From positions 1-48,539 of IMG/VR virus record IMGVR_UViG_3300034082_002857: 48,539 nt of DNA. One strand, given 5' to 3'. Positions 1 through 48,539 of this stretch are shown piece by piece. Numbering within the stretch: position 1 is the first letter of the stretch; every line of letters begins with the position of its first letter. This DNA is from a virus. Under the pieces are notes generated by a model. It ran no database searches. It worked only from the letters and a program-made list of their open reading frames with translations, and was not told the origin of the DNA. The position numbers and the translations under genes are program-made.

Positions 1-1
1 G

Positions 2-112
2 TTGAAGGTGTCTGCTGATTTTAAGAGGTTGGTGTTGGCGCAGGCTGAGGGGTATGGGTTGAGTATTAGGGAGTATGTGGAGTTGTTGGTGTTGAGAGAC
101 GTAGGAAAATGA
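2..112 (+). CDS. Partial small protein, ribbon-helix-helix-like C-terminus
   Basis: Only the last 36 codons are in the window; the reading frame is open from base 2 to a TGA at 110-112. The residues run from a beta-strand-like LKVSADFKRLVL into an amphipathic helix ending EYVELLVLRD. This is the layout of CopG/Arc-type ribbon-helix-helix DNA-binding proteins and resembles residues 20-55 of the protein at 614-973. The stop overlaps the next start (ATGA), so the two genes are translationally coupled. The function as a DNA binder is inferred from a short fragment only. Confidence 0.5.
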   Translation: MKVSADFKRLVLAQAEGYGLSIREYVELLVLRDVGK

Positions 113-636
113 AGGATTTAGGGTATAGTCAAGAACTTTTTGTTCAAGAATTAAAAATTGGGCACAAGTGGACAGAGTACGTTGCTGAAATACTGAACTC
201 TGAGGGCATCAAATGTGAGGCCACACCAATGAGTATTAGAAAAACCGAAAAAGAACGTCTTTCTTTTGCTACAGAAAAAGATGTTGTGTTTCAAAACATG
301 TCTGGAAATATAGAAGTTAAGTCACGACGACTCAACTTTAGTGAAAAACCGAGCAGTTACCCTAAAAGTACTGCTTTTGTTGATACGGAATTCGGGTGGA
401 AACTAAAAGACCCTCTTCCATTGGCTGTAGTTTTGGTGAGTCAAGAAACTGGCTCGTTGCTAGTTATCCCGATTTCTAGTATGCCTACATGGACAACAAC
501 ACGAAGATTTGATAACGTTCGAAAGATAGAGGATACCTTTCTTTCAGTCAATAAAAAGCATTTGAAGCCTTGGTCTGAATTTGTTGACTGGCTAAACGTT
601 CGGCAGGAAAAACATGAACAAAAAAATAGCGCCTAA
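109..636 (+). CDS. Putative PD-(D/E)XK-like nuclease, 175 aa
   Basis: I do not recognise an exact family. The middle of the protein has the layout of a PD-(D/E)XK nuclease core: a helix at 15-32, then Asp58 in KDVVF, and about ten residues later Glu69-Val-Lys71 at the end of a strand (NIEVKSRR). Such cores occur in phage Holliday-junction resolvases, exonucleases and restriction-like enzymes, where the acidic residues hold Mg2+ and the lysine is catalytic. Residues 104-122 form two more hydrophobic strands. The ATG overlaps the upstream stop and the end overlaps the next gene by 23 bases, so it belongs to a small early-type operon. It could instead be a non-catalytic protein of the same fold. 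Confidence 0.4.
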   Translation: MKDLGYSQELFVQELKIGHKWTEYVAEILNSEGIKCEATPMSIRKTEKERLSFATEKDVVFQNMSGNIEVKSRRLNFSEKPSSYPKSTAFVDTEFGWKLKDPLPLAVVLVSQETGSLLVIPISSMPTWTTTRRFDNVRKIEDTFLSVNKKHLKPWSEFVDWLNVRQEKHEQKNSA

Positions 637-973
637 AGCAGCCAGGAAGGCTAAATATAAGGACCGTTTATACAATATTGCTTTGCGTGTTGACGGTTCT
701 TTAAAAAATCAGATTATTGACGCTGCTAATCGGAATAAAATGATGTTGAGTGAGTATGTTTTGTATTGTGTTTGGGAACATATGCGTTCAGAGCGTGGAG
801 TTCCTGTCCCAGGGGAGTCGCAGTTTGCTTTAGCGGACCCTATGGAGCATTTGAGGGCTTATCTTGAAGGTAAAGATGTTTTGATGCCGTGTGGTAAGAA
901 GGAATGTGAAATGAAAATTGTAGAATTCCAAGATATGGAATTTTGTGAGACTTGTAATGTGAGGATTTCGTGA
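614..973 (+). CDS. Small ribbon-helix-helix-like protein with C-terminal Cys4 motif
   Basis: The 119-residue protein has two visible parts. Residues 1-18 are strongly basic and are followed by a strand (YNIALRVDGSLK) and two helices that look like a ribbon-helix-helix DNA-binding fold. The C-terminus carries four cysteines, CGKKEC near 93-98 and CETC near 111-114, spaced like a zinc ribbon. This suggests a small DNA- or RNA-binding regulator, possibly zinc-stabilised. It overlaps the nuclease-like gene by 23 bases and the next gene by GTGA. Related small RHH proteins are common in phage early regions. The exact role is not known. Confidence 0.5.
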   Translation: MNKKIAPKAARKAKYKDRLYNIALRVDGSLKNQIIDAANRNKMMLSEYVLYCVWEHMRSERGVPVPGESQFALADPMEHLRAYLEGKDVLMPCGKKECEMKIVEFQDMEFCETCNVRIS

Positions 974-1344
974 TTTCAAAGTTTGAAGGAACAGTTTTTC
1001 AACGTAAAGCAGACGGATTTGCTTTTTTTGTGAGTCCAATGGGCAAAATTTGGGACATTGGTGAAGAAATGTCTAAATTTTGGCCTGATATTACTCAAGT
1101 TTTGAATGTTATGGGGATGGCTCGTCACATCAGGGATGAAGTTATTGATATTAGTTTTGACAATATTTGGATTTTTGCTATTCCAGACACAATGGATCAC
1201 GAAATTGCGTTAAATCAACTTTTAGAGAAGTGCTCAAGTGTTGGTTGCAGTTCTTTAAATCTTGTTGGAAGCGAAAAACTGTATGAATTGTCTAACAATA
1301 TTACTGACGTTGATGTTGATTTGGCTCTTTGTATATCAGATTGA
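970..1344 (+). CDS. Hypothetical protein, 124 aa
   Basis: The gene begins with GTG whose last two bases are part of the upstream TGA, so it is coupled to the Cys4 protein gene. The product is acidic, predicted mixed alpha/beta, with no signal peptide, membrane segment or motif that I recognise. The first 35 residues look like a small beta sheet (FEGTVFQRKADGFAFFVSP, then a WDIGEE turn). It ends the rightward operon. The end lies 11 bases from the end of the convergent whiB-like gene, with no clear terminator hairpin in the gap. Confidence 0.6.
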   Translation: MISKFEGTVFQRKADGFAFFVSPMGKIWDIGEEMSKFWPDITQVLNVMGMARHIRDEVIDISFDNIWIFAIPDTMDHEIALNQLLEKCSSVGCSSLNLVGSEKLYELSNNITDVDVDLALCISD

Positions 1345-1355
1345 TATACTTTTGG

Positions 1356-1670
1356 CTAATCTCCCCACATTTGGGCTAACGTAGGTCGGGTTGGCCTAAC
1401 TCCCCTTCGTCTTTGTTCTGCCGCCAACTGTCTGCTCGTCAATCCAGCCCAAACACCATGCATATCTGCTGCCGGGAACTCAAGTGCATACTCAAGGCAT
1501 TGTGGTTGCACAGGGCATTCCGCACATAAAGCGCGAGCATCAACAATGTATGTAATATCTTTATGTTCTTTAGGGAACATGATATAAGTTTTGCCTTTAC
1601 AGGAAGCATCGTTCATCCAACTTTGCTTACCATTATTTATGATATTACCAATACTATCTTCTAAACTCAC
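1356..1670 (-). CDS. whiB: WhiB-family iron-sulphur transcription regulator
   Basis: WhiB-like (Wbl) proteins hold a [4Fe-4S] cluster on four cysteines and act on transcription, usually by binding the primary sigma factor. All hallmarks are visible in the 104 residues: Cys24, then the C-x2-C-x5-C set Cys49, Cys52 and Cys58, the turn GVWAG at 72-76, and a basic C-terminal stretch (RRRGVRP) suited to DNA contact. It starts with GTG overlapping the stop of the upstream Ntn hydrolase gene (GTGA), so it is made from the same transcript. Phage WhiB proteins are known, for example the mycobacteriophage TM4 version that down-regulates host whiB2. Here it probably reprograms host transcription or septation. 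It also ties the phage to an actinobacterial host. Confidence 0.95.
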   Translation of the reverse strand: MSLEDSIGNIINNGKQSWMNDASCKGKTYIMFPKEHKDITYIVDARALCAECPVQPQCLEYALEFPAADMHGVWAGLTSRQLAAEQRRRGVRPTRPTLAQMWGD

Positions 1671-2299
1671 TGAATAGCCTTCCTTACTTTAATAGATGTA
1701 GAATCTTGTACATATGTTTTATATGGGTGTCCTGTATGAGGATCATATTTTGATGCTGTAGATAGTGCTTTCAAAACATGACGCTTTGCTTGCGTTAAAG
1801 TAGGCATCTTTGGGCACAAAATATTAAGCGCACCGAGGGCATAGTACGTCCCCGTTCCAATTGCATATAAGCCGGAAGCATCTGTGGTCCACGCATAATC
1901 ATTATCAATTTGATAAATCATTCTATTTACTGAGATAATGATAGATGAACCTTGTTGCGCCACATGATCTGACGACTCCTTGGGTGGTGGAGAGTATCCG
2001 TTTGAATCAAAACACTCTCTTAACGCTGAAACGAATTTGAGAGTAATGAATTCATCTAGTTTTCTCCCTTTCATCGCTGCCGGAGGAATCGGAGGTTGAA
2101 ATGCATAGTTGATTAAGTTGATGGCACGTAGATCGCCGGCAATACCAATTAAATATGGTCCCACTTGCGCTATTTTGCTCATAGATGGACTTAACGTTTG
2201 CACATATGAGACATATCCATCATCGTCAACCGTAGAAATCCGACTATCAGAACAAAGAATGGTAAAACCATCTCCTTGTATTCCGACAATTGTTGTCAT
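1667..2299 (-). CDS. Proteasome beta/HslV-like Ntn hydrolase, 210 aa
   Basis: The protein looks like a 20S-proteasome or HslV-type peptidase subunit. With the ATG at 2299 it begins Met-Thr-Thr-Ile-Val-Gly, which exposes the nucleophile Thr1 after Met removal. Counting from that Thr, Asp17 lies in ILCSDSR, and Lys41 in SMSKIAQV takes the place of Lys33, displaced by an apparent eight-residue insertion. GIAGD and the late AIGTGTYYALGAL glycine turn match the family's conserved Gly segments. I chose this start over upstream in-frame codons because it creates Thr1, has a GGAAAA ribosome site, and lies just after the stop of the metallophosphoesterase gene. No ATPase partner is encoded nearby. It may assemble alone, compete with or join host proteasome subunits, or process phage proteins. 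Confidence 0.8.
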   Translation of the reverse strand: MTTIVGIQGDGFTILCSDSRISTVDDDGYVSYVQTLSPSMSKIAQVGPYLIGIAGDLRAINLINYAFQPPIPPAAMKGRKLDEFITLKFVSALRECFDSNGYSPPPKESSDHVAQQGSSIIISVNRMIYQIDNDYAWTTDASGLYAIGTGTYYALGALNILCPKMPTLTQAKRHVLKALSTASKYDPHTGHPYKTYVQDSTSIKVRKAIQ

Positions 2300-2300
2300 T

Positions 2301-3476
2301 TCATTTTCCAGCCGCGTAATTTGAAATAAATTCTTTTCCTCTAAACATTCCCCAACCTGAATAAATGGCCATGCATTCATATGAGAACTTATGTTCGCCA
2401 TCATCTTCATACATCACTACGCCAAGACCCTGTTGCCAGTTTTCATGACGAACAAGCGGACGACCATCGAGGTCAACTCCACCTCGTGTGCTCGGAATGG
2501 CACCATCGATTCGTGCTAGGCATCCTGGTGATGCTGCCATAATGGTTCTTGGGCCGTCCCAATCTTCGCGAGTTTTGAAAGCCATTTCAACACGATGAAT
2601 GTGACCATAAATAACACTGCTTTTTTCAGCGTTGAGGTATACGTGGGCAGTTGAGCCACCGCTCTTCACACGGTCACCGTGGATAATTCGCAGTTTTTTA
2701 TTTACCCAGATATCTGAAGCAGGGTATCCTGGGCGGTATTCAACGCCAAAATCTTCCATTCTGCAAAGATAAGGAACACTGAGGACCGGCCATGATTCGG
2801 GGATATTGCCTTTCCGTAAGCCGTATGCTGCACCAGCATTTTGTACAAGATATTTTGGCATGCGCTCTTCGTGGTTGCCTGCTAGCCAAACAATTTGTGC
2901 ATCCGGTGAAGCGTGACGCATCTCTGCACAGAAAGTTGTTGCTCTGTCAATTGTTGCTTGAGTTGTTAGGGCGTAACTTGGATAGGTTACATATTTGCCC
3001 ATCTCTGGCAGGTCAAGGTTGTCGCCAACACAAACGATAAGTTCTGGTTTTAGGTGCTTGATGACGTTTAGGGCAACACTGATTGCGTCTTCGTCATGTG
3101 TCGGTTCAAGTTGGCCGTCACGATTTCTGAAATAACCAAATTGAATGTCCGGTACTACAACGCATGTTTTAAATGTTTCAGCCTTTTTGGGTGCAGAAGT
3201 GTTTTTGGGTAGTTTAATTTCTGGTCCACGTTGAACTACAGGCCATTCTGGACCGGATTCCCATTTAGGTGAAATTTGGATTGCGGCAAGGTCAACAATT
3301 TGTGGTTCGCCGTTTTCGTCTTTCAACATTGATTGGTAAATAGAAATACGCTTGATATCCCCAATTTCATTGATGTCAATGTTTTTTGAAGCCAGAAGTT
3401 CCGCAATTGCACCAAGATTTTTTGTTTTATTTGCGGATGTTTCTACTTCTGATAACTTGTCAGACAAGGATGTCAT
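2301..3476 (-). CDS. Calcineurin-like metallophosphoesterase, 391 aa
   Basis: The catalytic part (about 103-370) has the metallophosphatase motif order: Asp110-x-Gln112 (where DxH is usual), GDNLD from 151, GNHEE at 200-204, HGD at 266-268 and GHIH at 291-294. These residues bind two metal ions and hydrolyse phosphomono- or diesters. The first 100 residues are an added region that begins with a helical segment. Related enzymes with a short HTH-like protein directly upstream are frequent in actinobacteriophages, where the substrate is unknown. The start overlaps the upstream stop (ATGA), and the stop is one base from the Ntn hydrolase start, so this is the middle of a four-gene operon ending in whiB. 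The His-to-Gln change in the first motif is the only departure I see. Confidence 0.9.
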   Translation of the reverse strand: MTSLSDKLSEVETSANKTKNLGAIAELLASKNIDINEIGDIKRISIYQSMLKDENGEPQIVDLAAIQISPKWESGPEWPVVQRGPEIKLPKNTSAPKKAETFKTCVVVPDIQFGYFRNRDGQLEPTHDEDAISVALNVIKHLKPELIVCVGDNLDLPEMGKYVTYPSYALTTQATIDRATTFCAEMRHASPDAQIVWLAGNHEERMPKYLVQNAGAAYGLRKGNIPESWPVLSVPYLCRMEDFGVEYRPGYPASDIWVNKKLRIIHGDRVKSGGSTAHVYLNAEKSSVIYGHIHRVEMAFKTREDWDGPRTIMAASPGCLARIDGAIPSTRGGVDLDGRPLVRHENWQQGLGVVMYEDDGEHKFSYECMAIYSGWGMFRGKEFISNYAAGK

Positions 3477-3775
3477 TTAATTAATTCCTTTACTATTGAG
3501 CATTTGCATGCAGATTTTGAGAGAACGCAATGTCGAGCAGTTTCGATTGTTGATCTACCGATTTCAATTTTTTCTGATACCAAAGCACGATGAATTGCTC
3601 GTGCTGAAATTGATTCGTTTTTCATTAATTTGATAAGGATTTCTTGTGAGTCTTGATCTAGTGATTTAATCAATCCTCCAAATTTGCAACCATCTTGTTC
3701 TTGCGTGAGAAGTTGATTGAGTGTGTCTTTTAGCACTGGTGCCCCTTTGCGTTGTCTGTTATGAACTACGCTCAT
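3473..3775 (-). CDS. Small HTH-like protein upstream of the phosphoesterase, 100 aa
   Basis: The middle of the protein (about 38-90) reads as four helices, with ISARAIHRAL and GRSTIETARH looking like the turn and recognition helix of a helix-turn-helix. It ends in a Cys-Lys-Cys motif near 90. Actinophages often carry a small protein of this type, with a C-terminal CxC, immediately before a metallophosphoesterase; the role in those is not settled. Here it is the first gene of the leftward operon and is divergent from the winged-helix genes, so an autoregulator is a reasonable guess. Confidence 0.55.
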   Translation of the reverse strand: MSVVHNRQRKGAPVLKDTLNQLLTQEQDGCKFGGLIKSLDQDSQEILIKLMKNESISARAIHRALVSEKIEIGRSTIETARHCVLSKSACKCSIVKELIK

Positions 3776-3809
3776 AGAATAGAACTCTTTTTACTGGAGT
3801 GTGTAGACG
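3776..3809. promoter_or_regulatory. Divergent intergenic region between two operons
   Basis: These 34 bases separate the start of the leftward HTH-phosphoesterase-Ntn hydrolase-whiB operon from the rightward winged-helix pair. Both operons must be initiated from here or from within the neighbouring coding sequence. I see ribosome-site-like purines (TGGAGTG) before the rightward gene but no clear -35/-10 pair. If the rightward gene really starts at 3846, the regulatory space is 70 bases. Confidence 0.35.
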
Positions 3810-4127
3810 ATGACAATATTCAAAATTTGGGTAGATTCTGAAGACAGCATGAATAGTCAATCTTTGCTATCTACATCTGGGCGTGTTCTTATTGGTTTAT
3901 CTGAAAACCCCGATGTCGGTCATTTGGCTTTGTCGCTAATGCTTGGAGTGACAGAAACTGCCATAGAAAAAGCAGTAGCAAAATTAGTAAAAGCAGGTAT
4001 GCTTGAAGTTGAGAAAAAAGGCCGTCGCAATAAATACACAATAGTTTGGGATGTTGTTTATTGTGATAGAGACTTCAAAATTATGAAAGAGTTTTATGAC
4101 AATCAAACACGACTCAGTAACACATGA
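3810..4127 (+). CDS. Winged-helix DNA-binding protein, 105 aa
   Basis: Residues 22-80 have the pattern of a MarR/PadR-sized winged helix: a helix (RVLIGLSENP), a second helix (GHLALSLMLG), a recognition helix (TETAIEKAVAKLVKAG) and a wing (MLEVEKKGRRNKYTI). The end of the recognition helix and the wing, KLVKAGMLEVEKKGRRNKY, is typical of dimeric winged-helix repressors. The ATG at 3846 (residue 13) is an alternative start. The gene is divergent from the phosphoesterase operon and overlaps the next winged-helix gene by 32 bases. A role as an early or lysogeny-type regulator is inferred. Confidence 0.65.
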   Translation: MTIFKIWVDSEDSMNSQSLLSTSGRVLIGLSENPDVGHLALSLMLGVTETAIEKAVAKLVKAGMLEVEKKGRRNKYTIVWDVVYCDRDFKIMKEFYDNQTRLSNT

Positions 4128-4362
4128 CATTTTAGTGTATGCAAAAATGATGAATAAACCTTTTAAGCCAACTGACCCAATGGTTATTTTTGCAAAAATG
4201 GACAGAGTCTCCAAGATTGAACGTTCAATCAAAACATTAATAGAACATGGATATTTAAAAGACTGCAACGATGGGCAATATATGATTACGTTATCTGGCA
4301 TAGATCATATATACGTGATGGCAAGACGTCTTGGAATTAGCCAAGCCCACGGGAATAATTAA
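4096..4362 (+). CDS. Second small winged-helix-like protein, 88 aa
   Basis: The protein has the same helix-helix-wing layout as its upstream neighbour: DILVYAKMMN, then MVIFAKMDRV, then KIERSIKTLIEHGYLK followed by a wing (DGQYMITLSG). I read it as a diverged duplicate or functional partner of the protein at 3810-4127. The two genes overlap by 32 bases, so co-translation and perhaps a heterodimer are possible. Its stop overlaps the end of the convergent minus-strand gene by 4 bases, so transcription collides here with no spacer. Confidence 0.6.
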   Translation: MTIKHDSVTHDILVYAKMMNKPFKPTDPMVIFAKMDRVSKIERSIKTLIEHGYLKDCNDGQYMITLSGIDHIYVMARRLGISQAHGNN

Positions 4363-4694
4363 ATATTCTTAGAAACCAGCCAGGCGTGGAATGCCTCATC
4401 GTTCATTGGCACAAACCATAATTGACATGCCTCAGGATCATTGCTGTCTCCAGAAATAGACCAGCACAATTCTAAAACTTCCTCAATGGGGCATACTCCA
4501 ACATTGCACTCAAAACCATATCGTGTCAAAAAAAACTGGACAAGGCAGCCTGATCGGCTATGCCAACATGCTCCGGAGTGTCCATGTGGACAAACTATCT
4601 CAACAATTTCGACTTCGGTCTTATTTAGGCGCAACCTAATTTTGTGGCCGTCCGTATGCCAGACCAATTCATTGTCTTCCATGTCGTGCCGCAT
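4359..4694 (-). CDS. Hypothetical Cys/His-rich protein, 111 aa
   Basis: I do not recognise a family. Residues 34-50 hold a cluster of cysteines and histidines (CPHGHSGACWHSRSGC) that could bind zinc, followed by Cys63, Cys68 and Cys77. The N-terminus has a strand-rich segment (HKIRLRLNKTEVEIVEIV). Small proteins of this pattern, with a central Cys motif and a Trp-rich end, occur in many actinophages. An internal ATG at residue 5 is an equally good start. It is the last gene of the long leftward transcription unit. Confidence 0.55.
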   Translation of the reverse strand: MRHDMEDNELVWHTDGHKIRLRLNKTEVEIVEIVCPHGHSGACWHSRSGCLVQFFLTRYGFECNVGVCPIEEVLELCWSISGDSNDPEACQLWFVPMNDEAFHAWLVSKNI

Positions 4695-4751
4695 CCTCAG
4701 TGAGATTTATATTTTTCACCTACGTCTTGAGGCGAAGTTAACATGAGCCTA

Positions 4752-4985
4752 CTATTCGCTATCGGCTCTGTCAACTTTGTTAAACACGGAGTTTATTTCC
4801 GCTACAGATAGTTTACCGTCATCTAGGTACGCTCGTGACAACCCTTCGACAACTTGTGCGACTCCAGCGACGCCAGCCATGAAAACTGCCTTCCATAACG
4901 GGATATTGGCGATAGCGCCAGCCCCAATAACGCCAAGCCCTGAGGCTGCAAATGTTGCCAAAATCCGGAATGCAAGAGTTTTCAT
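4752..4985 (-). CDS. Putative holin-like membrane protein, 77 aa
   Basis: Two hydrophobic segments (about 5-27 and 31-48) are followed by a short charged C-terminal part (YLDDGKLSVAEINSVFNKVD). This is the shape of a small phage holin or accessory membrane protein common in actinophages, often found near the endolysin. It would sit in the cytoplasmic membrane with the charged tail inside. It lies at the distal end of the lysis region. A second protein in the window (30050-30265) looks more like a classical r1t-type holin, so this one may be an antiholin or helper. Confidence 0.6.
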   Translation of the reverse strand: MKTLAFRILATFAASGLGVIGAGAIANIPLWKAVFMAGVAGVAQVVEGLSRAYLDDGKLSVAEINSVFNKVDRADSE

Positions 4986-4997
4986 AATAATTTTCCT

Positions 4998-6311
4998 TTA
5001 TTTATTTTTTTTAGCGAATAAATAGATGGCAAAACCAGAAGCGAGAATGCCAAATGCGATAAGACCTGAATTGTCTGTATCCGAGCCCGTAATTGGGAGG
5101 GTGGTGACTTGAGTTGGAACTGTTGTCGTGGGTGCCTCTGTTGTCACCGCAGGGGCCTCTGTAGTTGTCACGGGGGCTTCCGAAGTAGTTGTGGGTGCCA
5201 TTGTGGTGGTTGTCGCAGGAGCCACCGTGGTCGTAGTAGGGGCTGAAGTAGTAGTGGGTGTTTCTGTAGTGGTGGTAGTTGCTGGGGCTTCCGTAGTCGT
5301 TGTAGGCGCGACTGTTGTGGTGGTCGTAGTCGTCGTAGTCGTCGTAGTCGTCGTAGTTGCGGGGGCCTCTGTTGTTGTGGATGGGGCTACAGGCGCATTC
5401 GGGTTATTGGGGACAACAGCACCAAATGGTGCACCATTTTTTACAGTGTTGCCTGGCTGGCTGTCAACTAGTAAGACAGGCGAGAGTCCGGTATCACCAA
5501 GATTAAAAACTGCAAAACCAAGTAGATATGTTCCTGTAGTCGAAACCTGATAGGTGGATACTTGCCAGCCGGTTGAGCCATATGTTCCGGTGGAGTAGTC
5601 GCCGGTCCCAGGGTTAGTGAATCCGAGCAGAGCATAGTTGCCCACGCCATTATTCACAGTGATTTGTGGTGCTGTTCCAGTTCCAGTGTAAACAAGCGAT
5701 GTAATAGAACCATCATTAAACGGAACGTAATCTGTTCCAATATAGTTCCATGACATTGTGTAGGTTGCGCCTGCACTTAATGTAACTTCTTTAGTTATCC
5801 ATGCCGCATTTGTTGGGTTGGAATCACCCAAACCTGACGCCTGCTTCTGCTGGGTTAGAAGTGTCTTGATTGCAGTATTTTGAGTTGGGGTGAGACCCAA
5901 TGCGCTAGTGGCATTATCGAATGTGGGAGAACCGCTCGGCTGCAATGATGCTGCATACGTGCCATATGGAGAGAATGTCCAAGTAGTCGGGGTGACTGCC
6001 GGCGCATAATACGGGTTGGGTTGACCATTGCCTAGGGTCGGACTACCAACGGCGTTATGTGAAGGTGCGCTGAATGAAATGCTTCCAGTCGCAATATTGA
6101 CACCAGAACCTTCTTGCGTGATGGTTGTGAGTGCACTAGTGCCAGATACTGGGCTTTTGTTCCACCCATTTAATGTTCCGGTTTCAAAATCGGTACTAGA
6201 AATAACATCAGCAGATGCAACAAATGGGGCACTACTAAATAAAGCGAATATCCCCGTAGCAGCGCAGACAGCAACCATCAAAGATTTTTTAAATGCAGGT
6301 CTAATTTTCAA
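4998..6311 (-). CDS. Secreted LPXTG-like cell-wall-anchored surface protein, 437 aa
   Basis: The layout is that of a Gram-positive sortase substrate. Residues 1-34 are a signal peptide with a basic start, hydrophobic core and AxA-type site (Ala32-Ser-Ala34). Residues 35-305 are a beta-rich domain opening with STDFETGTLNGW, as in carbohydrate-binding or extracellular anchor domains. Residues 306-404 are a Thr/Pro/Ala stalk, partly an uninterrupted run of Thr. It ends with Leu-Pro-Ile-Thr-Gly at 405-409, a hydrophobic span at about 415-432 and a KKNK tail. The expected fate is export and covalent linkage to peptidoglycan by host sortase. This is not a virion part by any usual rule; it looks like a host-surface or lysogenic-conversion gene placed in the lysis region. 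A host origin is inferred. Confidence 0.85.
   Translation of the reverse strand: MKIRPAFKKSLMVAVCAATGIFALFSSAPFVASADVISSTDFETGTLNGWNKSPVSGTSALTTITQEGSGVNIATGSISFSAPSHNAVGSPTLGNGQPNPYYAPAVTPTTWTFSPYGTYAASLQPSGSPTFDNATSALGLTPTQNTAIKTLLTQQKQASGLGDSNPTNAAWITKEVTLSAGATYTMSWNYIGTDYVPFNDGSITSLVYTGTGTAPQITVNNGVGNYALLGFTNPGTGDYSTGTYGSTGWQVSTYQVSTTGTYLLGFAVFNLGDTGLSPVLLVDSQPGNTVKNGAPFGAVVPNNPNAPVAPSTTTEAPATTTTTTTTTTTTTTTVAPTTTTEAPATTTTTETPTTTSAPTTTTVAPATTTTMAPTTTSEAPVTTTEAPAVTTEAPTTTVPTQVTTLPITGSDTDNSGLIAFGILASGFAIYLFAKKNK
5100..5396 (-). repeat. Low-complexity Thr-rich stalk coding repeat
   Basis: This segment encodes residues 306-404 of the LPXTG-like protein, almost entirely Thr with Ala, Pro, Val and Glu. 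At 5320-5358 the DNA is a near-perfect array of the nonamer gtcgtcgta (+ strand), coding for the uninterrupted Thr run. Such tracts can gain or lose units by slippage, which would change stalk length in multiples of three residues without a frameshift. Confidence 0.8.
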
Positions 6312-6332
6312 CTGAATCCCCTTTAATAATTT

Positions 6333-6512
6333 TTATTCGTCAAATTCACCCTTTGCATGGTCATTAATATGGCCATCAATTTTGCTTTCTATACGGTCTA
6401 ATGACACGACAACACGATTGTGGTCATTCTTGTTCTCACGACGACCCTTCTCTACGAGGGCTACAAGAACAATGCTCATAGAGCCAATAAGGGCGACCAC
6501 AATCTCAACCAT
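6333..6512 (-). CDS. Small one-TM membrane protein, 59 aa
   Basis: Read directly from the sequence. The ATG at 6512 overlaps by one base the stop of the preceding gene (TGATG), and the frame ends with TAA at 6335-6333. The product starts with a hydrophobic span at about 2-20 (MVEIVVALIGSMSIVLVALV) and continues into a highly charged, probably coiled-coil tail of about 39 residues (HNRVVVSLDRIESKIDGHIN). A single N-terminal span with a charged cytoplasmic tail is typical of small lysis or tail-adjacent proteins in actinophages. The tight coupling to two other membrane or lipoprotein genes supports a lysis-module role. Confidence 0.7.
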   Translation of the reverse strand: MVEIVVALIGSMSIVLVALVEKGRRENKNDHNRVVVSLDRIESKIDGHINDHAKGEFDE

Positions 6513-6781
6513 CAGATTTCCGAATCCGAGTCGTCTTTACCTTTGCGAGAATTAGAAATCATTAATCCGGCGAGAGTTCCGGTAATAAACGTGGCAACGC
6601 TTGAAAGTACGCTAAAAAACATTTTGTCGTTCTCTGCCTGAACGCCGATGGGCTGGGTAACAAATACAAGCGCATATAAAATTGCCCCTGTTGTAAGAAG
6701 AAGAACCCCGCCTAGGACGCAACCAATAACAAATTTTAGTCGGGCGTCTAACTCGTCTGCTGTATAGCGTTTCTTCCTCAT
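6512..6781 (-). CDS. Two-TM holin-like protein, 89 aa
   Basis: With the ATG at 6781 the protein begins MRKKRYTADELDAR and has two membrane spans, about 18-42 and 59-78, separated by a short loop. It ends in a charged tail with many Asp and Lys. This is the shape of a class II holin. I chose this start because it has a GGAAG ribosome site seven bases upstream and an ATGA overlap with the lipoprotein gene; an upstream ATG at 6850 would overlap that gene by 73 bases. Its neighbours, a lipoprotein and the M15 endolysin, support a role in membrane permeabilisation. It could also be an antiholin. Confidence 0.65.
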   Translation of the reverse strand: MRKKRYTADELDARLKFVIGCVLGGVLLLTTGAILYALVFVTQPIGVQAENDKMFFSVLSSVATFITGTLAGLMISNSRKGKDDSDSEI

Positions 6782-6969
6782 GGCTGACTTCCTTTTCCGA
6801 TAAGCGTGTACCAACACGAGCCATTTACTTCGCAAATAGGTGGGTTGCATTCTTCATTCTCCCAGTTCGCGGGGTCTTGACATGGGTATCTATAGGTTCC
6901 ATCCCCACAAGAAGCGAGTATTGGGGCAAGTAGTAAAGACAAACAGATTATGAATTTAGTAATTTTCAT
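6778..6969 (-). CDS. Small lipoprotein, 63 aa
   Basis: Starting at the ATG at 6969, which has a GGGAG ribosome site, the protein has a short basic start, a hydrophobic core and the lipobox Leu-Ala-Ser-Cys with Cys21 as the lipid-carrying residue. The mature 43 residues are hydrophilic and hold five further cysteines, enough for disulphides outside the membrane. It would be anchored on the outer face of the cytoplasmic membrane. By place it is reminiscent of spanin-like lipoproteins of lysis cassettes, but a spanin is not expected in a Gram-positive host. Superinfection exclusion is another known job for small phage lipoproteins. Confidence 0.7.
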   Translation of the reverse strand: MKITKFIICLSLLLAPILASCGDGTYRYPCQDPANWENEECNPPICEVNGSCWYTLIGKGSQP

Positions 6970-6988
6970 GGCTCCCTTTCTGGGAATA

Positions 6989-7801
6989 TCAGCCAAACAT
7001 TTTCTTCCATGTGACCGGGCCGACGGAGCCGTCTGCGGTCAGGCCGTTCGCTGTTTGCCATGCCTTGAGCGAAGCGACAGACTTGGGACCAAAGTCGCCG
7101 TCTGCCTTAGCACCAATAATTGCTTGGACAAGTGAGGCGCTTGCGCCCTTTGAGCCCAAACCTACTGGAGTTCCTGGATAGTCAAAGCGCATCCCGCCGC
7201 CACCGGCAGGTGCAGCAGCAGCAGCGGCGGGCGCAGGTGCGGCAGCAGGAGCGCCATTAGGGGCGGCATCACCGAGAGCGTACTGCCAGTGCCATAGTTC
7301 AAATTCTTTAGAAGCCGGGTTGTCGCCCTGTAGGTAGAAACCGTACTTGGGAGCGTTGGCGCACATCCAGTCACCACAAGCACCACCCATTGAGGCGAGT
7401 TTGCCGTTGACGTCATAGCCAAGGTCAATTGCAAGTCCCCAACCGTGGTTAGAGCCCTTGAGGCCAGTGGGGTCCGGTGCTGCTGAAGGAGCCTTACCCT
7501 TCTTGAGGTACCAAGTCTTGCCTTCGTACTGACGTGTAACGCCAGTACCAGTGTCGGTGGTCACGTAGCGGTCCATGAACATATTCAACTGACCCTCAAA
7601 TGAGCGGTAGTCACCAACGTTCTTGAGTTTGAAGCCTGCGGCGAGGGCGGCATCATAAAGATTGTTGAAGTGTGCCGCTACGGGAGCATACATTTGTCCG
7701 CCGGTTTTGACTTTAGCCAGAAGATTTGCAGGCAGTTGACCATTTTTGTATGATTTAAGCGGTGTTGGTACTACAAGTTTGATAAAAGGATATTTGCTCA
7801 T
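6989..7801 (-). CDS. Endolysin: M15 (VanY-like) peptidase with PG-binding domain
   Basis: The N-terminal domain (about 35-178) is a zinc D-Ala-D-Ala carboxypeptidase-type peptidase. YRSFEGQ at 65-71 holds the substrate-binding region, SNHGWGLAIDLG supplies His119 and Asp126, and ELWHW gives Glu168 and His171. The three ligands and the catalytic Glu are all present, so it should be active on peptide cross-links. Residues 181-203 form an Ala/Pro/Gly linker. Residues 212-269 are a PG_binding_1 repeat with the usual GDFGPKSVASLKAWQ and GSVGPVTWKKMF signatures. It has no signal peptide, so it must leave the cell through a holin hole. The lipoprotein, holin-like and small membrane genes directly downstream form the lysis module. 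Confidence 0.93.
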   Translation of the reverse strand: MSKYPFIKLVVPTPLKSYKNGQLPANLLAKVKTGGQMYAPVAAHFNNLYDAALAAGFKLKNVGDYRSFEGQLNMFMDRYVTTDTGTGVTRQYEGKTWYLKKGKAPSAAPDPTGLKGSNHGWGLAIDLGYDVNGKLASMGGACGDWMCANAPKYGFYLQGDNPASKEFELWHWQYALGDAAPNGAPAAAPAPAAAAAAPAGGGGMRFDYPGTPVGLGSKGASASLVQAIIGAKADGDFGPKSVASLKAWQTANGLTADGSVGPVTWKKMFG

Positions 7802-7850
7802 ATTTATCTCCCGAATATTAGAGTTATAAATATATATTGTACAGGATTTA

Positions 7851-8033
7851 CTACTCTTCGTCAGATGGCTTCAACATTGCAATCAAAAGATGCAAGATTA
7901 AGGCAAAGACAAATATTTGAATTCCTTGAGATTTCGTTGGTCCGCTGAGGGTAATCAGGACCAGAACCGTTCCCGCGACTGTCCAGTTAAGACCGTCAAG
8001 AACTTCTAAGAATTTATGCCAATATTTTTTCAT
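7851..8033 (-). CDS. Small two-span membrane protein, 60 aa
   Basis: The protein has two hydrophobic spans (about 16-30 and 38-54) and a short acidic end (KPSDEE). It precedes the endolysin gene in the direction of transcription. The size and topology fit a small holin or antiholin, but no family motif is visible. It is one of five small membrane or lipid-anchored proteins around the endolysin, so its exact role within the lysis set cannot be told. Confidence 0.55.
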   Translation of the reverse strand: MKKYWHKFLEVLDGLNWTVAGTVLVLITLSGPTKSQGIQIFVFALILHLLIAMLKPSDEE

Positions 8034-8059
8034 TATTTCCTCTTTCTATTTTGTTAATT

Positions 8060-11011
8060 TCACTTACCTATGCGTGATGGTGATATTTGCACGGGGATGG
8101 GAATCATTGTTAATGTCAGTGCGGTTCCTGCAATCAGGACACGACGAGTGCTTACTGGAATGCTGGAGCCGAGCGGAATATATGTATCTACATTTCCTGC
8201 GGCAAAAATATTAATTTCTTCCTCAAATGCTTCCTTAACCTCTACGGGAGCGTCCTGTACGGCTTCAACAAGGGCGGCAGCCTCGGCATCAGAAATGTCG
8301 CCAATTGGAACGGTGGCAAAGATTTCAGTAGCCTGGTCGCCCGTAATTGACTCCAACACCTCGCCACTTGTAGCAATACTTATTGATTGCTCATCAGAAA
8401 GACCATTTTCGATAATAGAGTCAACCGCAGCCACGACCTGCTCATCACTAACACTGTCGCCACCCAAAACATCAACCAACTCATCAAACGCTTCATCCGA
8501 AATCGGCTCGTCTAAAATGGCGTCAATAACAGAATCAAAAGCCTCGTCACTTAATGGCTCTTCAAAAATAGTGTCAAGAACTTCAGCGAATGCCTCATCG
8601 CTGATGTCGGCGGTAAATACCTGGTCCACGACAGCAGCGATTTCTTCATCTGATAAATCTTCGGCGAATACAGTAGTCACGAGTTCGGCAAGCGCCTCGT
8701 CTGATAGGTCTTGACCAAAAACCTCATCAATGACTGCAATAAATTGCTCTGTGTCAAGGTCTGACGTTAGGAGTTCAGTAGCAACACTAACCAGTTCTTC
8801 TTCCGACTCTGTTGCGGACAGTGCGTCACTGACAGCATCCGTCAATTCTTCAGGTGACGGGTCCCCTGCGAGAATGTCGTCAACGACCGCTTCTGGTGTT
8901 TCTTCTTCTACCGGTAATTCCGGTGTTGTATCTGGCGTTTCTTCTTCTGGGGCTGATTCAGGTACGGTTGTTTCGGGTGACGTTGTGTCGTCGGAATCTC
9001 CGGTTCCTCCATCAGTTCCTCCATCGGTAGTATCTGGTGTTGTTACTATTGTATCTTCTGGCTCCGTATCAGGAGGCGAAGTAACTGGAAGTTCAGTTGT
9101 TGTTGGTTCTTCTATTTCTGGCACCTCTGTTGTCGTAGTAGTTGGAGGCTCGGTTGTTGTAGTGGGAACTTCTGTTGTGGTTGTAGTGGGCGGAGTAGGG
9201 TCAATAACGGTTACATCAACGGTTATTTCGGGGCCATAGACACACGGCCCCACTCCTGCTGAGTTGAAACAACTTTGATTTCCTGCTTTGATACCAAAGC
9301 GAACTGGTCCGTATCCAGTTGTGACAGGATTACTGCCAGAGAACATTCCAGTGCTTAACGAATAGGTGGTTCCCTGATTGGTCGACACACCCCAACCGCC
9401 CGAGGTGGTTCCACCAATTTCGTCAAGGTCGTAGAAACTAACCGAGTAACCGTAGATGGCAGTATTGCTTGCCGCTGACGCATCCCAATCAAGGTCAACA
9501 CTTCCGTCTGCGTTTGCAACAGCCGTCAAGTTCGTAACTGGGTTAAGGTAAGCCGCAGTAGTTGTATTGTTGGACTCCACATACCCAGCGCCTGAGAAAT
9601 TATTTGTATTTAGCGCAGTGGTACCAAATATATTCCCACTGGCTGTGGAGAAAGAGTTTGCACTTACTCCGTTATACATCGAAGAGCCGTTATTCCAGTT
9701 GTTTGCAAACTGAATAGCAGTCGTATTCCCATTGAATGCGTTGTTTGAAACAGTTTGGTTACCAGCGCCCGGGGTCCACGATGTTGGAATCCAAGAGGAC
9801 AAGTAAACGCCAACATTGTTGCTGGTAAATGTTGAGTTGATTACCTGTTGGCGATTTAGCCCACCGAGCAATGCACCATATGTATTGTTTGTAAATTGGC
9901 TGTCTACAACCTTGGTAAATCGCTCGGTGCGAATACCATAAGTGTTTGATGTGAATACCGAGTTATTGATGTAGATGCGGTTTGAGTAATTAGTGTCTGT
10001 AAGGCTCAGCGAAGAGGGGGTGCCTCCGTGGTCAGAGGTAATCGCGTAACCGTTATTGGTAAATTGAGAATCATTGAATGTGGTTACTCCACCATTTCCT
10101 TGGTAGAAAGCCCACGATGAATGATTGGAAATCTTTATTCGGTTGAATGTCATTGTTCCGTTGCTGTTGTAGATGAGTCCACCGTTCCACGACACGTTTT
10201 TTCCTTGCTTGAATGTCATGTCCTGGACAACAATTGTTCTTGAGCCATTGTTGTAAATCGCCCGATTTAGGTTGTTTCCGTCAATAATCGTCGTGGCCAT
10301 TCCTGTGCCGGTGATTGTTACCCCAGCCGTAATCGCAGGCAGGTCGGAAGTAAGAGTGATGGTTCCTTCTGTGGTGATGTCAATGGCGTCGTAGATTCCA
10401 CCAGCAGTAGCGTTGGCTTGGATAATTGCCCAACGTAGCGTTCCAACGGAACCATCATCTAAAAGACTCGTAACAACCAGCGAGGTCGGCTGAGTAACCA
10501 CCGTTAGCGATGCGTTCCTAATTGCCGGCCCATAGCATCCAGCCCAAAATAATGCATCCTTACCAGCAAACGTGATTGTGACGACTTCATCGTTCTGTGT
10601 TGTAGTTACCCCTAAATTGGATACCTGATTTGCACCTGCAGTCAGCACCCCGGTTGTTGCAGACTCATCTGAGTCAGAAATCGTTGCGCTATACGTTCCA
10701 CCCCATGGACCATTCGCAAGAAATGAAAGTTCTAGTGCTGATGGAGACGGAATGGTAACTTGCTGAGATACAGAATTTTGCATATAACTAAAAGTGAGTT
10801 GCGATTGACCATCCCAAACTCCAAGACTAGGAACGCCATTGGAGCAAGAACTGCCCCCACTTGCTCCGCTCCAGCCACCACCATCGGCTGAAAAATTGCC
10901 ATTTACTAATAGGTTTTCAGATGTAGCAATAACTCCGGCAGGTGCGAACCAGCCGAATAATGCGATAATCCAAAATATCCATTGCCCTTTACGGACGCCC
11001 CTTTTTCGCAT
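8060..11011 (-). CDS. Large secreted beta-helix/FnIII surface protein, 983 aa
   Basis: The order of parts is: basic start and signal-like hydrophobic segment 1-29; a beta-sandwich opening with NLLVNGNFSADGGGW (34-173); a parallel beta-helix (about 178-480, opening VVTSLLDDGSVGTLRWAI, like CSLREA-type beta-helix proteins); an FnIII-like domain (490-603); a Thr/Pro/Glu stalk (604-705); seven 17-residue acidic helical repeats (752-870); and a hydrophobic C-terminal segment (about 955-975) with a short basic end. This reads as an exported, membrane-anchored adhesin of a bacterium rather than a normal tail protein. It sits between FnIII fibre genes and the lysis genes. It might display on the infected cell and alter adhesion or phage binding. 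A tail-spike role cannot be excluded because beta-helices are common in tailspikes. Confidence 0.75.
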   Translation of the reverse strand: MRKRGVRKGQWIFWIIALFGWFAPAGVIATSENLLVNGNFSADGGGWSGASGGSSCSNGVPSLGVWDGQSQLTFSYMQNSVSQQVTIPSPSALELSFLANGPWGGTYSATISDSDESATTGVLTAGANQVSNLGVTTTQNDEVVTITFAGKDALFWAGCYGPAIRNASLTVVTQPTSLVVTSLLDDGSVGTLRWAIIQANATAGGIYDAIDITTEGTITLTSDLPAITAGVTITGTGMATTIIDGNNLNRAIYNNGSRTIVVQDMTFKQGKNVSWNGGLIYNSNGTMTFNRIKISNHSSWAFYQGNGGVTTFNDSQFTNNGYAITSDHGGTPSSLSLTDTNYSNRIYINNSVFTSNTYGIRTERFTKVVDSQFTNNTYGALLGGLNRQQVINSTFTSNNVGVYLSSWIPTSWTPGAGNQTVSNNAFNGNTTAIQFANNWNNGSSMYNGVSANSFSTASGNIFGTTALNTNNFSGAGYVESNNTTTAAYLNPVTNLTAVANADGSVDLDWDASAASNTAIYGYSVSFYDLDEIGGTTSGGWGVSTNQGTTYSLSTGMFSGSNPVTTGYGPVRFGIKAGNQSCFNSAGVGPCVYGPEITVDVTVIDPTPPTTTTTEVPTTTTEPPTTTTTEVPEIEEPTTTELPVTSPPDTEPEDTIVTTPDTTDGGTDGGTGDSDDTTSPETTVPESAPEEETPDTTPELPVEEETPEAVVDDILAGDPSPEELTDAVSDALSATESEEELVSVATELLTSDLDTEQFIAVIDEVFGQDLSDEALAELVTTVFAEDLSDEEIAAVVDQVFTADISDEAFAEVLDTIFEEPLSDEAFDSVIDAILDEPISDEAFDELVDVLGGDSVSDEQVVAAVDSIIENGLSDEQSISIATSGEVLESITGDQATEIFATVPIGDISDAEAAALVEAVQDAPVEVKEAFEEEINIFAAGNVDTYIPLGSSIPVSTRRVLIAGTALTLTMIPIPVQISPSRIGK
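8402..8758 (-). repeat. Seven tandem 51-bp (17-residue) repeats
   Basis: This segment encodes residues 752-870 of the 983-residue surface protein. Each unit has the pattern (L/I)SDEAFxxVxDxIFxEx; clear units start at 769, 786, 803, 820, 837 and 854, with a first diverged copy at 752. The period is exactly 17 residues and each unit is probably one amphipathic helix plus a turn. The DNA units differ at many third positions, so the array is old or under selection, not a fresh slippage product. Confidence 0.85.
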
Positions 11012-11052
11012 TTCTCACCACTTTGCAGGATAGTGTAATACTTTCTATTGTA

Positions 11053-13173
11053 CTATGTGACTGAGCCTGCCTGTGTTTCTTTACCTGTGAGTGTAAAGTT
11101 TTTGCCTTTTATGTTGTCGCCATTATAGGGGAGGCATCCGAAGCCACCCGATGATGTTTTTGGCCAAGATGATGGAGTGCGTAAATAGAATGTTCCATTA
11201 ACGGCAAGTCCGGTAATGTTGAGGCCAGTAACTTCCCTGGTTTCAAATGGTGCATCCAGAGTCCCACTTAGCCCTGTCGTATATTCGGTACCACTCGGTA
11301 TCTTCCATGCTGTCGTGTACCCTGTCGGACGCAGGTTGCATGTCTGTCCACATGCAAGTTCGGCCGATATTTTAGTGACCCTCTTGTATCCAACCTGGTA
11401 GTCATATTGAGATACCCCACTCATTGCAATACCTATTCTATAATTAGCATTAGCACAACTGCCGGTCGGAGGGTCTTCCGAGTCGCCGAGTAAAACTTCA
11501 GTCGCGTCGCTAATGCTCCAATCAATTTCCTTTTTCACCGTCACCCAAGTGCGTGTACCGCTATAGCCGCTTTCACCGGTTGCGCCGTGTTTATTTCTCA
11601 CATATGCGCGATAATAGTAGGTTGAGTTGAATGCTTGGCTACCAATACTAACAAGCCACCTACTAAGACCATTGTCATATGTGACAATGGTTGGATGAGT
11701 AGAACTATTATATGTTGTTGCCCCAGAAAGGTCACTATTTGTGCTTACTTGAACATAGGCAACATCGCCATAACTCGGTTGAGACAATATTAAATAAGCG
11801 TTATCTACAGAAGAACTCGTCATGTTGGGATTCCAAGTCAAAGTTGGTGCTGATGGAACTGGGGCATTCGTTGTTGCTGCTACTCCACTTCCTAATCCCG
11901 ACACATTACCCTGACTATCGACTGCCCGCACATACACTGTGTAAGACGTATCGGCAACCAATGATGCGGTTGATGATGAAAGAACACTAAAACTGTAGGG
12001 TGCGCTCCCTGAAAATGTTTTCCAGTTTGTGCCAGCATTGGTGCTGTATTGATAGGAGGAAATGAGCCATGATCCAGGAACGCCATTGAACGCAACATTC
12101 AAAGTAGTGGTGTTGGTGCCGTTGTATGCTGGTGCTGCGACAGTTAGGGAACTTACTGTCGGGTCACGTTTCGCTGTCAATGTGACGGAAGTTGATGTTA
12201 CGGCGCTGAATGTTCCTTGGGAGTCGTATGTTCGTGTATCTACATAGTAGGTGCTTCCGGGTGACATGATGGCATTTAAGTATGTGGATGTGCCAATTGT
12301 AATTGTTCCAGAAAAATCTTGATACGTAGAAAAACCAGTGACGTAAGTATATGGTTCGGTGTTGTTTGATCTTACTCTGTATTGCGAACCAGACACCGGA
12401 TATGATCTAGGAGTTCCTTCAGTGTGAGAGAACGTGAAAGAAAATTCGCCCTGATTGCCGGTGGCAACTGGTGCCGCAGTGAGGCTGGTTGGTGCGTTGG
12501 GGGCAACGATGTAGTTGGTGGTCACGGTTTGATATTCAGCGAGTGTTTCTGTTCCTGATGTTGCGGCAACCGATTTTAAACGAACTTTATATGTCGTATT
12601 GGGAGTGAGTGCTCCAATGCCGTTGTAGGTATCTGCGCCATAGGCAATTGGACTAGACGAAACTGTTGTCCAGTCTAATAGTTGTACTCCTGCAGATGTC
12701 TCAATTCTGTATTGGGTTGTTCGTGAGTACGTCCCTGCAGTTCCGGCTGTCCAAGTAATATTAAATTTGAATGTTCCGGCATCACCGGCTGCAGGCGCCA
12801 ACGAGAAAGTCGGCGCCCCAGGAGGGGTCTCTTCCAATGTAGTTAATGTTGCAGTTACTTCTTCACTTATTTGTCCGCCAGTATCTTGTGTTCTGAAATA
12901 GACGGTGTATTCATTATCGGGGGTCAAGTTTGAGGCAGAAATATTACTACCACTCGTTATTGTTTCCCAATCAGATATTAACGTGTCGTCTAGCATAATC
13001 TTTTTTTGAACAAGGGCAACAGGATAAGAAGTGGGGGTTGTCGTAAATGTAACTACAGCATTGAGCGCCGAAATTGAACTAAAAGATATGGATGTTGGCG
13101 GCAATGGTGGTAGCCCGTTAGTGAAACCTAAACCTCTTGCCGCTATCCCAGTAAACGAGGAGATAATGGGCAT
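11053..13173 (-). CDS. Fibronectin type III fibre protein, 706 aa
   Basis: The sequence is a chain of about five FnIII-like domains, roughly 25-112, 115-220, 222-332, 334-437 and 438-545. Each has the pattern P-x-(A/S)PTxLTAAP... and YxVyVRAxDSQG. The N-terminus, MPIISSFTGIAARGLGFTNG, is typical of phage minor tail or fibre proteins and has no signal peptide. The C-terminal 150 residues form a different domain with paired cysteines. FnIII arrays in phage tail proteins are thought to mediate weak binding to cell-surface carbohydrate. Its start shares one base with the stop of the upstream fibre gene, so it belongs to the fibre operon. A virion location is inferred from this and from the start. 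Confidence 0.75.
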   Translation of the reverse strand: MPIISSFTGIAARGLGFTNGLPPLPPTSISFSSISALNAVVTFTTTPTSYPVALVQKKIMLDDTLISDWETITSGSNISASNLTPDNEYTVYFRTQDTGGQISEEVTATLTTLEETPPGAPTFSLAPAAGDAGTFKFNITWTAGTAGTYSRTTQYRIETSAGVQLLDWTTVSSSPIAYGADTYNGIGALTPNTTYKVRLKSVAATSGTETLAEYQTVTTNYIVAPNAPTSLTAAPVATGNQGEFSFTFSHTEGTPRSYPVSGSQYRVRSNNTEPYTYVTGFSTYQDFSGTITIGTSTYLNAIMSPGSTYYVDTRTYDSQGTFSAVTSTSVTLTAKRDPTVSSLTVAAPAYNGTNTTTLNVAFNGVPGSWLISSYQYSTNAGTNWKTFSGSAPYSFSVLSSSTASLVADTSYTVYVRAVDSQGNVSGLGSGVAATTNAPVPSAPTLTWNPNMTSSSVDNAYLILSQPSYGDVAYVQVSTNSDLSGATTYNSSTHPTIVTYDNGLSRWLVSIGSQAFNSTYYYRAYVRNKHGATGESGYSGTRTWVTVKKEIDWSISDATEVLLGDSEDPPTGSCANANYRIGIAMSGVSQYDYQVGYKRVTKISAELACGQTCNLRPTGYTTAWKIPSGTEYTTGLSGTLDAPFETREVTGLNITGLAVNGTFYLRTPSSWPKTSSGGFGCLPYNGDNIKGKNFTLTGKETQAGSVT

Positions 13174-13703
13174 TACGCAAACCGTGTTCGTGAGGCAAAT
13201 ACAGTGTATGTATCTGCTGCAGTCCTAACTATCGTATAGGTGTAAGCGTCAGTTCCGGCACTAGTATTGGCTGACGATGGGATTACGCCGCCTTGCCACT
13301 TGGGTGTGATTGCCGTGCCAGTAAGGTTGACGGTGGCAGCGAATCCAGCACTTGTGGCAATGTTGGCGATAATTGTGACTGTAACAGTTTTTCCGTTTGC
13401 GTTAAGGAGTGTTCCTAGGCCCGTGAATGTTGGAACCCACGTCGCACTTTTACCTGTTGTCGGATTAAAATAGTATGCCGTTGCTGCAGTGACGTCAATT
13501 GATTGGGCAATGAGGGGGGTGCCGGAATCCGTTGAGTAGGTGATTTGTTCTACTGGCATAGTAAGAACAGCCTTGCTAACTGTTCCCGCGTTGATTATTG
13601 GGGCGGTTAATGTTTTGTTTGTTAAGGTTTCGGTATCGTTTAGTTCGACAATGGTGTCAATATTGTTGATACGAACTTTTGAGGGCATGTTTTTTACTGT
13701 CAT
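13173..13703 (-). CDS. Small fibre-associated protein with TLTNKTL motif, 176 aa
   Basis: Residues 25-40 read [17 protein letters not shown], a short repeat-like motif common in phage tail fibre and head-fibre proteins and also present in the fibre at 27532-29118 ([14 protein letters not shown]). The rest is beta-rich with a C-terminal domain (about 60-176) rich in Thr and Ala. No signal peptide or enzyme motif is visible. It is followed in transcription by the FnIII protein with a one-base overlap. I read it as a fibre tip or connector. Confidence 0.6.
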   Translation of the reverse strand: MTVKNMPSKVRINNIDTIVELNDTETLTNKTLTAPIINAGTVSKAVLTMPVEQITYSTDSGTPLIAQSIDVTAATAYYFNPTTGKSATWVPTFTGLGTLLNANGKTVTVTIIANIATSAGFAATVNLTGTAITPKWQGGVIPSSANTSAGTDAYTYTIVRTAADTYTVFASRTRFA

Positions 13704-13706
13704 ACC

Positions 13707-14039
13707 TTATGCCTCTTCGATCCCGTTTATCGTAATAGTGACACCAGCGTTTGATGCAAAACCAGAAATTATTTCTCCAGCAGCCAAAACGAGCACAAGG
13801 TTTAAAATGAGCGTTTCGCTGGAGTCTAAAGAAATTGCTTTAAAGATTGTTTTTGCGTCGCTGACGGCTCCAACTGCGGCAACATAGAGTGTCGCCGTCT
13901 GTACAGCGCCAGTAGTATTACAAAGCAGTATTTGCTTAATGATTGTCGCTGTTGCCGGTGACGATGGCGATGTATGAATATTTGCAGCACTTGTGGCCAT
14001 CGCTGCTGGACCATAAACGCGTTTTTGCGTAAAAGCCAT
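13707..14039 (-). CDS. Small structural protein, paralogue of 23867-24235, 110 aa
   Basis: The protein begins MAFTQKRVYGPAAMATSAANIHT and has a central IIKQILLCNTTGAVQTATLYV strand pair. The protein at 23867-24235 has the matching MALTPTRLTGPAAFATSAGDMYT and VIKEIVLCNTSGSAQTVTLYL, so the two are clear paralogues. Both sit beside fibre genes. The fold is probably an all-beta decoration or fibre-trimer domain. It has a strong AGGAGG ribosome site, and a 20-base palindrome lies just upstream. It may open a separate fibre sub-operon after the enzyme cassette. Confidence 0.65.
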   Translation of the reverse strand: MAFTQKRVYGPAAMATSAANIHTSPSSPATATIIKQILLCNTTGAVQTATLYVAAVGAVSDAKTIFKAISLDSSETLILNLVLVLAAGEIISGFASNAGVTITINGIEEA

Positions 14040-14049
14040 CTGTGGCCTC

Positions 14050-14069
14050 CTTAATGAACGTTCATTAAG
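14050..14069. promoter_or_regulatory. Perfect 20-bp palindrome, operator-like
   Basis: The sequence CTTAATGAACGTTCATTAAG is its own reverse complement over all 20 bases. It lies about 10 bases upstream of the start at 14039 and touches the AGGAGG ribosome site. The AATGAACGTTCATT core has the form of operators bound by TetR-family repressors. In RNA it would make a weak AU-rich hairpin with little or no loop, which suits a DNA operator better than a terminator. No TetR gene is in the window, so a host repressor or a phage gene elsewhere would have to bind it. Confidence 0.55.
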
Positions 14070-14099
14070 TAGTTTAGCGCACTAATAGCCTGTAGTTTA

Positions 14100-14879
14100 T
14101 CAGATATCTAAACCAAATTTGCTATCAAGAAAAGTCCGGTACGTCTCAGCAATAATTGCAACATTTTCTTGAATAAGCGCATTCTGTTGTCGTTGAGCAG
14201 TCTTGGGGGATATGTGCTGCTTGTATATCATTTTCGGTATATGTAAGCATTTAGTCGCCAGGAACGTTCGGACACACAAATCGTAATCATCAGCCACTTT
14301 AAGGTTCCAGTCATGCCCATTGAGAGCGCGATAAACGTCTGCCCGCCAAGCCCGAACATGATTGGGAGCAGAAACGATATGTCGCATAGTGACAGTGTTT
14401 AGTTCTGGCGCACGCATAGTCCAAACGCCGTGCTCCTGGTCCCAATAGTCACTGCCGTACCCAAAGGCCCAACCGTCTGGATAACGTCCTGACTGCCCAT
14501 CTGGGAGGATTTCGCACCAGTCGGAGTAAACGAATCCCACATCAGGATTCTGATTAAACGCATCACTAATAAGTTGGAGGGCATCAGGAGTCAACTCATC
14601 ATCATGGTCAAACTCAACCAAAATATCGCCCTTAGCAACCATGAAACCATTCCGCTTCACCTCGCCAATAGAACCCGAATGAACATGAGAACGATGCATC
14701 TGAATCTTATACCGCTCATCCGAACAAAAACCATACAACTGACGCCACGTCTCATTATTCGTTGAATCATCCCAAACAACCCACTCCCAATCCCTGAAAG
14801 TCTGAGACCTCAACGAACCCCAACTACGAGCAAGGATTTCCTGAGGGGTGTTATACGTCGGCGTAACAATAGAAATCAT
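14100..14879 (-). CDS. GT2-family glycosyltransferase, 259 aa
   Basis: This is a GT-A fold enzyme that moves a sugar from a nucleotide donor to an acceptor. The N-terminus MISIVTPTYN and the WDDST segment at 36-40 form the nucleotide-binding part. Asp91-His-Asp93-Asp94 in EFDHDDE is the DxD metal site. DDYDL at 197-201 takes the place of the usual (E/D)DxDL near the catalytic base. The length is usual for a single-domain GT2. There is no membrane segment. It is the last gene of the oxygenase-halogenase cassette, overlapping the upstream membrane-protein gene by ATGA. Possible acceptors are fibre proteins, the host envelope or a small molecule made by the cassette. Confidence 0.88.
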   Translation of the reverse strand: MISIVTPTYNTPQEILARSWGSLRSQTFRDWEWVVWDDSTNNETWRQLYGFCSDERYKIQMHRSHVHSGSIGEVKRNGFMVAKGDILVEFDHDDELTPDALQLISDAFNQNPDVGFVYSDWCEILPDGQSGRYPDGWAFGYGSDYWDQEHGVWTMRAPELNTVTMRHIVSAPNHVRAWRADVYRALNGHDWNLKVADDYDLCVRTFLATKCLHIPKMIYKQHISPKTAQRQQNALIQENVAIIAETYRTFLDSKFGLDI

Positions 14880-15172
14880 ACGAAATGTTTTATAATTGAA
14901 GCACTAGCCAGGAAAACCCATAAAACATTAAATAAAATGATGGTCGGAAGCGTTTTCTTCGTAGATGACCAAATAAGTGCCGTACTCGAAATAATGGCAA
15001 AAATGTAAAGCCACCACCACTGCTTGCCTAAGAGTAGACCAGGGAAGATAATTGCGATTTTTGTTGCAAAACCCCATGCCTCAACAGTATTGGGGCTATT
15101 CCAATATTCCTTCTTAGACATTGTTTTAACAGCATCGACTATCTTCTGATTGAATTGAATTAATTTGTTCAC
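14876..15172 (-). CDS. Three-span membrane protein, 98 aa
   Basis: Three hydrophobic segments (about 35-49, 51-68 and 75-95) follow an amphipathic N-terminal region. A WWWLY cluster lies at the membrane edge near 52-56. I do not recognise the family. It overlaps the genes on both sides by four bases, so it is an integral part of the cassette rather than a random insertion. It might anchor one of the enzymes or move a product, but nothing in the sequence shows this. Confidence 0.6.
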   Translation of the reverse strand: MNKLIQFNQKIVDAVKTMSKKEYWNSPNTVEAWGFATKIAIIFPGLLLGKQWWWLYIFAIISSTALIWSSTKKTLPTIILFNVLWVFLASASIIKHFV

Positions 15173-15792
15173 ATTCCTCTTATCCTATTTTTCTTCTGAT
15201 GCTCATGCCTAGCACGCGCAACTTCATGTAAGTGAGATGGGCCCTTGGTGAAATACCAGTGTTCTGGTTCAGCGAAATGAAAGAAAATCATTTGTACTTC
15301 ATTATTCGCTGGGTCAGGGAAACTTTCACGCCAATGGTATTGGTCCTCACCGTAATAACAAACTGCCTGATTTGGCTCAGGCAACATCTCTTGTTCTTCA
15401 ACATAAATAGGCCACTGAGTCTTGTACGAGAGACATAGGTCCATTGTGTAAGTGCAGGCATTGTCGTCGACATGGTTTGGGAGTTGTGCCCTAAATCCAC
15501 GATAGGCAACCCATAGGCAGTATGTAGGTTTTAATGTTGGGGTAAAAATGGACCGGGCTTTGTCTAATAAAATTTCATGATATTCCGCTAATGGAGACTC
15601 TGTTTTCTCCGTACTATTTATGCCGAATCTGCCTAGGGATGGCTCATAGGAAATAACTTTGGTCTCCTGCAGTAAAGATAAGTCTTCATTTAATTTAATG
15701 AATACAGATGGCTCAAAAACTTCATCAACAATAAATGCTGGAGGTCTTTTATATAAAGTCCGATTCGTTAATGGGTCATAATAGGTGCTCAT
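15169..15792 (-). CDS. 2-oxoglutarate/Fe(II) oxygenase-like protein, 207 aa
   Basis: Counting from the ATG at 15792, the iron triad pattern is His107-Val-Asp109 (NHVDDNACTYT) with a distal His153 in YYGEDQYHWRES, followed by Arg155. The beta strands between them (YTMDLCLS, QWPIYVEE, QAVCYYG) give the jelly-roll spacing. This is a diverged member, so activity is less certain than for the two other oxygenases in the cassette. An upstream TTG at 15816 is in frame, but the ATG has less overlap with the preceding gene. Substrate is unknown; related proteins hydroxylate side chains of proteins or small molecules. Confidence 0.6.
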   Translation of the reverse strand: MSTYYDPLTNRTLYKRPPAFIVDEVFEPSVFIKLNEDLSLLQETKVISYEPSLGRFGINSTEKTESPLAEYHEILLDKARSIFTPTLKPTYCLWVAYRGFRAQLPNHVDDNACTYTMDLCLSYKTQWPIYVEEQEMLPEPNQAVCYYGEDQYHWRESFPDPANNEVQMIFFHFAEPEHWYFTKGPSHLHEVARARHEHQKKNRIRGM

Positions 15793-16459
15793 TGCCCAAA
15801 GACCCCCCGTTATCAATCATGTCAAGAGGCTGATTTTCACTATTTTCCAATATGAATGTACTAACAATCCATTTGTCATTTGAAATTGGCACGCACCCTT
15901 GATGCGGATGTGTCCAATACGCAGGAAATAACGCTATTGACCCTGCTTTAGCGGGTACATAAATGTCTTGTTCGCGAAAATATGTTTCCCCACCAACTTC
16001 GACGTCATTTAGGTAAACTACAGCGCCAAGAACGCGATTCATGACAACTGTAGGAACTGGTCCACCATCAATATGTTCACGATAAAAACCCGCGCCCTTC
16101 ATGTATCTCTGCATCCTGAACCCGGTATCACTCATCCCTGGCCATTCCCAGAGCCACCTAAATTGTTCTTGATAGTATCCAACGGCAGAAAATATTGCTT
16201 TGGAAACTTCATGTTCATAAGACGAGAGTGGTTCTAGTGGAATGTTATGTTCCATTAAATTTGAAGATGACCAGTTCATATCCATGGTACTTTTAATATT
16301 GGGCATAACACCACTGATGACTGGGCCAGGAGCAAACAATCTCTCGTAATATTTAGAAGACTCTTCAATAATTGAAGCACACAATTCTTCACTTAAAATA
16401 TTTTCAGCAACCATAATTGCAGAAGATTTTCCTGCAGGCCAAGAAAATTCGATGGTCAT
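15776..16459 (-). CDS. Prolyl-4-hydroxylase-like 2OG-Fe(II) oxygenase, 227 aa
   Basis: The catalytic core has His129-Ile-Asp131 in YREHIDGGPVPT and a distal His186 in THPHQGCVP. Lys196 is placed to bind 2-oxoglutarate. LGAVVYLND and GGETYF between them are standard P4H landmarks, so the enzyme should be active. The family hydroxylates prolines in proteins, and bacterial and viral members also act on small molecules. It is followed by another oxygenase with a short overlap and is preceded by a 79-residue small protein. A second copy of that pair, small protein then oxygenase, occurs at 20082-20922. The collagen-like fibre in the same operon offers one possible proline-rich substrate. Confidence 0.88.
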   Translation of the reverse strand: MTIEFSWPAGKSSAIMVAENILSEELCASIIEESSKYYERLFAPGPVISGVMPNIKSTMDMNWSSSNLMEHNIPLEPLSSYEHEVSKAIFSAVGYYQEQFRWLWEWPGMSDTGFRMQRYMKGAGFYREHIDGGPVPTVVMNRVLGAVVYLNDVEVGGETYFREQDIYVPAKAGSIALFPAYWTHPHQGCVPISNDKWIVSTFILENSENQPLDMIDNGGSLGNEHLL

Positions 16460-16474
16460 AATAGACCTTTCAGT

Positions 16475-16714
16475 TTAGTTTTGAGACAAAAACTTTTCGT
16501 AGACATTAAGAATGTCTCGCAGATGGAGTTGGGCAGTGTCGCTGTAGGCGGCGTTTGAAAAATCTGGTTGCCAAGTAAAAGAGCCATCAACCAACTCTAG
16601 GTCATCAGGGTCAACCCCCGCAAGTAGGACGGCAGTAAATAATTCTGTTTCTAAACGGCGGCGCGCAGTCTCTCTGGCAATAGTTTTTTGGTTTTCTGTA
16701 ATATTAAATTCCAT
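16475..16714 (-). CDS. Small partner protein of oxygenase, copy 1, 79 aa
   Basis: Unknown family. The protein is helical and acidic. Its core RLETELFTAVLLAGVDPDDLELVD matches KEQLFGSMVAAGLDPDLVDMET in the protein at 20674-20922: same helix, same AG-(V/L)-DPD turn, same acidic continuation. Both copies lie directly upstream of a prolyl-hydroxylase-like gene, which suggests a functional partnership such as substrate carrier, chaperone or regulatory subunit. The conserved DPD turn could also be a recognition site. The C-terminus predicts another helix (LHLRDILNVYEKFL). Confidence 0.55.
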   Translation of the reverse strand: MEFNITENQKTIARETARRRLETELFTAVLLAGVDPDDLELVDGSFTWQPDFSNAAYSDTAQLHLRDILNVYEKFLSQN

Positions 16715-16723
16715 ATTAGAACC

Positions 16724-17539
16724 TCAGTTGTCTCGTCTCATTATTTTATCAATAAATGTTTTATTGCGCGTAGCCAACTCAGAATCTGCTTCACGCTGCA
16801 TTTTTTTATATTTGCTTTTTTGTCTTCTGGGCATGAAGCCACCCCCAAATCCCCTGTGCCTTAGGAGATTGTAAGAGTTTGAATCACCCCACAAAAGTTC
16901 TGATTCTTTAGTTCTCTTAAATGGAATTACGTGCCACATTGGGCGTCCGATTTCAAGTTCAAAAGGCTCATTTCCCAGTACGTTAATAACCATATGAGCA
17001 TTATGGTAGTAGTCTGTGTTAACTACTGCAGGTAGCATGGTGTAATTTGGATTAGGGTCCCAAAGTGGAGGAAGAAATAAAGAAGACCAACCCGGCGGGG
17101 TTTTTATGAGCCAAGGGTTAATGACTTTAATGTAGTTTGATTCTTGAAGTTTGCGTGCTTTTGAAACAGGGCATTCACCTGTTTGTGAATACATGAAACT
17201 TTCAATACCAAAATCTCCACATTCGGTAATCAAGTCAAATTTGGCATCCCAATTTTTGCCATTCAAAGATGGACGAATCATCAACTTTGCCCAGAGGGGG
17301 ATAGTGAAACCTGTTGAAAGATAGTCGGAAGTGCCGGAACACCTCTTGAGTCCACCTTCTGAACCACTCAATTCTTTCCACCACTCGGGCCAATTCCCAT
17401 TATTGGTGTATGGGCGACATGAATCATCCATTAGATTTGGGTCAACGCAAGAAAGTAATACTTGATTCTTCTTCAATTTTGGCAGGTCATGAAAAATTTC
17501 CGGCTTAACTATTTGCAGTTTTTCTGAGTGCTTCAGCAT
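16724..17539 (-). CDS. DUF6065-like protein beside halogenase, 271 aa
   Basis: Starting at the ATG at 17539 the protein overlaps the end of the halogenase gene by 35 bases; an in-frame TTG at 17638 would overlap by 134. The centre has a run of conserved-looking features: LIKTPPGWSSLFLPPL, then VVNTDYYHNAHMVI, then EIGRPMWHVIPFKR. This order (PPGxS, VxTDxY, G-x-P, IPFKR) is what I recall for DUF6065, a cupin-like family without known function. The last 40 residues are basic. Its place directly after the halogenase suggests a shared pathway. Start choice and family name are the uncertain points. Confidence 0.55.
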   Translation of the reverse strand: MLKHSEKLQIVKPEIFHDLPKLKKNQVLLSCVDPNLMDDSCRPYTNNGNWPEWWKELSGSEGGLKRCSGTSDYLSTGFTIPLWAKLMIRPSLNGKNWDAKFDLITECGDFGIESFMYSQTGECPVSKARKLQESNYIKVINPWLIKTPPGWSSLFLPPLWDPNPNYTMLPAVVNTDYYHNAHMVINVLGNEPFELEIGRPMWHVIPFKRTKESELLWGDSNSYNLLRHRGFGGGFMPRRQKSKYKKMQREADSELATRNKTFIDKIMRRDN

Positions 17540-18980
17540 GGTCCACCAATTTCTGGTTAATGAGTTCCGATGATATTTGTGAAATATTCTTTCTAGAAGA
17601 TTCACGAGAATTGTATGCTTCCAGTTGTATTGATGCAACTTCTTTATTGAGTACTCCCTGACCTTGTGCTACGTGCCATAAATGTGCTGGGCCAAATAGT
17701 TCAAAACCCGTTGAAGGTATGTCATGATGTTCTGGACATCTAGTATTCCACAATTCAAGAAGATGCATCAACAATGGCGGTTTTTCCGCTTTTTGTTGCT
17801 CTGCCCACATTGGAGTGTCATTTCTATCCGAGATGTAGTGGAGTGAAATCATGCAAAGGATATTTTCCATAATGGAGTCCATGACACGATGATATTCCTT
17901 AATTCCATATGTTCTTTTATAAGAAAACGTCGGAAGATATGAACAGATTAAACGAGCCTGCTGGATTGTTGTGGAAATTGACGTTGCTTCAAGTGGCTCA
18001 ACAAATCCCGCAGCAAGGCCAACGGCGACACAATTATTCTTCCATGTTGTACTAAAGTAACCGGATTTAAAATTCAGTGTTTTTGCTGGCACTACATCAA
18101 ATCCATGAACTTCTGATGCTTCCTTAATAGCCTCTTCGGGCGTGCAGAAGTCTGAAGAAAAAACATAACCATTACCACGGCGTTTTTGGGTTGGGATTTC
18201 CCACATCCAGCCATTCTTCAATGCTCTTGCTCGTGTGTATGGACGTATCTGGCCAGATGGGTCAGATGCCGTTGGAAAAGCAATTGCGCTATCGCATGGG
18301 AGATACTTGCGATATGAAACAAAATTGTTATCTGATATTTTGTTTAAAATTTCTCTATGGAAGCCAGTTGCGTCAACAAAAAAGTCACCGTCAATAACAT
18401 CTTCAGATGAATCAAGTTTTACATGCTGAATAAACCCATATTCATCTACGCCAACATCATTTACTTCTGCATCAATAAAATAAATTTTTCTTTCTTGTCC
18501 GATTTTAGTTAAATATGCGTTCAATTTGAAGGTATCAAAATGATACTGGTTTGTTCCAAAGTGCGTCTTATCTCCGGCATCAATGATTTTGTTGTCTACT
18601 AAACCGCGCCAAGAAAAAGTACTTGTTAACGGCCAATCATTTTCTAACGCATGAGCGTAGCCGCCCCAGAATGTTCCAGCACTCAAGCCCGTCCCACCAA
18701 CACTATGGAAATAGTCGGGTGTGTGATTCGTCCAATTTTCGTATCTAATACCGTACTTGTGCGTAATGTCGACATTTTTAATCATGTCATGAACATCTAT
18801 GCCAATAGCGTCTTGGAAGTGGCGCCAATGTTCTGTCGAGCCTTCGCCCACGCCTACGATTCCTTTTTTGCTAGAAGAAATGACAGTCACTTCATAATTT
18901 TTGAAGTAATTTTTGATAATAAGTGCCGTCACTAGTCCTGCAGTTCCAGAACCAATGACTACTATCTTTTTTCTGTTCAT
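17505..18980 (-). CDS. Flavin-dependent tryptophan-type halogenase, 491 aa
   Basis: These enzymes use FADH2, O2 and a halide to make hypohalous acid, which is channelled to the substrate by an essential lysine. All landmarks are present. GSGTAG at 10-15 is the FAD-binding loop and VGVGEGST follows at 42-49. Lys75 in ITHKYGIRYENW is at the place of the catalytic Lys. Trp258-Met-Trp260-Glu-Ile-Pro263 is the WxWxIP signature that keeps the enzyme from being a monooxygenase. Glu331 lies in EPLEATS, the partner glutamate. Length is close to PrnA/RebH. A flavin reductase is needed but none is encoded nearby, so the host must supply it. A cyanophage enzyme of this family (VirX1) halogenates many free substrates, so the substrate here need not be tryptophan. 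It overlaps its neighbours on both sides. Confidence 0.93.
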   Translation of the reverse strand: MNRKKIVVIGSGTAGLVTALIIKNYFKNYEVTVISSSKKGIVGVGEGSTEHWRHFQDAIGIDVHDMIKNVDITHKYGIRYENWTNHTPDYFHSVGGTGLSAGTFWGGYAHALENDWPLTSTFSWRGLVDNKIIDAGDKTHFGTNQYHFDTFKLNAYLTKIGQERKIYFIDAEVNDVGVDEYGFIQHVKLDSSEDVIDGDFFVDATGFHREILNKISDNNFVSYRKYLPCDSAIAFPTASDPSGQIRPYTRARALKNGWMWEIPTQKRRGNGYVFSSDFCTPEEAIKEASEVHGFDVVPAKTLNFKSGYFSTTWKNNCVAVGLAAGFVEPLEATSISTTIQQARLICSYLPTFSYKRTYGIKEYHRVMDSIMENILCMISLHYISDRNDTPMWAEQQKAEKPPLLMHLLELWNTRCPEHHDIPSTGFELFGPAHLWHVAQGQGVLNKEVASIQLEAYNSRESSRKNISQISSELINQKLVDHAEALRKTANS

Positions 18981-19672
18981 TTTTTAACCACAAATGTGAA
19001 ACCTGTTGCTACGGGAATATGAAACAAGTATTTGTCATCATCTTCGGCGAGGCGTGACAAGTACTGAAAGTAGGGGTGCTTATTCTTTAATGAATAAAGG
19101 GAGCCAAAGTCATTGACAATATTGAGAATCATCAAAGCGCCCGAAGGCAGTTTGGTCCATACATTGTCAATAATTGAAAAATCATGACTGACCATTTCGA
19201 CATCAATGAGCGCCAAATCGTAATCTTCGTCAATGTCCCCATTGACGAAATTCTCCATAGAGATTATTTTTTCTTCCGGCATAATCGTATTCGTGTATTT
19301 TTCCATGTAATCAATACTCGTGGTATTTACATAATGAACCGTCGGAACAATATCGCCAAGCGTTGACGCTAGAATATAATTCATCCCATAAAAAATAACT
19401 TTTGATGGGTTTTTAATTCGTACAGCAATTTCTACAATAGAGCGCGTTAATACTTCAATATCCATGGCAGAACTAGATGCATCACTAATTTGGTCTAGCC
19501 AATTTAGTTGGACTGAATAGCCAATTGCTGAACGGTTTCTATCAACGCCAGTCGCTATCTCGGACTGCAAGAACTGTGCATTGCTCGCAACAATGGCTGC
19601 CTTATCAATGTCCGAAGAAACAGTATGTGAAAGCAGGTTCGCCATTTGGAAAACACTGTAGTTATCATTCAT
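18977..19672 (-). CDS. Methyltransferase-like Rossmann-fold protein, 231 aa
   Basis: The C-terminal two-thirds show alternating strands and helices in the order of a class I SAM-dependent methyltransferase: PSKVIFYGMNYILAS (motif I position, but with GMN instead of a GxGxG loop), VHYVNTT (motif II acidic strand missing its Asp or Glu), DYDLALIDVE (motif IV strand) and LPSGALMILNIVN (motif VI). The loss of the glycine-rich loop makes SAM binding uncertain. It overlaps the halogenase start by ATGA, so it is the gene immediately before the halogenase in the transcript. It may methylate the same substrate or serve as a scaffold. Confidence 0.5.
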   Translation of the reverse strand: MNDNYSVFQMANLLSHTVSSDIDKAAIVASNAQFLQSEIATGVDRNRSAIGYSVQLNWLDQISDASSSAMDIEVLTRSIVEIAVRIKNPSKVIFYGMNYILASTLGDIVPTVHYVNTTSIDYMEKYTNTIMPEEKIISMENFVNGDIDEDYDLALIDVEMVSHDFSIIDNVWTKLPSGALMILNIVNDFGSLYSLKNKHPYFQYLSRLAEDDDKYLFHIPVATGFTFVVKK

Positions 19673-19934
19673 TGTCCAGTCTCCATTTTAGAACATGAAA
19701 AAGATACCAAAATCGCCTTAAAGACATTTGGTGTCTGCGCAATTCGGCATGCTGTTCAACCGCAATTGGGGAATTTGGGTCATGGCTGGCTGCTCCAAAA
19801 ACATTACTACAGGACTCCATGAGGTCATCCAAGGTTAGATTTTGAATATCTGCCAAGTCAATGCCGATTGTTGCGGTAATCGTTGCTAGTTGTTCTTGAA
19901 CATAGTCAAAGTCATTTCGTAAGTTATAACCCAT
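19665..19934 (-). CDS. Hypothetical helical protein in cassette, 89 aa
   Basis: The ATG at 19934 overlaps the end of the 53-residue protein upstream; an in-frame TTG at 19949 is less likely. The product is mostly helical with a Trp/Arg-rich end (SLRRFWYLFHVLKWRL), no signal peptide and no membrane span of usual length. I do not recognise it. Its overlap with the methyltransferase-like gene by eight bases shows it belongs to the cassette. Confidence 0.5.
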   Translation of the reverse strand: MGYNLRNDFDYVQEQLATITATIGIDLADIQNLTLDDLMESCSNVFGAASHDPNSPIAVEQHAELRRHQMSLRRFWYLFHVLKWRLDNE

Positions 19935-20085
19935 TATTCTCGTCCTCAATTACAAAAACTATAGGTTGGTCAAGCATCGCGCAGGAAACAATACTTTCGT
20001 CATTCTGCTTATATCGGCCTGTAGTTAAATCAAAATTAGCATCAATAATTTGTTCAACATTGGATTCTTCGGGTTCTGGCGTCAT
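19924..20085 (-). CDS. Very small cassette protein, 53 aa
   Basis: Read directly from the sequence. The ATG at 20085 overlaps the stop of the oxygenase gene (ATGA) and the TAA is at 19926-19924, so the frame fills exactly the space between two cassette genes. The protein is acidic at the start (MTPEPEESNVEQIIDANFDL) and has a hydrophobic strand near the end (QPIVFVIEDEN), which looks like a small alpha/beta piece. I do not recognise a family. The tight coupling on both sides makes a real gene likely. Confidence 0.6.
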   Translation of the reverse strand: MTPEPEESNVEQIIDANFDLTTGRYKQNDESIVSCAMLDQPIVFVIEDENNGL

Positions 20086-20672
20086 TGGAACCACGTCACT
20101 AAAGAATATTTGACAGTGTCGTCCTTTTCCCCCACAGGTTCAGCAATATGTAAATACGGGTAATTAGAAGGGAACATAATAACGCTTCCTGCTCTTGGTT
20201 GAATATTTACATTAAAACGAGGGAATACAAGATTACCCCCAGTAAAATTGTCATTGAGAAAAGCAACGAGACTCAAACTGCGTGAATTATTTCTGAAATG
20301 GTCATGATGAGCATGATATTCGGCGCCACCGCCATACTTGAGTACGCGATATCCTTCATCCATTTCTAAATCTAATTCAAAAACATTTCTGTAATCCCAG
20401 ACTATTGGGTCAATTTTTTGCCAAATTTTTTGCCATTCAGATGCGAGGGGCATAACTCTTTCAATAGAAATATCATTAGAACCAAGGGGCATTAATTCGC
20501 AGCCCATTGATGTTCTTACATTAGAAATTTGTCCTTCACCAGTGGCAGACTTTTCCCATCGGACATATCCCCAATCCTGAGAACATTCCTCTTCTAAGAG
20601 TTCAATAAAATTCTCAGCATCAAAAATATTGTCGTATTGGCAAATGCCAACGGCATGTTCTTTAAATTTCAT
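20082..20672 (-). CDS. 2OG-Fe(II) oxygenase, prolyl-hydroxylase-like, 196 aa
   Basis: The ATG at 20672 lies one base after the stop of the upstream partner gene; an in-frame TTG at 20705 would overlap it. Counting from the ATG, the iron site is His122-His-Asp124 in YHAHHDHF plus His175 in YLHIAEPV, and Lys188 in VKYSLVTW can bind 2-oxoglutarate. LVAFLND, FTGGNLVFPR and AGSVIMFPS are the standard strands of the fold. All catalytic residues are present, so it should be active. It is the second copy of the small-protein-plus-oxygenase pair in the cassette (first copy 15776-16714). The two oxygenases are not close in sequence, so they probably have different substrates or positions. Confidence 0.87.
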   Translation of the reverse strand: MKFKEHAVGICQYDNIFDAENFIELLEEECSQDWGYVRWEKSATGEGQISNVRTSMGCELMPLGSNDISIERVMPLASEWQKIWQKIDPIVWDYRNVFELDLEMDEGYRVLKYGGGAEYHAHHDHFRNNSRSLSLVAFLNDNFTGGNLVFPRFNVNIQPRAGSVIMFPSNYPYLHIAEPVGEKDDTVKYSLVTWFQ

Positions 20673-20673
20673 G

Positions 20674-20922
20674 TCATCCAACGATTCTTCCGCGGATTTC
20701 CTCAATTTTTTCTAATGCCTCAAGGGTACGGGTAATTTGTTCCCGCCAGCCAGAGTTTTCTTCAGAAATGTCTGTTGCTGGATTGAAGGTTTCCATATCA
20801 ACCAAATCTGGGTCTAATCCTGCAGCGACCATACTTCCAAACAACTGTTCCTTAAAACCTGCTGCTCGTACTTCAATTGCTTGCAATTTGCGTTCATTTG
20901 TTAAAGAATCAAAAAAACTCAT
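20674..20922 (-). CDS. Small partner protein of oxygenase, copy 2, 82 aa
   Basis: This is a paralogue of the protein at 16475-16714. It shares the helix-turn core ELFTAV/QLFGSM, then AG(V/L)DPD, then an acidic stretch. As in copy 1, it lies immediately upstream of a prolyl-hydroxylase-like gene. It is predicted helical with a charged C-terminal helix (ALEKIEEIRGRI). No catalytic motif is visible. A carrier, chaperone or substrate role is inferred only from the repeated gene pairing. Confidence 0.55.
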   Translation of the reverse strand: MSFFDSLTNERKLQAIEVRAAGFKEQLFGSMVAAGLDPDLVDMETFNPATDISEENSGWREQITRTLEALEKIEEIRGRIVG

Positions 20923-20924
20923 TG

Positions 20925-21371
20925 TTATCTCCTTTGTCCATCGTGTACCATAACTTCATTCTTGCATATTTCTATGTCGTCGCGCATGGTTATGACAATA
21001 TATTTTCCTGATTTAAGAAATCTATGTTTAACGACAACGCGATGTTCTTCTATTACTTCTGGAGCCATCTCGCCTATAACTCGCACAATATAATCATCAT
21101 TATCTATTTCTACGAGACGAAACTTAACTTCTTTGCATGACTCAAAATCATCAACAAAAATAAAAACAAAAAGTTCATTTGTCCCAATTTGGGGACTGTA
21201 GTCCACATATTTTTCAATCGGAATTGAAAGCAAAGTCACCTGAGAATCATCAAAATCTAAAGTTTCTGTTCTTTGGGAATGCCCATTGAGTATTGGGAGC
21301 ATCCATGAACGAGCAAGTTTTGATGCTTCTTCAATCATTGATTCGTCTGGACAAAAAACTACGCGGTCCAT
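20925..21371 (-). CDS. Hypothetical beta-rich protein, 148 aa
   Basis: The protein has many short strands with alternating charged and hydrophobic residues (NELFVFIFVDDF, EVKFRLVEID, YIVRVIGEM, YIVITMRDDIEI). It looks like a small beta-sandwich or beta-barrel of about 100 residues after a helical N-terminus. I do not recognise a family. It is the first gene after the Gly/His-rich fibre gene in transcription, sharing one base with its stop, and is two bases from the oxygenase partner gene. It could belong either to the fibres or to the enzyme cassette. Confidence 0.5.
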   Translation of the reverse strand: MDRVVFCPDESMIEEASKLARSWMLPILNGHSQRTETLDFDDSQVTLLSIPIEKYVDYSPQIGTNELFVFIFVDDFESCKEVKFRLVEIDNDDYIVRVIGEMAPEVIEEHRVVVKHRFLKSGKYIVITMRDDIEICKNEVMVHDGQRR

Positions 21372-23083
21372 TAGATGTCAATTGCTTTTGTATATGGGAA
21401 GTTACTGTGGCTCATCTGTGTGTTTGCTGTTCCGACGTTGCGTGCAATGATAATAACACCACCATCGCTTCCCGTCACTCCGGTCCCACCAGCATTCGCT
21501 GTTCCTGCTGTTCCCCCCGTGCCACCAGCACCACCAGGCCAGTTCGGGTGTGGGGTTGCAGATGGGTTTGCTAGGGCATTAGAGCCTGTAAGTCCAGCAT
21601 TGTGGTTTGCTGCAGGGAATGTAAAGTATCCAGCGTTGTGAAAAGCGGGATGTGGAGTAGCGGTGGAGTTTGCATTATAGTGCGGTGCAAATGGCCCAGA
21701 TGACCATGGTGTGGCATTTGCGGGCGATGTTCCTGCCGGTTGTGTATGTGCGCCAGAGTTATGTCCTGTATTTCCCGCATGATGTCCGTGTCCCCCGGTG
21801 TGGTTGCCAGCGTGATGTGATGCCGGGTGGGCGTGATGTCCATGTCCGGAGTTGTGGTTCCCCGCATGATGTGTTGCAGCGGAGTGATGTGAGCCATGAC
21901 CAGCATTATGGTTTTTGCCTGGATTTGCATTTGCTTGATGGTTGGAAAAGTTTCTTGCTCCGTTGGCATTGTGGTGGCCAAAAAATGTTAGTGCAGGTGC
22001 ATGAGATGCATTCGATGTGGCATTGTGGTTTGACCAATAAATATGTGTGTTGGGGTTGTGGGCGCTAGTGTGAGAGCCTGCGGCCTGATGTGTTGCGTTG
22101 GATGTCGCGTTATGGTTTGAGAATGCGCCATGATAATTGGGGTTGTGTGCACCCGTAGCAGCGTTGCTGTACGGGGTAGAACTGAATGTTGGACCGACAA
22201 AGAAAGAGTCTGCGGGGTGATTAAATGTGCCAGCATTGTGGGATGCGCCGACCGAGTTTCCTGTCGTGTGTCCATACACTGGCGCACTACCAGCAGGGTG
22301 AGGATGGTTTCCAGAAGGGTGTCCTCCGGCGTTATGGCTCGCAGGACGCGTCGGTGCTGTCGTCCCTGCACTACCAGCAGAACCAGGAGTGGCAGGGTTC
22401 CCAGACGAACCTGCAAATCCCCTACTTAAAATCGAACCAGACCCAGCCACAGTTTTGGCGACAATAACAACTAGTCCACCACCAAGACCGCCCGCACCAC
22501 CAGTTCCCGCAGTAGCCGCATTACCAGAACTTCCAGAGTTTCCTATACCACCAGCCTGGCCTGCGGTTGCCCCAGGGAAAATACCCAAAGGCCCAGCACT
22601 ACCAGCACCACCAGCACCCGCATTAGCACTAATTGTTCCAGCATTGCCCACTACTCCAAGTGAACCAGAACCAATTTTTGTTTGAGTTCCGTTCGCAGTA
22701 ATAAACCATCCAGCAAGCGCATCATCCAAATCGTTCAATGCTGAACTACTAATAGCACTAGTACTAACACCCCAAGCATTCGCTGGGTTCAAAGAACTTT
22801 GCCTACCAGCGATAGTTCCGCTACCATCAGAAACGTTCGCTGCTGTAGTCGCAGGGAAACCAATCGTTCCATTATTGGTTAAGGTTCCTTGCACAAAAAA
22901 ACGGAACCCGTTAGTGAACAATGTTCCACCAGAGTCAACGGTTAGAGAGGAATAGTACATATCTCGTGTCAAATATGTTGTCGTACCATTGGCGATAGTC
23001 ACAGAGCCATCCAGGCCTGTGCCAAAGACATGGTCCCCACCAAGTCTTTGAACTAGCGATTTGTTTGTTCGTCTAATTGCCAT
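21371..23083 (-). CDS. Gly/Ala-rich and His/Asn-rich tip protein, 570 aa
   Basis: Three parts are visible. Residues 20-75 share the pattern DGSVT-GT-TY-TRD-Y--LT-G...FRFFVQ with the adjacent protein at 23085-23864. Residues 140-245 are Gly/Ala/Ser-rich with a GGLGGGLVVIVAK turn. Residues 249-512 are a low-complexity stretch with about 43 histidines in units such as NHNAG, SHHAGNH and GHGHHA. The end is a GGxGG segment, then GGVIIIARNVGT. Gly-rich sandwiches at phage tips can fold as polyglycine helices and carry variable receptor-binding loops; the adhesin of phage S16 is an example. The His-rich stretch could bind Zn2+ or other metals. I read it as a receptor-binding fibre tip. Confidence 0.65.
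   Translation of the reverse strand: MAIRRTNKSLVQRLGGDHVFGTGLDGSVTIANGTTTYLTRDMYYSSLTVDSGGTLFTNGFRFFVQGTLTNNGTIGFPATTAANVSDGSGTIAGRQSSLNPANAWGVSTSAISSSALNDLDDALAGWFITANGTQTKIGSGSLGVVGNAGTISANAGAGGAGSAGPLGIFPGATAGQAGGIGNSGSSGNAATAGTGGAGGLGGGLVVIVAKTVAGSGSILSRGFAGSSGNPATPGSAGSAGTTAPTRPASHNAGGHPSGNHPHPAGSAPVYGHTTGNSVGASHNAGTFNHPADSFFVGPTFSSTPYSNAATGAHNPNYHGAFSNHNATSNATHQAAGSHTSAHNPNTHIYWSNHNATSNASHAPALTFFGHHNANGARNFSNHQANANPGKNHNAGHGSHHSAATHHAGNHNSGHGHHAHPASHHAGNHTGGHGHHAGNTGHNSGAHTQPAGTSPANATPWSSGPFAPHYNANSTATPHPAFHNAGYFTFPAANHNAGLTGSNALANPSATPHPNWPGGAGGTGGTAGTANAGGTGVTGSDGGVIIIARNVGTANTQMSHSNFPYTKAIDI
21548..22339 (-). repeat. His/Asn/Ala/Gly-rich repeat region
   Basis: Coding for residues 249-512 of the tip protein. 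The units are irregular (NHNAG, SHHAGNH, HxAxxH), about five to eight residues each, and the density of His peaks at residues 392-446. On the + strand this produces several long false reading frames rich in Met, Cys and Trp. Confidence 0.75.
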
Positions 23084-23084
23084 T

Positions 23085-23864
23085 TTATGCTACCTGTAAA
23101 TAAATAGATGTTCCAGCAGCACACCCCGTACCACCGACAACGCTCGTAGTTACGCCAGTAAGTAGTGTGGGAGCAGATGAAACAATGATGACTACTCCCC
23201 CCCCACCCCCGCCTGAACCAGCAGTTCCGGGAGCGTTGATGGTTGCAGCACCACTAGAAAGGCTAATATATCTTGCGGCTACAATGACTACTCCCCCTCC
23301 TGCTCCAGAAGCACCACCAGCACCGCCACGTAAAAATGTTGCGCTTGTAGAACTGCCAGTAATTGAGTATCCACGAACTGCCTGTAGGGGCTGATAGTAG
23401 TAGTTTGTTCCGCCAGTCACTGCTGTTGGGGCTGTGGCAGTCTGTGTTGCGCTTGAGCCACCAAGACTGTGTGTTACGGCGACTGTTGCTGCACCGCCTT
23501 GTTGAATAGACCCTGCAGTAGAAAATCCTGCCGTATGGCCGATACTTGAGCCGTTCTCTAACATCAAAATATTTTGAACAAATATACGATACCCTGCAGG
23601 GTTAAGGCGCACACCGGCTGAAATAGTGAGGTTATAAAAATATAAGTCTCTTGTGGCTGTCTGAACAGATGATGATGGTGCGGCCATGCCTAGGGTTGTA
23701 TATGTCGATGTCCCATCTAAAGTGACGCTGCCGTCTCCAGCAGAACCATAAAGCGTATCTGGAGCGTCAAGGAAACCAGTTAAGTTGGAGTTCGCTTTTG
23801 ACGTTGTTGATGGTCCAGAGGCAACGCTCAGGCCACCTCCATTCGTAAAAATGAACTTACCCAT
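23085..23864 (-). CDS. Gly-rich tail fibre-associated protein, 259 aa
   Basis: Residues 40-120 match the N-terminal domain of the 570-residue tip protein downstream (GDGSVTLDGTSTYTT, RDLYFYNLTISAG, GYRIFVQNILMLENG). The second half is Gly-rich with GGAGGASGAGGGVVIVAA and a polyglycine run before VVIIVSS. These alternating Gly-rich loops and VVIV strands are repeated in the paralogue too. It is probably a fibre or adhesin protein, duplicated from a common ancestor with its neighbour; only the other copy gained the His-rich stretch. The gene lies one base after its neighbour's start, in the fibre operon. Confidence 0.6.
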   Translation of the reverse strand: MGKFIFTNGGGLSVASGPSTTSKANSNLTGFLDAPDTLYGSAGDGSVTLDGTSTYTTLGMAAPSSSVQTATRDLYFYNLTISAGVRLNPAGYRIFVQNILMLENGSSIGHTAGFSTAGSIQQGGAATVAVTHSLGGSSATQTATAPTAVTGGTNYYYQPLQAVRGYSITGSSTSATFLRGGAGGASGAGGGVVIVAARYISLSSGAATINAPGTAGSGGGGGGVVIIVSSAPTLLTGVTTSVVGGTGCAAGTSIYLQVA

Positions 23865-23866
23865 TT

Positions 23867-24235
23867 TTAGTATCCTTCGTATCCGTTTAGAATATAGTTA
23901 ACCGACGTTGCACTCGCCAATCCTCGTATTTTGTCTGAATACGTATCCCCAGCAGTGTTGTTGCTATTTGTTAATACCATGGACGTAGAAATTGTTACTG
24001 TCTCATTGGCAGCCAGAGACAATGAGTTAATAAAAATATGCGAACTTGCTACAGTGACGTTTTTAGGTTTCAAATAAAGAGTTACTGTCTGTGCAGAACC
24101 AGACGTATTACATAAGACAATCTCCTTAATAACTGTAGTCGTTGTTTGTCCAGAGGTATACGGAACGGTGTACATATCTCCTGCGGACGTGGCAAATGCT
24201 GCCGGTCCAGTTAGTCTTGTGGGTGTTAGTGCCAT
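23867..24235 (-). CDS. Small structural protein, paralogue of 13707-14039, 122 aa
   Basis: The N-terminus MALTPTRLTGPAAFATSAGD and the VLCNTSGSAQTVTLYL strand pair match the 110-residue protein at 13707-14039. The present copy has an extra loop around 90-105 (TNSNNTAGDTYSDK). Both lie among fibre genes, so they are likely interchangeable subunits of two different fibres or two attachment points of one. All-beta with no signal peptide. Confidence 0.65.
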   Translation of the reverse strand: MALTPTRLTGPAAFATSAGDMYTVPYTSGQTTTTVIKEIVLCNTSGSAQTVTLYLKPKNVTVASSHIFINSLSLAANETVTISTSMVLTNSNNTAGDTYSDKIRGLASATSVNYILNGYEGY

Positions 24236-24438
24236 TAGATGACCTCCATGCCGTATGTTGATTCAGGGCCGCCAAATGGCGTCGACGACTGTCTATACGT
24301 CGCATTTGATGCAGAAATTGCTGCCGCAGCCTGATTTGCATTATCAATTGCGTCCTGTGCTGTTTCTTCAGCGCCAGAAAAGTTTTCTGTTGTTTCAGTT
24401 CCAGCAGAACCGTCGTATGTATATTTAACTCTTGGCAT
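24235..24438 (-). CDS. Small fibre-operon protein, 67 aa
   Basis: A short acidic, Ala/Asn/Ser-rich helical protein (QDAIDNANQAAAAISASNAT). It overlaps the next gene by one base (stop-start) and follows the collagen-like fibre gene by 12 bases. The helical Ala-rich stretch could be a small coiled coil such as a trimerising or adaptor protein. No family recognised. Confidence 0.55.
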   Translation of the reverse strand: MPRVKYTYDGSAGTETTENFSGAEETAQDAIDNANQAAAAISASNATYRQSSTPFGGPESTYGMEVI

Positions 24439-24450
24439 ATTTTTATCCTA

Positions 24451-27400
24451 TCAATTTGTGTAGCCGTAAAGTTTCCAAGAACCTGAAATTGTTGTGGCGC
24501 TTGCTCCAAGACGGAAGTTGGAGAATGCAATTCCGTTATAGGAACTTAGTCCGCTATGTATTAATGTCCCAGTGTAATTGCCGAACGTTGAGGCATTATG
24601 CGAACTAATAGTTGTGGTATCGGCAAGAAATGGTCTGCATATTTCTAGAGCAACATGACCGTCGGAAAATGCAATTGTGCCGACGACTCCGAGTGTCGAA
24701 TTCGCACCAACATAGTTGTCTGTGGAACCGCCATAAGTCAAACCATTCATTGCATAGTAGTAACCAGCCCCTGCAGGAGTACTACCAGATAGTAAATCAA
24801 CAAAGAATAAGTAAAGATTGGCACTTGCTCCTTGAAGGTTGGAAATAACAAGTCTGTAGTTATCGTAAGTTGAACTAAATACCGATGTTATGTTTGCTGT
24901 TGTAACACCAGAGAACGTTCCGCTGGACAAATAAACAAGGCCAATATCTCCAGTTGTTGCAACCGTTCCTGATTTGTTAGGCAAAGTTAAAGTACGACTA
25001 GCAGTTAGGGTAGTGGGCGTTAAAGTGACACCATAACTAGATGTACCACCAGCACGACCTTGAAGTTCAACTGCATCTTGAGTAGCACTAGAAGTTGCTC
25101 GTATGTTACCAATAACATCTAGTGAACGGTTGGGTGAAGTGAGTCCAATACCAACACGACCTGCGGCATCGATAACGAAGGGGGTTGAGTCTGTACTGGC
25201 CGAGTCCTCAACAAGAAAAGAGTTACCTATACCAGTATTGGTAATACGCATAGCGGTACCACTAGATGTCGCAACAACTAAAGATGCCGTATTTAATGTT
25301 GTTCCATCAAATGTGAGGTTTGCACTACCTGCTGCAGCGTTTGAACCATCTTTGTAAACAACTTGATTAGCGGAACCAGCAACAGGTCCAGTCGCGCCCT
25401 GACTGCCAGTTGCACCTTGGCTTCCAGTAGCGCCTTGTGGTCCAGTGAAACCTTGTGTTCCTTGGGGTCCAGTTTCGCCCTGAGTACCTTGTGGTCCTTG
25501 AGTTCCTTGCGGTCCAGTAAACCCTTGAGTACCCTGAGGTCCTTGTGCACCCGTGAATCCTTGTGGACCTTGTGGACCCGTGTCTCCCTGTGTACCTTGC
25601 GGACCCTGTGCGCCCGTGAATCCTTGCGCACCCTGAGCACCTTGGGGACCTGTGAAACCCTGGACCCCCTGAGGTCCCTGGGAGCCTGTTTCGCCTTGAC
25701 TGCCAGTAAAACCCTGTGCGCCCTGAACGCCCTGCGGACCAGTGAATCCTTGGGTGCCCTGTGGACCAGTTTCACCTTGTGGACCCGTCGCCCCCTGAGC
25801 ACCTTGAGGACCTGTAAAACCTTGCGCACCCTGCGAACCCTGAGAGCCTTGTGGGCCAGTAAAACCCTGAGCACCCTGACTCCCCTGTGCGCCTTGCGAA
25901 CCTTGAGCACCAACATCGCCCGTACGAGCAAAAGTAATAATTACATCTTCACCATTAGAGAACGACGAAGCGGAACCAGAAACATATCCACACGCAACTT
26001 CAAAATAACCAGTTTCCTCAGTGACAGCAGAAATCGTAAACAACGCAAAATCTGTTGAGTCCGCTTTATTAGAAATTCTAAAGTGGCCCTTGATAGTGCT
26101 TGTTGAGTCATCAATGGTTCTTAAGAATGACTGAATGTCCGTTGATGAATCATCTTGGTCATCAATGAGTAGTTTTGTTGCTGTCGTAATGTTGGAAGCG
26201 TCAAACTTTAGTTTCCCTGCACCGGGGTCGGTTAGGGTTGTCCCTGTATCGAACGTGTAGTCGAGTGTGATGCCACCAAAGTTCCCTTGGATACCTTGGG
26301 GGCCTGTTTCGCCTTGGGAGCCTGTAGCGCCTTGTGGGCCGGTGAATCCTTGTGCACCTTCTGCGCCTTGGGGTCCAGTGAAACCTTGTGTTCCTTGAGG
26401 GCCTTGCGAGCCAGTAAATCCTTGCGCCCCCTGTGCCCCTTGTGCTCCTGTATCACCTTGAGCACCTTGCGCTCCTTGGGGGCCTGTGAAGCCTTGTGCC
26501 CCAGTGAAGCCTTGAGTGCCTTGTGGTCCAGTGGCGCCTTGCGAGCCAGTAAATCCTTGAGTTCCCTGCGGACCAGTGTCGCCCTGTGGACCTTGCGGAC
26601 CCGTTGCTCCTTGACTACCTTGAGGTCCAGTGAAGCCTTGAGTGCCTTGGGGGCCTTGTGCACCAGTAAAACCTTGAGCACCTTGAGGACCAGTAGCGCC
26701 TTGTGCTCCTTCTGCTCCCTGTGAACCAGCAGTACCTTGTGGACCTGTGGCACCTTGACTACCAGTTGCCCCTTGCGCCCCAGTGAAACCTTGAGCGCCA
26801 GCAGAGCCCTGCGGTCCAGTGGAACCCTGTGGGCCAATATCTCCCTGTGGTCCTTGGGAACCAATAGCACCCTGTGCGCCAGTTGCACCTTGAGCGCCAG
26901 TTGAGCCTGTAGCACCCGTGGCACCTTGAGGACCAGTAGCGCCCTGTGCGCCAGTTGAGCCTTGTGCGCCAACATCTCCTTGCGGACCCTGACTGCCAGT
27001 AGCACCCTGACTACCAGCGGAACCCTGTGGCCCTTGTGAGCCCGTTGCGCCCTGAGAACCAGTGAAGCCTTGCGGACCAGTAGAACCCTGTGCACCTTGA
27101 GGACCCGTCACCGTACTAGCCGCACCCTCAGCGCCCTGCGAGCCAGTTGCGCCCTGCGGACCAGTAACACCAACAACAGTAGAGGGAACAAACTTTGCCC
27201 CATCAAACCTCAAAACTTGGTCAGCGGCAGCGCCAGAAGTATCTACCTCAATGCCATCAATAAATAAAATCGGAACCTTGAGAGTGTCGTCAGTTTTGAG
27301 GACATTCGCTGCATCACGATATAGGTTTACGTCACCCGCAGCAGAACCATCACCCCAAACGAGTCGTCCACCGCCCTGAACCTGCAATCTTGCGTAAGTT

Positions 27401-27486
27401 TCGCCATCAAGAAAAATTGTTAAACCATCAGAGCCAGCAGAAGATAACTGCTTGATTGTGATTGGTGTTATAAATTTTTGAGCCAT
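24451..27486 (-). CDS. Collagen-like tail fibre protein, 1011 aa
   Basis: The N-terminal 105 residues ([14 protein letters not shown]...) are a small beta domain that resembles the start of the neighbouring fibre ([13 protein letters not shown]). Residues 106-403 and 523-703 are Gly-x-y repeats, mostly GPQ, GAQ, GFT and GAT triplets, separated by a 120-residue globular domain (404-522). The C-terminal 300 residues start with [23 protein letters not shown], a unit that also occurs several times in the spike protein at 34677-37133, and end in a beta domain. Collagen-like stretches in phage fibres form triple helices. Proline sits mainly in the x position (GPQ), where prolyl-4-hydroxylases of animals do not act, but bacterial or viral enzymes may differ. 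The same operon carries prolyl-hydroxylase-like genes. Confidence 0.9.
25378..25920 (-). repeat. Collagen-like Gly-x-y repeat block 2
   Basis: About 181 residues of Gly-x-y triplets with the same GPQ/GAQ/GFT vocabulary as block 1, placed between the globular insert and the C-terminal fibre domain. The two blocks could form two rod segments with a hinge at the globular domain. Confidence 0.9.
26278..27171 (-). repeat. Collagen-like Gly-x-y repeat block 1
   Basis: About 298 residues of Gly-x-y triplets. The encoded amino-acid pattern is highly regular, while codon choice varies at Gly, Pro and Gln positions. The DNA therefore is not a simple tandem repeat; selection for triple-helix sequence with avoidance of long identical DNA is a likely reason. 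Confidence 0.9.
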
Positions 27487-27510
27487 GACCTCAGTCGTCT
27501 CTTATGATGG

Positions 27511-27522
27511 GCCCCTCGGGGC
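27511..27522 (-). terminator. Short GC hairpin between fibre genes
   Basis: On the minus strand the transcript would contain GCCCCGAGGGGC, a stem of four or five GC pairs with a tight loop. It lies in the 45-base gap between the stop at 27532 and the start at 27486. There is no run of U after it (CCATC follows), so a strong intrinsic terminator is unlikely. An attenuator, processing site or translational control are alternatives. Confidence 0.35.
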
Positions 27523-27531
27523 AATATTTAC

Positions 27532-29118
27532 TTAGCCTGTTACAATAATTCTGTATGCGCCGTTACCAATAGCACCCAAAAGGGTAACGCTGACTGTGTT
27601 GACATCGGTACGGGTGACATCACCAATAACTGTGGCCCCAGAAGCGACTTCCACAATCTGAACAATTACATCAAGAGTGTTGAAGTTGTGAACCACTGAC
27701 GTTGTTGAAACATTGTCAGCGTGAGCAGCACAGGCTTTGGTAGCAATACGGGCAAGTGCTGGGGTGCTTGTTCCGCGACCTGTTGCTTCGGCGGCTGTTG
27801 ATGCCAAGTTGGTACGAGCAGTTGCTTCGGTTGTTGCGTTAGTGCCACCATTAGCGATAGGGAGTGTTCCAGTGACACCAGTTGTCAACGGAAGTCCAGT
27901 TACGTTAGTGAGCGTTCCCGAGGCAGGGGTGCCTAATGCTGGGGTAGTAAGCGTAGGGCTAGTGAGCGTTTTGTTAGTAAGGGTCTCAGTGCCTGCTAAG
28001 GTGGAGAGAGTTCCCGTGGTGGGCAGGGTTACGCTCGTAGTGCCGGTTGTGGTGAGCGTCGTGGCGTGTGCACCAGAGGTAGTGAGGTTCCCGCCCAAAG
28101 TAATGGTTTTGCCGGTGTTGTCTACTCCAGTACCACCGTACTGGCCGGCAATGGCTGTGCCGTTCCATGTGCCGGTAGCAATCGTTCCAAGTGTCGTAAT
28201 CGTTGATTGACCAACATAGGTGCTATCAATATCGATAGCGTCTTCAGAAACAGAGATACGACCCGCTGTTCCAACGGCGTTAATCGTAGCCCCAGTCTTA
28301 GTAAGACCATTGCCAGCCGTGATTTGCCCAGCGCCAGAGAACTGAACCCAAGCGATTGCGTCCGTGCCTACGGTAATGGCTCCGTTGCTTGTTACAACCC
28401 AGCCAGAGTCGGCGTTGGCGGTACCTTCTTCAACAAACGTGAACGCTCCACCAGATACTTCACCCGTACCATCAAAGTCTGTTGCACGAACAGCAGCGCC
28501 AGTAGACTGGACTACATAAATACCGTTTTCAGAAGCGGTGCTTTGGTTCTTTACGAGGACACGGTCACCGGCAACAAGAGTAACACTGGTGTCAAGAGTG
28601 ACGCCAGCCTCAAGTTGTGATGCGAGGTTTACCGCAGCGGTAGTTGCTGCACGGACCGACTGCTTGACATCCAGTCCTGAACGGGCAGCATCTACATATG
28701 CTTTGTTGGCTGCATCGAGGTCATTTTGTGGCGCAGTTACTTGGAGGCGACCATTATCGTCGCGCTTTGCAAGGGTTCCATTGGTATTGGATGCCGTGGC
28801 ATTATTAAGTAGAGTGTAGAATGCGCTGGTTAAAAGACCAGCGTTGCTACCATCTGCAAGGTTAAGAGTAAGTGTAATCTCTCCGGCATTGCTTTCGCCA
28901 ACAGTTAAGGCGCTTGAAAAGGTTCCAGCAGATGTAACGCCATTAATCAGCGTTTCCCAAGCCTCTCCAGTGTAATACTTGACAGCATCATCACCGGTGT
29001 GATAAATCATCCGGCCTTCAAAGTTGCCGCTACTTGGGTTGGTGGCCAATGCCTCGAATTTTGCGTTAATCAGTTGATTCTGATTGAGGTCAATATTTGT
29101 TAGAAACTTCTGAGCCAT
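27532..29118 (-). CDS. Tail fibre protein with TLTNKTL and VKNQSTAS modules, 528 aa
   Basis: The N-terminus [20 protein letters not shown] is a common fibre start, followed by a short beta domain with [25 protein letters not shown] near 137-144 is a known tail-fibre signature. Residues 152-262 hold one copy of a domain with [25 protein letters not shown]; two more copies occur in the baseplate protein at 30594-32552. The second half contains [20 protein letters not shown] and [13 protein letters not shown], which are classical fibre repeat motifs. The last 70 residues form the tip domain. It is the second large fibre gene of the operon, 45 bases from the collagen-like fibre. Confidence 0.85.
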
Positions 29119-29127
29119 GGTGTTTCC

Positions 29128-29466
29128 TTAAGTTAGGTAAGCGAATCCCGAAAATGCAGCACTAAATAAAATTTGCACTTGAGTACTAGATAAATATTGT
29201 ATCTCACCATAGACAACTGTGTTGCTAGAATCCACAACCATTACACTAGGATTGCCCCCTAGGGTATGAGTAATTGTCCATGTAGAGGACACCGAACCCT
29301 GTGTGTGTATGTGTCTCCTAGTTGGTGCTGTTGCAATAGACCCCGTAGTCACGGTGACGTTATTGACCGTTGTTTGTACAGTAACTAGGTTTTGGTCTTC
29401 TTGATTTACGGTGACAGTATTCGGGGTATCCTGCTGAATATTGACCGTATTAGGGATGCCGGTCAT
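29128..29466 (-). CDS. Small tail fibre/baseplate connector, 112 aa
   Basis: The first 45 residues are Asn/Thr/Val-rich repeats (NTVNIQQDTPNTVTVNQEDQ) that look like a beta stack. The C-terminal 60 residues have the pattern HTQGSVSSTWTITHTLGG followed by PSVMVVDSSNTVVYGEIQYL and FSAAFSGFAYLT, a tail-fibre C-terminal domain seen in many phages. The start overlaps the stop of the upstream gene by four bases. A connector or short tip role is inferred. Confidence 0.65.
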   Translation of the reverse strand: MTGIPNTVNIQQDTPNTVTVNQEDQNLVTVQTTVNNVTVTTGSIATAPTRRHIHTQGSVSSTWTITHTLGGNPSVMVVDSSNTVVYGEIQYLSSTQVQILFSAAFSGFAYLT

Positions 29467-29987
29467 CGGGTAACCTCAGGGAGAAGCGTGAAGGCTCCTT
29501 TTAGGAGTTTTGAGACTTGGCTTGATGAATTGATAATTTCTAGGTCGTACACACCGCTTGTTTCAAGTGCTGCGGTCTGTCCTGCCGTCATATTGATAGT
29601 CAGTTGTCCACCTGGGGAGTAGGCCGTTCCTGTTCCGCTACCCACTCCAGTGGCTACAAATGATGTTCCTGCCGTATTATTGGCAGCGCCAATTGCTGTA
29701 AAAGAGGTATTGCCTGCGGTCAAGATGACATATCTTGTTCCCACAACGAAAGAACCAGCGTTGACTGTTGCTGAAGCGGTATATACGATGCCGCTATTCG
29801 CTGTCGTGAGTTCAATCATGACAGTGGCTGACTCAATCGTCCGCCGTATCTGCATTCTGCCGGTAAAACCAGTAAAGTCATACGGAAGCATCGTACTGGC
29901 GTCGTTGGGGTCGGGGTATTCCACCGTAATGATACGGCTGAACGTCGAGCCCTGCTCACAAGTTATATTGTATGTTCCTGCAAGCAT
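29463..29987 (-). CDS. Putative baseplate-associated protein, 174 aa
   Basis: The N-terminus MLAGTYNITCEQGSTFSRIITVEY and YDFTGFTGRMQIRR at 36-49 match the start of small baseplate or receptor-binding-complex proteins of Gram-positive phages (BppU-like: ligand-binding tail protein with a DLTGyt-x-MQIR segment). The middle holds an inserted beta domain (VVGTRYVILTAGNTSFTAIGA) that is common in fibre proteins. The ATG lies 21 bases from a palindrome at 30008-30021. It opens the fibre block after the holin gene. Confidence 0.6.
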   Translation of the reverse strand: MLAGTYNITCEQGSTFSRIITVEYPDPNDASTMLPYDFTGFTGRMQIRRTIESATVMIELTTANSGIVYTASATVNAGSFVVGTRYVILTAGNTSFTAIGAANNTAGTSFVATGVGSGTGTAYSPGGQLTINMTAGQTAALETSGVYDLEIINSSSQVSKLLKGAFTLLPEVTR

Positions 29988-30007
29988 GGGTTACTCTCCT
30001 CTGATGC

Positions 30008-30021
30008 CTACAATATTGTAG
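30008..30021. promoter_or_regulatory. 14-bp palindrome with TACAAT
   Basis: The sequence CTACAATATTGTAG is a perfect inverted repeat in the 62-base gap between the holin gene and the gene at 29463-29987. It contains the TACAAT hexamer that also occurs at 47226-47231, 11047-11052 and 7836-7841 upstream of other minus-strand genes, so it might be a -10-like element or an operator. A chance AT palindrome cannot be ruled out. Confidence 0.3.
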
Positions 30022-30049
30022 TTGAGAGAAGTATGTGCTGGCAGGACTA

Positions 30050-30265
30050 TCAGAGGATAGAGCCAGAATCCTTGTTCGAACCGACTTTTTTGAGTCCGAG
30101 TGATGCGGCGACGATAAGTCCGGCAGCAACGACGCCAGTCTTCAGGCTGTCCGTGTTGGTCAGACCGTCAAAGTCTGCACCAGCATTGACCCAGGCACCC
30201 AGGTATGAGGCTAGGAAAGCGGTAACGGCTCGTTCTGCAGTGTCTTTGATAAATTTAATTGACAT
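30050..30265 (-). CDS. r1t-type holin, 71 aa
   Basis: The protein fits the phage r1t holin family. It starts FIKDTAERAVTAFLASYLGAW, has a short DFDGLTNTDSLKTG segment that aligns with the family's D-V-W-x-x-A-L-S region, a second hydrophobic span (VVAAGLIVAASLGLKKV) and a small polar tail ending SGSIL. Length is usual for the family. It would insert in the cytoplasmic membrane and open holes for the endolysin. It lies in the tail-fibre block, about 22 kb from the endolysin, which is unusual but seen in other actinophages with split lysis genes. Confidence 0.85.
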   Translation of the reverse strand: MSIKFIKDTAERAVTAFLASYLGAWVNAGADFDGLTNTDSLKTGVVAAGLIVAASLGLKKVGSNKDSGSIL

Positions 30266-30275
30266 ATTTTTCTCC

Positions 30276-30584
30276 TTAGATTGTTTCCATATATACCATT
30301 ACGAACATGTCTTGTATGGTGAGGCTCTCCGCGTCCACATAATCTTCTGACGCGATAGGCTTCCAATTAGTGCCGTTATAATAATACAAAGCACCAGTAC
30401 CGTTATTGTCGGCTTGAATGAAACTAAGATTACCTTTTGTTAAAATACTTCCATAAGTAGTGTCGGTATCGCGAGCGTTTTGAGTTTCCCAAATTGTCAC
30501 ATTTTGTTTCATCAAATATGTCATAGCATCCGCAGCGTTAAACGTGTCACCCGAAACCCATGTTTTATAACCGTATGTTGTCAT
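30276..30584 (-). CDS. Small tail-associated protein, 102 aa
   Basis: Residues 1-35 read MTTYGYKTWVSGDTFNAADAMTYLMKQNVTIW. The FxAADxxTYLMKQxVxxF pattern is typical of a small actinophage virion protein often placed beside tail genes. A YYYNGTNWKPI motif follows, as in fibre-tip domains. It directly follows the baseplate gpI-like gene. I read it as a minor tail or fibre attachment protein. Its precise position in the virion is not known. Confidence 0.6.
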   Translation of the reverse strand: MTTYGYKTWVSGDTFNAADAMTYLMKQNVTIWETQNARDTDTTYGSILTKGNLSFIQADNNGTGALYYYNGTNWKPIASEDYVDAESLTIQDMFVMVYMETI

Positions 30585-30593
30585 AAAAACTCC

Positions 30594-32552
30594 CTATCCA
30601 AGCGGGTCATCATTAAATTCACCCAAATCTTCATTATCGAACGTAAATCTTAAGTCGTGAACGACCTCTACTGTTAGTTTATACCCTGCAGGCCGTGCTG
30701 GTTCCAACAATGCTTCTAATAATGGGCTACGACCGGCAGCCGCCCAAGGAGTTTCATCATACAAAGTTTTGATGGATAAAAGAAAACCAGTCAAAGTATA
30801 AGTACGATACTTAGTGCCAGTTAAATATCTGTCAAGAATACCATCAAAAGCCTCGCGAGTGCCAGCCTTATACCCCCAATACCCATTAGAAATCTGCCAA
30901 CGAGCAAATGTATCCTCATTTGCCTCGTAAGCATTTAAGGAAACTTCAGAAAAATTTAAACTATTAGTATTGATCTCGGCATTATTTGAAGTGCTTCTAA
31001 AAATTTTGTATTTATTAGATAAACCGCCAGTCACAAAAACATCCAAATAATTACTTAACGTCAATGTGGCAGGTAGTGTCCCAATTCTAGCCGGCGCACC
31101 GCTGCTTTGAACAACATAAACACCATTAGTAGATGTTGACGCTTGATCTTTAATAAGAATTTTGTTGCCTGCTAATAAAGTGACGTTATCGACAACGGCC
31201 CCTGCTTGGAATGATGCTGGTCCCGTAAACGTCCCAGCCGTTGTCGTTGCAGCCACAACCGATATCTGCTTAATACCAAAAGTCAATGCATCCGTACCCA
31301 CCGTAGGATTACTTGCATTCGTCAATCTCCAAATAGTTCCAGAATTAAGATCGCCATCCCGAACAAGAATAGAAAAACCAGCAGAAATATTAAGTGAACC
31401 AGCCGGCATATCCGCGGCCCTGGTTGGAGCACCAGTAGCATTAACAACATAAATACCGTTTTGCGATGCTGTCGACTGATTTTTGATAAGAATTCTATTA
31501 CCAGCAATTAATAAGACGCCATCGATAGTTTGTCCTGCCGCATAAGCAGTAGCAAGAGTACCGTTGCTGGTTGTCGCAGCACGAACCGACAAACTTTCAG
31601 TTTGCGTAGCATCAGCAGGGTTTGGCGCATAAACATTATCGCGTAAAGAAGTACCATTAAACTGTGCTAACCAACTCAAATACTCATAATCAGCAAGATT
31701 AGGATCAACAAGTTTACTTTTAGCAAAATCTTCAGTACCATCATATTCAACAGGTAATTCTTCTAAATCTAATTTCCAAAACCTTGCCGTTAACGCCGAC
31801 GTTTGTGCGGAAGAATAATTCAAAGCATGCATCAATTTAGACATTGGGTATTGTGGACTTTGTGCTTTGTCTATTTCAAGTAAAACTTGAGGGATGTATT
31901 TTGTGCTGTTGCTCACAAAAGGGTTTTGTTTATATTCGTTTTCTTGATATAAGAATGGGCAAGTCATATAGAAAGTTTGACCGTTGCCACCATGGTTTGT
32001 GATCGTAATAGTAATAGTGAAAGTGATATTTGATCCTGTGTAGGAACTAGTTGGTAGATCATTATTTGGGGACAGTTCAACAAAGTTTGATCTGACTGTT
32101 AAGTATTCGTCAACAGCATCGAAATTTGTTATTACTGGAGCGATAGATGAGGCAGGGGAGTCTGTTTGTAAGGATGTTTCAATAGTGATTTTTTCACTGC
32201 TTTTAAACAGTGCATGAAAAATATATGTGAGTGAGTCTAATTCTGCTGTCGTTGTCCCATTTGCGGCGACACCGGTAATGGATAGTTTTAGTCGTTCTGT
32301 CCTGTTGGGTAGTATTTTTAATGCTAGTCGCCATGGTACGAGATAGTTGTCGTCTACGGCTAATATTTGTGGTGTTCCAGGAAGGACTACACCGTTACCG
32401 TCTATGTGTACTGCGGTCCATCCATAAAATTGGTTGATAGAAGCAGCGTTAGGGTTTAGGGTGTTTAGGTATGTGGCGTTGCGGATAACGTCGTCGGTGT
32501 CGTCTCGTTTTATTGCGTTTTGCCAAGTTAGGTATGGCGTGTTGTAATACAT
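30594..32552 (-). CDS. Baseplate protein, tail protein I-like with inserted modules, 652 aa
   Basis: Residues 235-305 (KLMHALNYSSAQ..., LPVEYDG, LADYEYLSWLAQFNG) and 545-652 (YWGYKAGTREAFDGILDRYL, then LLEPARPAGYKL) resemble the two halves of P2 gpI-type tail proteins: the yLxWLA segment and the GTR helix with a C-terminal P-A-x-P/G part. Between them lie two tandem copies (322-428 and 430-536) of the VKNQSTAS-type domain that also occurs in the neighbouring fibre at 27532-29118. The first 230 residues are an added beta-rich domain. In P2, gpI joins gpJ at the baseplate and fibre attachment. Here it lies right after the baseplate J gene with a one-base overlap, in the expected order. Confidence 0.7.
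   Translation of the reverse strand: MYYNTPYLTWQNAIKRDDTDDVIRNATYLNTLNPNAASINQFYGWTAVHIDGNGVVLPGTPQILAVDDNYLVPWRLALKILPNRTERLKLSITGVAANGTTTAELDSLTYIFHALFKSSEKITIETSLQTDSPASSIAPVITNFDAVDEYLTVRSNFVELSPNNDLPTSSYTGSNITFTITITITNHGGNGQTFYMTCPFLYQENEYKQNPFVSNSTKYIPQVLLEIDKAQSPQYPMSKLMHALNYSSAQTSALTARFWKLDLEELPVEYDGTEDFAKSKLVDPNLADYEYLSWLAQFNGTSLRDNVYAPNPADATQTESLSVRAATTSNGTLATAYAAGQTIDGVLLIAGNRILIKNQSTASQNGIYVVNATGAPTRAADMPAGSLNISAGFSILVRDGDLNSGTIWRLTNASNPTVGTDALTFGIKQISVVAATTTAGTFTGPASFQAGAVVDNVTLLAGNKILIKDQASTSTNGVYVVQSSGAPARIGTLPATLTLSNYLDVFVTGGLSNKYKIFRSTSNNAEINTNSLNFSEVSLNAYEANEDTFARWQISNGYWGYKAGTREAFDGILDRYLTGTKYRTYTLTGFLLSIKTLYDETPWAAAGRSPLLEALLEPARPAGYKLTVEVVHDLRFTFDNEDLGEFNDDPLG
30945..31589 (-). 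repeat. Two tandem ~105-residue fibre modules inside the gpI-like protein
   Basis: Residues 322-428 and 430-536 share SVRAATTS.../SVVAATTTAG, VLLIAGNRILIKNQSTAS/VTLLAGNKILIKDQASTS, NGIYVV/NGVYVV and GAPTR/GAPAR. A third copy is in the fibre protein at 28333-28665. Amino-acid similarity is clear while the DNA has diverged, so these are old duplications or recombination between fibre genes. Confidence 0.85.
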
Positions 32553-34183
32553 TAGATGACCAGTGGTGTCGCGGTTATTGTAATGTCGGCAGCGGTGATG
32601 AGGGGTAGGTAACCTTTTTTAACAAAACTTAATGTTGATGTGTTGGTGTTGGCTGTTTCACTATAGTATTTGTTGTCTGCAACTGTGCCCGTAATAGTTA
32701 AAGTTAAGTCGCCACCGTTACCAAGGCTTGCGCCAGGGATAGTGATCGTGTTGCCTGCAACATATCCAGCACCACCCGAGGTTATTGTCACTGTAATAAA
32801 ACCACTATATGCAGTCCCTGACCCAGTTTTAGTAATAGTAAACATTGCACCAGTACCGGAACCATTAGTTGCGCTCTGGGTGACGCCAGTATAAGTTCCT
32901 GCGTCCGAAATACTGGTGCCCGAAGCAGTGAACGTTGTGGAACCTTGTGATAAATAACCTACTACGCCTGCGTGTTGCATTGTGCATGAGGATACGTTGA
33001 TAACCCCAGCGCCGGATTGGAACACGATTGCTGCAATATAATTTGATGTAATGTCTTTTTTGAATGTAGGGAAGTTTATGTAGCCAAATGCGTTAACTAG
33101 AGATTGTTTTATTATTTCTTCGACAGCACTGACATCTATTGTGGAGTTATATGTTATTGCTAAGTCAATTGTTAGTGGAGCAAATTTATAATTTTGCACT
33201 GATATTACGAGCCCTGGCACTGATTTAAGAGTAACAAAATCATCAATTGAAGTTAGTTCTGGTGTTGTGAGTTCTCTATCTTTGCCATAGACGAATGCTG
33301 TAACATATCCGTCAGCAGATGCTGCAGCGATTGCCAAGTTACTAGGGTTAGTGAGGTCGTATACTTTGCAAATTTCTGTTTCACGATAGTTGGTGAGGAT
33401 GCTGGACTGTATTTGGTTTGCTGTGGAGAGACTATTGGATAAGGCTTGCACATGTGTGCGTGCCCCAGATAGGTAAACGGAGTCGATATCTCCGTCTATG
33501 CCTGCCGCAAAGTCATCTTCGCTGATTGCTATATCTACGACGTTGTTTGTTGTGATACAAACAAGTTCTGTTCCTTCTGTGATGGTTGGAGTGTAGCCAA
33601 TTGTTTTTGATATGACTTGGATGCTGGCGGAGGGGGATGGGTCTGCTCCATCAACGAGGTCCCAGTATGCTGTTTGTGTTCCTGGGTTTTGGTTCGTCCC
33701 GTTTTGCAGTGCTTTATATGTACTGCTATTGTATGTGACGTATTGTCCTGTTGTGTATGCGGTTGCGTTTGACCATATTGGGGCTAGGTCGACTTCTTCT
33801 GCTGTTTCGTATGTGTATTCGGTTACTGATCCGTCTTGTTCAATGTATCTGTGAGCAAAAATTGTTGATTTTGGTACGACTCCTCCGAGCGTGTCAAATG
33901 CTGTGACTGTGAGTGTCACTGTTGCTCGTGTTCCTTCAAATCTTGAGTATCCGACGAGGTTGGCGAATCCTTCCATCAGGCGTGATGGGAGGCTGTTGAT
34001 GGTGGCGATGTTGAGGGCGTTCATGTATGCGGATGCTTGGAATATTGCGTCTTCTAGGGTTCCGCGACGAAGGTTGAATTCTGGGAGGACTGTTAGTGCT
34101 ACGTCTATTGATTGTTGGTAGATGTCGCCTGGTTCTAGGTTTGCGGGTGTGAGGCTGATGTATGGGCTGAAGTTGATAGGCAT
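32552..34183 (-). CDS. Baseplate J-like protein with inserted chitin-binding-like module, 543 aa
   Basis: The layout matches baseplate J/gp6-type proteins: an N-terminal segment (LPEFNLRRGTLEDAI, MNALNIATINSLPSRLMEG), a central domain with ATVTLTVTAFDTLGGVVPKST, and the region near 200-380 with DGYVTAFVYGKDRELTTPELTSI and VQNYKFAPLTIDLAITY. Residues 137-177 are a compact insert, WSNATAYTTGQYVTY then STYKALQNGTNQNPGTQ and AYWDL, like a family 5/12 carbohydrate-binding module. Residues 410-500 are another inserted Gly/Thr-rich beta domain. It assembles the wedge ring around the hub. Gene order gp25, J, I is that of other contractile phages. Confidence 0.88.
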   Translation of the reverse strand: MPINFSPYISLTPANLEPGDIYQQSIDVALTVLPEFNLRRGTLEDAIFQASAYMNALNIATINSLPSRLMEGFANLVGYSRFEGTRATVTLTVTAFDTLGGVVPKSTIFAHRYIEQDGSVTEYTYETAEEVDLAPIWSNATAYTTGQYVTYNSSTYKALQNGTNQNPGTQTAYWDLVDGADPSPSASIQVISKTIGYTPTITEGTELVCITTNNVVDIAISEDDFAAGIDGDIDSVYLSGARTHVQALSNSLSTANQIQSSILTNYRETEICKVYDLTNPSNLAIAAASADGYVTAFVYGKDRELTTPELTSIDDFVTLKSVPGLVISVQNYKFAPLTIDLAITYNSTIDVSAVEEIIKQSLVNAFGYINFPTFKKDITSNYIAAIVFQSGAGVINVSSCTMQHAGVVGYLSQGSTTFTASGTSISDAGTYTGVTQSATNGSGTGAMFTITKTGSGTAYSGFITVTITSGGAGYVAGNTITIPGASLGNGGDLTLTITGTVADNKYYSETANTNTSTLSFVKKGYLPLITAADITITATPLVI

Positions 34184-34186
34184 TTT

Positions 34187-34480
34187 TTATCGTCTCGTGA
34201 AGTTGAATTTGATGAAGTTGTTGCCTTGTTCGTCAATATTGTTGTCAATGTTTGTGAGGATTATTTCTGGGATGTATTTGGATGCGTTGATAAGAAATTT
34301 TCCGTTGTCTACTATGTCGAATGTTGGGTCTTGTACGCCGAATTCTGGGAATAGTGGACTTATTCCTTTTTCTGTTCGTGCTGTAATACTCAATAATTGC
34401 TTATAGTAATCATCGGTTTCGTCTGTGACTTGCGTAAATCCATCACGACCATATTCTAATGGTATTTTAATTGTGTCCAT
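34187..34480 (-). CDS. Baseplate wedge protein, gp25-like
   Basis: The 97-residue protein has the core of the T4 gp25/GPW family: DYYKQLLSITARTEKGISPLFPEFGVQ, where the helix followed by an R-x-x-x-G-x-x-P-E-F-G turn is the family's hallmark. The family forms a lysozyme-like sheath initiator subunit contacting the hub and sheath. Length is usual. It lies directly before baseplate J. Acidic residues near 58-85 and a final FNFTRR are unremarkable. Confidence 0.85.
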   Translation of the reverse strand: MDTIKIPLEYGRDGFTQVTDETDDYYKQLLSITARTEKGISPLFPEFGVQDPTFDIVDNGKFLINASKYIPEIILTNIDNNIDEQGNNFIKFNFTRR

Positions 34481-34530
34481 GGGCGCTCCTAGTCCACATT
34501 AATCTTACACTGCAAGCACCATCGTGGGGC

Positions 34531-34680
34531 TTATTTAATGTCAGGCGTAGTGGTTTTCTCTGACATTTCACGCATTGTGCCAATTGTTGCCTCAAGGACG
34601 GCAATGCGCTGTGCCTGTGCTGCAATCTGGTTTGTCAAAGATTCAATAATCTTATTGACATCTAATTGTACGTCACTCAT
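34531..34680 (-). CDS. Small coiled-coil protein after the spike gene, 49 aa
   Basis: Read directly from the sequence. The ATG at 34680 overlaps the stop of the spike gene (ATGA), and the frame ends with TAA at 34533-34531. The product has a helical heptad-like stretch (DVNKIIESLTNQIAAQAQRI) followed by AVLEATIGTMREM and a polar end. This is likely a short coiled coil. A parallel heptad pattern ends the spike protein itself (KVTSLIERIETLENK), so the two may interact. No known family assigned. Confidence 0.6.
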   Translation of the reverse strand: MSDVQLDVNKIIESLTNQIAAQAQRIAVLEATIGTMREMSEKTTTPDIK

Positions 34681-37133
34681 TTGTTCTCCAATGTTTCGAT
34701 TCTCTCTATGAGTGAGGTTACTTTAGCATCAAGTTCTTTGATTGCGGCTACTGTCAGCGCCGTCATTGCCAAACTGTCAAGCCCAGTAAAGTCTCCGTCT
34801 TCACCCAACATTGCTGCTTGTGGGATTACTGCACCTACTTCTTGGGATATGAAACCAATATTGCCAATTTCCCAGTTTTTTGTCCACTGACATGGACTCT
34901 CTGCGGTCCCAGAACAACCATCTCGTGAACAGTCATGATGCAATTCATCTGAATAATATGGTTCAAGACCTTTTGATTTACGAATTGTATTTAACCGAGA
35001 AAGAGCAAGAGCGCGTCGTGGAGTTCCTGGAATTTGAGAAAGATGTTCTTTTTCTTTCCACCTATATGTAACGGGCCGTAATTGCCGTACGATATTCAGT
35101 CCTGTCAATATTTCATCTTGATTAACTGCCGCCCCCGCCGAATATAGTATTTGGGGGAATGTCTCTATGTCCTGCTTAAGATGGGCTGATGAAACAGCCG
35201 TAATAATACCTTCAAGCGTATTGTATCCACTATCATCCGCGTTCCGCAAGTAGACAGTGGGGTTATTGGCGCCGACACGAAACTGTGGCGCAACGTTGGT
35301 GGCCCATATAGCAACTGCCGCACCTGCATTTCCTGCGCCCGACTGTATACCCTGTACGGACCAGTCATCGGCATCAGCAGCGCCAGCCCCCCTAAAGGCT
35401 GTCCCATCAAAGCGTGACCCACTAGCACTACCAGCAGAATCAGCATAGCCAACTCTAACTGGGGAACCATGGTTGGTGGTTAATTGCCAATGAGCACCCG
35501 TCCATGCGCCGGACATATAGTAGGTACCGACATACCCCGTCATCCATAAGTATGTAGAATATGTTGCTGAACCAGATAATGCTCCACTGAAAGTAGGGGC
35601 AGAAACAGTTCCACCAAATGTTGCATTATTGTTTTCAAGATTAATTATTAAAGGCCATACCCCACCAAATGTCGCCCAATTCAGTGAGTTGGTACCATCA
35701 CCACGCAAAATATAAAATAAATTACTATTAACATGAATCATTGCTGACCTATTATCGGTGTCTTGAAAGTAAGCCGTAGGCGAAGCGTTATTCATAACAA
35801 CATTACCCGTTGTAGTAAGACTCGTTAGAGTACCCACAGAGGTGATTGCTGTTTGAGCCGCACCAGTAACAGTGGCAGCAGTACCCGACACGTTGCCCGT
35901 TACGTTGCCCGTTACGTTGCCCGTTACGTTGCCCGTTACGTTGCCCGTCAATGCACCAGCAAATGCCGTAGCAGTCACAGTTCCAACGACTTGAAGTGCT
36001 GTTGAAGGAGAGGCAGTACCAATTCCAACGCGGTTATTTATTGCATCAACATTAAATGTTGACGTATCTACCGATAGGGCGCCAGTGATGTTTAATGATG
36101 ACAGTGTTCCGGTAGATGTGATACCAGAAAGGTTTCCTGTCGTAATGACTGTGCCGCCAATATCGGGAAGAGTAATTGTCCTATCGGCAGTGGGGTCGGT
36201 AATTGCGAGTGTAGTTTCATGAAGATTGTCGGTACCTTCAAAAATGACACTTCCGGTTGTGTAGATATTTCCACGAACATCCAACGCCTCAGTCGGTGAA
36301 GCAGTACCAATGCCAACGCGATTATTTGATGAGTCGACCTTGAGGGTCGTTGTATTAATAGTGAGGTCACCACTAATTACGGCAGACCCAGAAATATCTA
36401 CTTTTGCGGACGGAGAAAGAAGTCCAATGCCAACATTTCCCGAAGCATCAATAGTGAATGGCGTTGAGTCTGGGTTACTAGAGTCTTCTACTAGGAAGGC
36501 GGCACCAGTACCAGTTTGGGTAATTCTGACGATTTCTCCAGATGTCGACCCAGTCACATGGAGTTTTGCTGCGGGCGTAGTCGTACCAATCCCAAGGCTA
36601 TCTTCACTGACATCAAAAAATAAAGTACTTGTTCCAACGGTGAAATCGCCAGTAATCTGAGCATCGCCAGATACATGTAGTTTCTTTGTCGGGGACGTAA
36701 GTCCTATTCCGACAGAACCATCTGATTTAACTATTAGGGGAGTTGAGTCAGGATTCGTGGAGTCCTCAACACGCAAAACATCGCCACTTCCTCTTTGCGT
36801 AAATCTCACCAAAGCATCTGAGGTTGATGAATCAACGATGAGATTGTCGGCGATAGATAATTGATCTTCTCGTGGGGTAATTCGTCCAATGACAACCATA
36901 TCATTCAACATGTTGTCCAAAAACGTCACCAACACCTGCTCACCAACGACAGGAACGGATGCAGGCGTATAATCGACGACCTTAATTGGTCCAATAGTAG
37001 AACCAAGAAACTTCACAAAAACAGTGACAGTCCCATTGCCATGCTCACGCACAACCTTGCCGACATAAACGCCGCCAGGGCGCAAAGGACTACTAGCACC
37101 ATCAAACCTATCCGGAGACGTATTAAGAGCCAT
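34677..37133 (-). CDS. Baseplate spike protein with C-terminal S74 chaperone, 818 aa
   Basis: Residues 18-85 look like the OB-fold of gp5/VgrG-type spikes (GGVYVGKVVREHGNGTVTVF, VVGEQVLVTFLDN). Residues 90-470 hold repeats such as [27 protein letters not shown] and a TGNV array (about 397-416), typical of fibre shafts. Residues 648-818 are a peptidase S74 intramolecular chaperone, with Ser648 and Lys653 in SSAHLK at the self-cleavage site, RQLRPVTYRW and GFISQEVG later, and a coiled-coil end. The chaperone drives trimerisation and then cuts itself off. An extra loop with Cys735, Cys740, Cys748 and HH lies inside the domain. The OB-fold together with the S74 tail suggests a spike-fibre fusion at the hub. 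Confidence 0.82.
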   Translation of the reverse strand: MALNTSPDRFDGASSPLRPGGVYVGKVVREHGNGTVTVFVKFLGSTIGPIKVVDYTPASVPVVGEQVLVTFLDNMLNDMVVIGRITPREDQLSIADNLIVDSSTSDALVRFTQRGSGDVLRVEDSTNPDSTPLIVKSDGSVGIGLTSPTKKLHVSGDAQITGDFTVGTSTLFFDVSEDSLGIGTTTPAAKLHVTGSTSGEIVRITQTGTGAAFLVEDSSNPDSTPFTIDASGNVGIGLLSPSAKVDISGSAVISGDLTINTTTLKVDSSNNRVGIGTASPTEALDVRGNIYTTGSVIFEGTDNLHETTLAITDPTADRTITLPDIGGTVITTGNLSGITSTGTLSSLNITGALSVDTSTFNVDAINNRVGIGTASPSTALQVVGTVTATAFAGALTGNVTGNVTGNVTGNVTGNVSGTAATVTGAAQTAITSVGTLTSLTTTGNVVMNNASPTAYFQDTDNRSAMIHVNSNLFYILRGDGTNSLNWATFGGVWPLIINLENNNATFGGTVSAPTFSGALSGSATYSTYLWMTGYVGTYYMSGAWTGAHWQLTTNHGSPVRVGYADSAGSASGSRFDGTAFRGAGAADADDWSVQGIQSGAGNAGAAVAIWATNVAPQFRVGANNPTVYLRNADDSGYNTLEGIITAVSSAHLKQDIETFPQILYSAGAAVNQDEILTGLNIVRQLRPVTYRWKEKEHLSQIPGTPRRALALSRLNTIRKSKGLEPYYSDELHHDCSRDGCSGTAESPCQWTKNWEIGNIGFISQEVGAVIPQAAMLGEDGDFTGLDSLAMTALTVAAIKELDAKVTSLIERIETLENK
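35891..35950 (-). repeat. Five tandem 12-bp repeats (TGNV units)
   Basis: The + strand unit is cgttgcccgtta, four exact copies and a fifth with one change. It encodes four-residue units Thr-Gly-Asn-Val in the spike shaft. Near-identity at DNA level means a recent or ongoing slippage expansion, unlike the older repeats in the neighbouring fibre genes. Confidence 0.9.
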
Positions 37134-37142
37134 ATTAGTATC

Positions 37143-38327
37143 CTATAGTACTAGCGTTGGCGCTTCAGCAGCAAAATACTTACCACCAACAAGATAATCC
37201 TGAATAGCCTTATCTTTATCATCACGCTCAGGCTTAATCAAAGTCACAGAAACAGGATTAACAGACATCTCATCATAAGTAACACTGTTAATAATGAAAA
37301 CATCAGAAAGTGTTGGTATCCCCCACAAAGCAACAGTCATTCCAGGACGTAACGAGGTCCCAGCAAATCTATCTACAAAAATATCTGCCTGACACTGATA
37401 TGGGTCTTTGTCTGATTTGGAGATTTGTGGAATTTGGGTAAGTATAAAATCTTCATATCGCGGTTTGCCTAATGCAATCATTTTCCCATATGGAGGAGGA
37501 TAAAGGATAGGTATTGCATTGATTACTTCCGATGAAATTGTGTTTGTTTTAAGATTATACATGTTGGCGGTAACGATTTCTGTTCCCCATTTGCCGAGAA
37601 GTGTTTTGAGTTTCACTACATACAATGTTCCGTCAACTTCAAAAATTGCACAGTTGTTATCGCTTGCTATCCTGGACGCCACATCCCATGCTGAGTCTGA
37701 AGATTTGGTTGCGTCACTAGAAACATTAATTGATGATGTTTTTGAGATGAGTGGGTCGGCAACTAAATCTAATCCAAATGAAAAACAAAGATATTGCAAA
37801 AATCCGATAGCAGAGTTTTTGCCAGAAATTTTTGCTTGTGCTGTTTTTAGTTCGTTAGCATTTTTGTATCGTTGCATTTGTTGTACTGGCTTGCTGCGCG
37901 CCATGATTGTTATGGCTGGTGACATCCCTGGCCCCTGTGCGATGTTCATGCTGCTTATTTCTAGTTTTAATTCGTAATAATTTTTTGATTCTATTTGTTG
38001 TCCTGGCTGATCGTTTTTGTTATTTATTCTGTTTGTTGTAGCGATAGATTTTGTGCGATAAATAATATCGCGGCCAATAGTGAAATAGTTTGCTTTCAAC
38101 ATTTCGAAACCTGGATCAATTAAAGATATGCTTAATTGCGTAACTTCGGACATGGAGTAACTAACTTGCATACTCAGGATTGATTCTTTGATTATGGCGA
38201 CTTGTCTAGTATCTAGGTCGCCAATCACTACGTCCCATTCGTGTTTATTGTATTCGGATTTGATGTCGTCCCAGCGTGCTTTATCAAACTGATATTCGCT
38301 TGTGCTTGTAGGTTTTAAATTATCCAT
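37143..38327 (-). CDS. Baseplate hub protein, gp27/gpD-like, 394 aa
   Basis: The N-terminal part (SILSMQVSYSMSEVTQLSISLIDPGFEML, RDIIYRTKSI) and middle part (GFLQYLCFSFGLDLVADPLISKTSSINVS, SDSAWDVASRIASDNNCAIFEVDGTLYVV) follow the order of gp27/GPD-type hub proteins, where the latter is the LysM-like and swapped beta domains. The C-terminal MTVALWGIPTLSDVFIINSVTYDEM matches the family's end. It forms the trimeric cup that joins the tail tube to the spike, and lies between the tail-assembly gene and the spike gene as expected. Confidence 0.8.
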   Translation of the reverse strand: MDNLKPTSTSEYQFDKARWDDIKSEYNKHEWDVVIGDLDTRQVAIIKESILSMQVSYSMSEVTQLSISLIDPGFEMLKANYFTIGRDIIYRTKSIATTNRINNKNDQPGQQIESKNYYELKLEISSMNIAQGPGMSPAITIMARSKPVQQMQRYKNANELKTAQAKISGKNSAIGFLQYLCFSFGLDLVADPLISKTSSINVSSDATKSSDSAWDVASRIASDNNCAIFEVDGTLYVVKLKTLLGKWGTEIVTANMYNLKTNTISSEVINAIPILYPPPYGKMIALGKPRYEDFILTQIPQISKSDKDPYQCQADIFVDRFAGTSLRPGMTVALWGIPTLSDVFIINSVTYDEMSVNPVSVTLIKPERDDKDKAIQDYLVGGKYFAAEAPTLVL

Positions 38328-38333
38328 AATAAT

Positions 38334-39968
38334 TTATCCGTTAGGGTCTACTGGTGCGGGTATTTCCCACTTGAGCCCGGTTAGGAGTTCGCTTTGCAAA
38401 CCAAGAGTAACGACGCCGCCGCCACCGCCGCCGCCGCCCTTGCCGACAACGGGGGTGCCTAATTCCAAGGGGGGGAGTTTAACTATAGTGACTGTTTCGA
38501 CTGGTATTTCCTGCAAAGTAATGCTTACTTGAGCAGCGGAAATTAAAGAAGGGGTTGTTGCTAGGCCGGTTGTTTCATCAATAGTTCTGCGACCGGCAGT
38601 AATATTTAAATCTTGGATAACAAACTGGAGGCCTCTGGGTTGTTCGAATCTTGAACGAGCCATTTGTATTTGGAGAATGTCATCAAAACCTTCAAGGGTG
38701 ACAGGGAATTTATTTGTTGCCATCCTTCGTAGCATATTTAACTCGTTTGTTACACTGTTCATTAAGCCGTCAGAAACGGCAGTACCCTGAACAATAATTG
38801 TTCCATTTGCATTTTTGATACTTGGTATGTATTGTGCGGAAACAAGAAAATCCATAGAAACTTTCATTAATTTATATCCGGACCAGTCGACAAAAGAAGT
38901 ATTCATAGCGCGAGGAACTTCTTGCCACGCTGAACCTATGTCTGAGTATCGAATGTTTTGTGGGATATAAGGAAAAATGAATGTATCTGTAACTGTGCCT
39001 ATTACTTGGCCGCTATCTGTTAAATCTAGTTGTCTTTGTGTCATTCGTGGTTTGGTGCCAGCGGTTGAAAATGGAGGGGCATAGCCTTTTGGCATGCGGA
39101 CAACAATTTTTGTTTCTGGTTTCGGCGCTGGAGGGGGTTGTTTGAATCCGCTGAAGTCAAGCCCGGGTGGAAGATAATATCTTTTCCCGTCTGCTCCGAC
39201 GACCCATTTTCCGCCAGGTGGTTTACTGCCAATTGTTTTGGGCGGAGTAGGGTAACCTTGCCACCATGCTGCATCTTGCAAGTCACCACCACTAGGTGGT
39301 TGGTTCCCAATGGTTGTTCCGGAACCACTACCAGGGCCGAGAATACGGTCTACGGCATCGTCTGGTGACCCAGGATTTGTATTACTGCCATCACGACCAT
39401 CTCGTCCATCCCAACCAGGATTATTTCCACGTCCACCACCAACGGGGGGTGTATTGCTGTTTGGTGTTTGATTACTGTCTTTAAACGGGCCAATTTCTCG
39501 ATCATCAAGTATTGCATAATAATCTTTACTGCCCCGTGCATAAAATCTGAAAACAGGACCTGCTTTTGGCGAATTAGGGTTACTGCTTATTCTGTTTTTA
39601 TTGACATAGTCTCCGGCGAAGTATGCGGCAGTCATGGCGCGCGGGTTTGGTGGGAGTGTATCTCTCTTTCTCGGCATACCTACGAATGCGCCACTGTCAT
39701 AATATTCCCATAACTGTACTTTTGTCCAAATGTCTTTATTCGTATTATGAATCAATCCCCAATATTTTGTTGGTCGGAATATACGCTGCCCAAGCCCTTG
39801 TTCGAAATTATCTCCAGACTTTCCAAAATAGCCCGAGATAGTTGTTTTGAAACCTGCCGGTTTACCAGAAGAACTTTTAACTTTATCCCCACCATTAATA
39901 ACGAATATTCCATTTCCCTTTGCCTTATATGGGCCTTCGTTTTCAGTCCATAACCAAATATTCCCCAT
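38334..39968 (-). CDS. Tail assembly/baseplate protein with C-terminal hub-type domain, 544 aa
   Basis: The gene lies between the tape measure and the hub, where contractile phages carry a LysM-type tail assembly protein. The C-terminal 230 residues (VTDTFIFPYIPQNIRYSDIGSAW, then SGYKLMKVSMDFLVSAQYIP) match the end of such proteins in pattern. The middle (about 170-290) is a Pro/Gly-rich linker with repeated PPGG and GRDGRDG units. The N-terminal 165 residues are a Trp-rich domain (MGNIWLWTENEGPYK) that I do not recognise; it contains YYAILDDREIGPF. The first part may be a cell-wall-contact domain. Near the end a run of eight glycines occurs (GKGGGGGGGGVVTL). Confidence 0.6.
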   Translation of the reverse strand: MGNIWLWTENEGPYKAKGNGIFVINGGDKVKSSSGKPAGFKTTISGYFGKSGDNFEQGLGQRIFRPTKYWGLIHNTNKDIWTKVQLWEYYDSGAFVGMPRKRDTLPPNPRAMTAAYFAGDYVNKNRISSNPNSPKAGPVFRFYARGSKDYYAILDDREIGPFKDSNQTPNSNTPPVGGGRGNNPGWDGRDGRDGSNTNPGSPDDAVDRILGPGSGSGTTIGNQPPSGGDLQDAAWWQGYPTPPKTIGSKPPGGKWVVGADGKRYYLPPGLDFSGFKQPPPAPKPETKIVVRMPKGYAPPFSTAGTKPRMTQRQLDLTDSGQVIGTVTDTFIFPYIPQNIRYSDIGSAWQEVPRAMNTSFVDWSGYKLMKVSMDFLVSAQYIPSIKNANGTIIVQGTAVSDGLMNSVTNELNMLRRMATNKFPVTLEGFDDILQIQMARSRFEQPRGLQFVIQDLNITAGRRTIDETTGLATTPSLISAAQVSITLQEIPVETVTIVKLPPLELGTPVVGKGGGGGGGGVVTLGLQSELLTGLKWEIPAPVDPNG

Positions 39969-42900
39969 TAGTAAGTTCTTTCTTTGCTAATTTTTTCATT
40001 AACTTTAATTTTATGCATCACCATATTGGCTATTTCTTCAGGGTTAGAACCGGCACCATTAACAGTAATATTATATACGGGGGCTCCTGACGACTGAGAA
40101 CTAGTAGCACTCGTAATACCAGTTGCCATTGCGTACGCAGGCGACATTGAATCACCAATTCTAGGAACAACATGAAGATGCCTGTTTTGTGTATCACCAT
40201 GGAATTGAGCAAAGCCACCATCACGATTAACGGCATCACGATATGAAATCAAATTGTCGCCAACAAGATCATAGGCACGACCATTGACATGGTCTGAGTT
40301 GGATGATCCAAGAGCATAATCTCTATAACTTGATGTAATAACCCTATTGCCGGCCATACTGTTTAGTCTTTGATGAGAATCTAGTGTTTTTGACAAATTT
40401 GTTCCTGTATCACCAACAGTCGGTGCCATTGGGGTTTTTGTATCTGCGTCTTTCTGAGAAATGTTGACAGTTGGGCTACCCGGGAATAGGGCATACGGCG
40501 TACTTATTTCTGCGACTTCAGCCGACAACTTAAACCCTGCAGCGAAAGCATCCGATACTGCCTTATATGTCGCATCGGCTTGTGCGGCGATTGACGCATC
40601 TTTTGCTTCGAATGCTTTTGTTGCAAGATTTCCAAATTCTGCCGGCAATGTTGCTAGGAACGCCTGTAATTCTCCTTGTATTGCTGCTCTTTCTGTATCC
40701 GTAGTTGCTAAATCCATCCGGTCACCAAATCCACCAAGTTGTGTTGTGATACCAGATGCTAAATAAGCACCAAAGTCTCCCTGTGAAGCAAGGGCAGCAA
40801 CATTCCCACCAAAGTTTTTTGTAGTTTCTGGGTTGATAAATTGTAAGCCTGTTCGCGCAAGAGTAGATGTCAGCAATTCGGTTGATCCTTTAGACACCGC
40901 AACCCCACCTATATCCATCAACTGTTCCATCACTTGTTGATTTGGTCCATTGTCGTAGAATGCGCCTTCCCTACCACTCAAAGGAAATTGCTCACCATTG
41001 GGGCCATACTGGAATGCTGCTCCACCCCTTCTGAATTGATTCTGGAATTCTATTAGGCCGCGCAATTGCCCACCTGGTGTACCGGCATACATTGCGGGGA
41101 ACTGTTGCAACGCCGTTCCAAGAAAATCTTGAATATCTGCAGTTCCAAGAGTATTTGCTTGGGCCTTATCAAATACAGTACGTGCAGCCTCATCATAAAT
41201 TTTTGGAGCATTCGCGGCTTTTTGCGCCACATCAACAACATCGTACATACTGGCAAATGTTTCACCAATATAAGCATTTAGTTCTGCTGTATTATTTATT
41301 AATCCTGAAGTTAATTGAGTTATTGATGAATTAAAATCTACCGTAGCATCCATTAGGTTGAGTCCAGATTGACGTGCCAATTCAAAAATTTGGTTTGAGT
41401 CCATCCCAAATGCTTCCGTATATTGCCCCATGCGACTATCGTAAATATCGAAAGTTGATTGCGCGGCGTTTGCCATAAGTTTAAATGTGTCCGCACTTTC
41501 TTTAACAAACGCTTGCGGGTCGCCTCGCAGACGTTGCCTCTCTTCTGAAGTCATAGTTGCAAAAATCCCAGTTCCACTCAATGTCTGAGCATCTACTGCA
41601 CCTCTAATTTGTTCATCGCTCTGATTGACATATTGACCGAAATCTGCCGCCTTACTTGAATTCTGACTGATAATTGCTTTCAAGTTCTGTTCCGCGGTCG
41701 TACGAGCCATACCTGAAACCATCTGCGTCGACGTCGCCATAGCCGAAGAAACACCACCCAGCATCTCTGATTGAATGTTCAACGCCAAATTACGACCTGC
41801 ATCACGAGCAAGACGCACATCCTCCTTGCGCTTATTAATAGCGCCCATAATTCCGCCAGCAAGAGCACCAAGCACTGCACCGACGAGTGCACCAGGGAGA
41901 CTGCCAGTCATCATTCCTGCAGCAAAACCACCCATCGCTCCAGAAGCAGCGCCAAAACCACTACTGGTACTAGTTGCTGCAGCACCAAGACCACCGATAG
42001 CAATACCAGCCCCAGGGTTAAACATCGCCACTCCAGAACCGAGAGCCAAAGCACCCTTGGCAGATTCGGGAGCAATGCTAGAAAGAAGACCAAGTCCCAA
42101 AGTTGCCCCTATGCCTGTCGAAGCCCTATTATTGAAACCCTTAATACCTTTTGCTTCGTCGCCAGCAAATCTTGCGTACATCTCTGATGTTCGCTGAGCA
42201 CGTGGACCGTACTTCCCCATAAATTTTTTGTATCTAGATGGATCAACACCATCTACAGACTGCGCATATCCGGGTGTGTTTGGTGTTGCCATAGCCTTCC
42301 ACCACGCGCCATCCTTCATGCTCAGTTTGCGTCCACTGGCAGTCTCATAAATACCTCTATTATGCGGTCCACTAACATAACCTGGAGCAATCTCTCTGCC
42401 ACCGGCAGGAGTAACACCAGTACCAGTAGGAGCGCCACCACCAGTATTATCAATACCAACCTGTGATCTCATGCCTTGCTGACGAAGGGGAGACATTGCC
42501 CCCGCCTGAGACCCCGGCGGAATAGGTATACCATAGAGTCCGCGTGCCTGAAGTTGATTGACTGCCATCGGATAACCATTAATGCTACGAGCACCGCCAC
42601 CACCAGCAATACCACCACCACCAATACCTCCGCCGCCACCGGTCCTACTAGCCATACCGCCACCCGGACCATCAACATTAACAACACCAGCATTAACATT
42701 CATTAACTGAGTTTTCTGCATCTTCGCATAATCAGGAACAACACCACCAATAGTTTTCTTCATACCACGACCAGCAGCCATCAAGCCGCCCGCCAAACCA
42801 AAAGCACCAGCAGGACTATCAACACCAGCAATTTGCCTAACTGCATTGAGAACATCATTGAATATACGGAAAAGTTTTGTAGCCCCCTCAACCGCATCAT

Positions 42901-44326
42901 TAATAAACGGTAACGCCTGAACAAAAATTTCACGAGTAGCACCAGCAAACCGACCAAACTCAGTAATAAATGCACCAACACGCGTACCAAACTCTTCAAA
43001 CGCTTGCTTATTATTAAGAATCAAATTACGAGTATTATCCATCGCACTACCGAACTCACTAAACAACGGTTGCAAAGCATTCTTGATCATGTTCTCAATA
43101 ACTCTGGCGGCATCAATAAAAGGACGAGTCCTATCTAAAACATCATTCCAACCATTTCTAAAATCACTCCACCAACTACTAATACCCTTCAACATCCCCT
43201 CAGCCTTAGGGAGATAATTGTTGATCATCTTGGCAAAACCATCAGCCAATTTTGCAAAACCGCTAGTAAGACCATCCATCATGGAACCCTTACCAAAAGT
43301 AGTAATAGTCCCAGTGACCTGAATCAAAGTACGTCTAATAGTATGTTGAATTTCACTCAACGCATCTTTTGAAGGCCCCAAGAATATTTGACCGAAATCA
43401 GCAAAGTCAGCCTTAATAATATTCATTGCTTTCTTAAAGCGACCGATAAGAGTATCGTTGACAGCAGCGAACTGACCATTCACGCCACCTATGACGGACA
43501 ATGTTCCATCAAGGATCGCACCTTTTAATTCAGCAACAGTATCAATGCCCTTGGTCTTTGCTTCCTTAAGAGCATTCTCCATTGCAGGACCAAGGTCCTT
43601 GGCAGATGCAGTAATCTGAGCAAAAGTAGCCTTAGGGTCTTGAAGCATCCCAACCAAAGCACCAACAGCCTGCGCCCCCTGAGCAACATCTTGACCAGCA
43701 GCACCAAAATCCATCAAACTTTTAACAAGAGCCTGAGAAGACTGTGTATAGACGCCCTTTTTTGATATTTCGGAATAAATAGAATTTAAATCTTTAGCAC
43801 TCAAGCCTGCAAGGTCAGTATCGCGAGCCATGGCGCGCATTTCTTGACGAACCTGATTCATTCCAGAACCAAATTCGTTTTTGCCCATCTTCTTATAGGC
43901 AAACATTGCGGCTTGATTTTCCCTGATGGCGGCGGCTGCAGTTCCAGCAGCGACGGCGATGGAGGCTAGTCCGGCTGCAACACCTTTTGCTATATATCGG
44001 AATGCTTTCATTGCTGCATTACCAAGAACAAACGCTCCGTGGACACCAACCATAGCGGCAGCAAGCGCACCAAGTTGTACTGCAGCAAATTTTGCTGACA
44101 TACCCACGAATTTGGTGAGGGCGCCACCCATCATCTTGACCATTTTGTCGACTCCGTCAAAATGTTTTTTCCATTTCATGTCCATGCTGTCGAGGTTGGC
44201 AGTGACACGATTTTTTAGCAGGGTGACGTGGTCGTTGAGACCATTTATTTCACGTTTGAGTTTACGGAGTTGTTGTTCACCGTGGACTTTAACTTTGACT
44301 ACAAGTCCAACTTTATCCTCTGCCAT
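39968..44326 (-). CDS. Tape measure protein with C-terminal M15 peptidase domain, 1452 aa
   Basis: Tape measures set tail length and are ejected with the DNA. This one starts with a coiled coil (QQLRKLKREINGLNDHVTLL), has long Ala/Gly hydrophobic spans (about 68-140 and 730-810), and a large helical body. Near the end, residues 1313-1392 form an M15-type peptidase: TSSYRDY supplies an Arg near the active site, SDHVNGRAYDL gives His1346 and Asp1353, and NRHLHVVP gives His1385. All three zinc ligands are present, so the domain could cut host peptidoglycan during DNA entry. The last 40 residues are a different small domain (VYNITVNGAGSNPEEIANMV), which is typical of tape measure ends. The start has a GGGAG ribosome site and follows the frameshift product by 27 bases. 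Confidence 0.92.
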   Translation of the reverse strand: MAEDKVGLVVKVKVHGEQQLRKLKREINGLNDHVTLLKNRVTANLDSMDMKWKKHFDGVDKMVKMMGGALTKFVGMSAKFAAVQLGALAAAMVGVHGAFVLGNAAMKAFRYIAKGVAAGLASIAVAAGTAAAAIRENQAAMFAYKKMGKNEFGSGMNQVRQEMRAMARDTDLAGLSAKDLNSIYSEISKKGVYTQSSQALVKSLMDFGAAGQDVAQGAQAVGALVGMLQDPKATFAQITASAKDLGPAMENALKEAKTKGIDTVAELKGAILDGTLSVIGGVNGQFAAVNDTLIGRFKKAMNIIKADFADFGQIFLGPSKDALSEIQHTIRRTLIQVTGTITTFGKGSMMDGLTSGFAKLADGFAKMINNYLPKAEGMLKGISSWWSDFRNGWNDVLDRTRPFIDAARVIENMIKNALQPLFSEFGSAMDNTRNLILNNKQAFEEFGTRVGAFITEFGRFAGATREIFVQALPFINDAVEGATKLFRIFNDVLNAVRQIAGVDSPAGAFGLAGGLMAAGRGMKKTIGGVVPDYAKMQKTQLMNVNAGVVNVDGPGGGMASRTGGGGGIGGGGIAGGGGARSINGYPMAVNQLQARGLYGIPIPPGSQAGAMSPLRQQGMRSQVGIDNTGGGAPTGTGVTPAGGREIAPGYVSGPHNRGIYETASGRKLSMKDGAWWKAMATPNTPGYAQSVDGVDPSRYKKFMGKYGPRAQRTSEMYARFAGDEAKGIKGFNNRASTGIGATLGLGLLSSIAPESAKGALALGSGVAMFNPGAGIAIGGLGAAATSTSSGFGAASGAMGGFAAGMMTGSLPGALVGAVLGALAGGIMGAINKRKEDVRLARDAGRNLALNIQSEMLGGVSSAMATSTQMVSGMARTTAEQNLKAIISQNSSKAADFGQYVNQSDEQIRGAVDAQTLSGTGIFATMTSEERQRLRGDPQAFVKESADTFKLMANAAQSTFDIYDSRMGQYTEAFGMDSNQIFELARQSGLNLMDATVDFNSSITQLTSGLINNTAELNAYIGETFASMYDVVDVAQKAANAPKIYDEAARTVFDKAQANTLGTADIQDFLGTALQQFPAMYAGTPGGQLRGLIEFQNQFRRGGAAFQYGPNGEQFPLSGREGAFYDNGPNQQVMEQLMDIGGVAVSKGSTELLTSTLARTGLQFINPETTKNFGGNVAALASQGDFGAYLASGITTQLGGFGDRMDLATTDTERAAIQGELQAFLATLPAEFGNLATKAFEAKDASIAAQADATYKAVSDAFAAGFKLSAEVAEISTPYALFPGSPTVNISQKDADTKTPMAPTVGDTGTNLSKTLDSHQRLNSMAGNRVITSSYRDYALGSSNSDHVNGRAYDLVGDNLISYRDAVNRDGGFAQFHGDTQNRHLHVVPRIGDSMSPAYAMATGITSATSSQSSGAPVYNITVNGAGSNPEEIANMVMHKIKVNEKISKERTY

Positions 44327-44353
44327 TATTGCTCCCGGGAATCCGTATAACTA

Positions 44354-44566
44354 TTAACGAGGATTCCGTTTTTTCATTTCTCGGTCGCGATCCTCATTAT
44401 CCTGCTGTATTACTTTAGCACAAGCAAGCAATATCATCCATTCGTCTTCATCGAGACGAAGGAGGTCTAAAGGATTACTACCCCAGAGTTCACCGAGGCG
44501 AGCGGCGCTTATAACCGAAGGGTCGTCAACTAGTTCTTCGAAGACGACATCGTAGGGTCCACGGCA
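44354..44566 (-). CDS. Tail assembly chaperone C-terminal part made by -1 frameshift (gpGT)
   Basis: This frame has no ATG, GTG or TTG near its start and is open from 44566 to a TAA at 44356-44354. It overlaps the end of the tail assembly chaperone gene in the -1 frame. The 70 encoded residues (EELVDDPSVISAARLGELWG then DEDEWMILLACAKVIQQDNE) are acidic and helical, just like the gpT part of gpG-gpGT pairs between the tube and tape-measure genes. Ribosomes slipping back by one base before the TAG at 44532-44530 would join the two. The only easy slip I see is CCT to CCC at GGACCCT, a weak candidate. Positions and lengths match the conserved arrangement of this pair. Confidence 0.75.
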   Translation of the reverse strand, partial: CRGPYDVVFEELVDDPSVISAARLGELWGSNPLDLLRLDEDEWMILLACAKVIQQDNEDRDREMKKRNPR

Positions 44567-45069
44567 TCAACGGTATCCGAATACCCAGCAGCGTCCAAAA
44601 TAGTCAGAGCAGCAGCCTCAATGTGTGGATCGACACCAAAAAACTCGCGAACAGCGTCAGGGACAGGTCGTGTCGTATCGGTCATCTTAAGAACTTCTCT
44701 GGAAGCAAAGTTAAGACCATGACCGTCTTCATCAAAGACTTCTTCGCCGTCAATGAGAATACCGTCGGTTGTGTGTCCAACTAGATAGCAAGCAAACTTG
44801 CTGGCATCCATTCCGGCCTTAGTGTCTTCACCAGAATTACGGCGCCAGGCCTTCATCTGCTGTTGGGTAATGTTCGGGCGAATGCGTAACTGCACGCCAG
44901 GACGTTCCGGAACATTAATTACAATATGAGCACGCTCAACCTTTTTGGCGATGGTCTCCTTCAATCTCTGAAGAGGAGATGTTTCGATAGCAGATTCTCC
45001 AGCAGACTTAGATGCCTTGCTGGTCTTTTGCGGCTCTGTAGTTTCTTCTGTGTATAGGGGTTCTGTCAT
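44530..45069 (-). CDS. Tail assembly chaperone (gpG-like), 179 aa
   Basis: The gene lies between the tail tube and the tape measure, the standard place for this chaperone, which coats the tape measure before tube assembly. The sequence has a Ser/Thr-rich start, then a helical part with VINVPERPGVQLRIRPNITQ, QMKAWRRNSGEDT and FACYLVGHTTDGI. The end (MSSSKN) is truncated by a TAG; the conserved extension continues in the -1 frame (44354-44566). Both short and long forms are needed in phages that use this arrangement. The function is inferred mainly from place and frameshift pattern, since the family's sequences vary widely. Confidence 0.8.
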   Translation of the reverse strand: MTEPLYTEETTEPQKTSKASKSAGESAIETSPLQRLKETIAKKVERAHIVINVPERPGVQLRIRPNITQQQMKAWRRNSGEDTKAGMDASKFACYLVGHTTDGILIDGEEVFDEDGHGLNFASREVLKMTDTTRPVPDAVREFFGVDPHIEAAALTILDAAGYSDTVDAVDPTMSSSKN

Positions 45070-45132
45070 GATTGAAAACCTAGCACAGCAATTCCTGTAG
45101 TAGTGGAACTACGAAAATTATTATCAGGATGA

Positions 45133-45621
45133 CTACGGCGTTGGTTTGGCTGGCGTGCTGACGCTCTGCACAGAGAACGTCATAGAGAACATGGCGGGAG
45201 CGCCAGATGAGGCATCACCGTCTGGCTCCGACAATGCTACCAAGAGGGCGTTTGTGTACTGTCGGTCACTGCCCCTGACCTGAATGTCACAGTCATATAC
45301 TGAAATGTTGATGTCATAAAAAGCGCGACCGACTCTCTGGCGCAGTACGTTGATTTTTGCTGCAATATTGCTATCATCCTCAGTTATGCCGTCATCTGCA
45401 CTGTCATCATAATAGGCAGTGAGCGAAATATCGCCGATTTCTGCTGGAGCGCAAAGTAGGCTGGGGAACATTGATCCACCGTCGTAGACTTTTTCCACAG
45501 ATGCAGTGATTTCTCCACCAGAAACCTGAGGGAACCTAAAGTCGGTCCACTTGGGACTAGTTGTGCCAGCCTTCGGGGTGATGGTCGCTACTATTTGCCT
45601 TGCAGAAACTTTTGATGCCAT
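45133..45621 (-). CDS. Tail tube protein, 162 aa
   Basis: This is the gene after the sheath, in the order sheath-tube that is fixed in contractile tails. The protein has a beta-barrel pattern of strands (GEITASVEKVYDGG, DISLTAYYDD, FYDINISVYDCDI, NALLVALSEPDGD) and a length typical for gp19/FII-like tubes. Of two ATGs, the one at 45621 is seven bases from AGGAG, while that at 45627 is only one base from it, so I use 45621. It would form the inner tube of stacked hexamers. Confidence 0.8.
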   Translation of the reverse strand: MASKVSARQIVATITPKAGTTSPKWTDFRFPQVSGGEITASVEKVYDGGSMFPSLLCAPAEIGDISLTAYYDDSADDGITEDDSNIAAKINVLRQRVGRAFYDINISVYDCDIQVRGSDRQYTNALLVALSEPDGDASSGAPAMFSMTFSVQSVSTPAKPTP

Positions 45622-45647
45622 GAGCATTCTCCTCTATGAATTTATTT

Positions 45648-47171
45648 TCAGACTACCGAAGCCGTAAGGCTTGATTTAATAATATCAACTTGAATAGAGT
45701 CGCCGATTCCAGTAACACGGAGTCCAACACGAGCCGTCACTGTTCCATTAACCAAATTGGCGAGTGGGTTAATGCTTGAATCGCATATGACCGTGTATCC
45801 ATAGTCGATTTGACGTCCATTATTGTCAAATGCTGGATAAATGGCGCCAATTGTGCGCAATTCTTCCATAATTGACTGAAGACGCTGCTTGATTGAAACA
45901 AACAGTGCATTTCGTGCATCGATTGGTCGGAACAAGACGTCTTCAAGACTGCGGTACGATTCAACAACAACATGGTTCAAAACGTCCTGTGACGTAATGT
46001 AACGGAAGTTTGGCAAGTCTCCAGAACATGAACGTGCACCATAAATACGGATAGTGTTGTTAATAATACGAATCGCATTAATTGATTCGGCATCAAGACT
46101 GTCACCCAAAGTTGAACCAATAGCAAATTCAATACCATTAACAAATCGTGCGGTACTTGTTACACCAGCACCAGGCTGGTGGGGTCCAACGTTATTGTGT
46201 GCTCGTGCTCGTGCGCCAGCAGCATAGCCGACCGGCGGAATTAATCTATTGACTCCGAGCGTACCTGTCGGTACGTAAACCCATGGGGCAAAAAATGCTA
46301 CATGTTCAGCATTGTCGCTTCCTTGGATTCCTTGAGTGATAGAGATGAGATCGTCGTAGTCTCCGGATGCCGAGGCGTCGTTGGGGTCTGTTCCTGCGTC
46401 TGCGTAGAGGAAGGCTAGACGGTTCATTGAGTTTGCGTGGGCGATGAGTTCGTCGTTAATCCCTGTTGACTCTGGGCAGGCGACGACGCCTGTTCCGTAT
46501 GAGTCAAGGAACAAGTCCAATGCGTCGACGAGGTCGGAGTCGGCGACTGCCGTTCCGGCGGTACCATCGACGTCCGAACTGTCACCAAAATATTTCTCAG
46601 CGGCTGCACTTGCTAACTCAGTTGTTTCTTTTCCGGCAACAACTTGTGCGGTGCACAAAAGGCTAGCAACGGGATGAACGTTAATTTTTCCGGCGATCTG
46701 CTGGTTGGTCGTACAGTTTCCTGTAGACATTATTAGTGTTCCGCCCTTGTATATTTTGACTACTGCAGTGCTGGCTGCGGTGCCTGCTGTAACAACTGCT
46801 GACAATCTTTCAGCACCGCCAGCGGCAGATGACCATGTTCCTCCACCAACTGCGATAAGGGTAATGACTGTGGCCGAATTCGAGTTGTTTTTAAGGGAAA
46901 GTCGTCCTGCTACCGAATCTGAAGCGAGAGCGCGAGCGACATAGCATTGCGAGCCGCCTTCTTCGAAGAAAGTTTCAACGGTCGAATACAGGTAGTTCCC
47001 ATTGACGTATCCACCATAATGGAGTTCGAATTGTTCCATTCCGGTGATTAGTGTGGCCACGTCGGTGGGTCCGCGGAAGGCTTTTCCTACAAAAAATGCT
47101 TGTGATGACTCGCGTACGGTTGTCGTTGTGGGACCTGTTCGTACAGCGGTACTAATGTTAATTCCGGGCAT
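45648..47171 (-). CDS. Tail sheath protein, 507 aa
   Basis: The contractile sheath is recognised by its start and C-terminal domain. MPGINISTAVRTGPTTT and SQAFFVGKAFRGPTDVATLI at the N-terminus are the linker and first domain. IRIYGARSCS, then YRSLEDVLFRPIDARNALFVSIKQRLQSIMEEL, is the conserved sheath core. VGLRVTGIGDSIQVDIIKSS at the end is the strand that hands over to the next subunit. Length is usual. It shows the tail is contractile, so the phage is a myovirus. A recurring TACAAT hexamer lies 55 bases upstream. Confidence 0.93.
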   Translation of the reverse strand: MPGINISTAVRTGPTTTTVRESSQAFFVGKAFRGPTDVATLITGMEQFELHYGGYVNGNYLYSTVETFFEEGGSQCYVARALASDSVAGRLSLKNNSNSATVITLIAVGGGTWSSAAGGAERLSAVVTAGTAASTAVVKIYKGGTLIMSTGNCTTNQQIAGKINVHPVASLLCTAQVVAGKETTELASAAAEKYFGDSSDVDGTAGTAVADSDLVDALDLFLDSYGTGVVACPESTGINDELIAHANSMNRLAFLYADAGTDPNDASASGDYDDLISITQGIQGSDNAEHVAFFAPWVYVPTGTLGVNRLIPPVGYAAGARARAHNNVGPHQPGAGVTSTARFVNGIEFAIGSTLGDSLDAESINAIRIINNTIRIYGARSCSGDLPNFRYITSQDVLNHVVVESYRSLEDVLFRPIDARNALFVSIKQRLQSIMEELRTIGAIYPAFDNNGRQIDYGYTVICDSSINPLANLVNGTVTARVGLRVTGIGDSIQVDIIKSSLTASVV

Positions 47172-47225
47172 AGGACCTTCCTACCTCATCGCTCAGACCG
47201 GCTGAAAATACTGCCAGTACTTTGT

Positions 47226-47231
47226 ATTGTA
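47226..47231 (-). promoter_or_regulatory. Possible -10 element upstream of sheath gene
   Basis: On the minus strand the hexamer TACAAT lies in the 112-base gap between the gene at 47284-47709 and the sheath gene, the longest gap in the late region. A TTAGAG 16 bases upstream of it is only a weak -35 match. The same hexamer occurs before the genes starting at 29987, 11011 and 7801. The gap is otherwise without a gene and I see no terminator in it. Confidence 0.3.
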
Positions 47232-47283
47232 TCTAATTATTAGTGTTCTCTAATGTAACTGCAGAGTAAAACTTTTATCGTAT

Positions 47284-47709
47284 TTATATGTTCTTGCTGG
47301 TTTCTGGTGTTTCTTCTGCTGTTGTTTGTTCTTCGGTTGCTTCTTGTTCCTGCGGTTGGGGTGTTTCGGTTGCTGCGGGAATTTCTTCTGCTTCAGTGTT
47401 TTCTTGGCTTATTGCTTCTGATTCTGTTGTTTTCTTTTTCTTTTGTTTGGTTGCTTCTGTGGTTTCTGGGGTTTCTGCGGTGTTTTCTGCAGCGTAAATT
47501 GCGTTTGCTACAAGTTTTGCGAAACCTTTTCGTAGATAGCGTTCAAGGTTTGAGTTAATTTCTGATACCGCAAATTTTTCGCCTGACATTACGTGGTTGC
47601 CAAAAATGTTTAAATTTGTGTTTGCCAAATTAACGTATACATTCATGCCTTTGGACGTAAAGTCAACAAAATCTGTGTCATTTGCGACTCTGAAAAATGA
47701 GTTATTCAT
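47284..47709 (-). CDS. Small virion protein with disordered acidic tail, 141 aa
   Basis: Residues 1-70 form a beta-rich fold (FFRVANDTDFVDFTSKGMNV) followed by a helix with LRKGFAKLVANAI. Residues 75-141 are low complexity, mostly Glu, Thr, Ala and Pro (ETPETTEATKQ) with a KKKK stretch and no hydrophobic residues, so disordered. It lies between the tail terminator and the sheath. The ordered part may bind the head-tail connector or sheath, but I do not recognise the family. Confidence 0.6.
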   Translation of the reverse strand: MNNSFFRVANDTDFVDFTSKGMNVYVNLANTNLNIFGNHVMSGEKFAVSEINSNLERYLRKGFAKLVANAIYAAENTAETPETTEATKQKKKKTTESEAISQENTEAEEIPAATETPQPQEQEATEEQTTAEETPETSKNI

Positions 47710-47741
47710 ATAAAACCTCTTAGTTTCTAGTAAATAATAGC

Positions 47742-48344
47742 CTAGTCTATGATGTCAACACCCAAACCACTTAGGTTGAAGGTAATATCAACCTCGTCGA
47801 GGTTTGCAATATCTGCCCGAGAGACAACTTCGTTCATGTAAATTGTATATCCCAAATATGCTCCAGCGAGAACCCTATCACCTTTAAGGAGGGTTAAATC
47901 AGAATACTCTTCACTTAAAGACGTTTGTTCAATCTCTGCCTTGAATGTCTGGCGGGGGTCTACAAATTTCATCGAGGGGTAGTCAAGTAAGGATGAACGA
48001 AGAATGGCGGACAGCCTGTCACGCATGAGTGTTGTTTCTTCAGAACCTTCTGTTCGAACCCAAACATAAGTTCGCATATTGTAAGCAACGCGATATTCGG
48101 GGTCTGAGCCAATAAAGCCCAGACGATCAAAATATGATGTGGAAATAGCAACCGTGATAATGGTGGGCCATTCGTCCATTGCTAATGGTTCGTAGGTAAG
48201 AAATTTGATTGGCGTTGGGAGTGTTGCATCATCGAGACCCCAGCCATTTCGGTATGCCACTATCCTAGTTGGAATATCGTAAGATAAATAGTTGTTTACA
48301 AATGATTTTGCAAAATGTGATCCGTGCATTAGTGGGGCGGGCAT
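47742..48344 (-). CDS. Tail terminator/completion protein-like, 200 aa
   Basis: The protein has the strand pattern of neck and tail-terminator proteins (a central sheet with EWPTIITVAISTSYFDRLGF, EYRVAYNMRTYVWVRTEG and YSDLTLLKGDRVL), and a helix (TLMRDRLSAILRSSLLDY). Its place between a gp10-like gene and the sheath is right for a terminator that caps the tail tube. I see no unambiguous signature, so the assignment rests on order and predicted fold. Confidence 0.55.
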   Translation of the reverse strand: MPAPLMHGSHFAKSFVNNYLSYDIPTRIVAYRNGWGLDDATLPTPIKFLTYEPLAMDEWPTIITVAISTSYFDRLGFIGSDPEYRVAYNMRTYVWVRTEGSEETTLMRDRLSAILRSSLLDYPSMKFVDPRQTFKAEIEQTSLSEEYSDLTLLKGDRVLAGAYLGYTIYMNEVVSRADIANLDEVDITFNLSGLGVDIID

Positions 48345-48346
48345 AT

Positions 48347-48539
48347 TTATCCCTTAATTCCAAAAGTTTCGCCATCAGCAATATATTTCACAGCCCACTT
48401 GCCCCATTTATTGGCAACATTATTGGGTTCAAAAATGATTGGGCGTTTAGGCATTTTTGTTGTTCCGTATTGATGGAATTTGGCGTATTCAATATTAGTG
48501 CCAAAATACGCTTCGTCATCTTTGATGTCGTTTGGTGCA
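48347..48539 (-). CDS. Partial tail completion/virion morphogenesis protein, HK97 gp10-like
   Basis: Only the last 63 codons are inside the window; the frame runs from the right edge to a TAA at 48349-48347. The pattern FGTNIEYAKFHQYGTTKMP followed by RPIIF matches the end of HK97 gp10 / P2 gpS-type proteins, which read GTN-x-x-YAxxxxxGT and then P-x-RPFL. These complete the neck or tail terminus. The next gene starts two bases after the stop. Gene order continues with neck and head genes to the right of the window. Confidence 0.6.
   Translation of the reverse strand, partial: APNDIKDDEAYFGTNIEYAKFHQYGTTKMPKRPIIFEPNNVANKWGKWAVKYIADGETFGIKG

Follow-up and report, generated by a model that had tools for sequence, protein, structure and literature searches.

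The window, by which we mean the whole 48,539-bp stretch of DNA analyzed here, is an entire virus record with tail and fiber genes, that of the freshwater phage from which the small1/small2 operon comes. A gene for a WhiB-type regulator (1356-1670, minus strand; PF02467, E = 8.8e-14), itself an indicator of an actinobacterial host, points to such a host together with a VanY-type lysin and a phage-encoded protein in which a threonine-rich linker is combined with a cell-wall anchor of the Gram-positive LPXTG type (4998-6311, minus strand; PF00746, E = 4e-6). The ORF at 1667-2410 (minus strand) gives a weak proteasome-subunit match confined to its C-terminal part (PF00227, E = 2e-7).

The operon lies on the minus strand and is described here in order of descending coordinates. 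Upstream of the adhesins are a 1011-aa collagen-like fiber protein with a GxQGxxG repeat (24451-27486, minus strand), which prolyl-type oxygenases might use as an alternative substrate, and a small tail or fiber-tip protein of 122 aa (23867-24235; phrog_20100) whose position is conserved across locus maps. Adhesin-a (23085-23864; 259 aa) is a Gly-rich, His-poor paralog of adhesin-b (21371-23083; 570 aa), a Gly-rich and His-rich putative receptor-binding protein with 7.9% His, and the two have an N-terminal domain in common. There follow ORF148 (20925-21371), a conserved operon member with no family match of weight; small2 (20674-20922; 82 aa), at the first position of the family we call SMALL; OX2 (20082-20672; 196 aa), a 2OG-Fe(II) oxygenase; small3 (19665-19949); ORF231 (18977-19672), with no family match of weight and, by eye only, a degenerate Rossmann or methyltransferase-type look; a flavin-dependent (tryptophan-type) halogenase (17505-18980); ORF304 (16724-17539; phrog_7084), which has distant relatives in haloarchaeal tailed viruses and, when started at the ATG that its relatives use, encodes about 270 aa, with the ORF as listed extending to 17638; small1 (16475-16714; 79 aa), at the second SMALL position; OX1 (15776-16459; 227 aa), another 2OG-Fe(II) oxygenase; ORF215 (15169-15816), a phrog_2954-like protein; TM98 (14876-15172), by eye a small membrane protein of the kind that stands at the end of many such operons; and a family 2 glycosyltransferase (14100-14879; PF00535). 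The halogenase scores 338.8 bits against PF04820 (cut-off 21) and has the motifs GSGTAG (GxGxxG, residue 10), K75 (the catalytic Lys), WMWEIP (WxWxIP, residue 258), and FVEPLEAT; halogenase motifs are retained in most cases.

The initial annotation singled out two gene pairs, small1-OX1 and small2-OX2, as copies of one module. All four ORFs were recovered at the coordinates above with ATG starts, and both small proteins contain the proposed core LF-x5-AG-(V/L)-DPD (LFTAVLLAGVDPD and LFGSMVAAGLDPD); the spacing of the pairs, said to be equal, is 15 nt for small1-OX1 and 1 nt for small2-OX2. Small1 and small2 compared alone by BLASTP give only E = 1e-4, and the firm conclusion that they are homologous, beyond chance, draws on family profiles: an HMM built from the adhesin-linked (small2-type) group only finds small1 at E = 9.4e-9 and matches all 25 second-position SMALL members at E <= 3.2e-7, while none of 16,517 reversed decoy ORFs scores below E = 2. 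Judged by their PF13640 (2OG-FeII_Oxy_3) matches (OX1, 8e-9, 36.8 bits; OX2, 3.6e-15, 57.1 bits; curated cut-off 27) and by an intact iron site (HxD...H...K), OX1 and OX2 are members of the 2OG-Fe(II) oxygenase superfamily, as had been supposed, and they have indeed diverged strongly (26% identity over 140 aa); the H, D, distal H, and K columns are invariant in 86/86 oxygenases near SMALL. Small1, its stop codon, and OX1 are in frame, and the read-through product, modeled in search of an interface, reached pLDDT 72.8 and pTM 0.60 with 16 sequences; we claim no interface from it. Small3 precedes ORF231, the third enzyme-like gene of this operon, and is possibly a remote SMALL relative (hhalign probability 40%); it was not recovered by either SMALL-group HMM.

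The SMALL family and its gene neighborhood

Direct scans with small1 and small2 yielded near relatives only. With the neighboring halogenase as bait we obtained 79 loci, in which a small1 plus small2 profile found 67 SMALL relatives; a second bait, chosen against circularity, was the Gly-rich adhesin's N-terminal domain in two different head sequences, and in nearly all loci so obtained SMALL was again found immediately after the adhesin. The halogenase and adhesin scans together bring the family to at least 114 distinct sequences, a figure that comes from the best 80 nearest relatives per scan on fragmentary contigs and, like all counts given here, is inflated by kinship. No SMALL was seen at those sampled halogenase loci that are more remote (L066 onward, about 34-40% identity).

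Members of the family have a mean identity of 24%, and a nine-sequence alignment was too divergent for scanning. Pfam, PHROG, and NCBIfam offered nothing informative; 35 members searched against Pfam and PHROG gave scattered weak matches, the best being phrog_28768 (3 members, E = 5e-4, no function). Nor did we find credible relatives when SMALL proteins were compared by tblastn with 50,697 phage records (the matches of small2 to primase, at E = 0.3 or worse, are due to chance); profiles of solved structures gave only chance matches to repeats and coiled coils, and Foldseek searches of PDB and BFVD gave nothing below E = 0.4, fold searches being uninformative, as expected, because the hairpin fold is so simple. 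No fiber chaperone of the Tfa/gp25 kind was matched in Pfam, PHROG, or NCBIfam, nor did Foldseek return anything informative for these chaperones. An AlphaFold2 model of small2 from 75 sequences (pLDDT 94.8, pTM 0.80) predicts a two-helix hairpin without strands (H9-33, H48-51, H54-81) in which the GxDPD motif sits in the linker between the helices. Neither the 35- nor the 75-sequence alignment has a conserved Ser, Cys, or Lys, so that a covalent carrier or leader-peptide role is unlikely. An ACP/PCP-like carrier was rejected because the attachment Ser is not conserved and the model is a two-helix hairpin rather than a four-helix bundle, and a RiPP recognition element because the model has helices only rather than a winged-helix fold. 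SMALL is an unnamed helical family encoded between a His-rich adhesin gene and oxygenase/halogenase genes.

The usual gene order is adhesin-a, adhesin-b, SMALL, ORF148, 2OG oxygenase, optionally ORF231 or a protein of 350-387 aa, halogenase, and ORF304, optionally followed by a second SMALL that precedes either another oxygenase or a 223-aa protein, with a small membrane protein last; the window is a variant in which ORF148 precedes SMALL (adhesin-148-SMALL) and a third small protein stands before ORF231. Specifically, i) the first SMALL copy lies at or beside the adhesin, with ORF148 or an oxygenase as the gene after it; ii) the second copy lies between ORF304 and the gene for either an oxygenase or a protein of about 223 aa that is no oxygenase; iii) the gene before SMALL, for 84 distinct members, is an adhesin in 55, ORF304 in 21, and ORF148 (the window's order) in 4, and the gene after it, again for 84, is ORF148 in 45, an oxygenase in 21, and an unclassified gene of 200-249 aa in 11; and iv) SMALL lies at most 2 genes downstream of 88 of 96 distinct adhesins (two adhesin-centered scans plus the halogenase loci), and halogenase, oxygenase, and ORF304 occur at nearly every adhesin locus having several kb of downstream sequence. 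A 2OG oxygenase lies within 3 genes of 76 of 84 distinct SMALLs, so that the relatives are not, as would have refuted the initial annotation, mostly found apart from oxygenases. The picture of a conserved small partner beside divergent enzymes thus holds in that one family is kept there, but the direct neighbors are more varied than oxygenases.

Adhesin and enzymes occur without SMALL at five loci (L036, L043, L205, L211, and L248); a different small ORF occupies the SMALL position at L164 and L181, the one at L164 being SMALL-like in layout by eye only; and the lack of SMALL at L052 is a gene-calling artifact. At L114 (8001-14730) an adhesin with its own SMALL opposes an opposite-strand block, SMALL-148-OX-ORF304-HAL-SMALL, a rearranged operon, and the 54.8-kb record of this locus (G007) contains two halogenase genes. 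L225 has two SMALL-148-OX-HAL-304 blocks on one phage contig, and at L143 a cytochrome P450 (14128-15375; PF00067, E = 1.6e-26) comes after the 223-aa protein in the cassette.

The distance from SMALL to the next gene is at most 4 nt in 53/74 cases, a stop-start coupling, and the adhesin is that near to SMALL in only 7/84, which argues that SMALL is coupled to the enzyme side. Across 64 non-redundant loci the SMALL distance matrix correlates with those of halogenase (r = 0.78), ORF304 (0.77), oxygenase (0.62), and the two adhesin ends (0.53 and 0.62), modest evidence because the families differ in noise. In the rearranged locus L114 the adhesin retains one SMALL, and further copies are found in the separate 148-oxygenase-ORF304-halogenase block.

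The proteins of 350-387 aa (L047:6824-7987, L118:10746-11807, and relatives) have no known-family match. They lie mostly between oxygenase and halogenase, in loci without a second SMALL; their middle matches the 223-aa family (E down to 5.5e-18), and their C-terminal tail is SMALL-like. Such tails account for 9 of the 12 best SMALL-profile matches among 1,538 proteins longer than 130 aa, although singly they are weak (best i-E 0.006 vs 0.15 for reversed sequences), and their alignment with SMALL by hhalign gives E = 6.6e-5 and a probability of 64%. The tail is suggestive of a gene fusion linking SMALL to its 223-aa partner.

The adhesin and known systems

Adhesins with the cassette span 350-1070 aa. 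In adhesin-b, a candidate Gly-rich tail adhesin of the S16 gp38 or hafunavirus type with no PHROG match and a median Gly content of 19.5%, conserved N- and C-terminal Gly-rich parts flank a variable part rich in His; the His median is 7.1% (up to 12.9%, in the variable middle), about ten-fold above the 0.7% of the adjacent adhesin-a. Among 94 pairs, adhesin-b exceeds adhesin-a in His in 93, in Asn in 84, in Pro in 75, and in Gly in 75, and shows no enrichment of Trp. Protein-directed 2OG oxygenases have His, Asn, and Pro as known targets, and Trp is the usual substrate of this halogenase family (PF04820). Outside the cassette, the Gly-rich domain has homologs at three MAG loci and in halophage HF1 that contain 0-1.7% His, these cassette-free adhesins being few and from other lineages; the viral adhesin at L181 has 0.7% His, no SMALL behind it, and no halogenase on its 35-kb contig, of which about 540 bases lie upstream. 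This association, which is one within related phages, suggests that adhesin-b may be a substrate of the cassette enzymes.

Adhesin-b resembles the iron-binding fibers of the T4 gp37 type, which carry HxH motifs (PMC11705849), in being a phage fiber with a His-rich part; unlike them, it has His pairs enriched at every spacing from 1 to 12 and not as HxH alone, so that it bears no regular HxH needle signature, and a T4-like iron needle is not supported by the His spacing.

Pam3 gp25 is a chaperone for a Gly-rich-tipped fiber, is numbered next to the fiber gp24, and has a helical trimerization domain (PMC9608196). Like Tfa of Mu and Pam3 gp25, SMALL is the product of a small gene adjoining that of a Gly-rich-tipped fiber and has a helical part, and the work of these chaperones on the repetitive distal tip resembles the role proposed for SMALL below; unlike gp25, which has 162 residues, a beta-sandwich domain, and a recognizable sequence (PMC9608196), SMALL is an 80-aa helical hairpin with enzyme-paired copies. 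In haloarchaeal hafunaviruses host range follows a Gly-rich adhesin and the adjacent small protein (PMC8651126), and the likeness extends to a similar Gly-rich adhesin followed by a small protein, to a distant ORF304 homolog encoded there, and, by eye, to the layout of adhesin-b and HF1_490. However, the HF1 small protein has 128 aa and no likeness to SMALL by eye, the hafunavirus adhesin is His-poor (1.7%), no halogenase for those viruses is among the matches listed, and ORF304 is only loosely linked to the halophage adhesin (an adjacent block in HF1, several kb apart in HRTV-2).

The jumbo-phage survey of Iyer and colleagues (PMC7824862) proposed that a cyanophage cluster of halogenase, 2OG-oxygenase, and cupin makes a halogenated metabolite or decorates a surface; a review covers the marine viral halogenases (PMC10452541). 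As in these jumbo-cyanophage and marine clusters (PMC7824862, PMC10452541), a flavin halogenase and several 2OG oxygenases are found here in one phage; halogenase and 2OG oxygenases lie among virion genes in HTVC008M and beside fiber-assembly genes in P-SSM2. Our operon differs in that the isolate halogenases among the matches listed are at most 37% identical to that of the window, and no His-rich adhesin-SMALL-148 module was seen in the jumbo and marine clusters. With RiPP pathways it shares a small non-catalytic protein and a ribosomally made product whose gene has oxygenase, halogenase, P450, and methyltransferase-like neighbors; unlike them, the product would be an adhesin of 350-1070 aa, SMALL has two long helices rather than a winged helix, and no leader-cleaving enzyme was recognized. 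Our literature search found no described operon of His-rich adhesin, SMALL, and halogenase, a weak absence since most subscription journals lay outside the search.

Possible functions of SMALL

The reading we favor, if tentatively, is that the operon is a cassette for post-translational tailoring of the adhesin in which SMALL is a non-catalytic adaptor or chaperone. Both small-oxygenase pairs would then belong to one tailoring operon for the receptor-binding protein: the phage would produce the Gly-rich, His-rich adhesin-b; the 2OG-Fe(II) oxygenases, the flavin halogenase, ORF304, and lineage-specific enzymes would act on its variable segment, most plausibly on the abundant His and Asn side chains; and the SMALL proteins, as non-catalytic two-helix subunits, each translated immediately ahead of its enzyme from a shared message, would tether that enzyme to the nascent adhesin or hold the repetitive adhesin in an open state, different enzymes being served by different paralogs. 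The chaperone, adaptor, or substrate-presenting role of the initial annotation survives here as the best guess, but with the neighboring adhesin as the likely substrate. What we observe is that small1 and small2 are homologous, that the operon is conserved and its catalytic motifs intact, that His enrichment is specific to adhesin-b, and that SMALL is tightly coupled to the next gene. We wish to stress that linkage alone is no proof of joint function, because related phages inherit operons whole; the five enzyme-bearing adhesin loci without SMALL, and the lack of Trp enrichment in adhesin-b, count against tailoring.

SMALL might instead be a tail-fiber assembly chaperone or small fiber component for the adhesin only, its proximity to the enzymes being a by-product of the operon. 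The first SMALL does lie directly after the adhesin, the usual place of a fiber chaperone, but the second is away from it, after ORF304 and before an enzyme or the 223-aa protein; adhesin and SMALL stand apart from the enzymes in L114 and L186, but the extra L114 copies accompany the 148-oxygenase and halogenase block. Precedents exist in the Gly-rich-tipped fiber of cyanophage Pam3, which requires the chaperone gp25 (PMC9608196), and in the hafunavirus Gly-rich adhesin and adjacent small protein, which co-vary with host range (PMC8651126). Stop-start coupling to the next gene and not to the adhesin, distances that follow halogenase and ORF304 better than the adhesin, the five adhesins without SMALL, and the lack of a match to a fiber chaperone family make this a somewhat unlikely account.

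The same proposal as for the jumbo-cyanophage halogenase, 2OG-oxygenase, and cupin cluster (PMC7824862) could be made here: the oxygenases, halogenase, and glycosyltransferase would make a halogenated small molecule or decorate a host surface sugar, SMALL would be an accessory subunit of that pathway, and the adhesin a mere genomic neighbor. We consider this unlikely. It accords with halogenases beside 2OG oxygenases in marine phages, with the P450 in one cassette (L143), and with the glycosyltransferase of the window; yet in the mapped loci we recognized neither scaffold-building enzymes nor carrier proteins or transporters next to the core set, whose constant neighbor is the adhesin, and the enrichment of His and Asn in adhesin-b, but not in adhesin-a, would go unexplained. 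That SMALL has no partner, and is a common phage small protein scattered by chance among unrelated enzymes, is disfavored as very improbable: it is short, fast-evolving (mean identity 24%), of no known family, and missing at some loci, but it keeps fixed positions and a consistent order across dozens of divergent phages, both positions are homologous, and the sampled halogenase loci that are more remote lack it.

Carried to its full extent, adhesin tailoring would mean that many freshwater phages have a hypervariable His/Asn-rich adhesin whose side chains a dedicated operon hydroxylates and halogenates, one helical adaptor per enzyme bringing the adhesin to it, which we regard as possible if doubtful. 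More generally, our results suggest that chemical modification of the protein that grips the host occurs in many lake phages. Halogenases and 2OG oxygenases of phages are common in natural waters and are usually filed as auxiliary metabolism; the fixed link to a His-rich adhesin gives them a concrete target, the modification of a receptor-binding protein. If adhesin tailoring is true, SMALL would represent a previously unrecognized class of adaptor between enzyme and substrate, and the halogenases would be potentially useful as protein-modifying tools.
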